Below, one piece after another: positions 1 to 53,529 of a stretch of 53,529 bases of DNA. Each line of letters starts with the position of its first letter. Positions within the stretch are counted from its first letter, which is position 1. Under the pieces are notes generated by a model. That model searched no databases and was not told where the DNA came from. It was given only the letters and a program-made list of their open reading frames with translations. The translations under genes were made by a program, and so were the position numbers. Source of the DNA: Chryseobacterium wanjuense. GTDB taxonomy: Bacteria; Bacteroidota; Bacteroidia; Flavobacteriales; Weeksellaceae. The DNA is taken from the NCBI RefSeq assembly GCF_900111495.1, contig NZ_FOIU01000007.1, positions 1-53,529 of the forward strand, written 5' to 3'.

Positions 1-95
1 AACAAAAAATCCTTACTTTTGGAAGTAAGGACAATATTGGATAACTGACAATTATTTTTAACCCCTAACTGTCAGATAAAGTCGTGGCTATTACA
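1..95. mobile_element. Insertion-sequence-like terminal repeat, left copy
   Basis: These 95 bases are the exact reverse complement of the last 95 bases of the window (53435-53529). The match stops sharply at base 96. A hairpin at 11-30 (ccttactt / aagtaagg) is followed, reading outwards, by a run of T, like a terminator at the edge of a transposase gene. The reading frame of the neighbouring gene fragment is open from base 49 and is entered at about base 96, so the repeat interrupts a gene. No transposase lies inside the window, so the IS family is unknown. An assembly-edge repeat that is not an IS is the alternative. Confidence 0.65.
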
Positions 96-1434
96 GTTTA
101 TTGGTAAAACAGAATTTCAATATTTTAATGGTGTCTCAACGAATCCACTATTTTTATTTAACAAAAATTCGTACTCTACTTTAGACATTCATGCTGAATC
201 ACATTCTGCAGATTCACAATCATCAGGTATTGTTTCTATGAATTCTAATAATAATAACTCCTCTTCTCCTATGGCTTCAGGAGATTATATTGGGTATTCT
301 AAAGTTGTTAAAACTGAAAAAGATGCGCAAAATAATATTAATAGTTCAATTGAAAGAAACTATTCCAACATCCCAGACTTCCATTATTTTTTCCAAGAGG
401 GTGTTATTCCAATTAATATGCCTTCCACTAAATCTCCCAATTCAACAGAAAATGGGAAAGTCTTAAGTGAAGTTGTTTATGACTCTTCAATGAATAAAAT
501 ACAACAAACAGATAATACCTATTCAGAAGTTTATTCTAATGTTTATTATGGTACTTCATTAAGCAGAAATTCAAGATCAGTATGGAATTTTGTTTCCGTA
601 AACAGCTCTTTAATACCACAACAGCATGGTGTAACAGTCTTGGGTTATTATCCAATCTTTTCTAAAGAAAGTTTATTAACTCAATCTATAAAAAAAGAGT
701 ATTTAAATAATAAGATTTTTACTACTCAAACTAGCTTTGGATATAATACTTACAATAATTTAAAAGAAGAATCTACTACTTTGCCTAATGGAGAAGTAGA
801 TAGAGTTTATCTGTCGTATGCCTTGGATTTATATCAGTTGAATTTATACAATGCTAATATGCATTCTATTCCCTTGCAAAAAGTTATTTATCGAAATCAA
901 GATTATTCGGCTTTCAGGACTAAATATGATGATACTTCTCATTTAAATCCTACATCTGTTCAGGAAACAAGCCAAGTTCAGCCTCCTAACTATATCGCTG
1001 AAGCTAAAACAGTAATAAACTATACTCTTTATGACAATAAAGGAAACTTACTTGAATATACGGACGGTCAAAATATTCCGACAACCATTGTATGGGGATA
1101 TAATCAAACTCTTCCAATTGCCAAAATAGTGGGTGCATTTTATTCATCTATTAGTCAATTTTTGCAGGATATTATTAATAAATCTAATCTTGATACTGAT
1201 ACAACAAGTGAACAAACATTAATTGATGCATTAGATGAACTAAGAAAAAAACCAGAAATGAGTAATTATCAAATTACTACTTATACTCATAACCCTTTGG
1301 TTGGTGTGACAAGTATTACACCACCGTCTGGAATTAGAGAAACATATATCTACGATTCATCTAATCGTTTGAAACAGGTAATTGATAGTAATGGAAAAAT
1401 TTTAAAAGAAAATGAGTATAACTACAAACATTAA
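96..1434 (+). pseudogene. 3' fragment of a large RHS-locus protein, truncated by the left repeat
   Basis: An ATG at 238 gives 398 residues, but the same frame stays open upstream without a stop through base 96, exactly where the terminal repeat begins. This is therefore the C-terminal part of a longer protein whose 5' end was cut off. The product is rich in Asn, Ser and Tyr. Its C-terminal third carries YD-like elements such as TYIYDSSNRLKQVIDSNGK. Long proteins of this kind commonly precede RHS toxin genes in Chryseobacterium and are probably secreted shell components. It ends 13 bases before the signal-peptide start of the next gene, which suggests one transcription unit. Function is inferred from context only. 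Confidence 0.7.
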
Positions 1435-1447
1435 AAATACAATAGAC

Positions 1448-4400
1448 ATGAAAAAAATATTAATTCCTTTTAATATATTGTTTGTAGCAGTTTTATTTCA
1501 TGCACAAACAACAACAGAAAATTATATACAAACTAGAACTTATTTAGAACCAGTTACCTCTGGAAGTTCTACAGCAAAACAAATTCAAACTGTTCAATAT
1601 TTTGATGGATTAGGTAGACCTAAACAGGTAGTAAATGTAAAAGCGAGCCCATCAGGGAGAGACGTTGTTACTCATATTGAATATGATGGCTTTGGAAGAC
1701 AGGTAAAGGAGTTTCTTCCCGTTCCGCAATCACAATCTTTAAACGGAGCTATTATTCCAGATCCCTTGACAAATGCTACTCAACCCGATATTTATGGCGC
1801 AGAAAAAATATATTCAGAAAAGATTTTGGAAAGTTCCCCGATAGATAAAATATTACAACAAAAACAAGTTGGAAATGCTTGGGATAATAAACCTATACAA
1901 TTTACCTATGATCTTAACATCGATGGAGAGGTAAAGAATTATACCGTAATTACTGTTTGGACTAATAAAACAACAGTAAACACTATAAGTCTTACGGGTA
2001 CATATAATTCTAATCAGCTATATAAAAATACAGTAACCGATGAAGATGGCAATGCCACAATCGAATTTAAAAATGGAAGAGGACAAACAATTCTCGTTCG
2101 CAAAAATGACGGAACTAAAAATGTAGACACCTATTATGTTTATGATAATTATCAGAACTTGGCTTATGTCATTCCTCCCTTGGCTTCAGCATCCTCAACT
2201 ATTGATCAAACTGTACTGGATAATTTATGTTATCAATATCGCTATGATATTTGGGATAGGCTGATTGAAAAGAAACTTCCAGGAAAAGGTTGGGAGTATA
2301 TGCTGTATGACAAGCAGGATAGACTTGTAGCAACCCAGGATACTGAACTGAAAAATAAAGGACAATGGTTGTACACCAAATACGACCAGTTTGGAAGAGT
2401 TGCCATTACGGGAATTGGAACAGGATACCAGAGAAGTGTGGAGCAGACAACAGTCGACACTTATACATCTAATAATGTTAACAGATTAGCCAGTCCTTTA
2501 TTTAACAGACAGGGAATGGATGTTTATTACGGAAACCAGGACAGTACATATCCCAATTCAACGAAATGGGTGACTTTATTATCCTTACATTATTATGACT
2601 CATATCCTCAATACAGCTTCAATCCTGCTTTTCCTTCAACTATTTTAGGAGAACCAACATTAACCGAAACACCCACAACGGAAGGATTAAGTACCAAAAG
2701 CCTTCCTGTAATGAGTTTGGTTAAAAACATTGAAGACGACAACTGGACAAAAAGCTACAGCTATTACGACAAAAAAGGAAGAGCAATAGGAACATACTCC
2801 ATCAACCATTTGGGTGGATATACCAAAACGGAATCTAAACTGGATTTTGCCGGAGTGGCTTTACAGACAAAAACCTACCACAAAAGGCTCAGCACGGATA
2901 CCGAAAGAATCATTACTGAAAATTTTGAATATGATGCTCAGAACAGATTAAAGAAACATTATCATCAGGTAGACAGCCAGCCGCAGGAATTGTTGACTGA
3001 AAATTCTTATAATGAATTGTCCCAACTAACCAACAAAAAGGTTGGAAACAATCTGCAAAGTATTGATTATGCTTATAACATCAGAGGCTGGATGACCAAA
3101 ATAAATGATCCGGCGAATTTAGCAGGTAAGTTATTTGGATATAAAATAAAATATAATGAGGTGGAAGGATTACAAACTCCTAACAGCGATTATCCTGGCT
3201 TACAGGTAAAACCAAGATACAATGGAAACATTGCTGAAGTAGATTGGAAAACCGCTACTGACCCTAATGATTATTTAAGAAGATATGGTTATGTTTATGA
3301 TGGTTTAAACAGGCTCTCTGCCGGATTTTACCAAAGAGAAGATAATCCTTCTGCCCAAGAATATTTTGAGAAAATAGATTATGATCTCAACGGAAATATT
3401 TTGAATTTAAAAAGATCAGCAGCAAAAGGAGCCAATACTGTAGCTTCACTTATTGATAATCTTACATATACGTACGCAAGAAGCAACAGGCTAAATACTG
3501 TTACAGACTCATCTACTGACTATAGAGGGTATCCCGATACATCAGGAGGGACAATAGGCTATAATGACAACGGAAGTATGACCAGTCAGCCGGATAAAGG
3601 AATATTACAGATTGATTATAATGTTCTTAATCTTCCGAAATATATTAAGTTCAATCAGTTCATTGAGGGAAGAGGTGGTGCAGTTTATGTAAACTCTACC
3701 TACAGTTACAGAGCAGACGGATCCAAAACAGGCAAAGTATACACCTATAAAGATCCGCTGATTAGTAATGCTTTAGCCACCACCACAACAGATTATCTTG
3801 ATGGTTTCCAATATGAAGCAAAATCGGGAGGAATGGGAGCAACTCCTGTTACCTTACAATTTGTTCCAACAGCTGAAGGGTATTATAATTTTGAAAATAA
3901 TAAGTATATTTACAGCTATACAGACCATTTGGGAAATGTACGCTTAAGCTACTTTAAAAACACATCTGGCAGCGCAGAAGTTCTTGAAGAAAACAATTAC
4001 TATCCTTTTGGGATGAAGCATGAAGGCTATAATAATGCTTTGGTTGGAAACCCTGCATATAAATATCAGTATAATGGTAAAGAATATCAAACAGAAACTG
4101 GATGGAATGATTATGGTGCAAGGATGTATATGAGTGATATTGGCAGATGGGGTGTTGTTGATCCACTGGCGGAGAAGATGAGAAGGTATAGCCCATATAA
4201 TTATGCTTTTAATAACCCTTTGAGATTTATTGACCCCGATGGGAGAGCACCACTTGATGACCATTTTAATAAAAACGGGCGTTTTATGTATAGAGATGAT
4301 AAAAAAACCAATAATATCATTGTACATACGGATCAGGGAAATGCTAAATTATCACAATTAGATTACAGTAAAAAAGGCACAAGAATGGCTGTAAGTAATA

Positions 4401-4942
4401 TAATTGCCCATTATGCAACCCAAAAGGGATTAACTGGATATTATGGAGTAAGTACTAAAATAAAAAACGAAGATACAGGAGCCGTAACGTCTGGACGTAG
4501 TAATAATGTATTTTATAACTCTAAACAACTTGCAAAAGGAAGTTATAACAATTTATATGATTTAAGAAATACCTTAGATCATGAAGCAGGAAAAGATGGG
4601 CATAAAAATGAAAATAAGAATGGTGAATATACATTTCTTGCGCATGCAAAAGTTTATTTAGGACAGTCTAAAACATCTGACTACGAAAATTCTACTGAAG
4701 CAAATCAATATTCTGTTGCTTTTGGCTTTGCACAAAGGTTGTGGAATGCTTATAAAAAAGATGAAATTTCATGGGAAGGTATGGATCCTTATTTAGAAGA
4801 CTTTAATAGAAATAATACAGGTGGCGTTCAAATATCTACTATCGGAGGGTATGAAGGTGATCCAATGGAAGTTGTTATTAAAAATGACACAAAGCAGTCT
4901 ATAGCAAAACCAGTTAAAAAAATGACAAATCCACATGATTAA
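1448..4942 (+). CDS. RHS/YD-repeat polymorphic toxin with signal peptide and variable C-terminal domain
   Basis: A start at 1448 is preferred over the upstream ATG at 1412 because it opens a typical signal peptide (MKKILIPFNILFVAVLFHA), giving 1164 residues. The body contains many YD-type repeats (for example YEYDAQNRLKKHY-like segments). It ends in the RHS-associated core: [56 protein letters not shown] near 3915-4245. After DPDGR comes a unique domain of about 230 residues, the usual place for a toxin. It includes an LDHEAGKDGHKNE stretch near 4565-4610 that looks like a zinc-peptidase motif (HE...GH), but this is only a resemblance. The next gene overlaps by 8 bases and is probably its immunity protein. 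Confidence 0.85.
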   Translation: MKKILIPFNILFVAVLFHAQTTTENYIQTRTYLEPVTSGSSTAKQIQTVQYFDGLGRPKQVVNVKASPSGRDVVTHIEYDGFGRQVKEFLPVPQSQSLNGAIIPDPLTNATQPDIYGAEKIYSEKILESSPIDKILQQKQVGNAWDNKPIQFTYDLNIDGEVKNYTVITVWTNKTTVNTISLTGTYNSNQLYKNTVTDEDGNATIEFKNGRGQTILVRKNDGTKNVDTYYVYDNYQNLAYVIPPLASASSTIDQTVLDNLCYQYRYDIWDRLIEKKLPGKGWEYMLYDKQDRLVATQDTELKNKGQWLYTKYDQFGRVAITGIGTGYQRSVEQTTVDTYTSNNVNRLASPLFNRQGMDVYYGNQDSTYPNSTKWVTLLSLHYYDSYPQYSFNPAFPSTILGEPTLTETPTTEGLSTKSLPVMSLVKNIEDDNWTKSYSYYDKKGRAIGTYSINHLGGYTKTESKLDFAGVALQTKTYHKRLSTDTERIITENFEYDAQNRLKKHYHQVDSQPQELLTENSYNELSQLTNKKVGNNLQSIDYAYNIRGWMTKINDPANLAGKLFGYKIKYNEVEGLQTPNSDYPGLQVKPRYNGNIAEVDWKTATDPNDYLRRYGYVYDGLNRLSAGFYQREDNPSAQEYFEKIDYDLNGNILNLKRSAAKGANTVASLIDNLTYTYARSNRLNTVTDSSTDYRGYPDTSGGTIGYNDNGSMTSQPDKGILQIDYNVLNLPKYIKFNQFIEGRGGAVYVNSTYSYRADGSKTGKVYTYKDPLISNALATTTTDYLDGFQYEAKSGGMGATPVTLQFVPTAEGYYNFENNKYIYSYTDHLGNVRLSYFKNTSGSAEVLEENNYYPFGMKHEGYNNALVGNPAYKYQYNGKEYQTETGWNDYGARMYMSDIGRWGVVDPLAEKMRRYSPYNYAFNNPLRFIDPDGRAPLDDHFNKNGRFMYRDDKKTNNIIVHTDQGNAKLSQLDYSKKGTRMAVSNIIAHYATQKGLTGYYGVSTKIKNEDTGAVTSGRSNNVFYNSKQLAKGSYNNLYDLRNTLDHEAGKDGHKNENKNGEYTFLAHAKVYLGQSKTSDYENSTEANQYSVAFGFAQRLWNAYKKDEISWEGMDPYLEDFNRNNTGGVQISTIGGYEGDPMEVVIKNDTKQSIAKPVKKMTNPHD

Positions 4943-5351
4943 ATTTTTAAAATATTTATTTGTCGCAATTGTGTTGACAAGTTGTTCAAGTCCAAGTGAT
5001 AAAATAAAAAATGTTATTTTATATCAAGACAGTATAGGCTATTGGAATTACGAATGGCCTAGAGAGAGAGCAGAGTTTTATGGCTTTACTTTCAAGTTTT
5101 TTAAAGATAATAAGCTTTCCAAATATTCTTATTCGAAAGTTAAAAATAGAAGGTGGCCATTTTCGGATGAAGGCATAGATCAAAGATTGGAATGGGGCAT
5201 TGCTGATGATTCCATATTAACACTTATGAATTATAATTCACAAATTAAAGTTACGAAATATAATAAGGATACAATTTGGCTTTATGATAAAAAAGATAAG
5301 GAAAACTCAATGCTTATTAAAGTTAAAGGAGATTTAAATATCGAAAAATAA
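4935..5351 (+). CDS. Small lipoprotein, probable immunity protein of the RHS toxin
   Basis: 138 residues starting with a lipoprotein signal (MIKFLKYLFVAIVLTSC), so it is probably anchored to a periplasm-facing membrane. It overlaps the end of the RHS toxin gene by 8 bases, which couples the two genes, as expected for a toxin-immunity pair. The mature part is hydrophilic and rich in Lys, Asp and Trp; I recognise no domain. A near-identical paralogue follows at 5466-5882. The immunity role is inferred from position, size and duplication, not from a known family. Confidence 0.75.
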   Translation: MIKFLKYLFVAIVLTSCSSPSDKIKNVILYQDSIGYWNYEWPRERAEFYGFTFKFFKDNKLSKYSYSKVKNRRWPFSDEGIDQRLEWGIADDSILTLMNYNSQIKVTKYNKDTIWLYDKKDKENSMLIKVKGDLNIEK

Positions 5352-5365
5352 TTTAATATTGATTG

Positions 5366-5388
5366 ACCACTGCTTGATGCAGTGGTTT
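5366..5388 (+). terminator. Hairpin after the first lipoprotein gene
   Basis: accactgc and gcagtggt pair around a 5-base loop, followed by a short T-rich stretch (tttat). It lies 14 bases after the stop codon. A near copy occurs at 5894-5920 after the second lipoprotein gene, so the hairpin was duplicated with the gene. Confidence 0.6.
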
Positions 5389-5406
5389 ATATGTCTATGT
5401 TGGAAT

Positions 5407-5470
5407 CATTATTAAATGACACAGAGCAGTCAATAGCAAACCAGTTAAAAAAATGACAAATCCACATGAT
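5407..5470 (+). repeat. Duplicated tail of the RHS toxin gene
   Basis: These bases repeat the last ~65 bases of the toxin gene (4874-4942) with a few changes and indels, including the stretch that runs into the lipoprotein start (aatccacatgatta). The duplication unit therefore covers toxin tail, lipoprotein and hairpin (about 4874-5388 copied as 5407-5920). The tail copy no longer belongs to an open toxin frame. Confidence 0.8.
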
Positions 5471-5882
5471 TAAGTTTTTAAAATATTTATTTGTCACATT
5501 TGCATTGACAAGTTGTTTAAGTCCTAGTGATAAAATAAAAGATGTTATTTTATATCAAGACAGTATAGGCTATTGGAATTACGAATGGCCTAGAGAAAGA
5601 GCCGATTTTTACGGTTTTACTTTTAAGTTTGGCAAAGATGGTAGTATTTCCAAATATTCATTTGATAAGATTGAAGATAGAAGAACTTTATTTTCAGATT
5701 ATGGAATAGAACCGAGATTAAAATGGGGTGTTGCTAATGATTCTATATTTACAATTATGAATTACAATTCACAAATTAAAATTATGAGGTATAATAAGAA
5801 CACAATTTGGATGTATGATAAAGAAAGAAAAAGATCTACCATGTTAATTAAGGTTAAAGGAGATTTGAATATCGAAAAATAA
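5466..5882 (+). CDS. Second copy of the lipoprotein immunity candidate
   Basis: 138 residues, the same length as the gene at 4935-5351 and identical over long stretches (IGYWNYEWPRERA and the C-terminal MLIKVKGDLNIEK). It keeps the lipoprotein signal MIKFLKYLFVTFALTSC. Differences cluster in the middle (residues about 58-90). Immunity genes often multiply in this way, giving protection against toxin variants from other strains. It has no complete toxin gene directly in front of it, only the duplicated toxin tail. Confidence 0.75.
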   Translation: MIKFLKYLFVTFALTSCLSPSDKIKDVILYQDSIGYWNYEWPRERADFYGFTFKFGKDGSISKYSFDKIEDRRTLFSDYGIEPRLKWGVANDSIFTIMNYNSQIKIMRYNKNTIWMYDKERKRSTMLIKVKGDLNIEK

Positions 5883-5893
5883 TTTAATATTAA

Positions 5894-5920
5894 TAGACCA
5901 CGGCTTAATGCAGTGGTCTA
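5894..5920 (+). terminator. Hairpin after the second lipoprotein gene
   Basis: tagaccacggc and gcagtggtcta form an imperfect stem. This is the duplicated counterpart of the hairpin at 5366-5388. No strong T-run follows, so termination may be weak. Confidence 0.45.
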
Positions 5921-5941
5921 TTAATATTAAAATCATCTAAG

Positions 5942-6541
5942 AAATATAAGGATAAGTTATACAGAGCAGTAAAAACTGGAAATCTTGAGATAACAGATAA
6001 TAATGATTATTATCCTTTTGGTATGAACCATATGAAAACGGGGGGGGGGGGTGCCTACTTTGGTGCCGGAAAATATCAGAATTATAAGTACAATGGTAAA
6101 GAACTGCAGGAAACAGGGATGGGCGATTACGGATCCAGAATGTATATGGCTGATATTGATAGATGGGGAGTTGTTGATCCACTGGCGGAAAAAATGAAAA
6201 GACATAGTCCTTATAATTATGCTTTTAATAATCCAATAAGATTTATTGATCCTGATGGAAGACAAGGAAAAGATATTTTAATACCATATGGAACTGATCC
6301 AAAAGATGTGCCTAGTATTGTTTCTAATCTTCAGAAATTAATAAGAGATAAATTAATGACGATGAAAGGAGTTAATGGAAATATTTATGTTTTCATTGAT
6401 AAATTTCAGAAAGATGGTAAATACGACGCTGGAACTCAATACTCATTTTTGTTAAGCCCTAAAAGTCTAGAAATAACCTTAAATGATTTTGCGGGATATT
6501 ATAATATTACTAGGTATAATGAAAAAGATTGGAGAAAATAA
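5942..6541 (+). pseudogene. Promoterless RHS C-terminal toxin cassette 1
   Basis: The frame contains RHS core elements without the N-terminal shell: [52 protein letters not shown], then about 95 residues of unique C-terminal sequence. Recognisable homology reaches back to about 5942, before the ATG at 6023, and no start codon or promoter fits that edge. It is therefore an orphan module that could replace the tail of the full toxin by recombination across the conserved core. It contains a run of 12 G (6040-6051) that is in frame as given. The tail ([15 protein letters not shown]... [18 protein letters not shown]) belongs to no family I recognise. Confidence 0.7.
6040..6051 (+). repeat. Poly-G tract of 12 bases inside toxin cassette 1
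   Basis: Twelve consecutive G in an AT-rich genome, encoding Gly residues at a point where related RHS cores have a short 'HMKTG.AYFGAG' junction. A one-base change would shift the frame of the downstream core and toxin tail. It could be a phase-variation tract or an assembly error. Confidence 0.8.
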
Positions 6542-6682
6542 CTTAGTCGTGTTTGTGTCACGTTTCAGAAGTGTTGGTTTTTATTATTAATAGGACTCAA
6601 CATAGAAAATTTTAAATGAAAATAAGAAAAATAGGCAATCTAAAATGGTTGCCTGTTTATTTTTGGAATAAAAAGAATTTGA

Positions 6683-7003
6683 AATAATAAGTATATTTAC
6701 AGCTATACAGACCATTTGGGAAATGTACGCTTAAGCTACTTTAAAAACTCATCTGGCAGCGCAGAAGTTCTTGAAGAAAACAATTATTATCCTTTCGGAT
6801 TGAAACATGAAGGATATAATGCCTTATCCGGAAATCCTGCTTATAAATATCAATACAATGGCAAGGAACTGCAGGAAAATGGCATGTATGATTACGGCGC
6901 AAGGTTTTATATGGCAGATATCGGACGATGGGGTGTCGTAGATCCGCTCGCGGAGAAATCAACAAGGTTTAGTACAAGGAGAGTATCTAGGAAAAGAAGG
7001 TAA
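6683..7003 (+). pseudogene. RHS core remnant, toxin cassette 2 (frame broken)
   Basis: From about 6683 the DNA is almost identical to the core of the full toxin (compare 3896-4000): NKYIYSYTDHLGNVRLSYF through [10 protein letters not shown]. After DPLAEK (about 6958) the usual YNYAFNNP...DPDGR segment is missing and the frame runs into unrelated residues, ending at 7003. The following toxin-like domain continues in the +1 frame. The cassette therefore lost the end of its core by deletion and cannot make a fused protein as it stands. Confidence 0.7.
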
Positions 7004-7073
7004 GTTTAATGTAACCTATGGCGATGAAACAATAGGTAAGGTTGCTCTTTATAAAGATGGAGGATGGTTAAAT

Positions 7074-7613
7074 ATGTCTGCTTCAGATCCTGATGATTTT
7101 GAAATTCATAATGCTGATGACGATAGCAGTACCAGAAGCCAATATTTTACAAATTATCTTAGTCCTGAAAAGAATTGGGGGGTACAGGTTTTAGATAAAC
7201 CTTTTACTATTGGATTTGGTGGAGAAGCTACTGTTGGAGCAGGAGTGGGATTTGAAGTCGGCTATTTTAGTGGAAATTATGACAGTGGTCTATATATTAA
7301 TTTATACAAATCTTATGGATTAAACGCAGGGGCAGGATTTGCTTATAATGAATATACAACAAAAAATGGATATGATCCTCTAACAGCTTCAAATATGAAT
7401 GGTAAATATTGGAATGCTTCAGGTGGAGTTGGGCCTATTTCTGGAAATTACGGTGAAACCGCATTAAATGATAAAAAACAGAATGTTTCTATGGGAGGTG
7501 CAAGTTTATCGTCTGATATTTGGAATTTTTTAAAAAGACCTAAGGTATCTGCAGGAGGCAGTGTACAGTTTGGTACAACATATTCATCAAGACTTAAAAA
7601 ATTTGGAAACTAA
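7074..7613 (+). CDS. Orphan RHS toxin-like C-terminal domain of cassette 2
   Basis: 179 residues from the ATG at 7074. The frame is open upstream to about 6960 and reads as a continuing domain (LGKEGKFNVTYGDE...), so this is the tail of a former fusion. It is Gly-, Ser- and Tyr-rich with alternating short beta-like segments (GGEATVGAGVGFEVGYFSG), resembling the tail of cassette 3 (8222-9211). Such Gly-rich tails are common at the ends of Bacteroidota RHS proteins; their activity is not known to me. It overlaps the next gene by one base, which suggests an effector-immunity pair. Confidence 0.55.
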   Translation: MSASDPDDFEIHNADDDSSTRSQYFTNYLSPEKNWGVQVLDKPFTIGFGGEATVGAGVGFEVGYFSGNYDSGLYINLYKSYGLNAGAGFAYNEYTTKNGYDPLTASNMNGKYWNASGGVGPISGNYGETALNDKKQNVSMGGASLSSDIWNFLKRPKVSAGGSVQFGTTYSSRLKKFGN

Positions 7614-7939
7614 TGGCAAAATTTAAAAATATTGCAGGATTCGTAGGATTTATCCTTTTTATTATTGGGTATTTTTTATACAAAGATTATCAAAAAAAAG
7701 AACCCCAAAGAAGAATAGAGTCTAACTTAAATGTTAGTTTTCAGGGTAAAATTGATAGTTTGTATATCGACTCTCAAAATCATGGATGGTTAATAATTAT
7801 TTTATCTAACAGACAAATATTAAGATTCAATGGCTCCGACAAATATATATATCAAAAAAATGATAGTATAGTAAAGAATAAGGGAAAAGACAGTATCTAT
7901 CTTTATAGAAATGGAGAGGTAAAAACCTACAAATACTAG
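7613..7939 (+). CDS. Small single-pass membrane protein, immunity candidate of cassette 2
   Basis: 108 residues with one N-terminal membrane segment (about residues 8-24, IAGFVGFILFIIGYFLY) and a hydrophilic domain behind it. Its C-terminal pattern, KNKGKDSIYLYRNGEVKTYKY, resembles the SKKKDSLSLFIQGKTKKYY segment of the protein at 9224-9634, so the two may belong to one family. It starts on the last base of the preceding toxin-like frame. The immunity role is inferred from position. Confidence 0.6.
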   Translation: MAKFKNIAGFVGFILFIIGYFLYKDYQKKEPQRRIESNLNVSFQGKIDSLYIDSQNHGWLIIILSNRQILRFNGSDKYIYQKNDSIVKNKGKDSIYLYRNGEVKTYKY

Positions 7940-7994
7940 ATATAAAAGAAAAGCACCATTCTCGCGGATTTGTAATCCGTGAGCAACAATAAAG

Positions 7995-8020
7995 AACCCA
8001 CCGCAATTGCGGTGGGTTTT
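7995..8020 (+). terminator. Terminator after cassette 2
   Basis: Perfect stem aacccaccgc / gcggtgggtt with a 4-base aatt centre, followed by tttgtgtt. It lies 56 bases after the stop of the small membrane protein. Confidence 0.8.
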
Positions 8021-8221
8021 GTGTTATAATTCAACGACATTTTATTAGAGGTCTTCAAATTTTTAGCAGTAAGTATTATTTTTTATGTTAATAAATTTTG
8101 CGGAAAGAATTAATATATTTACAAGTACAAAGATCATTTAGGAAACGTAAGGGTAAGCTATAAAAAGGGCGAAGGAGGATTTGCTGAAATTACCGATCAG
8201 AATGACTATTATCCTTTTGGG

Positions 8222-9211
8222 ATGAATATTCCAAGGGAAGAGAAGGCGATTTTTGGAACAAATAGTTTGTATAATTACAAGTATAACGGAAAGGAATTGC
8301 AAGAGACAGGCATGTATGATTATGGGGCGAGATTTTATATGCCTGACCTTGGAAGATGGGGTGTTGTTGATCCACTAGCGGAGAAGATGACTAGACATAG
8401 TCCTTATAATTATGCTTTTAATAATCCTTTGAGCTTTATAGATCCCGATGGAAGGGAAGGCACTGGATGGATTAAGTCAGTTGTTGATGGGCAAACATCT
8501 TGGACATATGATAAAGATGTTCATTCATTACAGGATGCTAAGGATAAAAAATATACGGGAGTTCAGGAATATCAAGATGCCTTAACAATAACTGGAATAA
8601 GTAATGGACAACAAAATTATCAATATACTTTAGATACTTCAGGTGTCGTTACCGACTCTAGTGGTAACTTAATGGCAGAATCTTTCAAAACTGGTGCAGG
8701 AACTAACATCGGGGTTAATCCTGATAGTTCGATGTTGTTTTCTATTAGGAATATGCCTTCTATAGGATTAGGAGGAATGGGTGGTGAAATAAAATTCAGC
8801 CAAATATATGGGGTAGGATATTCAATAGCAATTGGTTATGTTTCTGCGGATGGCAATAATGGAAGTTCTTTTTATGTAACACCATCTTTTGGTGTTGGGT
8901 ACGATGTTGGTCCTTCCTTTAGCTTATATTCCGTTAATCAACCAGCAGGACACGATTTTAAAATTGGAGACTTCCAAGGACAAGGAATGAGCTATGGAGT
9001 ATCTGCATTTTTCTTAAATGGCTCTTATGGGGGCTCAGATTATAACGGAAGTTTTCAGTTTAGTGATACGAATCCAAGTAATTTTGGTTTAAGTAAACAA
9101 GGTGCGAAAGGTTATACTACTACAGGTGGTGGAATTAATCCGTTTGGATTTGGCGCATCTTATCAGTATGGAAAAACTCATTTGTTTTGGACTACACCAG
9201 CTAAGAAATAA
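8222..9211 (+). CDS. Promoterless RHS C-terminal toxin cassette 3
   Basis: 329 residues from the ATG at 8222. The RHS homology starts earlier, at about 8112 (YKDHLGNVRVSYKKG in the same frame), without a start codon there, so this too is a detached C-terminal module. Core motifs are [26 protein letters not shown] and [17 protein letters not shown]. The remaining ~240 residues are Gly-, Ser- and Tyr-rich and beta-like (GVGYSIAIGYVSADG, GFGASYQYGKTHLFW). The module differs from the resident toxin tail and could be swapped in by recombination at the conserved core. Expression as it stands is doubtful. Confidence 0.65.
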   Translation: MNIPREEKAIFGTNSLYNYKYNGKELQETGMYDYGARFYMPDLGRWGVVDPLAEKMTRHSPYNYAFNNPLSFIDPDGREGTGWIKSVVDGQTSWTYDKDVHSLQDAKDKKYTGVQEYQDALTITGISNGQQNYQYTLDTSGVVTDSSGNLMAESFKTGAGTNIGVNPDSSMLFSIRNMPSIGLGGMGGEIKFSQIYGVGYSIAIGYVSADGNNGSSFYVTPSFGVGYDVGPSFSLYSVNQPAGHDFKIGDFQGQGMSYGVSAFFLNGSYGGSDYNGSFQFSDTNPSNFGLSKQGAKGYTTTGGGINPFGFGASYQYGKTHLFWTTPAKK

Positions 9212-9223
9212 AAAAAAAATTAA

Positions 9224-9634
9224 ATGAAAAAGAGTAATGTGATAATGATTTTAATTGCGTTTGTAGGTTTTATTATTTTATTTACATACTATAATTCTGA
9301 AAAAACAGAAACATCTGATTTTTTTAAATCAGATGAAGAGCTTTTTATGAAGAGTTTTTTACCAATAGAAATGAATAAAGAAAAGTATTTGGGAGAAGTT
9401 GCAGATAGTTCTAATCATATGAATGCATATATGAATTTTGGGAATGTTTGCTTACCTATGTTAGATCAATGGAAAGATAAAATAAGAATTGGAGATTATG
9501 TTTCTAAAAAGAAAGATAGTTTATCACTTTTTATACAAGGAAAAACCAAAAAGTATTATTTACATTTTGATAGTAAAAATTTTGATGGTGCCCCATTGCC
9601 TTGTAATTGTTCTAAATTAAGTAAAAATTTTTAA
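9224..9634 (+). CDS. Single-pass membrane protein, immunity candidate of cassette 3
   Basis: 136 residues with an N-terminal membrane helix (about residues 5-23, NVIMILIAFVGFIILFTYY) and an exported hydrophilic domain ending in a Cys-containing tail (LPCNCSKLSKNF). It lies 12 bases after cassette 3. The GDYVSKKKDSLSLFIQGKTKKY segment is shared in pattern with the 7613-7939 protein. Its role as the partner of the cassette 3 toxin is inferred from position only. Confidence 0.6.
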   Translation: MKKSNVIMILIAFVGFIILFTYYNSEKTETSDFFKSDEELFMKSFLPIEMNKEKYLGEVADSSNHMNAYMNFGNVCLPMLDQWKDKIRIGDYVSKKKDSLSLFIQGKTKKYYLHFDSKNFDGAPLPCNCSKLSKNF

Positions 9635-9646
9635 AACAATAAAAGT

Positions 9647-9669
9647 AAAGCCACTCATTGAGTGGCTTT
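9647..9669 (+). terminator. Terminator closing the RHS locus
   Basis: Stem aaagccactca / tgagtggcttt with a minimal centre, followed by gtttattt. It lies between the last plus-strand gene and the oppositely oriented XRE gene, so it probably ends transcription of the RHS locus. Confidence 0.8.
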
Positions 9670-9671
9670 GT

Positions 9672-10030
9672 TTATTTAACGTAAGCGTGTTTATTTTTAA
9701 CATCACGGATAAGAGCATCAAGGGTTAAAAAAATGTAATCCTTGTCTTTTTCTGTAAGTTTGGTAACTTCCTGCAGTTTTTGATATCGAGGATTTTGGAG
9801 ACGATATTTTTTTCCAAAAGAACATCTGTAGAACCTACAAGATAATCCAAAGAAATCTCCAAAACTTCCGCCAGTTGTATAACCACCTCGATAGACGGTT
9901 TTACTTCCTCACGTTCATATCTTCCGATGACAGCACCGTGAACATTTACCAATTTACCCACTTCGTCCTGCGACATCTTTTTATCTTTTCTTACCTCTGT
10001 AAGACGCTTACCAAAAGTTATAGACTTCAT
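9672..10030 (-). pseudogene. XRE-family HTH regulator with a C-terminal frameshift
   Basis: The start at 10030 (MKSITFGKRLTEVRKDKKMS) fits XRE proteins better than the longer upstream start at 10084. Residues about 3-60 form the Cro/C1-type helix-turn-helix (KKMSQDEVGKLVNVHGAVIGRYE). After KNIVSKILDI the frame shifts at a 5-T run (9777-9781; A-run in the gene) and stops at 9725. In the alternative frame it continues as KLQEVTKLTEKDKDYIFLTL...KHAYVK and stops at 9672, which looks like the original C terminus. One missing base explains this. The HTH is intact, so a shortened but active repressor is possible, as is a sequencing error. Confidence 0.75.
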
Positions 10031-10078
10031 AAAATAATCCACAGTTAGAAAATTAATTGTATATCTTGTCAAAATAAA

Positions 10079-10106
10079 AACCAACTCAAATGAGTTGGTT
10101 TTTTAT
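10079..10106. terminator. Bidirectional terminator upstream of the XRE gene
   Basis: Perfect stem aaccaactca / tgagttggtt with T-rich tails on both strands (tttttat on plus, tttttatttt on minus). It can end the minus-strand operon that finishes at 10149. Confidence 0.75.
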
Positions 10107-10148
10107 AAATATTTTTAGGTTAAATCAAATTCTTTGAACACGAAAACC

Positions 10149-10937
10149 CTACTCCTTAATCAACTGCTCAAAAGAAGTCGATCCATCTTTCAGCGTGATT
10201 TCAAAATAATAATTTCCGGATTTCAGATCAGAAACATTGATTTCATTTCCATTCATTTTTACTGATCTTACTTTTCTTCCTGTAGATTCAAAAATATCAA
10301 CTAATTTAATTTTATCAGCATTTTTGAAGCTTACGGTTTCTTTGGCAGGGTTAGGATAAAGAACTATTTTTTTACTTTCTGCTGCTACATCATTTGTCGC
10401 TAATACTGTAGCAAAGGTTCCATTTGTAACAGCCGTATTCGCAGCTCCTCCATGTGGTGATATCGATAAACCTGCGGAATTTGTAATAACACATTTCGTG
10501 GTAATACTATTGGCTGTAGCATAATTAAACTGATAATCATTAGCTCCATCTGCCGTTGTCAAATTACGTTCATAAGACATTGAAACTGTTCCGGCAGATA
10601 TCGAAGGTGCATTTATTACTGTCCAATCCTGGGTATCTGAATTATAAACTCCAATACCGCCAAGATTCCTGTCATTAAATCCAACATCACTATATGTTAA
10701 AGCATCTGTAGGAGCTCCGGACATACCCGAATTGGCTGCACTTCTAAAAGTAAATCCAAACCATCTGTCAGAAGGCCCTGTTAAATCTAATCTCACTTTG
10801 TTCGTGGTATTGTTTAAAGTAATATTAGCCGTTACCGATCTTGTGCCGACCGTACACGTCATAACTCCTGTAGATTTTAGTTGAGAAGTTCCCCAAAATC
10901 CTACAATTAATAGTAAAGAAGATAATACTTGTTTCAT
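10149..10937 (-). CDS. Secreted protein with Por (type IX) secretion tail
   Basis: 262 residues: signal peptide (MKQVLSSLLLIVGFWGTSQ), a beta-rich central domain of about 165 residues, and a C-terminal type A sorting domain (IVLYPNPAKETVSF, then GRKVRSV, LKSGNYYFEI). It is thus exported by the type IX system and attached to or released from the cell surface. The central part (RWFGFTFRS ... ANDYQFNYATANS) resembles DOMON domains, which bind haem or sugars; I hold this loosely. It is the last gene of a five-gene operon with a c-type cytochrome and a YceI protein, which fits a haem- or redox-related role. Confidence 0.8.
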   Translation of the reverse strand: MKQVLSSLLLIVGFWGTSQLKSTGVMTCTVGTRSVTANITLNNTTNKVRLDLTGPSDRWFGFTFRSAANSGMSGAPTDALTYSDVGFNDRNLGGIGVYNSDTQDWTVINAPSISAGTVSMSYERNLTTADGANDYQFNYATANSITTKCVITNSAGLSISPHGGAANTAVTNGTFATVLATNDVAAESKKIVLYPNPAKETVSFKNADKIKLVDIFESTGRKVRSVKMNGNEINVSDLKSGNYYFEITLKDGSTSFEQLIKE

Positions 10938-10939
10938 AC

Positions 10940-11467
10940 TTAATTTTTTAATAAGTTAATAATTTCGTGATTTTTAGAGAAGATGGCATATTCAAAAGCT
11001 GTTTTTCCTTGCTTATCTGCCAAGTCTTTATTTGCTTTATATTCTAGTAGTATTTTTACCAAATCTTTGTCCTGAAGCTGAACTGCATAAATTAAGGGAG
11101 TCACCCCATTACTATCTGCAAGATTGGCGTTGGCACCATTTGCCAGTAATTTCTGAGTGAGTTCTTTGTTACTTTTAAAAACCGAAGCAGTAAGTGCAGA
11201 TCCCTGAGCACTACCATAATTAATATCTTTCACATTATCCATCAAAAACTTAGCCACTTCCACGTTGCCTCTGTAGCATGCCAGAATCAGTGGTGAGAAG
11301 CCTTGGTCATTGGTTTGATTGATAATATCCGGGTTCTGTTTCATCAGTTCTTTTACTTCAGTTACAGTACCGGTTCTGGCAATATCAAAAATAGATTTTG
11401 CTTTTTCCTGAGCAGAAACAAATCCAAAACTCAGAAAAAGACTCATCATTAGAATCAGATTTTTCAT
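10940..11467 (-). CDS. Exported ankyrin-repeat protein
   Basis: 175 residues. A signal peptide (MKNLILMMSLFLSFGFVSA) is followed by four ankyrin repeats (for example NDQGFSPLILACYRGNVEVAKFL, and DSNGVTPLIYAVQLQDKDLVKILLE about 65 residues on). It is probably a periplasmic scaffold. Small exported ankyrin proteins near cytochromes or catalases are known in other bacteria and are linked there to oxidative stress. It overlaps the YceI gene by 4 bases and ends 3 bases before the secreted Por-tail gene, so it is firmly part of the operon. Confidence 0.85.
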   Translation of the reverse strand: MKNLILMMSLFLSFGFVSAQEKAKSIFDIARTGTVTEVKELMKQNPDIINQTNDQGFSPLILACYRGNVEVAKFLMDNVKDINYGSAQGSALTASVFKSNKELTQKLLANGANANLADSNGVTPLIYAVQLQDKDLVKILLEYKANKDLADKQGKTAFEYAIFSKNHEIINLLKN

Positions 11468-12009
11468 TGTTTTGAAAGGACATAATTATATTGAACATTT
11501 ACACTTTCTGCGATCTTTTTGGTTACCATTTTAGGAATCTTTACATTATGATCTGCAGGTCTTGCAACAAATCCTCCGGTCATATAGATCTTTCCGTCTT
11601 TGGCGTAGATCGTTGCGGTTGAAGTATACGCTTTTTCAACACCATGGAAATTCAGAGTTCCCTGAACCGTATATTTCTGGGGACTTGCAGAAAGTTTATT
11701 TTTATCAAAATTCACAACTTTTCCCGTAAAGGTCGTTTTTGGATATTTTGCAGTTTCAGCATAACTTTCGTTGAAGTGCTCTTCCATCAATTTTGTTTTA
11801 AAATGGAAATTTTTAACTACAGAAACCGAAGCAAAATCCCCGGTATCAGCATTAATGACAGCCACATTGTTGTCATCCTGTGCATACACATCTTCAAATA
11901 AAGGTACAGATGCTTCGAACGTTACTTTTCCTGTTTTAGACATATATTTTTGAGCTAAAGCAAGGTTGGTAAAAAGCAACGAAACAATGAGTAATACTAG
12001 CTTTTTCAT
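11464..12009 (-). CDS. YceI-family periplasmic lipid-binding protein
   Basis: The start at 12009 opens a clean signal peptide (MKKLVLLIVSLLFTNLALA), giving 181 residues; the longer start at 12051 would overlap the cytochrome gene. The mature part shows the YceI lipocalin-like barrel, with TGKVTFEASVPLFEDVYA and TFTGKVVNFDKNKL...YTVQGTLNFHGVEK as marker strands. YceI proteins bind isoprenoid chains such as quinones. Together with the c-type cytochrome upstream this suggests a role in periplasmic electron or quinone handling. The substrate is not evident. Confidence 0.88.
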   Translation of the reverse strand: MKKLVLLIVSLLFTNLALAQKYMSKTGKVTFEASVPLFEDVYAQDDNNVAVINADTGDFASVSVVKNFHFKTKLMEEHFNESYAETAKYPKTTFTGKVVNFDKNKLSASPQKYTVQGTLNFHGVEKAYTSTATIYAKDGKIYMTGGFVARPADHNVKIPKMVTKKIAESVNVQYNYVLSKQ

Positions 12010-12020
12010 ATTAATTCTTT

Positions 12021-12371
12021 TTAATTTTCGATAAGCCCGTCGGCTTTCCATTTGGTGAAAATATTGATTTGTGATGGTGATAATGCTCCGCCTTGAGGCA
12101 TTTTCAGAGGATCTCCGTTGGGTCTTTGTATCCTGTCTAAAATATTATCAATGTGAGTTTTCACTTGATCATAGCTTGTCCAGGGCTGGAACGAAGCGGG
12201 ACCTCCTGCTGAATGGCATCCAATACAATTGGCTTCGATAATGGGTTTCACATCTTTGGTATATGTTACCTGCTCTACAATAGGAGTATTGTCTGAGATC
12301 TCTTCATAGGTTCTGCTTTCACAAGCAACCAGTAAAACTGCCGATGAAAATATGTACATTAATTTTTTCAT
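12021..12371 (-). CDS. Monohaem c-type cytochrome lipoprotein
   Basis: 116 residues with a lipoprotein signal (MKKLMYIFSSAVLLVAC). One haem-c motif, CIGCH, sits near residue 50 in the context VKPIIEANCIGCHSAGG, which is typical of small cytochromes fused to or working with PSD1/DUF1549-type domains. Met residues after it (KMPQGGALS) can supply the sixth haem ligand. It stops 11 bases before the YceI start. An electron-carrier role in the periplasm is well supported; its partner enzyme is not in the window. Confidence 0.88.
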   Translation of the reverse strand: MKKLMYIFSSAVLLVACESRTYEEISDNTPIVEQVTYTKDVKPIIEANCIGCHSAGGPASFQPWTSYDQVKTHIDNILDRIQRPNGDPLKMPQGGALSPSQINIFTKWKADGLIEN

Positions 12372-12373
12372 AA

Positions 12374-13216
12374 TTAAAAAACTCTATAAAGATTAAACCC
12401 AAAGAAAATCTGTCCTTTTCCCCATCTTCCGGTGGCATTGGTAAGATAACCAATATCTGAGTTGAGCTGGGAATTGGTAAATAAAAGCTGGAAAACGTGT
12501 CCCCCGGTTTCTATATCCATCCCCAAAGACAGAGGATTTTTATAAAAACTGTGATTGTCGAAATTCACAAAATACTCTGCGTTGATCGAAATTCTTTTCG
12601 ATACTTTGTAACGTCCTCCCAAACCTGTCAGGAACTGATTTTTGTCCTCAATGGCAGGGTCGTAAAGGTTTTTGTGAACATAAGAAGGGCTCAGCTGCAA
12701 AGAAAAATTGTCGCTGAATCTTCTTGAAATTAAAGCCTGAGTAAGGTAAGAAAGCCTGTCCCCGAACTGTAGATGCGGATAATTGTCTTTGCTAAGGTCT
12801 GTATTTACAGCCAAAACATTGTATCCCACGATATCAACTGGGAAGTTTTCACTTTGCTTTACCAGTTTATACTTGGCACCGCCTTCAAAAGTTTTCAGGT
12901 TGGTTTCCCGGGAAAGGCTCAATGAAAGCCCGTCGGTAACGCCATAGATAACACCCAATTTCGTTGAAGCATCATCCAGCCCGAAAAAATCTTTGAATCC
13001 TTTGCTTACATCCCCAAAACGGTGTGCCACAACGATATACCACTCGTTTTTTGCGGTGAGTTTGGTAGATTGCCCCGTGACAATCTGCAGCGCCTTGAAG
13101 GCGGGTTGGGAAGTTTCGGTGTTAGTTTTAATGGTGTCAATATCTTTCAACAGATCCTCCTGAGCAAAGGTGAGACCTGAAGCAAACATCGACAAAAATA
13201 AGAGAGTTTTTGTCAT
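12374..13216 (-). CDS. DUF5777-type outer-membrane beta-barrel protein
   Basis: 280 residues with a signal peptide (MTKTLLFLSMFASGLTFA). The mature part is built of alternating amphipathic strands (WYIVVAHRFGDVSKGF, GLSLSLSRETN, SINAEYFVNF) and ends in an aromatic residue (GFNLYRVF), as outer-membrane barrels do. The length and the opening AKNEWYIVVAHRFG pattern fit DUF5777. It is the first gene of the cytochrome-YceI-ankyrin operon. A CRP-like palindrome lies 59-74 bases upstream. Function is unknown; it may carry a ligand for the redox proteins. Confidence 0.8.
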   Translation of the reverse strand: MTKTLLFLSMFASGLTFAQEDLLKDIDTIKTNTETSQPAFKALQIVTGQSTKLTAKNEWYIVVAHRFGDVSKGFKDFFGLDDASTKLGVIYGVTDGLSLSLSRETNLKTFEGGAKYKLVKQSENFPVDIVGYNVLAVNTDLSKDNYPHLQFGDRLSYLTQALISRRFSDNFSLQLSPSYVHKNLYDPAIEDKNQFLTGLGGRYKVSKRISINAEYFVNFDNHSFYKNPLSLGMDIETGGHVFQLLFTNSQLNSDIGYLTNATGRWGKGQIFFGFNLYRVF

Positions 13217-13274
13217 ACACTTTCAAATTAGAATATTAGTCTCACAAACTTATAGACTTATGCCTGCAAAAACG

Positions 13275-13290
13275 TGTGATAAAAGTCACC
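13275..13290. promoter_or_regulatory. CRP-like palindromic operator upstream of the cytochrome operon
   Basis: TGTGA-N6-TCACC with a perfect GTGA/TCAC core, the arrangement recognised by CRP-type proteins. It lies between the Crp/Fnr-family gene (ends at 13342) and the operon start at 13216. That regulator carries the R-E-x-x-x-R recognition-helix pattern of CRP (R182, E183, R187), which reads GTGA half sites. The pairing of regulator and site is inference, but two independent features support it. Confidence 0.6.
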
Positions 13291-13341
13291 GACTGCATAG
13301 TTTTTATCAATCATAATATTAAAACCGTTAAAACAATTATA

Positions 13342-13992
13342 TTAGCCTAGTCTAACATTTTCATTTACAGGTATTTTTATCCCTTCTTTTGTTTGAATAA
13401 GCTCGCCTTCATTTTCCACTTTTTTCAATACTCGGCTCACAACTTCCCTGGAAGTTCCCAGATTACTGGCAATTTCGCGGTGTGTAAGCTTAACAGGATT
13501 GTTTCCTGTGATCAAAATCTGCTGCTTGATGTAGTTGATCACTCTCTTGTCGAGCCTGTGAAAAACGGCGTCATTCACCATATTCATGATATCAGAGAAT
13601 CTTTTGTCGTATTCGTAGTAAAAAAGTTTATTAATTTCAGGAAATTTGATCAGCCACTCGTGCACCACAGAAACCGGAATCAGTAATACTTCAGAATCTT
13701 CTTCCGCCACAGCATATACCCTGCTTACGCAATCTGTAAAAATGGAAGAAAAAGTCATCAAGCAGCTGTCATTCATCCTTATATAGTAATAAATGAGTTC
13801 TCTCCCGTCGTTTAAAGTAAAAACTTTTATGGAACCTTTGATCAAAAAAGGAACAAATTTATTTTTCTGCCCTTCTCTGATAATTTCAGTTTTTGCTTTA
13901 ATATCAGTAATCACAGCATGTTTGTTGAGCTCTTTTGAAAAATCTTCACCCAAAAAACCGAATTTATTAAGAATAAATTGATTATTTATCAT
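13342..13992 (-). CDS. Crp/Fnr-family transcription regulator
   Basis: 216 residues. Residues about 20-120 form the cyclic-nucleotide-type beta-roll (GQKNKFVPFLIKGSIKVF), then comes a dimerisation helix (about 120-150) and a winged HTH (about 168-200, LTHREIASNLGTSREVVSRV). The recognition helix has R182, E183 and R187 in CRP spacing. Two cysteines in NDSCLMTFSSIFTDC (residues 76 and 88) are of interest for redox sensing, but the FNR iron-sulphur Cys set is absent. It sits directly upstream of, and in the same direction as, the cytochrome operon, which it probably controls. Confidence 0.88.
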   Translation of the reverse strand: MINNQFILNKFGFLGEDFSKELNKHAVITDIKAKTEIIREGQKNKFVPFLIKGSIKVFTLNDGRELIYYYIRMNDSCLMTFSSIFTDCVSRVYAVAEEDSEVLLIPVSVVHEWLIKFPEINKLFYYEYDKRFSDIMNMVNDAVFHRLDKRVINYIKQQILITGNNPVKLTHREIASNLGTSREVVSRVLKKVENEGELIQTKEGIKIPVNENVRLG

Positions 13993-14431
13993 ATCCGTTA
14001 TATCATATCTATAAACAAATATATAAAATTGAAGAATTGATATACCATATTTTTTTATTTATTAAAATGATTTAATGATAAGAAGAGCTTTACCGGAATA
14101 ATTTTAACAATATGTTTGTCTCAATTTTGTTTACAATTTTTATTTGAAGCTTTTTCCCGCTTTTCTCTGCAATCTTTTTTTTCAAAAAAGGATTTTCGTT
14201 TCAATCGGGGCTAGGGTTGCAGTCATTTTCTCAGGATCCGTCATTGCGAGCAAAGCGAAGCAATCTCAAACATCAGTTTTGCAAAGTTTCTCATCCTAAA
14301 ACCTTTACAACGTCAAAGATTCTAAGCTCGAATTTTTAATTTTCTTTAATCCTATGTTGAGATACTTCCAGCATGACAAACTATGAGCCTCACATGCGAA
14401 ATACCGTTAGTTATTTTCCTGGCTGAAAGGC
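13993..14431. other. Non-coding gap with repeat-like sequence
   Basis: No credible gene. A TATATTTG box on the minus strand (14016-14023) may be the -7 element of the Crp/Fnr gene, without a clear -33 partner. At 14240-14267 the text gtcattgcgagcaaagcgaagcaa resembles a dispersed intergenic element of the 'gtcatNNcgagc...' kind, related in style to the four REP-like copies further on. Confidence 0.5.
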
Positions 14432-14466
14432 ACAAAAAAATGCCCCAATCGAAATTGAGGCATTCT
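14432..14466 (-). terminator. Terminator after the DUF3467 gene
   Basis: On the minus strand gaatgcctcaattt / aattggggca forms a stem followed by seven T. It lies just after the DUF3467 stop and probably ends the rpoBC transcript. Confidence 0.85.
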
Positions 14467-14488
14467 TTATTTATGATTAAGAAAAATC

Positions 14489-14794
14489 TTAAGCGTTTAC
14501 GTTGTTTCCTCCTAATACGAAAGGCTCAACTTCTTTGATTTCTCCGAATTGTTGCTCATAGTTAGCAATGTTTTGTTGAAGAGCAGAAAGTACTCTTTTA
14601 GCGTGAAGTGGAGCAAGGATAACTCTTGATCTTACTTTAGCTTGTTGTACACCCGGCATTAATTGGATGAAATCTACTACGAATTCAGATGGAGAGTGGT
14701 TTACCAAAGCCAAGTTAGCATAGATACCAGCAGCTACCATTTCGTTTAATTCGATGTTGATGTTTCCGTCTTGTGGATTTTGATTGTTGTCCAT
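14489..14794 (-). CDS. DUF3467 protein behind rpoC
   Basis: 101 residues from the internal start at 14794 (MDNNQNPQDGNINIEL), preferred because DUF3467 proteins begin just before this segment. Family hallmarks are the MVAAGIYANLALVNHSPSEFVVDF and APLHAKRVLSALQQN segments. The gene sits 99 bases after rpoC and before the shared terminator. DUF3467 next to rpoC is common in Bacteroidota; its function is unknown. Confidence 0.85.
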   Translation of the reverse strand: MDNNQNPQDGNINIELNEMVAAGIYANLALVNHSPSEFVVDFIQLMPGVQQAKVRSRVILAPLHAKRVLSALQQNIANYEQQFGEIKEVEPFVLGGNNVNA

Positions 14795-14893
14795 TTTATT
14801 GTTTAAAGTTTTAAGTTCAGTGTTCAAAGTTAAGGAAAAAGTTGATAAACCTTAAGCCTTATACTTTGAACCTTGAACAAATTTATATTAATT

Positions 14894-17800
14894 TTAGTTA
14901 AGATCTTCGAATTCTTTCTTAGAACCTACGATCACACTCTGATATTCTTTAAGACCGGTACCTGCAGGAATTCTGTGTCCTACAATTACGTTTTCTTTAA
15001 GACCGTTCAGTTCGTCTACTTTACCAGCAACTGCAGCTTCGTTTAGAACCTTCGTTGTTTCCTGGAATGATGCGGCAGACATAAACGATTTAGTTTGAAG
15101 AGCGGCTCTTGTAATACCTTGAAGTACAGGCGTTGCTGTAGCCGGTAAAGCTTCTCTTACTTCTACTAAAGCTTGGTCTTCACGCTTCAACTTAGAGTTT
15201 TCGTCTCTCAGTTCTCTTGCCGTAATCATCTGACCTGGCTTGAAGATTTTAGAATCTCCAGCCTCAACAACTACTTTAAGACCGAATACTCTGTTGTTCT
15301 CTTCCAAGAAATCATACTTGTGCTCAAGAGCTCCTTCAAGGAATTGAGTATCACCTCCGTCAACGATAGATACTTTGGTCATCATCTGTCTTACGATGAT
15401 TTCGAAGTGCTTGTCGTCGATTTTTACCCCTTGCAGACGGTAAACTTCCTGAATTTCGTTTACTAAATATTCCTGAACAGCAGTTGGACCTTTAATTCTT
15501 AAGATATCTTCCGGTGTGATAGAACCGTCAGAAAGTGGTGCTCCCGCTCTTACGAAGTCATTCTCCTGAACAAGGATCTGGTTTGATAATTTAACTAAAT
15601 AAATTTTTCTTTCCCCAGTTTTAGCTTCTACGATAAGTTCTCTGTTACCTCTCTTGATTTTTCCGTAAGAAACTACCCCATCGATTTCTGTAACAACCGC
15701 CGGGTTTGAAGGGTTTCTTGCTTCGAACAATTCGGTAACTCTCGGAAGACCTCCGGTGATATCCCCTGCTTTTGCAGATTTTCTCGGGATTTTGATTAAG
15801 ACTTTACCAGCCTTAATTTTTTCACCATCGTTTACCATTAAGTGGGCTCCTACCGGTAAGTTGTATGCTTTTTGCTCAACACCTTTAGAATCTACCACCT
15901 TCAGAGTAGGTACGGCTTTCTTATTTCTAGATTCAGAGATTACTTTCTCTTCGAATCCTGTCTGTTCGTCAATTTCCAACTGGAATGAAATACCCTGGAT
16001 GATATCCTCGTATTCTACCTTACCGGCAGTTTCTGCAATGATAACCGCGTTATACGGATCCCATCTACAGATAACATCACCTTTTTTCACTTTATCACCT
16101 GGTTTTACAGCTAATATCGATCCGTAAGGTACGTTGGCAATCATCAATGGAGTTCTGGATTCGTTGTCAGCAACTAATCTGAATTCCGTAGAACGAGATA
16201 CTACCACCTCAGCAGTTTTACCATTTTCATCTTCAGAAGTAATGGTTCTTACCTCATCCATTTCAACGATACCATCTCTTCTTGCAACAATGGAAGGGTT
16301 TTCAGAAACGTTACCTGCAGTACCCCCTTGGTGGAAGGTTCTCAACGTAAGCTGAGTTCCCGGTTCCCCAATTGACTGAGCTGCAATTACACCTACCGCT
16401 TCACCCATGTGGATGGTTTTACCTGTTGCCAGGTTTCTACCGTAACATTTTGCACAGATCCCTTTCTTAGCTTCACAAGTAAGTGGTGAACGAACTTCAA
16501 CCGCTTCCAGACCAGCTTCTTCAATTCTCTTGGCAAATGCTTCAATGATTACCTGATCTGCTTCAATGATTAATTCATCACTTTCAGGATCATAGATATT
16601 ATGAAGGGAAACTCTACCTAAGATTCTTTCAGAGATTCTTTCAACGATCTCGTCATTTTTCTTAAGGGCAGTAACTTCCGTACCTCTTAAAGTACCACAA
16701 TCATCCTCAGTAACGATAACGTCCTGAGCAACGTCTACCAATCTTCTCGTTAAGTAACCTGCATCGGCAGTCTTAAGAGCGGTATCCGCAAGACCTTTAC
16801 GTGCACCGTGGGTAGAGATAAAGTACTCAAGGATGGAAAGACCTTCTTTAAAGTTTGCAACGATCGGGTTTTCGATGATCTCCGCACCGGTAGAACCAGC
16901 TTTTTGCGGTTTAGCCATCAACCCTCTCATCCCTGACAACTGACGGATCTGTTCCTTAGAACCCCTCGCTCCAGAGTCAAGCATCATATATACAGAGTTG
17001 AATCCACCTTGGTCAGACTTCATTCTGCTCATGATCATCTCAGTTAATCCTGCGTTGGTGTTTGTCCAAACGTCGATTACCTGGTTATAACGTTCTGTGT
17101 CTGTGATAAGACCCATGTTATAGTTTGCTCTAATTTCGTCTACATTTTCTACAGCCTGAGCAATCATTTGCTTTTTCTCAACAGGAACCACGATGTCTCC
17201 TAATGAGAACGAAAGACCTCCTCTGAATGCGTTTGAATAACCTAAGTCTTTCATTGCATCCAGGAACTTCACAGTTGTAGGGAAGTCTGTTTCAGCAAGG
17301 ATCTTACCGATAACGTTTCTTAATGATTTCTTCGTAAGAAGTTCATTAATATATCCTACTTTCTTAGGTACAATCTGGTTGAATAGAATTCTACCTACAG
17401 AAGTTTCAATTAATCTTGTTACTAATTCCCCGTCTTCTTTTACAGGAAGTCTACATCTTACCTTAGCATTTAAAGAAACTCTACCTTCAGCATAAGCGAT
17501 TTCCGCTTCTTCAGGAGAATAGAATGCCAAGCCTTCACCTTTTACTTTGTAATCTTCTGTAGAGCTTGCTTCTTTAGTCATGAAATAAAGACCAAGAACC
17601 ATGTCCTGAGAAGGTACCGTAATCGGAGAACCGTTTGCAGGGTTCAAGATGTTTTGAGAACCTAACATCAATAACTGAGCTTCAAGGATCGCTTCAGGAC
17701 CTAACGGTAAATGTACCGCCATCTGGTCACCGTCGAAATCGGCGTTGAAGGCTGTTGTTACTAATGGGTGTAGCTGGATTGCCTTACCTTCGATCATCTT

Positions 17801-19159
17801 AGGTTGGAAAGCCTGGATCCCCAGTCTGTGAAGCGTAGGTGCTCTGTTCAGTAGAACAGGGTGACCTTTCATCACGTTTTCTAGGATATCATATACTACC
17901 GGTTCTTTTCTATCAATAATTCTCTTTGCAGATTTTACTGTTTTTACAATCCCTCTTTCAATTAGTTTTCTAATGATAAACGGTTTGTACAATTCCGCAG
18001 CCATATCTTTAGGAATACCACACTCGTGAAGCTGTAAGTTTGGACCTACAACAATTACCGAACGTGCAGAGTAGTCTACCCTTTTCCCTAATAAGTTCTG
18101 ACGGAAACGACCTTGCTTACCTTTCAATGAATCTGAAAGTGATTTTAATGGTCTGTTTGATTCAGATTTTACGGCAGAAGATTTTCTTGTATTATCAAAT
18201 AATGAATCTACTGATTCCTGAAGCATACGCTTCTCGTTTCTCAAGATTACTTCCGGAGCTTTGATCTCCAATAATCTCTTCAAACGGTTGTTTCTGATAA
18301 TTACTCTTCTATAAAGGTCATTCAAATCGGAAGTTGCGAAACGTCCACCATCCAACGGAACCAATGGTCTTAGTTCTGGTGGTATAACCGGAAGTACACG
18401 CATGATCATCCACTCAGGCTTGTTGATCATTCTTGTATTGGCACCTCTCAATGCTTCTACAACGTTCAATCTTTTTAAAGCCTCAGTTCTTCTTTGTTTT
18501 GAACCTTCGTTGTGAGCTTTGTGTCTCAAATCGAAAGACAATGCATCAAGATCGATTCTTTTTAATAGATCTTCCACAGCTTCAGCACCCATTCTGGCGA
18601 TGAATTTGTTTGGATCAGAATCATCAAGATACTGGTTTTCAACAGGAAGAGTTTCCATGATATCAAGGTACTCTTCTTCTGTTAAGAATTCCATATGTTC
18701 AAAATCAGAACCATCTAATTTTTTAGCAATACCCTGCTGAATCACCACATATCTTTCGTAGTAGATGATCATGTCTAATTTCTTAGAAGGAATTCCTAAA
18801 AGGTATCCGATTTTGTTTGGCAATGAACGGAAATACCAAATGTGCGCAATTGGAACAACAAGGTTGATGTGCCCGATTCTCTCTCTTCTTACTTTTTTCT
18901 CAGTAACTTCTACTCCACAACGGTCACAAACGATCCCTTTGTAACGAATTCTCTTGTATTTTCCACAAGCACATTCGTAATCCTTTACAGGACCAAAGAT
19001 TTTCTCACAGAACAACCCGTCTCTTTCAGGCTTGTGCGTTCTGTAGTTAATAGTTTCCGGCTTTAAAACTTCCCCTCTCGACTCCTGAAGAATCGATTCC
19101 GGTGAAGCTAAACCGATGGTTATTTTATTAAATCTACTTGATTTATTTTTATTTGACAT
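14894..19159 (-). CDS. rpoC: RNA polymerase subunit beta'
   Basis: 1421 residues, the usual Bacteroidota length. It has the N-terminal zinc site ([20 protein letters not shown]), the catalytic magnesium motif [12 protein letters not shown] near residue 473, and the second zinc-binding Cys set ([13 protein letters not shown]) near residue 900. It forms the active centre of the polymerase together with beta. It follows rpoB after 81 bases and is followed by DUF3467. The sequence is intact. Confidence 0.99.
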
Positions 19160-19240
19160 TTTTTAGATTTTAGATTTTGGATTATAAACTTCGGATTCAA
19201 ATTCTGAAATGATTCAAAATTCAACATTCAAAATTTAAAA

Positions 19241-22200
19241 TTATTCCTCTAGTCTTACGTCAAGTCCAAGACCTTGTAACTCGTGAAGTAATACATTGAA
19301 TGATTCCGGAATACCTGGTTCAGGCATAGATTCACCTTTTGCAATAGCTTCATAAGTTTTCGCTCTACCAATCACGTCATCCGACTTCACAGTCAGGATT
19401 TCTCTCAAGATATTTGATGCCCCGAATGCTTCAAGAGCCCAAACCTCCATCTCTCCGAATCTCTGCCCTCCGAACTGAGCTTTACCTCCTAACGGCTGCT
19501 GAGTAATCAATGAGTAAGGACCGATAGAACGTGCGTGCATCTTATCATCAACCATGTGTCCCAGTTTCAGCATATAGATTACACCCACAGTAGCCGGCTG
19601 AGTAAATCTTTCTCCGGTACCACCATCATAAAGGTGAGTGTTTCCGAATTTAGGAAGACCTGCTTTCTCTGTGTATTCAGTGATCTGATCAAGGCTTGCT
19701 CCATCGAAGATTGGTGTAGCGAACGTCATCCCTAATTTCTGACCAGCCCATCCAAGAACTGTTTCATAAATCTGTCCGATGTTCATACGAGAAGGTACCC
19801 CAAGTGGATTCAATACGATATCTACCGGTGTTCCGTCTTCCAGGAATGGCATATCTTCTTCACGAACGATTCTCGAAACGATACCTTTGTTACCGTGACG
19901 TCCTGCCATTTTATCCCCTACATTCAGTTTACGTTTCTTAGCGATGTAAACTTTAGCCAGCTTCATGATACCTGCCGGAAGCTCATCCCCGATTGAAATT
20001 GCAAATTTCTCACGGTTTTTCACCCCTTGAATATCGTTGTACTTGATTTTGTAGTTGTGAATTAATTGTTTGATTAATTCATTTTTATCAGCGTCAACAG
20101 TCCAGTCTGAACCACTAACGTTTACGTAATCTTCAACTGAAGTCAATAATTTGTGAGTGAACTTCACACCTTTACCGATGATTTCTTCATCAAGGTCATT
20201 TTTCACCCCTTGAGAAGTTTTACCGCTTACCAGTGTATTTAATTTTTCAATTAAAGTGTTTCTCAGATCATCAAACTTAGCCTTGTAAGTGTTTTCAATC
20301 TCTTCAAGCTTAAGTTTTTCTTCAGTTCTTTTCTTTTTATCTTTAATATTTCTTGAGAACAATTTCTTGTCGATCACAACACCTCTTAGTGATGAATCCG
20401 CTTTCAATGAAGCATCTTTCACATCACCGGCCTTGTCACCGAAGATCGCTCTTAGAAGTTTTTCTTCAGGAGTCGGGTCAGATTCACCTTTTGGAGTGAT
20501 CTTACCGATCATAATATCTCCAGGCTTCACTTCAGCACCGATTCTGATCATACCGTTTTCGTCAAGATCTTTAGTAGCTTCTTCAGAAACGTTCGGAATA
20601 TCTGCTGTAAGCTCTTCCATACCTAATTTGGTATCACGAACCTCAAGAGAATATTCATCTACGTGGATTGAAGTAAACCAGTCTTCACGTACAACTTTTT
20701 CGTTGATCACGATCGCATCCTCGAAGTTGTATCCTTTCCAAGGCATGAAGGCAACCACTAAGTTTCTACCAAGAGCCAATTCTCCGTTTTCAGTAGCATA
20801 TCCGTCGCAAAGTACCTGTCCTTTTTCCACAACATCACCTACTCTTACGTTTGGTCTTAGTGTAATAGTTGTACTTTGGTTGGTTTTTCTAAACTTAGTC
20901 AAGTTATATGTTTTCGTAGCAGACTCGAATTGTACTAAATCTTCGTCTTCACTTCTTTCATATTTAATTACAATTCTGTCAGCATCTACATACTCTACAG
21001 TACCTGTACCTTCAGCATTGATCAAAATTCTTGAATCTTTCGCAACCTGCTGTTCCAGACCTGTACCTACGATTGGAGCTTGAGGCTTCAATAGAGGAAC
21101 TGCCTGACGCATCATGTTTGATCCCATCAATGCACGGTTCGCATCATCATGCTCCAAGAAAGGAATCAATGAAGCTGAGATACCGGAAATCTGGTTTGGT
21201 GCAACGTCGATAAGGTCAACCTGTTGAGGCTCCACTACCGGATAGTCACCATCTAATCTTGCGATAATTCTGTCTGTTTCGAATTCACCGTTGTCGCTCA
21301 ATTCAACGTTTGCCTGAGCAATTACCTTAGCTTCTTCGTCTTCCGCATTTAAATAGATAGGATCTGCATTAAGATCGATTTTACCGTTATCTACCTTTCT
21401 ATATGGAGTTTCGATGAAACCTAAGTTGTTGATTTTAGCATAAATACCTAAAGATGAAATCAAACCGATGTTTGGTCCTTCCGGAGTTTCAATCGGACAA
21501 ATTCTTCCGTAGTGGGTATGGTGAACGTCTCGAACCTCGAAACCTGCTCTTTCTCTTGATAAACCACCAGGTCCTAGAGCAGAAAGTCTACGCTTATGCG
21601 TGATTTCTGAAAGCGGGTTGGTTTGGTCCATAAACTGAGAAAGCTGGTTGGTACCAAAGAACGAGTTAATAACTGATGTTAAAGTTTTAGCATTAACAAG
21701 ATCAAGCGGAGTAAAGATTTCGTTATCTCTAACGTTCATTCTTTCCTTGATTGTTCTTGCAATTCTTGAAAGACCTACACCGAACTGTCCTGCCAATTGC
21801 TCACCAACAGTTTTAATTCTTCTGTTTGATAAGTGGTCGATATCATCAACCTCAGCTTTAGAATTTACAAGCTCGATCAAGTGTCTTACGATCGCAATGA
21901 TATCTTCTTTTGTAAGAACCTCAGTAGTAGTCGGGATGTTTAGACCTAACTTTTTGTTTAGTCTGTAACGTCCAACTTCACCAAGAGAATATCTTTGCTC
22001 AGAGAAGAATAATTTTTCAATGATTCCTCTTGCGGTTTCCTCATCTGGTGGATCTGCATTTCTTAACTGACGATAGATGTACTCTACCGCTTCTTTTTCA
22101 GAGTTGGTAGGGTCTTTTTGTAATGTATTCTGGATGATAGAGAATTCGTTGCTGTTTTCTTTGTGAATCAAAATAGACTTCACACCAGCATCAAGAATAA

Positions 22201-23062
22201 GATCTAAATGTTCTTTTTCAAGAATTGTTTCTCTGTCTAGGATGATCTCGTTTCTTTCGATAGAAACTACCTCACCTGTATCTTCGTCTACGAAATCCTC
22301 GAACCAAGTGTTCAATACTCTCGCAGCCAATGTTCTTCCTTCCACTTTTTTAAGGGCAGCCTTAGAAACTTTCACTTCTTCAGCAAGGTCGAAGATCTGA
22401 AGGATATCCTTATCAGATTCGTAACCGATAGCTCTTAATAAAGTAGTTAATGGTAATTTTTTCTTACGGTCGATATACGCGTACATTACGCTGTTGATAT
22501 CTGTTGTAAATTCCATCCAAGATCCTTTGAAAGGGATAATTCTTGAATAGTACAATTTGGTTCCGTTTGCGTGGTAAGTTTGTCCGAAGAATACACCAGG
22601 TGAACGGTGAAGCTGCGTAACGATAACTCTCTCAGCACCATTGATGATGAAAGATCCACTAGGCGTCATGTAAGGAACCGGGCCTAAGTATACATCCTGA
22701 ACCACCGTCTGGAAATCCTCGTGCTCAGGGTCTGTACAATACAATTTAAGTCTTGCTTTTAGAGGAACTGAATATGTCAATCCTCTTTCCACACACTCGT
22801 CGATTGAATAACGTGGAGAATCTACCAGGTAATCTAAAAACTCTAGTACAAACTGGTTTCTAGAATCCGTAATCGGGAAGTTTTCCTGAAAAGTCTTGTA
22901 TAGACCTTCATCTCTTCTGTCTTCAGGAAGCGTATCAAGCTGGAAAAACTCTTTAAAAGACTCGATCTGGATATCCAGGAAGTCAGGAGTAATAATTTTT
23001 CCTTTAGCTGATGAGAAATTAATTCTCGGTGTTCCCTTAGTTGTTACTGTTGTTTTACTCAT
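19241..23062 (-). CDS. rpoB: RNA polymerase subunit beta
   Basis: 1273 residues starting [18 protein letters not shown]. The rifampicin-binding region is intact ([20 protein letters not shown], then [19 protein letters not shown]), as is the C-terminal block ([19 protein letters not shown]). Unlike in most bacteria it does not directly follow rplL: about 5 kb with two surface-protein genes lies between, so it needs its own promoter. A good candidate lies at 23391-23422. Confidence 0.99.
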
Positions 23063-23390
23063 AAAACTTTTAAGAAAGGGTTAAAAAATATTTTGTTTTT
23101 TAAAAAAATATCAGAAAAGAACAAGAAACAAGGTAAAAGTAAGAAGGTAAAAGTGTTTTTGGCGCTTCACGAAAGACCTTGGGCTTCTTTTAACTCTGTA
23201 CTTGGCTCTTTCTAACTGCAACACTGGTATATCTTTTCACAGCGTAATGCAAAATATTTTTATTACTTTTGAGGCAGAGATTTGCCATAACATCTATATA
23301 CACAAAATCCCTTTCATAGTTTTCACATGAAAGAGTTGATTTTCAATATTTTACAGATTTATGTACAATTATTCGCGCCAAAAGAGACTG
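23063..23390 (-). other. Long untranslated leader of rpoB
   Basis: About 320 bases between the predicted transcription start and the rpoB start codon, with no gene. I see no named riboswitch. If the promoter at 23391-23422 is right, the leader is long enough for attenuation or autoregulation of rpoBC. Confidence 0.45.
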
Positions 23391-23422
23391 CAAATTTACA
23401 AAATATTATCCACATTCACAAA
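23391..23422 (-). promoter_or_regulatory. Promoter of rpoBC
   Basis: On the minus strand TTTG-N20-TAAATTTG, a full match to the Bacteroidota housekeeping promoter (TTTG-N19/20-TAnnTTTG). It gives a start near 23383. Confidence 0.6.
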
Positions 23423-23588
23423 TAAATTCTTTCATTCTGAAGCAATTACGTGTTAAAGCAAGTTAAAATTTGCTGTCGATGGAATTTGATTTTTTATTAA
23501 TAAAAATTATTGTTATTCATCAGCCTTGTCAAGGTTTTCCATAGAAGAAAATTAATCCAAATTATTCTTATTTAATAAAAAAACAAAA

Positions 23589-23612
23589 AAAGCCACCCTT
23601 TCGGATGGCTAA
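23589..23612 (-). terminator. Terminator of the surface-protein gene pair
   Basis: Minus-strand stem agccatcc / gggtggct with a GAAA loop and a long T-run. It lies 26 bases after the stop of the TSP3-repeat gene and isolates it from rpoB. Confidence 0.85.
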
Positions 23613-23637
23613 ACAGTAGAAACGCTGCTTTTGAAAA

Positions 23638-26226
23638 TTATTTCACGATAACCTTATATGACTTAACTGTCGTTTTTGTTTCTACTTTTATGATATACAT
23701 ACCTGTCGGCAATGAAGAAGTGTTTACTTCAGCATCTCCTGAGAATTTGCCTGATTTGATTAACTGCCCCTGAGCAGAGAACATGGTATATGTTCCTTCT
23801 TCGCCTGATTTGATATTCAGGTTTTCACCCGCTTTTACTGGGTTCGGATATACTTTGATATCATTCACAACAGATTTCACTTCCGATTCGGAAACTGATT
23901 TTGCCATCAATCCGCTGTTTTTAGCAAAAGAAGCGTAAGGGGAAAGTGGTGAGTCCGGAGAACCTTTTTTCACAAGATCGGTATCTACAACCGCCTGAAT
24001 ACCATCTGCATCTGCATCGTTAATTCTCGAAATGAATCCACCACCAAGATCATCCAGATTATCTTTTCCGATGGCATACAGATCAAAGTCAACAGCGTTA
24101 GATTTTAAATCTATAAAATCGGGTTTATCATCTCCGTCTGTATTTTTCAAAGGATATTTCATGATTCCTGAATCCGGTGAAGTTTCCAGAATATCTGCAA
24201 TTCCGTTATTTCCTGTGGCTACATTAGCATCAATCACTCCATTATGATCCGTATCAATCTGATTAATCACAGAAGTCGGGATTCCTGATTCGAATAAGTC
24301 TAAAATTCCGTCGTTATCAGAATCCAGATCAAGATAACTTGAAACGCCGTCCCCTAATTCTGCAACAATTAATTTATCACCATCCACATCATCATCTTCA
24401 AATTTTCCGTTACCGTTCAAATCTTCCAACGCATCAGGAATTCCGTCATTATCAGAGTCTCCGTCGCATGCATCAGCGATTCCGTCTCCGTCGCCATCTA
24501 AAATCGGAGATTTGTCGTTGACTGCAGAACAGCCTTCAGCGCAATCCGGAATACCATTTCCATTATTATCAATACTGTCATTTCCATTCGGGCATTGATC
24601 GTTGCAATTCGGAACGCCATCCTGATCATCATCCAACTGAACAAAAGCATTATAAATGTAATATTGCTGAGCCAGTGTAATTCCGATTCCGGGATTGATC
24701 TCAATTTTCATTCTGTCAAACGGTTTTGTAGCCATAAAGCCTACATAAAACTGATTGGAAGCCGAAGTAATGAACTGCCCGCTGAATAATCCGCCGGCAG
24801 TTCGGGATTCTGTGGCTGTCGTGCCTTTATAGAAAGTAATGGTGATATAGTCTAAAGCATTAATGGTGAATAAATTAGCGCTTTTCGTTAAGGTAAAACC
24901 TCCGAAAGTTCCCGCAGGATAATCTCCTGTGTTGCTTTTTACCGTTAATCTTACCGTCGGAATTAAAAGATTAATGGGAGAAAAATTTACCGTAGAAAAA
25001 TTTGAAGTGTTTGTATCCACCACATTTCCTGTATTGGTAATATTCGTTAATCCGAACAGTGTTCCTGAAGCGCCCGTCCATGATGCTCCCGGAACAATAT
25101 CGCCCAATCTGGAAGTTCCGGAAGTCTGAATATATTCGTTGCAATCACAGCCCTGCGGCTCTTCAAATGCGTAGAAAACTTTCAAAGAACCGAAGTTTAC
25201 TCCAATTGTTTGAGTGACTTTTAATCTAACTTCATTAAAAGGTTTAGTCGTCGTAAGGGAAATTTTTTGTTTGTTGGAACCAAATCTTAATACTTTAATA
25301 TTAATCAGTCCCCCTCCATCAGATAAGTTTTTAGAATCTTGCAGCTGCCCGAATAAATAGGTTTCAATAGTAATATTTTTCAAAAATTCTGCGCTTAATA
25401 ATTTGCCCTGATCGTCGGGTTCAATGACAAAACCAGCTTTGTTTCCGGCAGGATACACCTGGTTTTTATCCAAAACACCAACGGAATAAGACCCTAATAA
25501 TCCGGCTGGCAAAACGATTGATCCGTATGAATTTTTATCGCCGTCTCCAATTTTTTCTCTGTTATTGACATAAGAAAGCGGTGCCAGAAAACTGCTGCTT
25601 CCCGAAACATTTCCATCTACCCCGCTTCCGGCGATGATATCGTCACAAATTCCGTTATTGTCAACAGGAACTTTGTTGGGATCAAAGGCAAAAGCATAAT
25701 AAATATTCAAAGCACTGAATACAGAAAGTACATTTACCTGATACAATCTTACTTCGTCAAAAGCTTTGGTTGTTTTAAAATGTAAAAAGATTCTTGTTTT
25801 TGTACCTCCGAAAGCCGGAACCGACAATAAAGTCGAGCTGTTTGAACTTTCCTGAAGAACTCCCGCTTTATAGGTACTGATCCTTAAATTGCTTAAAAAA
25901 CTTGCAGTAATTACGCTTGTTCCTAAATCTACATTAAACCCCGTAATGAAACCGGCTGGATAAGTTGTATTTGTATTTTTCACAGAAATTCCGTTTCCGC
26001 TTACCAATGTAGCAAAACTTCCCATGCTTACGCTGTTATCAAGATTGGCATCGATAACAGGATTCATGCTGCCGTTGTAGCAGGCAAGACAAATTCCGCT
26101 TCCGTTGACAGGTTTTGCTTCCACACCCATCCCACGAATCGGTGTGTACCCTTGTCCGAAAGCCACCACAGACATTGCCAAAAGCATCAGCAAAGCCGTA
26201 ATTTTCCCGAATAATTTTTTTGTCAT
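23638..26226 (-). CDS. Surface protein with thrombospondin type-3 repeats and Por secretion tail
   Basis: 862 residues. A signal peptide is followed by three related beta-rich domains of about 170 residues (each with an F..VRL or FDRMKI strand motif), then calcium-binding thrombospondin type-3 repeats from about residue 540 (DDDQDGVPNCNDQCPNGN, DGDGDGIADACDGD, DSDNDGIPDALED). It ends in a type A sorting domain (VYPNPVKAGENLNI ... LPTGMYIIKV). It is thus exported by the type IX system and displayed or released, probably as a calcium-stabilised adhesin. It lies 39 bases after the 26266-27474 gene, in one operon. Confidence 0.88.
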   Translation of the reverse strand: MTKKLFGKITALLMLLAMSVVAFGQGYTPIRGMGVEAKPVNGSGICLACYNGSMNPVIDANLDNSVSMGSFATLVSGNGISVKNTNTTYPAGFITGFNVDLGTSVITASFLSNLRISTYKAGVLQESSNSSTLLSVPAFGGTKTRIFLHFKTTKAFDEVRLYQVNVLSVFSALNIYYAFAFDPNKVPVDNNGICDDIIAGSGVDGNVSGSSSFLAPLSYVNNREKIGDGDKNSYGSIVLPAGLLGSYSVGVLDKNQVYPAGNKAGFVIEPDDQGKLLSAEFLKNITIETYLFGQLQDSKNLSDGGGLINIKVLRFGSNKQKISLTTTKPFNEVRLKVTQTIGVNFGSLKVFYAFEEPQGCDCNEYIQTSGTSRLGDIVPGASWTGASGTLFGLTNITNTGNVVDTNTSNFSTVNFSPINLLIPTVRLTVKSNTGDYPAGTFGGFTLTKSANLFTINALDYITITFYKGTTATESRTAGGLFSGQFITSASNQFYVGFMATKPFDRMKIEINPGIGITLAQQYYIYNAFVQLDDDQDGVPNCNDQCPNGNDSIDNNGNGIPDCAEGCSAVNDKSPILDGDGDGIADACDGDSDNDGIPDALEDLNGNGKFEDDDVDGDKLIVAELGDGVSSYLDLDSDNDGILDLFESGIPTSVINQIDTDHNGVIDANVATGNNGIADILETSPDSGIMKYPLKNTDGDDKPDFIDLKSNAVDFDLYAIGKDNLDDLGGGFISRINDADADGIQAVVDTDLVKKGSPDSPLSPYASFAKNSGLMAKSVSESEVKSVVNDIKVYPNPVKAGENLNIKSGEEGTYTMFSAQGQLIKSGKFSGDAEVNTSSLPTGMYIIKVETKTTVKSYKVIVK

Positions 26227-26265
26227 TTTCTTATTGTTTTTTTTATGTTAGAGTTTGTGTTGTTT

Positions 26266-27474
26266 TTAAAGCTGCTGCCAAGCATAGACTCCCGCTGAAA
26301 TTTTACAGCCATAGAAGTTGCCTGTAGTTCCTGTTTTACCATAGACGATGGTTCCTTCGTTGCTGGCGTTGCAGTCTGTTGAAGTTGGAGGATTGGCTGT
26401 TGCCGGTTTTATTAAAATACCTTTACTCACTTCCAAATCCGGAATATTGGTCGCACTTGGAGTCATATTGATTCCCACATCAGTAATTGCCGTTCCAATG
26501 GCGCCCTGCCCTGAAAAAGCGTGAGCTGTATTGGCGTACACCGTTTGATTGGCAATCGTTGCACTAGCACTCAAACCAAAAGCAATTGCTCCTGCGGCAC
26601 CGCTTGCTGTGTTGGCATTTCCGAAAGCATAATTATTGGTGGAAACATTATTCCCTGTTCCGAAGGCAAAACCTCCTGAATTGACATTTGAATTTCCTAC
26701 ATTGATTCCACTTACATTTGCGCCGGAAGTACCATTATTATTACCTAAAACCACTGTATTGGCTCCTGTTGCAAAGTTTGAGTTACCGATCACTTTTGCC
26801 CCGCTTGCCGCAGTATTACCGGCTCCGATGGCAACTCCCGGAAAATTGGCAGCCTGCGCTGCTACTGTATTTTCTCTTCCTAAAGCTACGTTTGATGAAG
26901 TAGTGTTGGATAATGTATTATTCGATCCCCAGGTTATGGAAGCATAAGGTGTTGAAGCATTGGCGTTTCCTCCTCTCAAAGTTCCGTTCACATCAAGGAT
27001 TGCTTTTACGGAATTATTGGTAGCAATAACCAAATTCTGATTATCCGTTGTTCCTAAAAAGTTTCCGGATGAAATTGCAGTTCCCAATGCTGCAGTAGTT
27101 GTCGTTGTCCCGATACTTCCCGAGTTTCCCGTAGTTCTCCAATCTGAAGACTGTGCCGGAGTCGACTGTATCCAAACTGCTCCGTCGAAATAGTAATATC
27201 CCGAAGCCGTTACATTAATTGTCTGCCCTGCCGGAGAAGTATCCGCGGCGGTTACATACACTAAAGCCCCGGTTTGAGCCGTAGTGTAGTTTTTTGCTCT
27301 TAGCTGATTTCCTGTAAGTCTTGGTGCTATAATCCCGTCAAGCTTAGCAATGTTAGTTGGAAATCCGACCACATCCAGGGTAGCTTGTCCTAAATTAGTA
27401 TTAATACCAACTTGTGCGTTCACCAGAAATCCGGTAAAAACAAGAGCTGTGAATCCGAATAATTTGTTTTTCAT
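26266..27474 (-). CDS. YadA-head-like repetitive surface protein
   Basis: 402 residues with a signal peptide ending in VNAQVGINT, a common opening of Flavobacteriia surface proteins. The middle (residues about 165-330) is made of short degenerate repeats of the type 'A-G-N-x-A-x-G' (AIGAGNTAASGAKVIGNSN, VLGNNNGTSGANVSGINVG), like the left-handed helix of YadA heads. The C-terminal domain has two Cys (STDCNASNEGTIVYG and FYGCKISAGVYAWQQL). No membrane anchor or Por tail is visible. It is co-directional with the TSP3-repeat gene. A stalk or adhesin role is likely. Confidence 0.75.
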   Translation of the reverse strand: MKNKLFGFTALVFTGFLVNAQVGINTNLGQATLDVVGFPTNIAKLDGIIAPRLTGNQLRAKNYTTAQTGALVYVTAADTSPAGQTINVTASGYYYFDGAVWIQSTPAQSSDWRTTGNSGSIGTTTTTAALGTAISSGNFLGTTDNQNLVIATNNSVKAILDVNGTLRGGNANASTPYASITWGSNNTLSNTTSSNVALGRENTVAAQAANFPGVAIGAGNTAASGAKVIGNSNFATGANTVVLGNNNGTSGANVSGINVGNSNVNSGGFAFGTGNNVSTNNYAFGNANTASGAAGAIAFGLSASATIANQTVYANTAHAFSGQGAIGTAITDVGINMTPSATNIPDLEVSKGILIKPATANPPTSTDCNASNEGTIVYGKTGTTGNFYGCKISAGVYAWQQL

Positions 27475-27962
27475 TTGCTTAATGATATTTGTTGTTTTTT
27501 TGTGTATTTTTTAGAAATAGGCAGAAGAATAAATGCTTCATCCTACCCAAAGAATGAACGAAAACGAATCCGTTGAAACATTAGAATTACTAAGCCATTT
27601 GAAAATGCTTATGCAATTTCAGCAGTTCTTGATATTTTAATAAATTTAAAGATGGAAGGTTTTCGCTTCCATACGTAATCATTAAAAGTAAACCGCAGAG
27701 TCGATCGAAAGCATAGCTCTTAGAAAGAAAATAATTTGTACTCAATGTTGTGTCTTTTTTTCAATACAAATATAGTATAATTTTAATTAAAACACTATTT
27801 CATTAGTAAATAATTAAACAAACTTATAAAAACATAACTTTTAATTCATTAAAATGATTAAATTTTATTAAATTAATAAAAATAATTAATTACACATCAT
27901 CAGACTTCAACAATAACTAAATACAGCTATAAAAAAAGTTACAGTCATGAGAAAGATAAAAA
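27475..27962 (-). other. Upstream region of the surface-protein operon
   Basis: AT-rich gap of nearly 490 bases without a gene. A TATATTTG box on the minus strand (27767-27774) may be the -7 element of the surface-protein operon; no convincing -33 element is seen. The implied leader is about 285 bases. Confidence 0.4.
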
Positions 27963-27993
27963 CAAAAAAAGCCTGAGCAAATTGCTCAGGCTT
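27963..27993 (-). terminator. Terminator after rplL
   Basis: Minus-strand stem agcctgagcaa / ttgctcaggct followed by eight T. It ends the rplKAJL transcript before the surface-protein genes, so rpoB is not read from the ribosomal-protein promoter unless readthrough occurs. Confidence 0.9.
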
Positions 27994-28015
27994 CATATTT
28001 GTAAGGTAAATTGAA

Positions 28016-28384
28016 TTATTTCAATTCTACTTCAGCACCAGCTTCTTCTAATTGCTTCTTAAGAGCTTCAGCTTCGTCTTTAGATATACCAGTCTTGATT
28101 GGAGCTGGAGCACCGTCTACGATATCTTTAGCTTCTTTAAGACCAGCACCAGTTAAATCTTTTACTAATTTAACGATAGCTAATTTAGAAGCACCTGCAG
28201 ACTTAAGAATTACGTCGAATTCAGTCTTTTCTTCAGCAGCTTCACCTGCACCAGGACCAGCCATAACAACTGCAGCAGCAGCTGGCTCAATTCCGTACTC
28301 ATCCTTAAGGATAGTAGCTAATTCGTTTACGTCTTTTACTGTTAAGTTTACTAGCGTTTCAGCTAAATTTTTTAAATCTGACAT
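28016..28384 (-). CDS. rplL: 50S ribosomal protein L7/L12
   Basis: 122 residues: N-terminal dimerisation domain, Ala/Gly-rich hinge ([21 protein letters not shown]), and C-terminal factor-binding domain ([21 protein letters not shown]). It is an acidic stalk protein that binds translation factors. It lies 46 bases after rplJ, in the standard order. Confidence 0.98.
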
Positions 28385-28430
28385 TGTCGTAATGTTTTTG
28401 TTGATTATTTATTTAATTTTTTGAGTGTAA

Positions 28431-29024
28431 TTATTCAGCACTTGGAGTTTCTTCCGTGCTTTCTGCAGCAGGAGCTTCCGGAGCTTCAGCAGCAGGAGTT
28501 TCTTCCACAGCAGGTGCAGCTTCTTCAGCTTTAGCCTCTACTGTTTCAGGTTTGTTTTGAAGAGCAGAAACAACTCTTTGGATTGGAGACTGAAGTAATC
28601 CGATGATTTCACCGATCATTTCTTCTCTAGACTTGATGTTTGCCAACGCATCTAGGTTATTGTCGCCAACGTAGAAAGTTTCCTGAACAAAAGCAGACTT
28701 CAAAGCCGGTTTTTCTTCTTTCTTTCTGAACCCTTGGATTAATTTTGCCGGACCGTTTGCAGTCTCAGAAATCATTAATGCAGAGTTTCCTTTAAACGTC
28801 TGGAACATTTCAGAGTAATCTACTCCTTCCATTTGTTCCATTGCTTTTTGTAAAAGTGTATTTTTTACAACTTTTACTTTGATATTTTGTTTGAAAGCCT
28901 GTCTTCTGAATTCTGAAGATTTAGCGGCGTTCAATCCTTCTAGGTCTGCTACGTAAACTACTTTTGCATCCTGAAGCAAATCTTTGATCTCTTGTATTGC
29001 TACAACTTTTTGGTCTTTTGTCAT
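28431..29024 (-). CDS. rplJ: 50S ribosomal protein L10
   Basis: 197 residues. The N-terminal rRNA-binding domain (YVADLEGLNAAKSSEFRRQA) is followed by helices for L7/L12 dimers. An Ala/Glu/Pro-rich tail of about 40 residues (EEAAPAVEETPAAEAPEAPA) is longer than in E. coli but usual in Flavobacteriia. It lies 18 bases after rplA. Confidence 0.97.
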   Translation of the reverse strand: MTKDQKVVAIQEIKDLLQDAKVVYVADLEGLNAAKSSEFRRQAFKQNIKVKVVKNTLLQKAMEQMEGVDYSEMFQTFKGNSALMISETANGPAKLIQGFRKKEEKPALKSAFVQETFYVGDNNLDALANIKSREEMIGEIIGLLQSPIQRVVSALQNKPETVEAKAEEAAPAVEETPAAEAPEAPAAESTEETPSAE

Positions 29025-29042
29025 TGTCTTAAGGATTTAATA

Positions 29043-29735
29043 TTAGTTAACAGATTTAGTATCGATTGCAATACCTGGGCTCATTGTAGAAGACAAGTAG
29101 ATACTTTTCACATAAGTTCCTTTAGCAGCAGTCGGCTTCATTTTGATCAATGTCTGGATTAATTCCTGAGCATTTTCTCTCAATTTATCAGCATCGAAAG
29201 ATACTTTACCGATACCCGCGTGGATAATTCCGTATTTGTCTACTTTGAAATCAATCTTACCAGACTTCACTTCAGAAACAGCTTTTCCTACTTCCATAGT
29301 TACAGTTCCTGACTTAGGGTTTGGCATTAAACCTCTTGGTCCTAAAACTCTACCCAAAGGTCCTAATTTACCCATTACAGCAGGCATAGTAACGATAACG
29401 TCAACGTCTGTCCATCCGTTTTTGATTTTATCTAAATACTCGTCAAGACCTACATAGTCTGCACCAGCAGCTTTAGCTTCAGCTTCTTTATCTGGAGTTA
29501 CAAGAGCTAATACTTTTACGTCTTTACCAGTACCGTGAGGAAGAGATACAACACCTCTTACCATTTGGTTTGCTTTTCTTGGATCTACACCTAATCTTAC
29601 AGCGATATCTACAGAAGCATCAAACTTTGCAGTGTTTACCTCTTTTACAAGAGCAGAACCTTCTGCAAGGTTATAAATTCTACCTTTTTCTACTTTGCTT
29701 AAAGCTTCCTTTTGCTTTTTAGTTAATTTTGCCAT
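29043..29735 (-). CDS. rplA: 50S ribosomal protein L1
   Basis: 230 residues with the family signature ([18 protein letters not shown]) near residues 127-145. It forms the ribosomal L1 stalk and in many bacteria represses its own operon by binding the mRNA. It lies 11 bases after rplK. Confidence 0.98.
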
Positions 29736-29746
29736 TTCAATAAGTT

Positions 29747-30190
29747 TTAAGCGTTAGTTGGTTTAGTTCCTGTTACTCTTAATCCCATAGATCTTGCAGT
29801 ACCCGCAACCATAGAAAGAGCTGAATCCATTGTAAAGCAGTTAAGGTCTGCCATTTTATCTTCAGCGATTTTCTTTACCTGATCCCAAGATACAGAACCT
29901 ACTTTATTTCTGTTTGGTTCTCCGGAACCTCCTTTGATCTTAGCCGCATCCATAAGTTGGATTGCTGCAGGTGGAGTTTTAATAACGAATTCAAAAGATT
30001 TGTCTTCGTATACTGTAATTACTACAGGCAAAACTTGACCTGGCTTATCTTGGGTTCTCCCGTTAAATTGCTTACAAAACTCCATGATGTTCACACCTGC
30101 AGAACCCAAAGCTGGACCTACTGGTGGAGAAGGGTTGGCAGCGCCACCTTTCACCTGAAGTTTTACCATTTTAAAGACTTTTTTAGCCAT
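29747..30190 (-). CDS. rplK: 50S ribosomal protein L11
   Basis: 147 residues with the conserved N-terminal [21 protein letters not shown] and C-terminal TARSMGL segments. It binds the GTPase-associated centre of 23S rRNA. It is the first gene of rplKAJL, driven by the promoter at 30288-30318. Confidence 0.98.
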
Positions 30191-30287
30191 TGTTTGTTTT
30201 TTAAATTTGAATAATTAATGAGTTTGGAAGCATTATTATTCAGCAGGTTATCTATTCTCACCTTAGATAAACCTACTTTTCGGATTG

Positions 30288-30318
30288 CAAAAGTATAAAA
30301 TATTTTTGAAATAGCAAA
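30288..30318 (-). promoter_or_regulatory. Promoter of rplKAJL
   Basis: Minus strand TTTG-N19-TACTTTTG, a full consensus match. It gives a transcript start near 30280 and a 90-base leader before rplK. Confidence 0.75.
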
Positions 30319-30370
30319 CGGATACGCTTGATTTTTAGAAAGTTTTAGAAAAAATATTTTTTTTTAATTC

Positions 30371-30412
30371 AAAAAAAGCCTCCCCTATCTATAAAGCAGA
30401 TAAGGGAGGACA
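30371..30412 (-). terminator. Terminator after the C1q-like gene
   Basis: Long minus-strand stem cctcccttatctg / tagataggggagg with a 5-base loop and a run of seven T. It ends the C1q-like gene upstream of the rplK promoter. Confidence 0.9.
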
Positions 30413-30440
30413 CACATTTTGAAAAAAAAATTGTAACCTA

Positions 30441-31304
30441 CTATAAAATTTTGTTAATAATGAACTTTGATGATGCTTTGTCTATTTTCAGGTCACTGAG
30501 CGAATCCACCATATTACTAGTTCCGTATGTTAGAAATTGCAATGTCACTTTTTGCCCGGCTTTCAGCCATAAAGTAGAATTTGTTACCAAAAAAAATAAG
30601 TTGGCCGTCATTCCCGGATTTTTTGTTCCTTTATATATTACATTATGAGCCGTAGAAACACGTCCACCATCCACAACCAGAGCTGTGAAGGCATCTCCCG
30701 AAGTACCGTCAAAAGTACCAGAACCATTAGCCGGAGTATTAAATCCGCAAACACCATACATAAAGTATAACCCGTCCTGAGGAACCAAAAACTCTCCTGT
30801 CGTAGGATTATAGGCATTCATTGCATCATATTGCTCGTCCAATGTCAAAGTAGTAAATTCATTATTATTCCAATCATTAGCTGCAGTTAAGGTTGGTCCG
30901 TTCGTAGCATTCAAAATCCTGTTCCCAGAATTTAAAACTGAAAAAGCTTCTCCTCCCGCAACTTTAAGTACACCATTACTGTCGGCAACCAATAGTCTGT
31001 CTGACCCTACTCCTGTCAAATTATTAATATCTCTAATTCTAACATTTCCATTGGCTATATCAATACGCTCCGTAGGATTCGTGGTTCCAACTCCAACTGA
31101 TAAGGTTCCCTGACCAACTCCTGAAGTCGCCACTACCGTAAAGTCATTTGACTGCTGAACAGGTGTGGGCGGTCCTGAAATCGGATTATCCCTGCCTCCA
31201 TCGATATGGAATATTCCTTGAGGATTAGTTGTATTAATACCTACCTGTGCAAATACAATATTTGCTAACATAATTGAAATAATTGAAAATAATTTTTTAT
31301 TCAT
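30441..31304 (-). CDS. Secreted C1q/TNF-like protein
   Basis: 287 residues. A signal peptide (MNKKLFSIISIMLANIVFA) is followed by the 'QVGINTTNPQG' opening, then a C-terminal domain of about 145 residues with a C1q-like jelly-roll pattern (GEFLVPQDGLYFMYGVCGF, LWLKAGQKVTLQFLTYG). Such proteins form trimers and are exported in Flavobacteriia; ligands are unknown. The gene has its own terminator and stands alone between nusG and rplK, where most bacteria have no gene. No Por tail is visible. Confidence 0.75.
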   Translation of the reverse strand: MNKKLFSIISIMLANIVFAQVGINTTNPQGIFHIDGGRDNPISGPPTPVQQSNDFTVVATSGVGQGTLSVGVGTTNPTERIDIANGNVRIRDINNLTGVGSDRLLVADSNGVLKVAGGEAFSVLNSGNRILNATNGPTLTAANDWNNNEFTTLTLDEQYDAMNAYNPTTGEFLVPQDGLYFMYGVCGFNTPANGSGTFDGTSGDAFTALVVDGGRVSTAHNVIYKGTKNPGMTANLFFLVTNSTLWLKAGQKVTLQFLTYGTSNMVDSLSDLKIDKASSKFIINKIL

Positions 31305-31634
31305 CCCTTATTGATTTAAATTGCGATAAATATATAACTATCAAAAACTTAATCAAAAAAACTTAAATAAATATTACTCAATATTTTACATAGGTTAATT
31401 CTAATTAATTAATATAATTAAACAAAACAATCATACAAAAGTTAACAATTTATTTATTCTTATTTATCACAAGAATATGAATAAGAAAATGAAACAAATA
31501 AAGAATATTTTTCAAATGTTGATAAATCTAAACAATCTGAAAAATTTCCTTTCAAATAGAAATATCAATGAATAATTTAATGAGATTAAACGTAGTTACA
31601 CTGAAGGAAAAAGGTAAATACAAGGTATAAATAC
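31305..31634. other. AT-rich gap upstream of the C1q-like gene
   Basis: About 330 bases with no gene and no structure that I can name. It must hold the promoter of the C1q-like gene, but I find no clear TAnnTTTG box. Confidence 0.4.
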
Positions 31635-31663
31635 AAAAAAAGACCGCTTAAAAAGCAGTCTTT
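31635..31663 (-). terminator. Terminator after nusG
   Basis: Minus-strand stem aaagactgctt / aagcggtcttt with a 4-base loop and a T-run. It separates secE-nusG from the genes downstream. Confidence 0.85.
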
Positions 31664-31684
31664 ATATATTTTAATAATTTCAAT

Positions 31685-32227
31685 TTAAACTTTTTCAACC
31701 TGCATATAGCTAAGTTCCATTGGAGTTTTTCTACCGAAGATCAATACAGAAACTTCAATTTTCTTTTTATCTTCAAGAATTTTCTCTACTGTACCGTTGA
31801 ATCCGTTGAACGGACCGTCGATTACTTTAACGTTTTCACCTACAATGTAAGGGATTTCAACGTCGCTTGCAAATTCTGAAAGTTCATCCATTCTTCCGAG
31901 CATTCTGTTTACTTCAGACTTTCTCATTGGAACAGGATCTCCTCCTTTTGTTAAACTTAAGAAAGAAATAACTCCCGGAATATTCTTAATAATGTGAGGA
32001 ATTTCTCCCATAAGGTCAGCTTCAATCATAAGGTAACCAGGGTAGTAAGGTCTTTCTTTAGGAACTTTTTTACCGTTTCTAATCTGAATAACCTTTTCCA
32101 TAGGAATAACCACTTGAGTAACGTACTGCTCAAACCCTAGACGTTTGATTTCTGTCTCAATATAGTTTTTCACTTTATTTTCCTGTCCGCTGATTGCTTT
32201 CAGCACATACCATTTCAATTCGCTCAT
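31685..32227 (-). CDS. nusG: Transcription termination/antitermination protein NusG
   Basis: 180 residues: N-terminal NGN domain (KWYVLKAISGQENKVKNYIE, YYPGYLMIEADL) and C-terminal KOW domain (VKVIDGPFNGFNGTVEKIL). It binds RNA polymerase and couples it to Rho or ribosomes. It lies 22 bases after secE, as in most bacteria. Confidence 0.97.
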   Translation of the reverse strand: MSELKWYVLKAISGQENKVKNYIETEIKRLGFEQYVTQVVIPMEKVIQIRNGKKVPKERPYYPGYLMIEADLMGEIPHIIKNIPGVISFLSLTKGGDPVPMRKSEVNRMLGRMDELSEFASDVEIPYIVGENVKVIDGPFNGFNGTVEKILEDKKKIEVSVLIFGRKTPMELSYMQVEKV

Positions 32228-32249
32228 TATTGGGAAAATACTTTTATTA

Positions 32250-32456
32250 TTAATTGAACAAGTTGATAAGCATTCCTATTATGTTGCTGATTGCTTTAGA
32301 AAACAATTCGTCAACTCCAAAGGTAAATAATGCCAAGATCACTGTTGCAATAGTAACTACGATTGTAGAAGATTGCAGATCAGACCACTTTGGCCATTCA
32401 ACTTTATGTCTGAATTCGTTATAAGAACCTTTTAAAAAATCGATAAATGAACTCAT
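32250..32456 (-). CDS. secE: Preprotein translocase subunit SecE
   Basis: The start at 32456 (MSSFIDFLKGSYNEFRHKV) gives 68 residues with one C-terminal membrane helix (about residues 33-60) and the conserved VEWPKWSDL motif. A longer reading frame to 32525 runs through the tRNA-Trp gene and is not used. Small single-helix SecE proteins are normal outside the Enterobacterales. Confidence 0.95.
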   Translation of the reverse strand: MSSFIDFLKGSYNEFRHKVEWPKWSDLQSSTIVVTIATVILALFTFGVDELFSKAISNIIGMLINLFN

Positions 32457-32468
32457 AATTGTTATTTG

Positions 32469-32539
32469 CACGGGCACAAGGATTCGAACCCTGATCAACG
32501 GTTTTGGAGACCGGTATCCTACCATTGGACGATGCCCGT
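32469..32539 (-). tRNA. tRNA-Trp (CCA)
   Basis: Acceptor arms ACGGGCA and TGCCCGT pair. The anticodon loop CTCCAAA gives anticodon CCA, and a T-arm with GGTTCGAATCC is present. No CCA end is encoded. It sits between tuf and secE, a position conserved across many bacteria. Confidence 0.97.
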
Positions 32540-32543
32540 AGTT

Positions 32544-32585
32544 AAAAAAAGCTCCGTAAAGAAGTTCCTTACGGAAGCTTTTTGT
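32544..32585 (-). terminator. Terminator between tuf and tRNA-Trp
   Basis: Minus-strand stem agcttccgtaa / ttacggagct around a 9-base loop, followed by seven T. It may be partial, because tRNA-Trp and secE follow at once. Confidence 0.8.
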
Positions 32586-32597
32586 ATTTTAAGATTA

Positions 32598-33785
32598 TTA
32601 ATCTAAGATTTCAGTAACCTGACCAGCACCTACTGTTCTACCTCCTTCTCTGATCGCGAATCTAAGACCGTCGTTAAGAGCGATTGGTTGTAACAATTCT
32701 ACAGTGATTGTTAAGTTATCACCAGGCATTACCATTTCTACACCTTCTGGTAAGAAGATCTCACCTGTAACGTCAGTAGTTCTTACGTAGAACTGAGGAC
32801 GGTATTTGTTGTGGAATGGAGTGTGACGTCCACCTTCTTCTTTAGAAAGGATATAAACCTCAGCTTTGAATTTTTTGTGTGGTTTAACAGAATCTTTCTT
32901 AGCGATAACCATACCTCTCTTGATGTCAGTTTTTTCAATACCTCTCAACAATAGACCTACGTTATCACCAGCTTCACCTCTGTCTAGGATTTTTCTGAAC
33001 ATCTCAACCCCTGTAATTGTAGAAGTTAATTTTTCATCACCCATACCAACGATATCAACAGGATCCCCTGTGTTGATAACACCAGCTTCGATTCTACCAG
33101 TTGCTACAGTACCTCTACCTGTAATAGAGAATACGTCTTCGATTGGCATCAAGAATGGCTTATCCTGATCTCTTACTGGTTGCTCGATCCAAGTATCAAC
33201 AGCATCCATTAATTCTTCTACAGTTTTCACCCACTTCTCGTCTCCGTTAAGAGCACCAAGAGCAGATCCCTGGATTACTGGAGAGTTATCTCCGTCATAT
33301 TCGTAAGTAGATAATAAATCTCTAAGTTCTAATTCAACAAGCTCTAAAAGCTCAGCATCATCCACCATGTCAACTTTGTTCATGAAAACAACAATTCTTG
33401 GCACGTTTACCTGACGGCAAAGTAGGATGTGCTCTCTAGTTTGAGGCATTGGTCCATCAGTTGCAGCACATACTAAGATCGCTCCATCCATCTGAGCAGC
33501 ACCAGTAACCATGTTTTTTACATAGTCGGCGTGACCTGGACAGTCAACGTGAGCATAGTGTCTGTTTTCAGTTTCGTATTCGATGTGAGCTGTATTAATA
33601 GTGATACCTCTTTCTTTTTCTTCTGGAGCAGAGTCAATAGAAGAGAAATCTTTTTTCTCAGCAAGACCCTTATTAGCTAATACGCTACTAATTGCAGCAG
33701 TAAGAGTAGTTTTACCATGGTCAACGTGACCAATAGTACCAATGTTCAAGTGTGGTTTGTTACGATTAAACGTTTCCTTTGCCAT
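32598..33785 (-). CDS. tuf: Elongation factor Tu
   Basis: 395 residues with the G1 motif [11 protein letters not shown]3 [11 protein letters not shown] and G4 NKVDMVDD, followed by the two beta-barrel domains. It brings aminoacyl-tRNA to the ribosome. In many bacteria the tRNA block Thr-Tyr-Gly-Thr precedes it directly; here an 8.6 kb segment with metal-efflux genes separates them. Confidence 0.99.
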
Positions 33786-33828
33786 GATTTAAAATTATTT
33801 ATTTATTGTTTTTCAAATTTTCGGTGTG

Positions 33829-33856
33829 CAAATATAATGAATTTTTAAATACCAAA
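33829..33856 (-). promoter_or_regulatory. Promoter candidate of tuf
   Basis: Minus strand TTTG-N16-TATATTTG, 44 bases upstream of the start codon. The -7 box is perfect, but the spacer is shorter than the usual 19-20. Confidence 0.5.
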
Positions 33857-33983
33857 ACCTTTTTCTTTAAAAAAGTTTTAATATTCAAATCCAATGAAGT
33901 ACAAACCTTATATTTCAATGTATTGAGACTGCAAATTTACACAAAATTCTCGATTGAAAAAATGTTTGTAAAACCTTTTATGA

Positions 33984-34013
33984 AAAAGCCTGAAACACAA
34001 TTCGTTTCAGGCT
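33984..34013 (-). terminator. Terminator after the metal-efflux genes
   Basis: Minus-strand stem agcctgaaac / tttcaggct with a T-run, 30 bases after the stop of the RND pump gene. Confidence 0.8.
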
Positions 34014-34042
34014 CACTTAATATAATATAAATGAAAGAATGA

Positions 34043-37000
34043 TTAAATTTGGAGCGATTTTTTGGTCCTGTTGAAGATCCAGAAAATGATCGGGAAAATG
34101 AGCAATGTTAAAACCGTTGCAGTGATCAGTCCTCCGATAATTACAATGGCCAGCGGTTTTTGAGATTCTGATCCGATTCCCGTAGATAATGCGGCGGGCA
34201 TTAACCCGATGGAGGCCATCAATGCCGTCATAATTACCGGACGTGTTCTTGATTTAACACCCTGTAAAATGGCATCGTCTAAACTGAGCCCGTTTTTGAC
34301 ATTCTGATGAAATTCTGTGATGAGAATGACCCCATTCTGGATACAGATTCCGAGGAGGGCAATCATCCCTACTCCGGCCGAGATCCCGAAATTGATTCCT
34401 GTAACATGAAGCGCAATGATCCCCCCGATCAATGCAAACGGAACATTGGCCAACACCAGAAGAGAATCTTTCATGTTTCCGAAAAGGATAAACAAAAGGA
34501 AGAAAATTCCTAAAATACTGATCGGAACGACCTGCGCCAATCTTTTGGAAGCTCTTTGCTGGTTTTCAAACTGGCCTGTCCATCCGACTGAATATCCATC
34601 CGGAAGCTCAATTTTTGAGACGGCTTTTTGTGCATCCGCAATCGTACTTCCCAAGTCACGGTCACGAATCGAGAATTTTATCCCGATATACCTTTTAATA
34701 TCATCCCGGTAAATGAAAGCCGCTCCATTATCTTTAACAATGTTGCTGATCTCCTTCAACGGAATTTTTGAGCCGTCCTGCGTAGGAACCATCAATGCCG
34801 CAATATCATTTTCGTCTTTTCTGTACTCTTGTGAATATCGGAGACGGATAGGAAATTTCCTTTCGCCGTCGAACATTTCTGAAGCTGTTTTCCCTCCAAA
34901 AGCCATTTCCAGAACAGATTGCGCATCATCGGGCATTACACCGTACGCCGCCATTTTATCTCTGTCCAACACCACGCTTACCTCTGGCTGACCAATATTT
35001 TTGATAATCCCCGCATCTTTAACTCCCTGAATATCTTTAATTTGTTTTAAAACTTCTTCCGCTAATCTGTCTAATGTTTCAAGATTGTCACCATAAATTT
35101 TTATTCCATTTTCAGCTTTAAAACCAGCGACTGCTTCGGCAACGTTGTCTGAAATCGGTTGGGAATAGTTGAATGTGATTCCCTGATAATTTCTCAGTTT
35201 TTTATCTATTTCTTCAATTAATTCTTCATAAGTAATCTTCCGTTTCCAATCTTCTTTGGGTTTGAGATTAACGGCAAACTGCACAAATCCAAAACCATTC
35301 GGGTCGGTTCCGTCGTTGCTTCTTCCGGTCTGTGCGAGAACATCCGTGACTTCCGGGAAGCTCATGATGTCTTTCTTTAAAAGGTCTGCTGTTTTTAATG
35401 ATTCTTTTAATGATGAGCTCATCGGCATTTCTGCAGTGATCCAGAGTGAACCTTCATTTAATTGAGGTAAAAATTCTGTTCCTAAAAATTTTCCTGAGAA
35501 TAAGGTCACCGCCAGGAATGAAATAGCAACAATTAAACTCATTTTTTTATGTTTAAAAGTATAGTTGAAGCCTTTTAATACAATTCTATCCCAGAAACTC
35601 ACAAACGGATTGTTTTTTTCTTTAACATTTTTATTTAAAAGAATATGGGAAAGAACGGGAACTAATGTCAAAGTGAAAATCAGAGCCCCCATTAAAGCAA
35701 AACCTAAGGTGAAAGCCAGCGGTGAAAACATTTTTCCTTCCACTTTCTGGAATGAGAAAATTGGTATTAATGAAGTGATGATAATTAATTTTGAAAAGAA
35801 AATAGCTTTCCCTAAACCTGTCCCGGTCTGTTTGATCCATCCTCCTTTTGCCATTTTGTTGAATTTTTCTTCACCATATTGATGGGCTTTATGATCGAGC
35901 ATTACGAAAAGACCTTCCACCATGACGACGGCGCCATCGATGATAATCCCAAAGTCTACTGCGCCGAGTGACAGTAAATTTGCACTCATTCCCGCCAGTT
36001 TCAGACATAAAAAAGCAAACAATAAGGATAACGGAATGATAATGGAAACTATTAAAGTCGTTCTCCAGTCTGCCATGAAGATCAAAACGATGACTGTCAC
36101 CAACACAATTCCTTCAATAAGATTGTGCATGACGGTGTGCGTCGTAAAATCCATCAGGTTGTCGCGATCGTAGAAAGTGACCATTTTTACATCTTTCGGG
36201 AGGATTTTTTCATTAAGCTCTTTAATTTTTGCTTTTACTCCTACCAAAACCTCACGTGGATTTTCACCTTTTCTCATCACGACAATTCCTTCCACCGTAT
36301 CTTCCTGATTGTTCAATCCGGCCTGTCCTACTCTAGGCATCGAACTTTCATGAACTTCCGCAACATTTTTAACCAAAACAGGGTTTCCGCTGTCATTTTG
36401 TATCGTAATATTTCCAATATCATTAATTGATTTTACCAAACCGATTCCGCGAACAACATATGCCTGTCCATTTTTTTCGATAACATCGCCACCGACATTC
36501 AAATTACTTTTCGTCACTGCATCATAGACTTGAAGCGGCGTCAGATTGTATTTATCTAAAGCTCTCGGATCAATGCTTAACTCAAACACTTTGTCCTGAC
36601 CACCGAAAACATTGATGTCTGCAACTCCCGGAACGCCTCTCAATGCGCGGTCGATCACCCAGTTTTGTAAGGTTAATAATTCACGGGAATCTTTTGTCTT
36701 GCTCTGCAAAGTATAACGGAAAATCTCACCGGTCGGTCCGTAAGGTGGCTGTACTTCCGGATCTACATCATCAGGAAGGCTTACTGTTCTTAATTGGTTA
36801 TTCACCTGATTTCTGGCAAAAGTATCATCCACCCCATCATCAAAAAGAATTTTCACAATGGAAAGCCCAAACATCGTGGTACTTCTCACACTGGTTTTCT
36901 TCTGAACCGGACTCATTGCCAATTCGATAGGCGTCGTTACAAACCGTTCGACTTCTTCCGCACTTCGCCCGTTCCATTGGGTAATAATGACGATCTGGGT

Positions 37001-37141
37001 ATTGGTAACATCCGGAAAGGCTTCAATGGGCATATTTTTGAAGCTTATGAATCCCGAGACCGCCAAAATAGCCACCCAAATAAAGGTAAATGCTTTGTTT
37101 TTTAATGAAAAGGCAATTATATTTTTAATGAATTTATTCAT
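34043..37141 (-). CDS. czcA: Heavy-metal efflux pump, HME-RND family
   Basis: 1032 residues with twelve predicted membrane helices and two large periplasmic loops. The fourth-helix motif VDFGIIIDGAVVMVE carries D396, D402 and E409 in the spacing known from CzcA-type Zn/Co/Cd/Ni pumps; CusA-type copper pumps lack the DFG element. It therefore probably exports divalent cations through the periplasm, together with the adaptor and outer-membrane genes upstream. The order outer-membrane factor, adaptor, pump and the two-component regulator nearby fit one metal-resistance locus. The exact metal is open. Confidence 0.92.
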   Translation of the reverse strand: MNKFIKNIIAFSLKNKAFTFIWVAILAVSGFISFKNMPIEAFPDVTNTQIVIITQWNGRSAEEVERFVTTPIELAMSPVQKKTSVRSTTMFGLSIVKILFDDGVDDTFARNQVNNQLRTVSLPDDVDPEVQPPYGPTGEIFRYTLQSKTKDSRELLTLQNWVIDRALRGVPGVADINVFGGQDKVFELSIDPRALDKYNLTPLQVYDAVTKSNLNVGGDVIEKNGQAYVVRGIGLVKSINDIGNITIQNDSGNPVLVKNVAEVHESSMPRVGQAGLNNQEDTVEGIVVMRKGENPREVLVGVKAKIKELNEKILPKDVKMVTFYDRDNLMDFTTHTVMHNLIEGIVLVTVIVLIFMADWRTTLIVSIIIPLSLLFAFLCLKLAGMSANLLSLGAVDFGIIIDGAVVMVEGLFVMLDHKAHQYGEEKFNKMAKGGWIKQTGTGLGKAIFFSKLIIITSLIPIFSFQKVEGKMFSPLAFTLGFALMGALIFTLTLVPVLSHILLNKNVKEKNNPFVSFWDRIVLKGFNYTFKHKKMSLIVAISFLAVTLFSGKFLGTEFLPQLNEGSLWITAEMPMSSSLKESLKTADLLKKDIMSFPEVTDVLAQTGRSNDGTDPNGFGFVQFAVNLKPKEDWKRKITYEELIEEIDKKLRNYQGITFNYSQPISDNVAEAVAGFKAENGIKIYGDNLETLDRLAEEVLKQIKDIQGVKDAGIIKNIGQPEVSVVLDRDKMAAYGVMPDDAQSVLEMAFGGKTASEMFDGERKFPIRLRYSQEYRKDENDIAALMVPTQDGSKIPLKEISNIVKDNGAAFIYRDDIKRYIGIKFSIRDRDLGSTIADAQKAVSKIELPDGYSVGWTGQFENQQRASKRLAQVVPISILGIFFLLFILFGNMKDSLLVLANVPFALIGGIIALHVTGINFGISAGVGMIALLGICIQNGVILITEFHQNVKNGLSLDDAILQGVKSRTRPVIMTALMASIGLMPAALSTGIGSESQKPLAIVIIGGLITATVLTLLIFPIIFWIFNRTKKSLQI

Positions 37142-37195
37142 GATGGATTTTTTGATGATTTTTAAGATAAAAGAAACAATCGTTAATTCTGACGT

Positions 37196-37267
37196 GTCAT
37201 CCTGAGCGCGAAGCAGTCGAAGGATTTATACATTAAACTTTAAAGGCTTCGAGAACCTCAGCCTGAC
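37196..37267 (+). repeat. REP-like element, copy 1
   Basis: gtcatcctgagc...gtcgaaggattta...aggcttcgagaacctcagcctgac, about 70 bases whose ends (gtcatcctgagc / cctcagcctgac) are loosely inverted. It lies in the gap between pump and adaptor genes. The same unit occurs at 39793-39859, 39940-40004 and 42263-42327. Confidence 0.85.
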
Positions 37268-37336
37268 AAAACCGTATTAACTATTCTGCATAATTGATTT
37301 TAACAATTAAACCGAAGCTTACTATTTAAAATAAAA

Positions 37337-38422
37337 TTAACTATTCAAAGAGCGGTAGATCAATAACTGATTATTCGTGATCACCTCTTCTCCTTCAGAC
37401 AAACCTTCGGAAACGTAAGTGATATCTCCGACTTGTTTCAACACTTTAATTTCTTTTACCTTAACATCCGTTCTGGATTTATAAACCACTACAAAACTTC
37501 TGTTATCATCAAAAATGACGGCTTTGGAAGGAACTGTTAAGGCCATTGCATTCTCAGAGCTTGTTACTTTGATGGTAGCTTTACTGTCCGGAATCAGTAA
37601 TCCGTTCTGGTTATCCAAAACTACCCTTGCCTGCATGGCGTTGGTTTCGGGATCGATGATTTTAAAAATTTTATCAATTTTACCATCAAAAAACTTGTCG
37701 GGATAAGATAATGTGGACACCTGGGCTTTCATTCCAAGGCTGATTTTATCAATATCCGATTCGTTGACATTCATGATGGCCCAAACGTTACTCGTATTGG
37801 CAACATCAAAAATATTATCGCTCCGGTCGCTTCTCAGCTGCATATCCTTATTGATGTTTTTTTGAACGATGTACCCGCTGATTGGAGCTACTACGCTGTA
37901 AATGTTCCCTTTCTTTACATTGTAAACCGTACTCACCGCATTGGCTCTCTGCATTTGGTCCTGCGCTTTTTGAAGTTGACTTTTGGCTTCCAATACCTCT
38001 CTTTCGGTGTTCAGTTTTCCTTCATACATCTCCTTAGCGACACGAAGGTTGTTTTGTGCAACAACCAAATCCGTTTTTGCATCGCTTACATCTTTCTGAA
38101 CTTCCGCCAACTCCGTACTTCTGATGGTCGCCAATACCTGTCCTTTCGTCACATGATCTCCTAATTCCACGTTGACGCTTAACACATTTCCCCCAACCAA
38201 CGGATAAACATCGATATAGCTGTTTTTATCTGCCGAGATTTTCCCGTAAAAATTATAATTGTCTTCTATATATTTTTTCTCAACTTTCGCCAAAGAAATA
38301 GACTGAAGCATTGTATTACTCAGTTCGAAACCTTTTTTTGCCTGTGGTTTTGTCTTTTCCTCTTTTTTTGAACAGGATAAAACGGACAAAGCCACCATTA
38401 CTAAGACTATATATTTTTTCAT
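37337..38422 (-). CDS. Periplasmic adaptor of the metal efflux system (HlyD/CusB type)
   Basis: 361 residues with a lipoprotein signal (MKKYIVLVMVALSVLSC), a barrel-sandwich (lipoyl-like) domain (YPLVGGNVLSVNVELGDHV and VVAPISGYIVQKN), a helical hairpin (about residues 105-170) and C-terminal beta domains. It links the inner-membrane RND pump to the outer-membrane factor. It starts 2 bases after the outer-membrane gene ends. A gap of 195 bases with a REP-like element separates it from the pump gene. Confidence 0.92.
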   Translation of the reverse strand: MKKYIVLVMVALSVLSCSKKEEKTKPQAKKGFELSNTMLQSISLAKVEKKYIEDNYNFYGKISADKNSYIDVYPLVGGNVLSVNVELGDHVTKGQVLATIRSTELAEVQKDVSDAKTDLVVAQNNLRVAKEMYEGKLNTEREVLEAKSQLQKAQDQMQRANAVSTVYNVKKGNIYSVVAPISGYIVQKNINKDMQLRSDRSDNIFDVANTSNVWAIMNVNESDIDKISLGMKAQVSTLSYPDKFFDGKIDKIFKIIDPETNAMQARVVLDNQNGLLIPDSKATIKVTSSENAMALTVPSKAVIFDDNRSFVVVYKSRTDVKVKEIKVLKQVGDITYVSEGLSEGEEVITNNQLLIYRSLNS

Positions 38423-38424
38423 GT

Positions 38425-39666
38425 TTAATAGAAGATTTTCGTTTGTACTAGTTGATTCAATTGTTCCGCCGACTGCATGATTTCGTTTTTCATGTCATAA
38501 ATCTGAAGAGCGGTCTGCCGGTAGCTTTCCATGAAATCTGTAAATTCGATGAGACTTACGTTTCCGTTTCTGAAATTTTTCAGCATTCCGTTGTAGACCA
38601 GATCCATATTATTAAGATCTGTTAATGTGATTCCCGTTAACTGGTCGTACTGGTTTTTCCAGGTTTTGTAAGCGGCCTGAACTTTAGTTTCAAGATTTAA
38701 TTTCTGGAAATCTGCATTTTTCTGGTTTTGCTGAATCGCGAAATTAGCTTTATCCACATTTCCCCTATTCGATTTCCATAATGGCAGCGGAATTCCGACC
38801 ATCAGATTCACTTCATTTTTAAAAGTTCCCCCGTTTTGGTCCCACCCTGCTCCGACATTCAGATCAGGAACATTTAATGATTTTTGCCATTGTGCGTACA
38901 GCTTGCTGTTGTCAATTAATTTTAAATTATATTGATAGTCTGCATTATTTTCCAATGCTTTTCTCTGCAATTCCGTTTCGTCACCAAAAGGCTGAGCAGC
39001 AAGAATATTTTTCGCATCAGCGTCTGAAAGCTGCGGCTCGATGTCGTCTGTAATTCCTGTAAGAATTTTTAAATTTTGTTCAAATTCAATAATATTTTTA
39101 TTAATTCCGAGCTTGTCGTTATTCAATTGGATCACGATACTTTGAAGTCTCACTTCATCTTTCAGGGAAACATTTCCTTTCGCAGCCTGTACTTTATAAG
39201 CCGCCAAAAGATCGTTCATGTAGCCCAATTGTTTTTCGGTATTTTCGAGTTTTAATTTTTCGTAATAAAGATTGTAGTAGGTAGTATGGAGCTGAGCTTT
39301 CAAATCCACCAAAAGTTGAGAAAACTGAAGCTGAGCCAGTTCTTTACTGGATTTTGCAAAGGCAATTTCGTTTTTCTTTTTGCCTCCCATGTAGATCAAT
39401 TGGGTGATTTGCGCACCTTTTGCATGGCCGATATCAAAAAATTTTCGGTCTTCAGGATTGTACGCGTTGATTTGCCCGCTCAGTTGCGGAAGTTCCCAGA
39501 TTTTAGCCTGCAAAATATCTGCATCAGCCATGTTGATGTTGTACTGTTCGGCAAGCAGTTGTAAATTATTCTTCTGGAAAGCTTCTTCGCAATCCAAAAG
39601 CGTCATTTGCTGCTGTGCTGTCATGAATGAGGAAATGACAATAAACAGCCCTGCAATTTTGTTCAT
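38425..39666 (-). CDS. TolC-like outer-membrane efflux channel
   Basis: 413 residues with a signal peptide (MNKIAGLFIVISSFMTA) and two TolC-type repeats of long coiled-coil helices (for example LQSIVIQLNNDKLGINKNII) with short barrel strands. It is shorter than TolC, as is usual for Bacteroidota metal-efflux partners. It is the first gene of the efflux operon. Confidence 0.9.
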   Translation of the reverse strand: MNKIAGLFIVISSFMTAQQQMTLLDCEEAFQKNNLQLLAEQYNINMADADILQAKIWELPQLSGQINAYNPEDRKFFDIGHAKGAQITQLIYMGGKKKNEIAFAKSSKELAQLQFSQLLVDLKAQLHTTYYNLYYEKLKLENTEKQLGYMNDLLAAYKVQAAKGNVSLKDEVRLQSIVIQLNNDKLGINKNIIEFEQNLKILTGITDDIEPQLSDADAKNILAAQPFGDETELQRKALENNADYQYNLKLIDNSKLYAQWQKSLNVPDLNVGAGWDQNGGTFKNEVNLMVGIPLPLWKSNRGNVDKANFAIQQNQKNADFQKLNLETKVQAAYKTWKNQYDQLTGITLTDLNNMDLVYNGMLKNFRNGNVSLIEFTDFMESYRQTALQIYDMKNEIMQSAEQLNQLVQTKIFY

Positions 39667-39792
39667 TTTATTGATTTTTATGATACAAAGTTGCCTTTCT
39701 GCTATTAAAACGACCTTAAATGAGGCTTAAAAAAAAATTAAATTTGGGGTTATGGATTTGTAAGTCATTGATTGACAAATGGAATACAATTT

Positions 39793-39859
39793 GTCAGGCT
39801 GAGGCTCTCGAAGCCTTATTCATATATAAATCCTTCGACTGCTGCGCGCTCAGGATGAC
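39793..39859 (-). repeat. REP-like element, copy 2
   Basis: Reverse orientation relative to copy 1: gtcaggctgagg...aagcc...tccttcgactgctgcgcgctcaggatgac. Confidence 0.85.
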
Positions 39860-39939
39860 AGTCCTAATACAAAACTGTTTGAATTTTATGTTTAAAATTA
39901 CTTTGTAGAGTTCAATAATGGAATGATGAAATAACGGTT

Positions 39940-40004
39940 GTCAGGCTGAGGTTCTCGAAGCCTTATTCATATATAAATCCTTCGACTGATACGCTCCGGA
40001 TGAC
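39940..40004 (-). repeat. REP-like element, copy 3
   Basis: Same orientation as copy 2 and 81 bases behind it; slightly degenerate at the right end (gatacgctccggatgac). Confidence 0.85.
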
Positions 40005-40029
40005 AGCCTGAATACTAAGTGTTTTAAAA

Positions 40030-41394
40030 TTATTTATTAAAAATCACGCTGAATTGATTCACATTTTCATTGGGAGATAAATAGGTAATTTTAGCGCTGT
40101 GATATTCCAGAATTCTTTTGACAATTCGAAGACCAAGTCCGGAACCGGAAATATTTTGAGAATTATTGCCACGTTTAAAGGCTTCAAATAATTTTGTCTG
40201 TTCGTCCTGCGGAATTGTTTCTCCGCGAGAGATCACATCCACCGTAAGGTTTTCATTGGTTTCGGTGATCAGAACATCCACTTCGGTATCTTGGGAATAG
40301 ACCGCTGCATTTTTAAACAAATTAATAAAAACAATATCCAATAAAGATTGAATTCCTTTAATCGTCAATAAAGCATTTTCGGAAGTCTCTTCTGAAATCA
40401 GGAAATCCATTTTAAGATTGGGATAGCTTTTTTCAACCGCTTCAAAAGATTCGAAAATCACTTCATCAATTCTCACCTCTTCATAAATACTCTGGATGTT
40501 TTCTTTATCAAATTTTGTAAGAAGCAGCAACGAATTCGTTAAATCTGATAATTGATAAACATCCTGCTGAATTTGTTTTAAAGAAGATAATGTTTCCGGA
40601 GAATGTTGTTCGAGCTTAATTAAATTTTCCAGCTGAAAAGCCATCCTGGTAATCGGAGTCCTGATTTCGTGGGATGCACTTGCCGTAAAATCCTTCTGCG
40701 ACTGAAAGACATCATCCAGCCTGCCGATCATGGTATTGAAAGATCTTGCCAGTACATTAATCTCGTCATTAGAATCCCTTACCGGAACTTTCGTGGTCAA
40801 TTTATGCGCCGTGACTTCCGAAATCTCCTGATTCAGGTCTTCTAAAGGTTTCAGGAACTGCCCCATAAAATAATAACTGAAAAAACCGATGAGAAGCGTA
40901 CTCATGACATAAGCCGTGATCAAAAGGTATTTCAGATAGGATAGTTTTGATTTTCCGTTGCTATCGAGAGCACTGGTAAGAATATAATAATTTTCACCAT
41001 TGATGGTTCGGAGGGCGGCGTAAATTTCGGGAACCGTCTTTTCGGAATAAATTACTTTTTTTTCGTCAAGTTCTTTTAATAGGCCATCATCCCAGGTTAC
41101 ATTTCTGTCTTTGATGGTACTGTAAATTAATTCCTTTTTATTATTAAAGATTAAAATCGTTTCATTTAAAAGAATATTATCCGAATTTTCATTAAAAAAA
41201 ACGGGAGCTTCCTCTTCGAAGTCTTTTGATTTGGCAATAAAATGGGAAGTAAATTCGAGCCTTTGTCTGAATCTTTCTTTGAATTCATCTCGTCTGAAGT
41301 CATTAAAGGACATATAAATCACCGCCATTACAATACCAAAAAGCAATGAGAAGGCAATACTGAGATTGAGCGCGATCTTCCTTTTTAAAGACAT
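40030..41394 (-). CDS. Sensor histidine kinase of the metal-efflux locus
   Basis: 454 residues: a membrane helix (about 9-29), a periplasmic sensor region (about 30-150), a second helix (about 155-178), HAMP (about 175-230), HisKA with H242 (SASHEIRTPITR), and HATPase with N box NLFKNAAVYS and G box SGSGLGLRIVKRIL. It probably senses metal in the periplasm and phosphorylates the response regulator encoded 3 bases upstream. The order regulator-sensor next to RND genes is typical of CusRS/CzcRS systems. Confidence 0.92.
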   Translation of the reverse strand: MSLKRKIALNLSIAFSLLFGIVMAVIYMSFNDFRRDEFKERFRQRLEFTSHFIAKSKDFEEEAPVFFNENSDNILLNETILIFNNKKELIYSTIKDRNVTWDDGLLKELDEKKVIYSEKTVPEIYAALRTINGENYYILTSALDSNGKSKLSYLKYLLITAYVMSTLLIGFFSYYFMGQFLKPLEDLNQEISEVTAHKLTTKVPVRDSNDEINVLARSFNTMIGRLDDVFQSQKDFTASASHEIRTPITRMAFQLENLIKLEQHSPETLSSLKQIQQDVYQLSDLTNSLLLLTKFDKENIQSIYEEVRIDEVIFESFEAVEKSYPNLKMDFLISEETSENALLTIKGIQSLLDIVFINLFKNAAVYSQDTEVDVLITETNENLTVDVISRGETIPQDEQTKLFEAFKRGNNSQNISGSGLGLRIVKRILEYHSAKITYLSPNENVNQFSVIFNK

Positions 41395-41397
41395 CTG

Positions 41398-42078
41398 TTA
41401 TAATGGACTTAAATAATACCCGAAACCGGAACGTGTATGAATAAGTTTAATTTTAAAATCTTTATCAATCTTTTTTCTTAAAAAATTAATATAAACCTCA
41501 ACCGTATTCGTATTGGTGTTGAAATTGTGCTCCCAGACATGTTCCGTGATCTGCTGTTTCGACACTGTTCTTCCCTGAGCTTCCGCCAGATAAACCAGTA
41601 ATTGGAATTCTTTCAGGGTCAGCGTGATTTCGTTTCCGCCTCGATATACTTTTTGTTCGGTTTTATTGATAATTAAATCATCAATCCTGATGATATCCTG
41701 GTCATTGTTTTCCGACGGAGCTTTTCTTCTCAACAAAGAATTGATGCGTAACAACAGTTCCTCAAACTGAAATGGCTTCACCAGATAATCATCAGCCAAT
41801 CTTGTAAAAGCATCCTTTTTATCCGACAGATCTCCGTACGCCGAAATAATGATAATCGGGGTATTTTTATCGAAAGAACGAATGGTCTGGCAAACATCCA
41901 GCCCGTTTATCTTCGGAACATTGATGTCGAGCAGATACATATTGTACGTATTATTTTTTATCTGGCGAAGAAATGTTTCTCCGTCGTAAATTTTATCACA
42001 CGTAAAATTATTTGACTCTAAAAACTTACAAAGTTCCGCCGAAAGAATAAGGTCATCTTCCAATAAAAGAATATTCAT
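41398..42078 (-). CDS. OmpR-family response regulator of the metal-efflux locus
   Basis: 226 residues. The receiver domain has the acidic pair at D8-D9, the phosphorylation site D51 (MYLLDINVPKINGLD) and K101 (LVKPFQ). The C-terminal winged HTH (about residues 125-226, EFQLLVYLAEAQGRTVSKQQI) belongs to the OmpR group. It is probably the activator of the efflux operon downstream. Confidence 0.94.
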   Translation of the reverse strand: MNILLLEDDLILSAELCKFLESNNFTCDKIYDGETFLRQIKNNTYNMYLLDINVPKINGLDVCQTIRSFDKNTPIIIISAYGDLSDKKDAFTRLADDYLVKPFQFEELLLRINSLLRRKAPSENNDQDIIRIDDLIINKTEQKVYRGGNEITLTLKEFQLLVYLAEAQGRTVSKQQITEHVWEHNFNTNTNTVEVYINFLRKKIDKDFKIKLIHTRSGFGYYLSPL

Positions 42079-42367
42079 CGAGATATATTTTATACGAATT
42101 TAACGAAAATTTTTATGATTTTAATTGAATTGAAAACAGCACGCGGGTTTTACAAATGATTTTAATTGAATTTTAATTTATTTCAATTATTATGGGAGGT
42201 TTTGGTTAAAATTTGTGGGCTTTTTGTTTAAATATTAAAATTGAGTAGTTAGTATTCACACTGTCATCCTGAGCGCAAAGCTGTCGAAGGATTTATATAT
42301 GAAAGGCTTCGAGAACCTCAGCCTGACAGCGGACATCAGTAATGATTTTAAAATCTACTTTTAGGGC
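42079..42367. other. Gap upstream of the regulator gene
   Basis: About 290 bases without a gene, AT-rich, containing REP-like copy 4 (42263-42327). No clear promoter box found. Confidence 0.5.
42263..42327 (+). repeat. REP-like element, copy 4
   Basis: gtcatcctgagcgcaaagctgtcgaaggattta...aggcttcgagaacctcagcctgac, same orientation as copy 1. With copies 1-3 it flanks both sides of the metal-efflux locus. Confidence 0.85.
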
Positions 42368-42396
42368 AAAAAAAAATCCCGAAATAAATTCGGGAT
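42368..42396 (-). terminator. Terminator of the tRNA operon
   Basis: Minus-strand stem atcccgaa / ttcgggat with a 5-base loop and a long T-run, 10 bases after tRNA-Thr(GGT). It shows that tuf is no longer co-transcribed with these tRNAs. Confidence 0.9.
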
Positions 42397-42405
42397 AATC
42401 ATGAG

Positions 42406-42477
42406 AGCCAACTACGGGACTTGAACCCGTGACCTCTTCCTTACCAAGGAAGCACTCTACCGCTGAGCTAAGTCGGC
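42406..42477 (-). tRNA. tRNA-Thr (GGT)
   Basis: Acceptor GCCGACT pairs with AGTTGGC. The anticodon loop TTGGTAA gives GGT. Last gene of the tRNA operon and not duplicated. It corresponds in order to E. coli thrT next to tufB. Confidence 0.95.
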
Positions 42478-42518
42478 ATTAACTAAAAAAATCACACTAA
42501 AGAGCGTGATTTCTATTG

Positions 42519-42591
42519 AGCGGAAGACGGGGGTCGAACCCGCGACATTCAGCTTGGAAGGCTGACGCTCTACCAACTGAGCTACTTCCGC
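42519..42591 (-). tRNA. tRNA-Gly (TCC), copy A
   Basis: Acceptor GCGGAAG pairs with CTTCCGC. Loop CTTCCAA gives TCC. Its sequence equals the copy at 42947-43019. Confidence 0.95.
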
Positions 42592-42677
42592 AATTTTGTT
42601 TCCAAAACTATTGGTAACGCTGTGCAAACTTAAGGAAAATCCTCTAATCATGCAACTTTTTTCTCTAATATAAAATG

Positions 42678-42758
42678 TGGGGAGAGCAGGATTCGAACCT
42701 ACGAAGCCGAAGCAACTGAGTTACAGTCAGTCCCATTTAGCCACTCTGGAATCTCCCC
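42678..42758 (-). tRNA. tRNA-Tyr (GTA), copy A
   Basis: 81 bases with a long variable arm. GGGGAGA pairs with TCTCCCC. Loop CTGTAAC gives GTA. Equal to the copy at 43107-43187. Confidence 0.95.
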
Positions 42759-42777
42759 AGACATAATATATTAAATG

Positions 42778-42851
42778 AGCCTCCAGAGGGATTCGAACCC
42801 ACGACCCCGAGATTACAAATCACGTGCTCTGGCCAACTGAGCTATGGAGGC
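42778..42851 (-). tRNA. tRNA-Thr (TGT), copy A
   Basis: GCCTCCA pairs with TGGAGGC. Loop TTTGTAA gives TGT. Equal to the copy at 43208-43281. Confidence 0.94.
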
Positions 42852-42946
42852 ATTTTAATAAAATGGACTGAATGTTGTGAGAAACTCTACTCTACATCAT
42901 TTCAGTAGTGAAAAAAAAATCACCCTAAAAAAGTGTGATATTCTTG

Positions 42947-43019
42947 AGCGGAAGACGGGGGTCGAACCCGCGACATTCAGCTTGGAAGGCTGACGCTCTA
43001 CCAACTGAGCTACTTCCGC
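42947..43019 (-). tRNA. tRNA-Gly (TCC), copy B
   Basis: Identical to copy A at 42519-42591, shifted by 428 bases. Confidence 0.95.
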
Positions 43020-43106
43020 AATTTTGTTTCCAAAACTATTGGTAACGCTGTGCAAACTTAAGGAAAATCCTCTAATCATGCAACTTTTTTTCTCTAATAT
43101 AAAATG

Positions 43107-43187
43107 TGGGGAGAGCAGGATTCGAACCTACGAAGCCGAAGCAACTGAGTTACAGTCAGTCCCATTTAGCCACTCTGGAATCTCCCC
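43107..43187 (-). tRNA. tRNA-Tyr (GTA), copy B
   Basis: Identical to copy A at 42678-42758, shifted by 429 bases. The spacer between Gly and Tyr is also almost unchanged. Confidence 0.95.
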
Positions 43188-43207
43188 AAACATAATATAT
43201 TAAATAG

Positions 43208-43281
43208 AGCCTCCAGAGGGATTCGAACCCACGACCCCGAGATTACAAATCACGTGCTCTGGCCAACTGAGCTATGGAGGC
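43208..43281 (-). tRNA. tRNA-Thr (TGT), copy B
   Basis: Identical to copy A at 42778-42851, shifted by 430 bases. First gene of the tRNA operon, about 48 bases after the promoter. Confidence 0.95.
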
Positions 43282-43328
43282 ATTTAAAAAAAAGAATTCA
43301 AAAGATCGCTGTTCCCTTTTTGCGAGTG

Positions 43329-43360
43329 CAAATATAGAACGGATTTTTTGAATTCTCAAA
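43329..43360 (-). promoter_or_regulatory. Promoter of the tRNA operon
   Basis: Minus strand TTTG-N20-TATATTTG, a full consensus match upstream of the seven-tRNA cluster. Confidence 0.8.
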
Positions 43361-43390
43361 TTTTTTAATAACTTTTTTTAACTTTTTTCG

Positions 43391-43681
43391 CTACGCTAAT
43401 TCTTTTTTCTTGATTAATAGCTTTTTAGCAGTATCAACACAAAGGTCTAAACTTTCTTCAAAGGTTGCGCATGTCTTTTTTACAACGATATCATCTCCCG
43501 GAACCACTAAAATAATTTCAGAAGTTTTGTTTAGTTTATCTGCATTATTTTCTACTTTTAAAAACACTTTACATTCTTGAATTTTGTCATAAAATGTATC
43601 AAGTTTGCTTACTTTTTTGTCAATGTGTGATTCTAATGGTTCGTGAGGTGTTAAACCAATTGAATGTACTGTGATCTTCAT
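43391..43681 (-). CDS. hpf: Ribosome hibernation promoting factor (HPF/RaiA family)
   Basis: 96 residues, the short form. It has the family pattern MKITVHSIGLTPHEPLESHI ... KVSKLDTFYDKIQECKVFLKVE. It binds the 30S subunit during slow growth and protects idle ribosomes. It overlaps the xerC-like gene by 4 bases, so both are translated together. Confidence 0.9.
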   Translation of the reverse strand: MKITVHSIGLTPHEPLESHIDKKVSKLDTFYDKIQECKVFLKVENNADKLNKTSEIILVVPGDDIVVKKTCATFEESLDLCVDTAKKLLIKKKELA

Positions 43682-44565
43682 AATTCTTCTTTTTTTGAGG
43701 CTCGAGGGTGAGCCTGATTAAACACTTTTTTCAATTGTTCAATATTAGCATTCGTATAGACTTGAGTACTTGCAAGACTGGAATGTCCTAATATTTTTTT
43801 TACTTTGGAGATCTCCGCCCCATTATCCAAAACGTGTGTAGCAAAGCTATGACGAAGGATGTGAGGACTTCTTTTTTCTTTTGTTGTTATAAGACTAAGG
43901 TACTTATTAACCACCACATAAACAAATTTTTCGGTGAGTTTTTTACCTTTCTTATTCACAAAAAAATATGATTTATATTCTGTCTGTGGCTGCCGTATTT
44001 CCAGATAGCTTTTCAACAGATCTGATAAATCTGCGGAAATGGGAATTACTCTTTCTTTATTTCCTTTACCGATTATTTTCAGTTCATTTCCGTCTAAGTT
44101 AACATTCTCAAACATCATACCACAAAGCTCAGCTTTACGAATCCCGGTCTGATAAAGTACTTCCATGATGCATTTTTCCAGGATATCATGCATCTGTTCA
44201 AAGACTTTATCCGTAAGCGTCTGCATTTCCTCTTTAGAGATGGGAATTTGCTTTTCGGGATAAAATTTGAGGGAAGAAATACTTTCGGTGGGAGAAACTT
44301 TAATTTCGCCTATTTTAAGAAGGAAAAGATAAAAGCTACGAAGTGAGGATAATTTTCTATTGATACTTCTTTTGGAAATATTATTTTCGCTTAATTCTAC
44401 GATAAAATTCCGAATGACCTTTTTATCTGCTTTGGAAATATCTTCTGAAGATTCTGTTTTGAGGTAGAAATGAGAAAAATCTTCAAGGTCTTTTTTGTAG
44501 CTTGTAATGGTATGAGGTGAGTACCTCTTCTCGAATTGTAAATATTCTAAAAACTTATTCAACAT
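43678..44565 (-). CDS. xerC: Tyrosine recombinase, XerC/XerD type
   Basis: The start at 44565 (MLNKFLEYLQFEKRYSPHT) gives 295 residues, the usual length; the longer start at 44601 adds 12 residues without homology. The SAM-like N-terminal domain is followed by the catalytic set R (QTGIRKAELCG), HxxR (HILRHSFATHVLD), H (LGHSSLASTQVY) and the Tyr nucleophile. It most likely resolves chromosome dimers. Its position between rpsU and hpf is conserved in Flavobacteriia, which argues against a phage or ICE integrase. Confidence 0.92.
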   Translation of the reverse strand: MLNKFLEYLQFEKRYSPHTITSYKKDLEDFSHFYLKTESSEDISKADKKVIRNFIVELSENNISKRSINRKLSSLRSFYLFLLKIGEIKVSPTESISSLKFYPEKQIPISKEEMQTLTDKVFEQMHDILEKCIMEVLYQTGIRKAELCGMMFENVNLDGNELKIIGKGNKERVIPISADLSDLLKSYLEIRQPQTEYKSYFFVNKKGKKLTEKFVYVVVNKYLSLITTKEKRSPHILRHSFATHVLDNGAEISKVKKILGHSSLASTQVYTNANIEQLKKVFNQAHPRASKKEEL

Positions 44566-44650
44566 TGTTTCAGAGTATAAAAACAAAAATTCACTCCTCA
44601 AATATAACTATTTAAGAAGTGAATTTAGTATGCGAACTAAGAAAATTTTC

Positions 44651-44848
44651 TTAAGCCTGCTCTTCTTTGCTAAGTGCTCTTTGTTTGTGAGCAGCTTTAA
44701 GTCTAGCTTGTCTTAAAGTTACAGAAGGCTTGATAAACTGTTGTCTAGATCTTAATTGACGAACTGTACCTGTTTTATCAAATTTTCTTTTATATTTTTT
44801 TAATGCTCTATCGATGGATTCTCCATCTTTTACTGGAATTATTAACAT
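44651..44848 (-). CDS. rpsU: 30S ribosomal protein S21
   Basis: 65 residues, basic, with IPVKDGESIDRALKKYKRKF typical of S21. In Bacteroidota S21, S18 and S6 help hide the anti-Shine-Dalgarno sequence, which fits the scarcity of Shine-Dalgarno sites here. First gene before xerC and hpf. Confidence 0.97.
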   Translation of the reverse strand: MLIIPVKDGESIDRALKKYKRKFDKTGTVRQLRSRQQFIKPSVTLRQARLKAAHKQRALSKEEQA

Positions 44849-44871
44849 ATTTTACATCTCATTTTGGATTG

Positions 44872-44902
44872 CAAAAGTAGGAATTTTTTATTAATCTGCA
44901 AA
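44872..44902 (-). promoter_or_regulatory. Promoter of rpsU
   Basis: Minus strand TTTG-N19-TACTTTTG, a full consensus match 24 bases upstream of the start codon. Confidence 0.8.
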
Positions 44903-45061
44903 AAACTTTATCAAAAAATGCTGTAGAATTTATTTAAATTAAAATTGAAATACGCTTAGAGTCTTTCATAAAACTATTTATGCTCAGGATCACAATTCTG
45001 ACCATATCATTAATATTAAAAAAAGCTATAGGTAATATTAATGGTATTTGAACAAAAGTCT

Positions 45062-45069
45062 TATCTTTG
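45062..45069 (+). promoter_or_regulatory. -7 element of ssrA
   Basis: TATCTTTG, 17 bases before the tmRNA 5' end. No TTTG box at the usual distance is seen. Confidence 0.55.
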
Positions 45070-45085
45070 CATCTACTTTATTCAT

Positions 45086-45484
45086 GGGGTTGACTGGTTT
45101 CGACAGCAAGGTCAATGGGTAAGTAAGCATGCAGAGAACCGTAGCGCGATCTCTTTAATCCCTTGCTACAAAATTTTAACTGGCAACGAAGAGTTCGCTC
45201 TTGCAGCTTAATATCGAAGTATAGTAGATCAAGCGTTTTCCCGAAGATTTTAGTAGGGAAGCAAGATATTCCACAAATGCTCTGTTCTGCGGCGTTTGAT
45301 CCTGGGATATAGGAATGCGGAAATAAGTCTCGTTTTTCTTCGCAACGAGATCGAAAACCTCAGAAGATAAGCTGAAAGTTGGGTGTCTGCTCTCTGCTTT
45401 CAGTCGAAAACCAATAGTAGAATAAGCATGTAGAAATCTTATGTATTGCTTGTTTGGACGAGGGTTCGAATCCCTCCAACTCCA
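45086..45484 (+). ncRNA. ssrA: tmRNA
   Basis: The 5' end GGGGTTGACTGGTTTCGAC and the 3' end CGAATCCCTCCAACTCCA form the tRNA-like domain (GGGGTTG pairs with CAACTCC, with one G-T pair). The tag frame at 45182-45211 reads GNEEFALAA followed by TAA, typical of Flavobacteriia. It rescues stalled ribosomes and tags the product for proteolysis. The 3' end is a frequent integration site for mobile elements; the accessory island starts right behind it. Confidence 0.97.
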
Positions 45485-45487
45485 CTT

Positions 45488-45523
45488 AAAACCCTGTAAA
45501 TTATTGATTTACAGGGTTTTTTA
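45488..45523 (+). terminator. Terminator of ssrA
   Basis: Perfect stem aaccctgtaaat / atttacagggtt with a 5-base loop followed by tttta, directly after the tmRNA. Confidence 0.9.
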
Positions 45524-45642
45524 TTTCAAGGTGCTATTTTAGGTGCCATTAATTTTCAATTCAATATAATTTGCACTGTTTGCGTAATATCGTTTTATAA
45601 GTTGCTGATATTATCTTATCAGCATCAATCATTCCACCATAA

Positions 45643-46248
45643 TTAATCATAGTTTATATCATCAAATACCATTGCATAAACCTCCTTTACTAAAGTTATT
45701 ATAGTAAGAAGATAGTTATAGAGAAAAATAAAGGATAATGTTTGTAAAAATAATAATACAATAGATTTTACTTTACTGTAGTCAATATCTCCCGTTTCAA
45801 TAAATTCTTTGACTTCCTTAACAACTTGTAAACCTTGCAAATTTGCTTTCATTAAAAATATATATAGTAATAAAAAAACTATTGATATAATTGCAATAGC
45901 AACCGAAAACAAAATAAGAGTTGTAATTTGTTCTGTAAAATCTTTATATCTTTTGAGATAAGATTGGGCTTCATCACTTTGATTACGGCTCATCTGATTT
46001 TTTCTCTTGGAATAATTTTCAGTTACAACAAAAATTACAGAAAAAAGCAGACCGGAAAATATGCTAATTGCACTTATAATATTTGAAATGATGTCATTGT
46101 CAATAGTAACACTAAATAGTAAAAAGATAATTGAAAGCATTATAGGAAAAAAAAGATGCCAAAATATTGTATAGAATATCTTTGGACTTACTCGAATTTC
46201 AGAGAAGCCATCTTTTAATAATTCTATTAAATTAAATTTTGAAAACAT
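45643..46248 (-). CDS. Four-helix membrane protein of the defence cluster
   Basis: 201 residues with four predicted membrane helices (about residues 24-49, 54-78, 104-133, 162-188) and a short charged cytoplasmic loop (SKRKNQMSRNQSDEAQS). It starts on the base after the stop of the preceding gene (46249), so both are translated together. I recognise no family. In defence clusters, small multi-helix proteins often act as membrane-damaging effectors or as sensors, and its place behind the Hachiman pair makes such a role plausible. A Kiwa-like pair was considered but not supported. Confidence 0.6.
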   Translation of the reverse strand: MFSKFNLIELLKDGFSEIRVSPKIFYTIFWHLFFPIMLSIIFLLFSVTIDNDIISNIISAISIFSGLLFSVIFVVTENYSKRKNQMSRNQSDEAQSYLKRYKDFTEQITTLILFSVAIAIISIVFLLLYIFLMKANLQGLQVVKEVKEFIETGDIDYSKVKSIVLLFLQTLSFIFLYNYLLTIITLVKEVYAMVFDDINYD

Positions 46249-47223
46249 TTAATTTTTATATCCTATTTCCCTTTTTATTTTATTCAGAATACCGTCTGTG
46301 AATTTTTTAATTTTCACATAATCATAATGATGTGTTTCATTTGATTTTATTTCATCGGGTAAGAATATTGTTGGTGTAATATCCAACGTCTTATTTATAC
46401 CTACATTTGCTAAATGCCCGTCTTCATCCTTATAATAAGCTTTCAGGTCGTATCCGTTTTGTTCTGATATATCAAGATCTTCTAAGTTAGCACCAATTAA
46501 TTTATTTATACCTTGACCTTTCAATTTGCTCCAAAAATCTGTAACGTTGTGTTTAAAACCACTTACTGTAACGGTGATTTTGAGATTTTTTTCATCTGCG
46601 AAAATTGGGTTAATTATTTTTCTTTTACCTCTTGAAATATTATCTTTAATAATTTTCATCTCGTAGACGTGGCTATTTTTGAGATATTGATCTTTTATAT
46701 CTTTTGGAGTGAATGGTGAATAAACTAAAGTAAAACCGTAACCAGTAATAAATTTACGTAGTACTATCTTAAACAATTCCGAAACCGTATAATCCGAATA
46801 ACTTTGTATCATTAAAATTCCGGAATTATGATCAAAAGGAGTCCAAAGTTTTACAAAAAACGGGACTGATGCAATTTGATCCAATCCTATCTTTCCTTTT
46901 TCTTCAATAGCATTATTTAAATCATAGATGGTTTCTAAGTTACCGATGCTTCCGCCAAAAATTTCCCCATCTATAATATTTTGAGTACTTCTGGGCGTGA
47001 AATTATTGTCATTTGTTGTAGAAATACTTTTAGTCCCTTTACCGTCAGTTTTAAATTTACCATCAAACAAGCCTCTGTAGTCAGAAATAAACTGTAAATA
47101 TGCTTCTTCCTTCTCTTCTCCTATACTCTTAAACAGATCCTTAAAATTTAAAAATTCTTTAGATCTCGAATTTCGTTTCTTTATTGCAATTTTGAAAATT
47201 TCTAATTTTAAATTTTGTGCCAT
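46249..47223 (-). CDS. Uncharacterised protein behind the Hachiman genes
   Basis: 324 residues, no signal peptide, no membrane helix. The N-terminal part is helical and basic (LEIFKIAIKKRNSRSKEFLN); the middle has a segment IASVPFFVKLWTPFDHNSGILM, and the C-terminal half is a mix of strands and Lys-rich helices. I recognise no domain. It lies 47 bases after hamB and is fused in translation with the membrane protein that follows. Together they may form a two-gene module with a cytosolic sensor and a membrane partner, or extend the Hachiman system. Both are inference. Confidence 0.6.
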   Translation of the reverse strand: MAQNLKLEIFKIAIKKRNSRSKEFLNFKDLFKSIGEEKEEAYLQFISDYRGLFDGKFKTDGKGTKSISTTNDNNFTPRSTQNIIDGEIFGGSIGNLETIYDLNNAIEEKGKIGLDQIASVPFFVKLWTPFDHNSGILMIQSYSDYTVSELFKIVLRKFITGYGFTLVYSPFTPKDIKDQYLKNSHVYEMKIIKDNISRGKRKIINPIFADEKNLKITVTVSGFKHNVTDFWSKLKGQGINKLIGANLEDLDISEQNGYDLKAYYKDEDGHLANVGINKTLDITPTIFLPDEIKSNETHHYDYVKIKKFTDGILNKIKREIGYKN

Positions 47224-47270
47224 ATATAGTTTTCCTTGGTTAAGTCTTCTTGTGGAATATTTTAAATTTG

Positions 47271-49286
47271 TTATTCAAAATAAACTCTTAAATCGCTCAT
47301 ATTTTCATTTTGAAAAATAATTTTCCTAATATCGTGTATAGAAAATTTATTTGGTAAGTTATCTGCAATTCTTTCTAGAAAAGGATTAGCTCTCTGATAT
47401 GGAATTCCATATTCAAAAAGTTTATTCATAATAACAAGTGTTTCGTGAGTAGGATTATCTATACCTATAAATTTGGAATAAAACTGAGCTTTTTTCCTCT
47501 TAGCCTCAACAATGACTTCAGTAGGAATTAAATTTTTATTCGTATGTTTTTTGTACAAATCATCTACATCAATTATAAAATTAATTAACGGTATTATCTT
47601 GAATGGTAAAAAGCTGTAAATCATATCAATTAAAATTGATATAATTTGAGATTTGAATTTCTGTTTGTTTTTTGAATGTAATTCATTAACCATTGAACCA
47701 AATGTATTAAATCGGGAACTTAAAATTGTATTAAGACTATTTATATCTGTTCCGCCGATAAGTTTCCCTATTATACCGAGAAGAAGAACATTTTTCGTAT
47801 TGGCTATGTACTCAAGTAAAATTGTAAATTGATTAACTGTAAAACCGTGATTGTTTAAGAGCGAAATAATTTCCTTTGAAGGAACATTAGAATAACTCGA
47901 ATTTTCTAAATGTTTTTGTAATTTATCTTCGTGCGAAGTTTTACCTTCAGTATTTTTTTCTTTATCAAAATTTTCATCTCTATTTATTTCAATAATATCT
48001 GATTTATTTTCTAATAGGAATTCAATATTAATATTTTCATAAGATACGTTTGCATTTTCAAATTGTTTTTGATGCTTCTCAAAATAATATATATTTCCAA
48101 CCTTATGCTCTCCTAATCTGCCCGCACGTCCAATTAAATTTTTATATTTGACTAAATTTTTATCTCCTAAAATATCTCTCGAACTGTATATATAGATATT
48201 TTTTGTAGGCGTATTAACCCCTTCAATGACAGAATTAGTAGCTAATACATTTTTTAGTTGGTTTGATTTGAAAAGATCAATTACTTTTTTCTGAATAAAT
48301 TTAGGCATAGGACCATAATGTATACCAATACCAGATTTTAGAGCTTGAATAGGTAACCATTCCGAATGAAAATCTTCTTGTACTCTTTGTATCCAACTAT
48401 CATTTAATTCAATCGAATTTTTGATTGATTTTAATTTTGAAAGATAAATTCTTTCTAATTCTTTGGGAGAATTAAAATATACAAGGTTTGTTATTTCGTT
48501 TTTTGATATTTCTTGATATATTGTTTGATCTAATTTTTTTATACTGTTAAAGCTCTTTGCTACAGGAGCATAATCAGATTTTAGAACTTGAAAAGTAAAA
48601 TTTTCTAAACCTGTAATAGAATTAACTAATGGCATTAACAATATAATCTTTTCTGAGTTTTCTATTGTATCAATAAAAGAACGGTTTAAAATAACCTCTC
48701 TACTTCCTTTAATTGAATCTGTCAGTTTATAAGCCTCATCAATTACAAATAGATCAATTTTTTCTTTATAGAATCCCTTCAAATTATAATATTTTTCCTG
48801 AGTCCCGATGAAAATGCTCTTTTCAGAAATGACTTCTAAGCTTTTTACAGAATCAAAAATAATATAATCTAAAGCTGTAAAAAGTAATTTAAAATCATCC
48901 AACAATTCATCAGCCAAAGAATTTGTAGGAACAATAAATACAACTTTATTTGGTTGATTATTAAAAATAAACTCCTTAATCAACATTGTTTTACCAAAGC
49001 TGGTGGGAGCTGAAACAATGCACCGCCGGTTTTCAAGAATTCCATTATAGATTTTAAGCTGTTCAGAAGTAAATGAAATCTTCGAATTATGGCTCAGCTG
49101 GTTTGTTTCCTGAATAAATTCAAGTTGTTTGGAAAAAAAAGAATTGTCCAAATTTTCTTTATAGTATGGTGACAAATCATAGAGAAATAGATCTTCTAAT
49201 TCTACTTTTATTTTTTTTTCATCAAGAATTTTTATAACTTCTTCACGATTATTCTGATTCAGTATTGTTTCTTCAGAGTTTATCAC
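47271..49286 (-). CDS. hamB: Superfamily 2 helicase, HamB-like (Hachiman defence)
   Basis: 671 residues. Helicase motifs: Walker A APTSFGKT (93-100), DEAY box in VIDEAYKL (183-186), motif V ATNSVIEGVNTPT (349-361), motif VI NLIGRAGRLG (383-392). The C-terminal ~230 residues are helical and variable. The gene overlaps the HamA-like gene by 4 bases, the order typical of Hachiman. In that system HamB binds and unwinds DNA, and HamA acts as a nuclease that degrades DNA when infection is sensed. The assignment rests on motif set, gene pairing and lengths. Confidence 0.8.
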   Translation of the reverse strand: MINSEETILNQNNREEVIKILDEKKIKVELEDLFLYDLSPYYKENLDNSFFSKQLEFIQETNQLSHNSKISFTSEQLKIYNGILENRRCIVSAPTSFGKTMLIKEFIFNNQPNKVVFIVPTNSLADELLDDFKLLFTALDYIIFDSVKSLEVISEKSIFIGTQEKYYNLKGFYKEKIDLFVIDEAYKLTDSIKGSREVILNRSFIDTIENSEKIILLMPLVNSITGLENFTFQVLKSDYAPVAKSFNSIKKLDQTIYQEISKNEITNLVYFNSPKELERIYLSKLKSIKNSIELNDSWIQRVQEDFHSEWLPIQALKSGIGIHYGPMPKFIQKKVIDLFKSNQLKNVLATNSVIEGVNTPTKNIYIYSSRDILGDKNLVKYKNLIGRAGRLGEHKVGNIYYFEKHQKQFENANVSYENINIEFLLENKSDIIEINRDENFDKEKNTEGKTSHEDKLQKHLENSSYSNVPSKEIISLLNNHGFTVNQFTILLEYIANTKNVLLLGIIGKLIGGTDINSLNTILSSRFNTFGSMVNELHSKNKQKFKSQIISILIDMIYSFLPFKIIPLINFIIDVDDLYKKHTNKNLIPTEVIVEAKRKKAQFYSKFIGIDNPTHETLVIMNKLFEYGIPYQRANPFLERIADNLPNKFSIHDIRKIIFQNENMSDLRVYFE

Positions 49287-50116
49287 GATATTATTTCTTT
49301 AATTATTAAATCTAATGCTTTTCGTTGTGCTTTAAAGATCAATTCATTTTTTGACTCTATTGGTAGATGATATAAATGTATTTTATAATGAGTTGGAAAA
49401 TTGGAAATAGCAACTTTATCAATCAGATTATAAGACGTATCATACTTTTTTATATCAGTTTCAGATGTATGCAGAACAAATCCAGATAATGTAAGAGGCA
49501 TCTTTTTTATATCCTCAGATGTCTTTTCTGATATTTCTCCTGTAATACCCTTTAATATTATGACACTATCAGTATTTAAGATATTTTTTATATAATCTTC
49601 TAATTTACTTTTAAATGAAACATCTTTTATAATTTTACCTACACCTCCATATAATAAACTATAAAACTTTGCTTCACCTAAAACCAAACTACTATTCGAA
49701 AACATACAAACATCTGCTCCTGTAGAGATTTTAGTCAGATTTTCATTTACTGAGATAACACCTGTTACTAAGTCTTTATCTATATAATCTATATTTAATC
49801 TTGCCAATAATGCTTCAGCAAAAAAAGAATAATATGTTTCATTCTTATTGTCTGAAATAAACTTTCTGATTTCATCATCATCCACATCTTTCTCCCTGTT
49901 TTCAAACGAAGTTTCTATAAACCTTCGTAATTGCCTAAGTCTATCTTTTCGAGATAATGGTCTATCTTTTTGAAACAAATAATTAAGATTAGTTTCTTCA
50001 TACATTATATCAAGAATATAGGAATCTAGATCTTCGAATGTCAAAGAATGTTCGTAAATAGAAAAATTATATTTTCCACAACTACTTTTTTTCTTTTCCG
50101 CAATACTAAAACTCAT
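49283..50116 (-). CDS. hamA: DUF1837 protein, HamA-like (Hachiman defence)
   Basis: 277 residues. The segment SFFAEALLARLNIDYI ... TGADVCMFSNSSLVLGEAKF fits DUF1837, with a PD-(D/E)xK-type set of acidic residues: E101, D135 and E148-x-K150. It is therefore expected to be the nuclease half of the Hachiman pair. All three positions look intact. It is the first gene of a four-gene run on the minus strand. No clear promoter box was found in the AT-rich gap upstream. Confidence 0.8.
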   Translation of the reverse strand: MSFSIAEKKKSSCGKYNFSIYEHSLTFEDLDSYILDIMYEETNLNYLFQKDRPLSRKDRLRQLRRFIETSFENREKDVDDDEIRKFISDNKNETYYSFFAEALLARLNIDYIDKDLVTGVISVNENLTKISTGADVCMFSNSSLVLGEAKFYSLLYGGVGKIIKDVSFKSKLEDYIKNILNTDSVIILKGITGEISEKTSEDIKKMPLTLSGFVLHTSETDIKKYDTSYNLIDKVAISNFPTHYKIHLYHLPIESKNELIFKAQRKALDLIIKEIIS

Positions 50117-50550
50117 AAATCTATTTAATCAATTTTTCAGTAGACAAACGCAATCAAAGCAAATTTTGTCATTGGTTAGTCATTTTTTTAAGAAGTTATC
50201 AATAATATCTTCATTTTTTTAAAGCTTGAAAAATACTAAAAATAAAGGAAAAGAAAATACGGAAAACCATAAAACATAAATAATAAAAACAAGTAATTCA
50301 AAATTCCAATTACTTCTTTGAAATGAAAATCATTAGATACATTTCTATAAAGCTCTAAAATTCAAATATTTAAATAATATTTTATTCAAATACACAGTAA
50401 TAAATGTAAAGTTTAAGCCAACTTAAAATATATTATTTACTTTAACTAGGAAGTTTTATGGATATAGATAAGCCTACTAAATCCATCAAATGATAAGTTA
50501 TCATCAAACTTGGTAATAATATAATACCTGCATAAACTATTATTCCTCAC
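50117..50550. other. AT-rich gap between the Hachiman genes and the XRE gene
   Basis: About 430 bases, very AT-rich, without a credible gene or repeat. It must contain the hamA promoter; I see no good TAnnTTTG box. Confidence 0.45.
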
Positions 50551-50583
50551 AAAAAAATCCTAACTTTCGTCAGGATTTTTTAC
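50551..50583 (-). terminator. Terminator after the XRE gene
   Basis: Minus-strand stem aatcctgac / gttaggatt with a GAAA loop and a run of T. It overlaps the last codons of the gene. Confidence 0.8.
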
Positions 50584-50851
50584 TTTTAATTTCTTTAATA
50601 TCGTATTTCTTATCTGGGATCGGCTCATTAGGAAGAAAATCTTTTATGGAGCATCCTAATGCTATTGCAATTAGATTTAGATGGATTAAATTATATTTTG
50701 CTTTTTTAGATGGTGCTTCTATCTGTGATATAAATCCAATATTCTTCCCAATAGAAAGAGAAAGTTCCTCTTGGGTAATATTCTTTGATTCTCGTATTTC
50801 TTTAACACGTTTTATAACATATCTTTCTATTTCATCTAATGATTCATTCAT
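50570..50851 (-). CDS. Small XRE-family HTH regulator
   Basis: 93 residues. The Cro/C1-type HTH covers residues about 12-75 (IRESKNITQEELSLSIGKNIGFISQIE), with a basic tail (DIKEIKSKKS). It is divergent from the RNA-sigma-Cas12f locus. A perfect 18-bp palindrome sits 34-51 bases upstream of its start codon, between the two transcription units. A repressor acting on its own gene and on the RNA promoter is the simplest reading. Confidence 0.85.
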   Translation of the reverse strand: MNESLDEIERYVIKRVKEIRESKNITQEELSLSIGKNIGFISQIEAPSKKAKYNLIHLNLIAIALGCSIKDFLPNEPIPDKKYDIKEIKSKKS

Positions 50852-50884
50852 AAATCAAAGTGAATGAAAAACATCAAAAAATAT

Positions 50885-50902
50885 TATGTACTATAGTACA
50901 TA
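50885..50902. promoter_or_regulatory. 18-bp perfect palindrome, operator candidate
   Basis: TATGTACTATAGTACATA, a perfect palindrome in the divergent region between the XRE gene and the structured RNA. It lies 21 bases before the -33 box of the RNA promoter. The size and symmetry suit an XRE dimer. Confidence 0.65.
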
Positions 50903-50922
50903 TTTTGTAAAATATTTTTATA

Positions 50923-50954
50923 TTTGTAAAATAAGTTATTGAAATGTAACTTTG
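50923..50954 (+). promoter_or_regulatory. Promoter of the structured RNA and sigma-Cas12f genes
   Basis: TTTG-N20-TAACTTTG, a full match to the Bacteroidota housekeeping promoter. It predicts a transcript start near 50960, about 270 bases before the sigma start codon. Confidence 0.75.
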
Positions 50955-50959
50955 CGATA

Positions 50960-51215
50960 CTTCAAAGAAATATAGAAGCTATTGCTTAGAATCTCGAACT
51001 GAAAACTGGTAATTTTTAATATGCGAGAGGATAAGTAAAGTAGCTCACGACCTAGGCGTGAGCTCACTTATCTGCATATAAGGTATACCAGTGCCCCAGT
51101 TCGGATATGTTGAGTTTCACGCCATTTATTTGGAGGCAAGATGTAGTGAGATAGTGAAGAAAATGGTACAGATAACTCATTCGGGTATCTAAGCAGTTCT
51201 TTTAGCAATAATTAA
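50960..51215 (+). ncRNA. Structured RNA upstream of the sigma-dCas12f operon, guide-RNA scaffold candidate
   Basis: A single long arm is built from five nested helices: 50995-51001 with 51097-51103, 51005-51011 with 51086-51092, 51020-51024 with 51074-51078, 51030-51036 with 51066-51072, and 51042-51049 with 51057-51064. A second part has helices 51122-51127 with 51161-51166 and 51170-51174 with 51186-51190. No open frame fits. Its size and complexity resemble Cas12f tracrRNA/guide scaffolds. A promoter drives it directly, and a sigma gene and dCas12f gene follow. Where a guide would start is not clear. The alternative is a cis-acting leader that controls the sigma gene. Confidence 0.6.
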
Positions 51216-51232
51216 GCTGAAAAATACTGCTT
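51191..51232 (+). promoter_or_regulatory. Hairpin touching the sigma start codon
   Basis: AAGCAGT (51191-51197) and ACTGCTT (51226-51232) are perfectly complementary, and the stem ends on the base before the ATG at 51233. Parts of the loop can pair instead with the 5' region: 51204-51210 (AGCAATA) with 50980-50986 (TATTGCT). Two exclusive folds near a start codon suggest translational control or a processing site for the upstream RNA. Confidence 0.45.
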
Positions 51233-52048
51233 ATGAAGACAACAAACTCACAACCCAAAAAATTGACTGATTTTCAGCTATATGTACAGCTGAAAAAAGG
51301 TAATCCAGCCTCATTAGAACATATTCATTTAAGGTACAAAAGACTTCTCTTCTGGATCGGAAAACAAATGCTTGACGATGATTTTGTCGTGGAAACACTG
51401 GTGCAGGATACATTCCTTAAACTCTGGTTACACCGTGATTCCATTGAAACTCCAAATCATATTCTTGGCTTTTTGCGGTTTGTTTTGAAAAGAGATTGTA
51501 TAACGTATTTCAACACTCCCAAAAATAAATTCGCACGATTAACGGCATCACTTGAAAATTTTGAGAACTATCAGGATTATCTTATAGGTTTTGATCCCCA
51601 GAATGATAAAGAGAATCTCCTCAATCAGGAATCTGAACAAAAGAAATTTGATGAAGTTAAAAAGGTTGTAAACGTACTCGATCCCAAAAGAAAACACCTT
51701 ATTGAACTTTGTCTTGAATATGGTTTTCAATACAAACCAATCGCAGAAGCAATGGGAAGTAGTGTGACAAGCATCAGCAATGAGGTGAGCAGAGCTATAA
51801 ATGATCTTCGGAAAATTCTTAATAGAAGTTCTCTAGAACTTCCAACGGAAAAAGCTTCCGGCAACAAAGAGCAAACTGAAAAACTCAGTAGTCAGCAAAT
51901 CGACATTATAAATAGAAGATTTGAACAGAAATCTTCATTTGCAGTCATTGCTCGAGAACTCAAACTTTCTGAAAAAGAAGTCCATCAGGAGTTTCTTTGT
52001 GCTTATCAATATTTACAGAATCGAAATAACTCTGAAATAACTACCTGA
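51233..52048 (+). CDS. ECF-like sigma factor paired with a nuclease-dead Cas12f
   Basis: 271 residues. Region 2 covers about 10-95 (LEHIHLRYKRLLFWIGKQML, then VVETLVQDTFLKLWLHRD), a linker follows, and region 4 covers about 140-195 (LDPKRKHLIELCLEYGFQYK, IAEAMGSSVTSISNEVSRAI). A C-terminal extension of some 75 residues, unusual for ECF sigmas, holds another helix-turn-helix-like segment (about 218-262, FAVIARELKLSEKEVHQEF). No anti-sigma gene is nearby. One base separates its stop from the Cas12f-like start. It probably recruits RNA polymerase where the Cas12f-RNA complex binds. Confidence 0.85.
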   Translation: MKTTNSQPKKLTDFQLYVQLKKGNPASLEHIHLRYKRLLFWIGKQMLDDDFVVETLVQDTFLKLWLHRDSIETPNHILGFLRFVLKRDCITYFNTPKNKFARLTASLENFENYQDYLIGFDPQNDKENLLNQESEQKKFDEVKKVVNVLDPKRKHLIELCLEYGFQYKPIAEAMGSSVTSISNEVSRAINDLRKILNRSSLELPTEKASGNKEQTEKLSSQQIDIINRRFEQKSSFAVIARELKLSEKEVHQEFLCAYQYLQNRNNSEITT

Positions 52049-52049
52049 T

Positions 52050-53144
52050 ATGGAAGAATCAACAATTACACTCACACGAAAAATTCAGTTATTGATCGAT
52101 GTTCCATCCGATCAAAAAAATGAAATGTGGGAAAAACTTTATCGGTATCAGAACCGTTGTTTCCGAGCGGCAAACTTAATTTCTTCCCATTTATATATTC
52201 AAGAAATGATCAAGGATTTCTTTTACCTCACCGAAGAAATACAATACAAGTTAGTTGATGAAAAAAAAGATCAGATGGGAATGTTTAATCGTTCGAAAAC
52301 TGGCACTACAGCACGAATGGTGTTTGATCGTTTCAAAGGGGAAATTCCGACAGATATTCTGGGAAGCCTTAACAATACAATTCAATCAACTTTCTCTAAA
52401 AACAAAGCCGATTATTGGCAGGGAGCAAAATCACTTAGAAATTATAAAAGAGACATTCCAATCCCACTTCCGGTTAAATGCATCAGCAAAATGAAATATG
52501 ATCCTGATAAGAAAGCCTTTTGCTTCAATATGTTTGCGATTCCTGTCAAAACATACTTAGGAAAAGATTATACTGATAAGCGAGCGATAATGGAACGCCT
52601 GCTAAAAGGAGACATAAAGCTATGCACCTCACAGATCCAACTGAAAGACAGGAAAATATTCTGGCTCGCAGTTTTTGAATTTGAAAAGGAAGAGCATCTT
52701 TTAAACCCCGAAATTATTGCTGAAGCTTACCTATCTCTGGAACATCCAATAGTTGCAAAAGCAAACAATACGCGAATTAACATCGGCTCAAAGGAGGAGT
52801 TTTTGTATCGCAGGCTCGCAATTCAGGCAAGTCAAAAAAGGATTCAGGAGGGTATCGCCTATTCCCGTTCAGGAAATGGAGTAAAACGTAAACAGAAAGC
52901 ATTGTACAAAACAGAAAATCTTGAAAGCAAATATGTAAGTCATAGGCTTCACCTATACAGCCGAAAACTTATCGATTTCTGTATCAAACAACAGGCAGGC
53001 ACACTCGTTCTTAAAAATCAGGAGGACAAAATTGGGATTGCAAAAGAACAGGAGTTTGTAATTCGCAACTGGAGTTATTATGAATTGCAGACGAAAATAA
53101 AATATAAAGCAGAAAAAGCCGGTATCGAATTGATCATCGGATAG
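52050..53144 (+). CDS. Nuclease-dead Cas12f/TnpB-like RNA-guided DNA-binding protein
   Basis: 364 residues. The N-terminal half is a helical/wedge region typical of Cas12f (FRAANLISSHLYIQEMI; GTTARMVFDRFK; ALNNTIQ-like). The RuvC fold is recognisable by its order: strand before RuvC-I (KIFWLAVFEF), the Q-helix (RRLAIQASQKRIQE), YVSHRLHLYSRKLIDFCIKQQ and WSYYELQTKIKYKAEKAGIEL. The RuvC-I Asp is replaced (AYLSLEHP, S229) and the RuvC-II Glu is replaced (LVLKNQED, K322). The protein ends before the zinc finger and the RuvC-III Asp. Cleavage is thus excluded, binding is not. No transposase or CRISPR array is present. Confidence 0.85.
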   Translation: MEESTITLTRKIQLLIDVPSDQKNEMWEKLYRYQNRCFRAANLISSHLYIQEMIKDFFYLTEEIQYKLVDEKKDQMGMFNRSKTGTTARMVFDRFKGEIPTDILGSLNNTIQSTFSKNKADYWQGAKSLRNYKRDIPIPLPVKCISKMKYDPDKKAFCFNMFAIPVKTYLGKDYTDKRAIMERLLKGDIKLCTSQIQLKDRKIFWLAVFEFEKEEHLLNPEIIAEAYLSLEHPIVAKANNTRINIGSKEEFLYRRLAIQASQKRIQEGIAYSRSGNGVKRKQKALYKTENLESKYVSHRLHLYSRKLIDFCIKQQAGTLVLKNQEDKIGIAKEQEFVIRNWSYYELQTKIKYKAEKAGIELIIG

Positions 53145-53150
53145 AAATAA

Positions 53151-53250
53151 AATAACGAGGGTGCTTGTACACCCGTAGGGTGAGGTCTTGAACACTCACT
53201 AAATACTTAACTGTATATACAACGGCGTGGGTTCTTTTTCTACCTCAAGA
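53151..53250 (+). ncRNA. Second guide-RNA candidate downstream of the dCas12f-like gene
   Basis: Starting 6 bases after the stop codon are two small hairpins: 53159-53163 with 53170-53174 (gggtg/caccc) and 53180-53184 with 53195-53199 (gtgag/ctcac). The text is more GC-rich than the surroundings and ends in a T-rich stretch (gttctttttc, 53231-53240). In TnpB and some Cas12f-like loci the guide RNA scaffold overlaps the 3' end of the gene, and the guide follows such hairpins. If so, the guide would lie near 53200-53225. No sequence proof; the upstream RNA is the competing candidate. Confidence 0.4.
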
Positions 53251-53434
53251 TAGCATAGGAACATAGAAATATCTAACAATTATAAAGAAATTACTAACTT
53301 CCATTAAAGAGAAGATTTTAACTATCAAGAAGTAAAAATTTTCATAATATTTTTTTATTTAAATTAGTCAATACTTATAACTTAAAAAAAAATTATTAAA
53401 ATTAAAACTCTATTCTTCTGTCATTCGTTTTAAA
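53251..53434. other. AT-rich stretch before the right repeat
   Basis: 184 bases without a gene. The right terminal repeat cuts the locus here, so a possible target gene of the RNA-guided sigma system may have been separated from it. Confidence 0.45.
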
Positions 53435-53529
53435 TGTAATAGCCACGACTTTATCTGACAGTTAGGGGTTAAAAATAATTGTCAGTTATCCAATATTGTC
53501 CTTACTTCCAAAAGTAAGGATTTTTTGTT
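53435..53529. mobile_element. Insertion-sequence-like terminal repeat, right copy
   Basis: Exact reverse complement of 1-95. The hairpin ccttactt / aagtaagg followed by attttttg points out of the window, like a terminator at the end of an element's gene. No target duplication can be checked because only the inner side is visible. Confidence 0.65.

What the first reader, a model, noticed from the sequence alone, without database searches (positions are those of the whole stretch)
50960..53144. RNA-guided sigma factor locus: structured RNA, ECF-like sigma and nuclease-dead Cas12f in one operon
Seen: a promoter, a highly structured RNA, a sigma factor with regions 2 and 4, and one base later a Cas12f/TnpB-like protein whose RuvC-I Asp (S229) and RuvC-II Glu (K322) are replaced and which ends before the zinc finger and RuvC-III. 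Known: catalytically dead Cas12f homologues paired with extracytoplasmic-type sigma factors have recently been recognised in Bacteroidota as RNA-guided transcription activators. Inference: this locus uses the RNA to place RNA polymerase at a chosen promoter, in a Chryseobacterium-like host and with an extra XRE regulator in front. The sigma C-terminal extension (residues 200-271) may be the docking part for Cas12f.
Basis: partly seen in the sequence, partly recalled or inferred. Interest (0 to 1): 0.95.

Follow-up and report, generated by a model that had tools for sequence, protein, structure and literature searches.

The report
RNA-guided sigma factor targeting leader RNAs
This Chryseobacterium-like locus encodes a sigma factor and a Cas12f relative without its nuclease residues, both close relatives of a structurally solved pair, and its likely guide RNA, found behind the Cas12f gene, shares its core sequence with a widespread family of structured leader RNAs; it is therefore predicted to switch on leader-controlled genes, probably its own among them, with one all-purpose guide.

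Summary
Partly confirmed: a new member of a known kind, with unexpected target logic. The sigma (51233-52048) and Cas12f-like (52050-53144) proteins match the RpoE and "Nuclease-deactivated Cas12f" of PDB 9n9q/9n9c. The likely guide RNA lies behind dCas12f (scaffold 53157-53223, guide from 53224) and occurs in exactly the 9 of 40 genus genomes with dCas12f. The upstream RNA (50975-51123) is a covarying leader family without Rfam match, found in 35 of 40 genus genomes, 26 of them without dCas12f, ahead of SusC-SusD operons, peptide genes and this operon. The two meet: the guide core GGCGTGGG (56 of 82 guides) equals the leader's switch arm, which can pair with an upstream arm or a U-tailed tail. 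Some other guides match other hairpin elements. I infer that dCas12f-sigma loads RNA polymerase inside leaders, its own included; escape from attenuation is a bold, untested reading. Matches are short (11-15 of 21 bases) and not enriched genome-wide.

The parts
50570..50851 (-). divergent XRE-like helix-turn-helix gene (93 aa)
   Evidence: PF01381 E 2.4e-6, above cut-off. 74 of 95 leader copies have a divergent ORF of at least 55 aa starting within 420 bases upstream; of 10 drawn at random, 7 reach a curated HTH cut-off, 2 are weak, 1 has no hit
50919..50954 (+). two Bacteroidota-type -7 boxes, TATATTTG and TAACTTTG
   Evidence: read from sequence; the TA and TTTG of the first are invariant in 36 aligned upstream regions, the second is kept in most; consensus recalled
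50975..51123 (+). structured leader RNA, one of six copies in this genome
   Evidence: covariance model R1 built from 16 dCas12f-linked copies; own genome 6 hits; covariation; no Rfam hit at E up to 1
51043..51049 (+). leader switch: 5' arm f5 GCTCACG
   Evidence: pairs with f3; 7 of 7 pairs in 89 of 95 leaders at the best of 18 placements; apical helix 98.6% of cells paired in A4
51055..51062 (+). leader switch arm f3 GGCGTGAG = predicted autoregulatory target of the guide (7 of 8 bases; 75 of 95 leaders read GGCGTGGG)
51116..51123 (+). leader tail TTCACGCC, complementary to f3, followed by ATTTATTTGG (terminator-like, weaker here than in most copies)
   Evidence: f3:tail 99.2% of cells paired in A3; all 8 pairs in 81 of 95 leaders, 0 of 2000 shuffles as good; 6 or more T in the next 10 bases in 89 of 95
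51233..52048 (+). ECF-type sigma factor (271 aa) with C-terminal extension
   Evidence: PDB 9n9q chain C RpoE E 4e-80, aligned residues 13-264; PF08281, PF04542
52050..53144 (+). Cas12f relative lacking nuclease residues (dCas12f, 364 aa; Y227 at RuvC-I Asp, K322 at RuvC-II Glu)
   Evidence: PDB 9n9c E 9e-160
53157..53223 (+). likely guide-RNA scaffold, three hairpins, ends ATACAAC
   Evidence: 75 distinct sequences; 37-sequence alignment 98.5% of cells paired, A-U to G-C both-side changes in 13 sequences at one pair; only in dCas12f genomes, 9 of 40
53224..53243 (+). predicted guide, core GGCGTGGG (53224-53231), then T-rich; 3' end assumed
   Evidence: core in 56 of 82 guides; matches leader arm f3

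Best explanation
The locus encodes a sigma factor and a Cas12f relative that lacks the nuclease residues, and a conserved RNA just behind the Cas12f gene, its likely guide RNA, is predicted to direct the pair with RNA polymerase to the switch arm of leader-RNA genes, probably including the leader of its own operon. Shown by sequence: homology of both proteins to the 9n9q partners, the missing catalytic residues, the scaffold, the widely shared guide core GGCGTGGG, the same 8-mer in the leader family, and the leader's two mutually exclusive pairings (f3 with f5, f3 with a mostly U-tailed tail). Inferred: that the RNA is loaded into dCas12f, that the match is read as DNA, and that transcription starts downstream of the match (distance of about 46 bp recalled, not tested). 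Because the core is a strongly conserved part of a leader found across the order, one fixed guide would serve several operons (SusC-SusD importers, peptide/GLPGLI genes, TlpA) and the locus itself, and would still work after transfer to another host.
For: Proteins. Guide RNA: conserved block with an abrupt edge after the guide core, covarying scaffold, tandem copies with other guides in L032, L041, L053, L056, L058, L176, L177, L179; present in exactly the 9 of 40 genus genomes with dCas12f, none of 31 without. Guide-leader link: 45 of 80 guides (2 of 82 had no upstream DNA held) match at least 9 of their first 11 bases upstream of their own sigma gene, 40 of these 45 at 975-1005 bases before dCas12f; 27 of 80 at p up to 0.01 against 200 shuffles each. 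18 of 65 loci have no leader hit, yet 14 of those 18 keep a GGCGTGGG guide, which points to targets elsewhere in the genome; L063 and L065 of these are cut or decayed. In another family, L175's guide matches its own leader in 17 of 20 bases and L178's second guide in 15 of 20. A different upstream hairpin (L053, L177) goes with different guides (AAAGCCTT(T)CCC, 9-11 of 11 for four of six guides). L041's second guide GGGGCGGTTTTC has one exact match outside its guide RNA in its genome, in a third structured leader with a divergent ORF that reads XRE-like (not searched in Pfam) and a U-tailed complementary arm. All 23 dCas12f genomes among 395 of the order also hold the leader, against 75 of 372 others.
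Against: Matches are short: 11-15 of 21 bases at five own-genome leaders, and the own-operon leader has a mismatch in the core (GGCGTGAG); the sixth leader reads GGCGTGTT. Genome-wide the guide has no more matches than its reversed control (36 v 48 at 16 bases; 73 v 103 at 11 bases), and three of six exact 11-mers are neither guide RNA nor leader. The core is about as common in leaders of genomes without dCas12f (49 of 65) as with it (26 of 30), so it is not maintained by targeting (the site was picked as the best GGCGTGGG match, which inflates both). Inside the genus, leader and dCas12f are not associated (9/9 v 26/31, p 0.57), and the order-wide figure ignores kinship. No clear shared TAM: a G precedes the pairing stretch in the cases I looked at, but the motif itself begins GG. 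35 of 80 guides fall short of 9 of 11, among them L058's four, L178's first, L176's second, both of L179, two of three in L053 and two each in L032 and L041; L056's best matches are not in the switch arm. L052, L054 and L055 share only CCTTCCC with a hairpin seen by eye, and they and L056 combine this leader with CCTTCCC-type guides, so guide and leader types do not always go together. L041's AGAGCGCCTTTC, and GGGGCGGTTTTC in L032's genome, gave no leader-like target.
Confidence: 0.6

Rival explanations
1. The guide acts on RNA rather than DNA: GGCGUGGG in the guide RNA pairs with the leader's tail CCACGCC (or arm f5) and tips the leader switch in trans, with dCas12f as RNA carrier.
For: The guide is complementary to the tail as well as identical to f3, and the tail is a covarying part of the switch; no clear TAM at the DNA sites; short complementarity.
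Against: It gives no role to a dedicated sigma factor that sits one base from dCas12f; the relatives are present together in 9n9q, recalled to act on DNA.
Confidence: 0.15
2. dCas12f sits on leader DNA as a road-block repressor, as TldR proteins do, and the sigma factor serves another purpose.
For: Nuclease-dead TnpB-like proteins repress promoters (TldR; passages of PMC13418256); the match lies downstream of the leader's own promoter boxes, where a road-block would work.
Against: The sigma gene is one base away and homologous to the RpoE found with dCas12f in 9n9q; TldR systems have no partner sigma (recalled).
Confidence: 0.1
3. The conserved GGCGTGGG-YTY-T-run is not a guide chosen by its target but the 3' half of the guide RNA's own terminator, pairing with the scaffold's CACCCG.
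For: The predicted fold of 53157-53240 pairs CACCCGU with ACGGCGUGGG; most Weeksellaceae guides run into T tracts.
Against: That fold is not better than shuffles (z -0.28); relatives with CCTTCCC or non-T-run guides (L175, L053, L177) keep the scaffold, and two of L041's guides keep the T tract but not the core; it does not explain the 9-11 base identity to the leader.
Confidence: 0.1
4. One reading: the upstream structured RNA is the guide RNA.
For: It is structured and directly upstream of the operon.
Against: Six copies in this genome and copies in 26 of 31 dCas12f-less genus genomes; no hit in 18 of 65 dCas12f loci, some of them cut short.
Confidence: 0.04

Closest known systems
dCas12f-sigmaE RNA-guided transcription system (PDB 9n9c, 9n9m, 9n9o, 9n9q; literature and species Flagellimonas taeanensis recalled, no such paper found in the held library)
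   Same: Both proteins homologous nearly end to end; RuvC residues lost; length within one residue; sigma extension shared.
   Different: Here one guide core is shared across genera and equals the switch arm of a leader-RNA family. I could not compare with the guides, TAM or targets of the solved system, so this may be known there.
TldR, TnpB-like nuclease-dead RNA-guided repressors (passages of PMC13418256 seen)
   Same: RuvC-inactive, short natural guide aimed at a regulatory region.
   Different: Partner sigma factor; closest to the Cas12f of the 9n9 entries; not compared with TldR sequences.
Active Cas12f/TnpB nucleases (9nzr, 7wju, 8dzj)
   Same: Sequence similarity over residues 85-361 or 105-362.
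   Different: No catalytic residues, no zinc finger and no RuvC-III.
Attenuator leaders / riboswitches in general
   Same: Two exclusive pairings, one ending in a U-rich tract.
   Different: No match to any of 4227 Rfam families above chance; ligand, if any, unknown; termination not measured.

Membership tests
dCas12f-sigmaE RNA-guided transcription system | Cas12f homologue related to the solved nuclease-deactivated Cas12f | tested here: met
   9n9c E 9e-160, residues 2-364 of 364
dCas12f-sigmaE RNA-guided transcription system | RuvC catalytic residues lost | tested here: met
   Y227 and K322 against D and E of 9nzr; protein ends before RuvC-III; no D at column 227 in 16 aligned sequences
dCas12f-sigmaE RNA-guided transcription system | adjacent ECF sigma related to the RpoE of 9n9q | tested here: met
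   9n9q_C E 4e-80; one base apart
dCas12f-sigmaE RNA-guided transcription system | own guide RNA | tested here: inconclusive
   covarying scaffold plus variable guide, only in dCas12f genomes; binding not testable, and not compared with the solved guide RNA
dCas12f-sigmaE RNA-guided transcription system | guide matches a genomic site upstream of an activated gene | tested here: inconclusive
   matches in leaders upstream of genes, short and without genome-wide excess
dCas12f-sigmaE RNA-guided transcription system | transcription starts at a fixed distance from the guide match | not testable with these tools
   needs 5'-end RNA data
CRISPR-Cas type V-F | CRISPR array beside the effector | tested here: not met
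   no array-like direct repeats in 49000-53529, the only stretch searched; guide-RNA tandem copies in some relatives
Active Cas12f nuclease | RuvC D-E-D triad | tested here: not met
Known RNA families (Rfam 15) for the upstream leader | match to a curated family | tested here: not met
   0 hits at E up to 1 in 46000-53529; one hit, E 0.074 and below gathering, outside the leader, in 7 leader loci searched to E 0.1

The most novel reading that the evidence does not exclude
RNA-guided bypass of attenuators: a portable dCas12f-sigma element carries one all-purpose guide that reads the switch arm shared by a multi-copy family of terminator leaders, and starts RNA polymerase between that arm and the terminator's second half. 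The new transcript would lack the first half of the terminator, so it cannot terminate, and SusCD importers, peptide operons and the element itself are switched on together regardless of the leader's own signal.
Probability: 0.3. Interest if true: 0.92.

Novelty: new variant of a known kind. Interest (0 to 1): 0.74.

Why it matters
It would show what natural dCas12f-sigma systems are for in a large group of bacteria: a guide chosen for a conserved regulatory RNA element rather than for one gene, giving a many-operon regulon and self-control from a single guide. It links RNA-guided transcription to a covarying leader-RNA family that gave no Rfam match and sits in front of nutrient-import operons among others, and it makes precise, testable predictions about 5' ends in named leaders.

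Tried and rejected
Upstream RNA as guide RNA: rejected. Target search by the 16-base or 11-base guide alone: no excess over the reversed control; the leader link came from reading the contexts. Pseudoknot TTCTC/GAGAA in the leader: no covariation beyond shuffles in A3, although L099 seemed to fit; dropped. Leader as a known Rfam family: no hit. Guide-driven selection on leaders: core about equally common with and without dCas12f, rejected. Extra guides: TGAGCGGTTTTC was not searched genome-wide; AGAGCGCCTTTC has no exact hit outside its own guide RNA in G424 and none in G425; GGGGCGGTTTTC one leader-like hit in G424, none in G425. Literature: the paper behind 9n9c/9n9q was not found in the held library (listings and starts of abstracts only); one search for a published leader motif listed nothing fitting among the 15 shown of 117. 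Structure prediction was not run because a solved relative is close. Rows dropped: the 7 weakest of 102 leader hits were not fetched, so one search covers 95; 2 of 82 guides had no upstream DNA; my pattern found no guide RNA in L004, L019 and L057 of 71 loci (L019 does show one with a GGCGTGGG guide).
Full report
1. Window 51233-52048 encodes a 271-aa sigma factor with Pfam regions 2 and 4, and 52050-53144, one base after its stop, a 364-aa Cas12f/TnpB-like protein. Against the PDB sequences the second protein's best match is 9n9c 'Nuclease-deactivated Cas12f' (E 9e-160 over residues 2-364) and the first's is the RpoE chain of 9n9q (E 4e-80, residues 13-264), an entry that holds both. Aligned with the Cas12f nuclease 9nzr, the RuvC-I Asp is Y227 and the RuvC-II Glu is K322; among 16 aligned sequences the first column is S, Y, F or T. 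The protein ends before zinc finger and RuvC-III, as 9n9c (365 aa) does; most of the 120 relatives listed are 364 aa, some 381. Where the 120 listed carry a source's name, those seen read hypothetical protein or transposase; 788 proteins were found at E up to 1e-10 among 2129 candidates. So the operon belongs to the dCas12f-sigmaE kind, whose literature (RNA-guided transcription initiation) I recall but could not find in the held library.

2. The likely guide RNA is downstream. Comparing 65 related loci showed a block right after dCas12f, 76-97% identical in the Chryseobacterium-type loci, which stops abruptly. It has three hairpins, ends in ATACAAC and is followed by a variable stretch. I collected 82 such elements in 68 of 71 loci examined; 37 aligned scaffolds keep 98.5% of pairs, with A-U to G-C replacement on both sides in 13 sequences at one pair; helix 2 never varies. 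Eight loci carry two to four copies with different guides. In 40 genus genomes the element is in exactly the 9 with dCas12f. In the window it is 53157-53223 with the guide from 53224: GGCGTGGGTTCTTTTT. The core GGCGTGGG heads 56 of 82 guides.

3. The upstream RNA is a separate family. A covariance model built from 16 dCas12f-linked copies of the upstream RNA finds 6 copies in this genome, and copies in 35 of 40 genus genomes and 98 of 395 genomes of the order. It lies upstream of the sigma gene in 47 of 65 dCas12f loci (45 strong and 2 weak hits), in a few of them (L052, L054, L055) further away. Across 96 aligned copies 29 of 31 pairs have both-side changes, 525 such cells against 139 in shuffles (the alignment was fitted to the model, which favours it). 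It gave no Rfam hit. Copies lie upstream of SusC-SusD operons (L171 tested by Pfam; L173 and L174 by the same gene order), a TlpA-like gene and Porph_ging (GLPGLI, name recalled) genes, a 174-aa family without Pfam match and the sigma-dCas12f operon. A divergent ORF is found in 74 of 95; 7 of 10 sampled reach a curated HTH cut-off.

4. The leader looks like a switch. Its apical arm f3 (GGCGTGGG in 75 of 95, site taken as the best match) can pair with f5 (7 of 7 pairs in 89 of 95 at the best placement) or with a tail that ends 66-77 bases after the f3 start. The tail pairing is complete in 81 of 95 and no shuffle of 2000 reaches the observed mean; full replacements exist, such as GGTGCGGG with TCCGCACC. 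The tail is followed by 6 or more T in 10 bases in 89 of 95. This is the layout of an antiterminator/terminator pair; termination was not measured. A proposed pseudoknot was not supported.

5. Guide and switch arm coincide. In the loci's own upstream regions, 45 of 80 guides match at least 9 of 11 bases, 40 of them at one place, the f3 arm or its equivalent. In another family L175's 20-base guide matches its leader in 17 of 20 and L178's second in 15 of 20, while L176's match in 10 and 13 of 20. L053 and L177, with a different upstream hairpin, carry AAAGCCTTCCC-like guides. L041's second guide has one exact match outside its own guide RNA in its genome, inside a third structured leader (z -2.6) with a divergent ORF that reads XRE-like, a promoter box and a U-tailed complementary arm. 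14 of 18 loci without a leader hit keep the GGCGTGGG guide, so targets elsewhere are likely. In this genome the candidate targets are the leaders at C1:1523634, 2150123, 2325139 and 2584839 (core 8 of 8) and the own leader at 51055 (7 of 8).

6. Weak points. Complementarity beyond about 11 bases is poor (11-15 of 21). The guide has no genome-wide excess of matches. The core is about as common in leaders of genomes without dCas12f, so if the link is real the guide has adopted a sequence that the leader keeps for its own reasons. A shared TAM beyond a possible G is not visible. 35 of 80 guides fall short of 9 of 11, and L052, L054, L055 and L056 combine this leader with CCTTCCC-type guides. AGAGCGCCTTTC found no target. 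All 23 dCas12f genomes in the order sample have the leader (23/23 v 75/372; p 1e-15 ignoring kinship), but within the genus there is no association (p 0.57).

7. Mechanism. Most likely: guide-loaded dCas12f binds f3 DNA and its sigma brings RNA polymerase, so that leader-controlled operons, this one included, are transcribed. On the recalled start distance, new transcripts would begin between f3 and the tail and lack half of the terminator. That attenuator bypass is the boldest reading and is untested. Rivals are RNA-level action on the leader, a road-block, and a terminator origin of the guide core.

Noticed in passing
window 47271-50116 (-): Hachiman-like defence pair beside the locus: HamB-type helicase (E 6.8e-81) and a weak HamA-like gene (E 2.4e-4).
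   Followed up: partly
L167, L168, L169 and others, downstream of leaders: A 174-190 aa protein family (MKKNRTDFQSRL...) follows many leader copies; the one tested (L167) has no Pfam match.
   Followed up: partly
leader loci L127-L160, 100-250 bases after the leader tail: A second conserved block (about GATACAATGGGGTGTACAATCCATTGCGGC) follows many non-dCas12f leaders; I do not see it in the window.
   Followed up: no
L045, L038, L042, L043: Decayed copies: stops in the dCas12f homologue of L045, missing or weak leaders in the others; some genomes hold three or four dCas12f loci, suggesting turnover and mobility.
   Followed up: no
L256 (G011:C22:504407): A guide-RNA copy on another contig than that genome's dCas12f hit, guide GGCGTGGCTCTTTTT.
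   Followed up: no
window 34043-42078 (-): Genes that read like an RND-type efflux pump, fusion protein, TolC-like protein and two-component regulator (from the ORF list; not searched).
   Followed up: no
L052, L054, L055 upstream of sigma: A further GC-rich, hairpin-rich block ending in a CCTTCCC hairpin lies between the leader and sigma; its GAATTAGCCA motif recurs in L053 and L177.
   Followed up: partly
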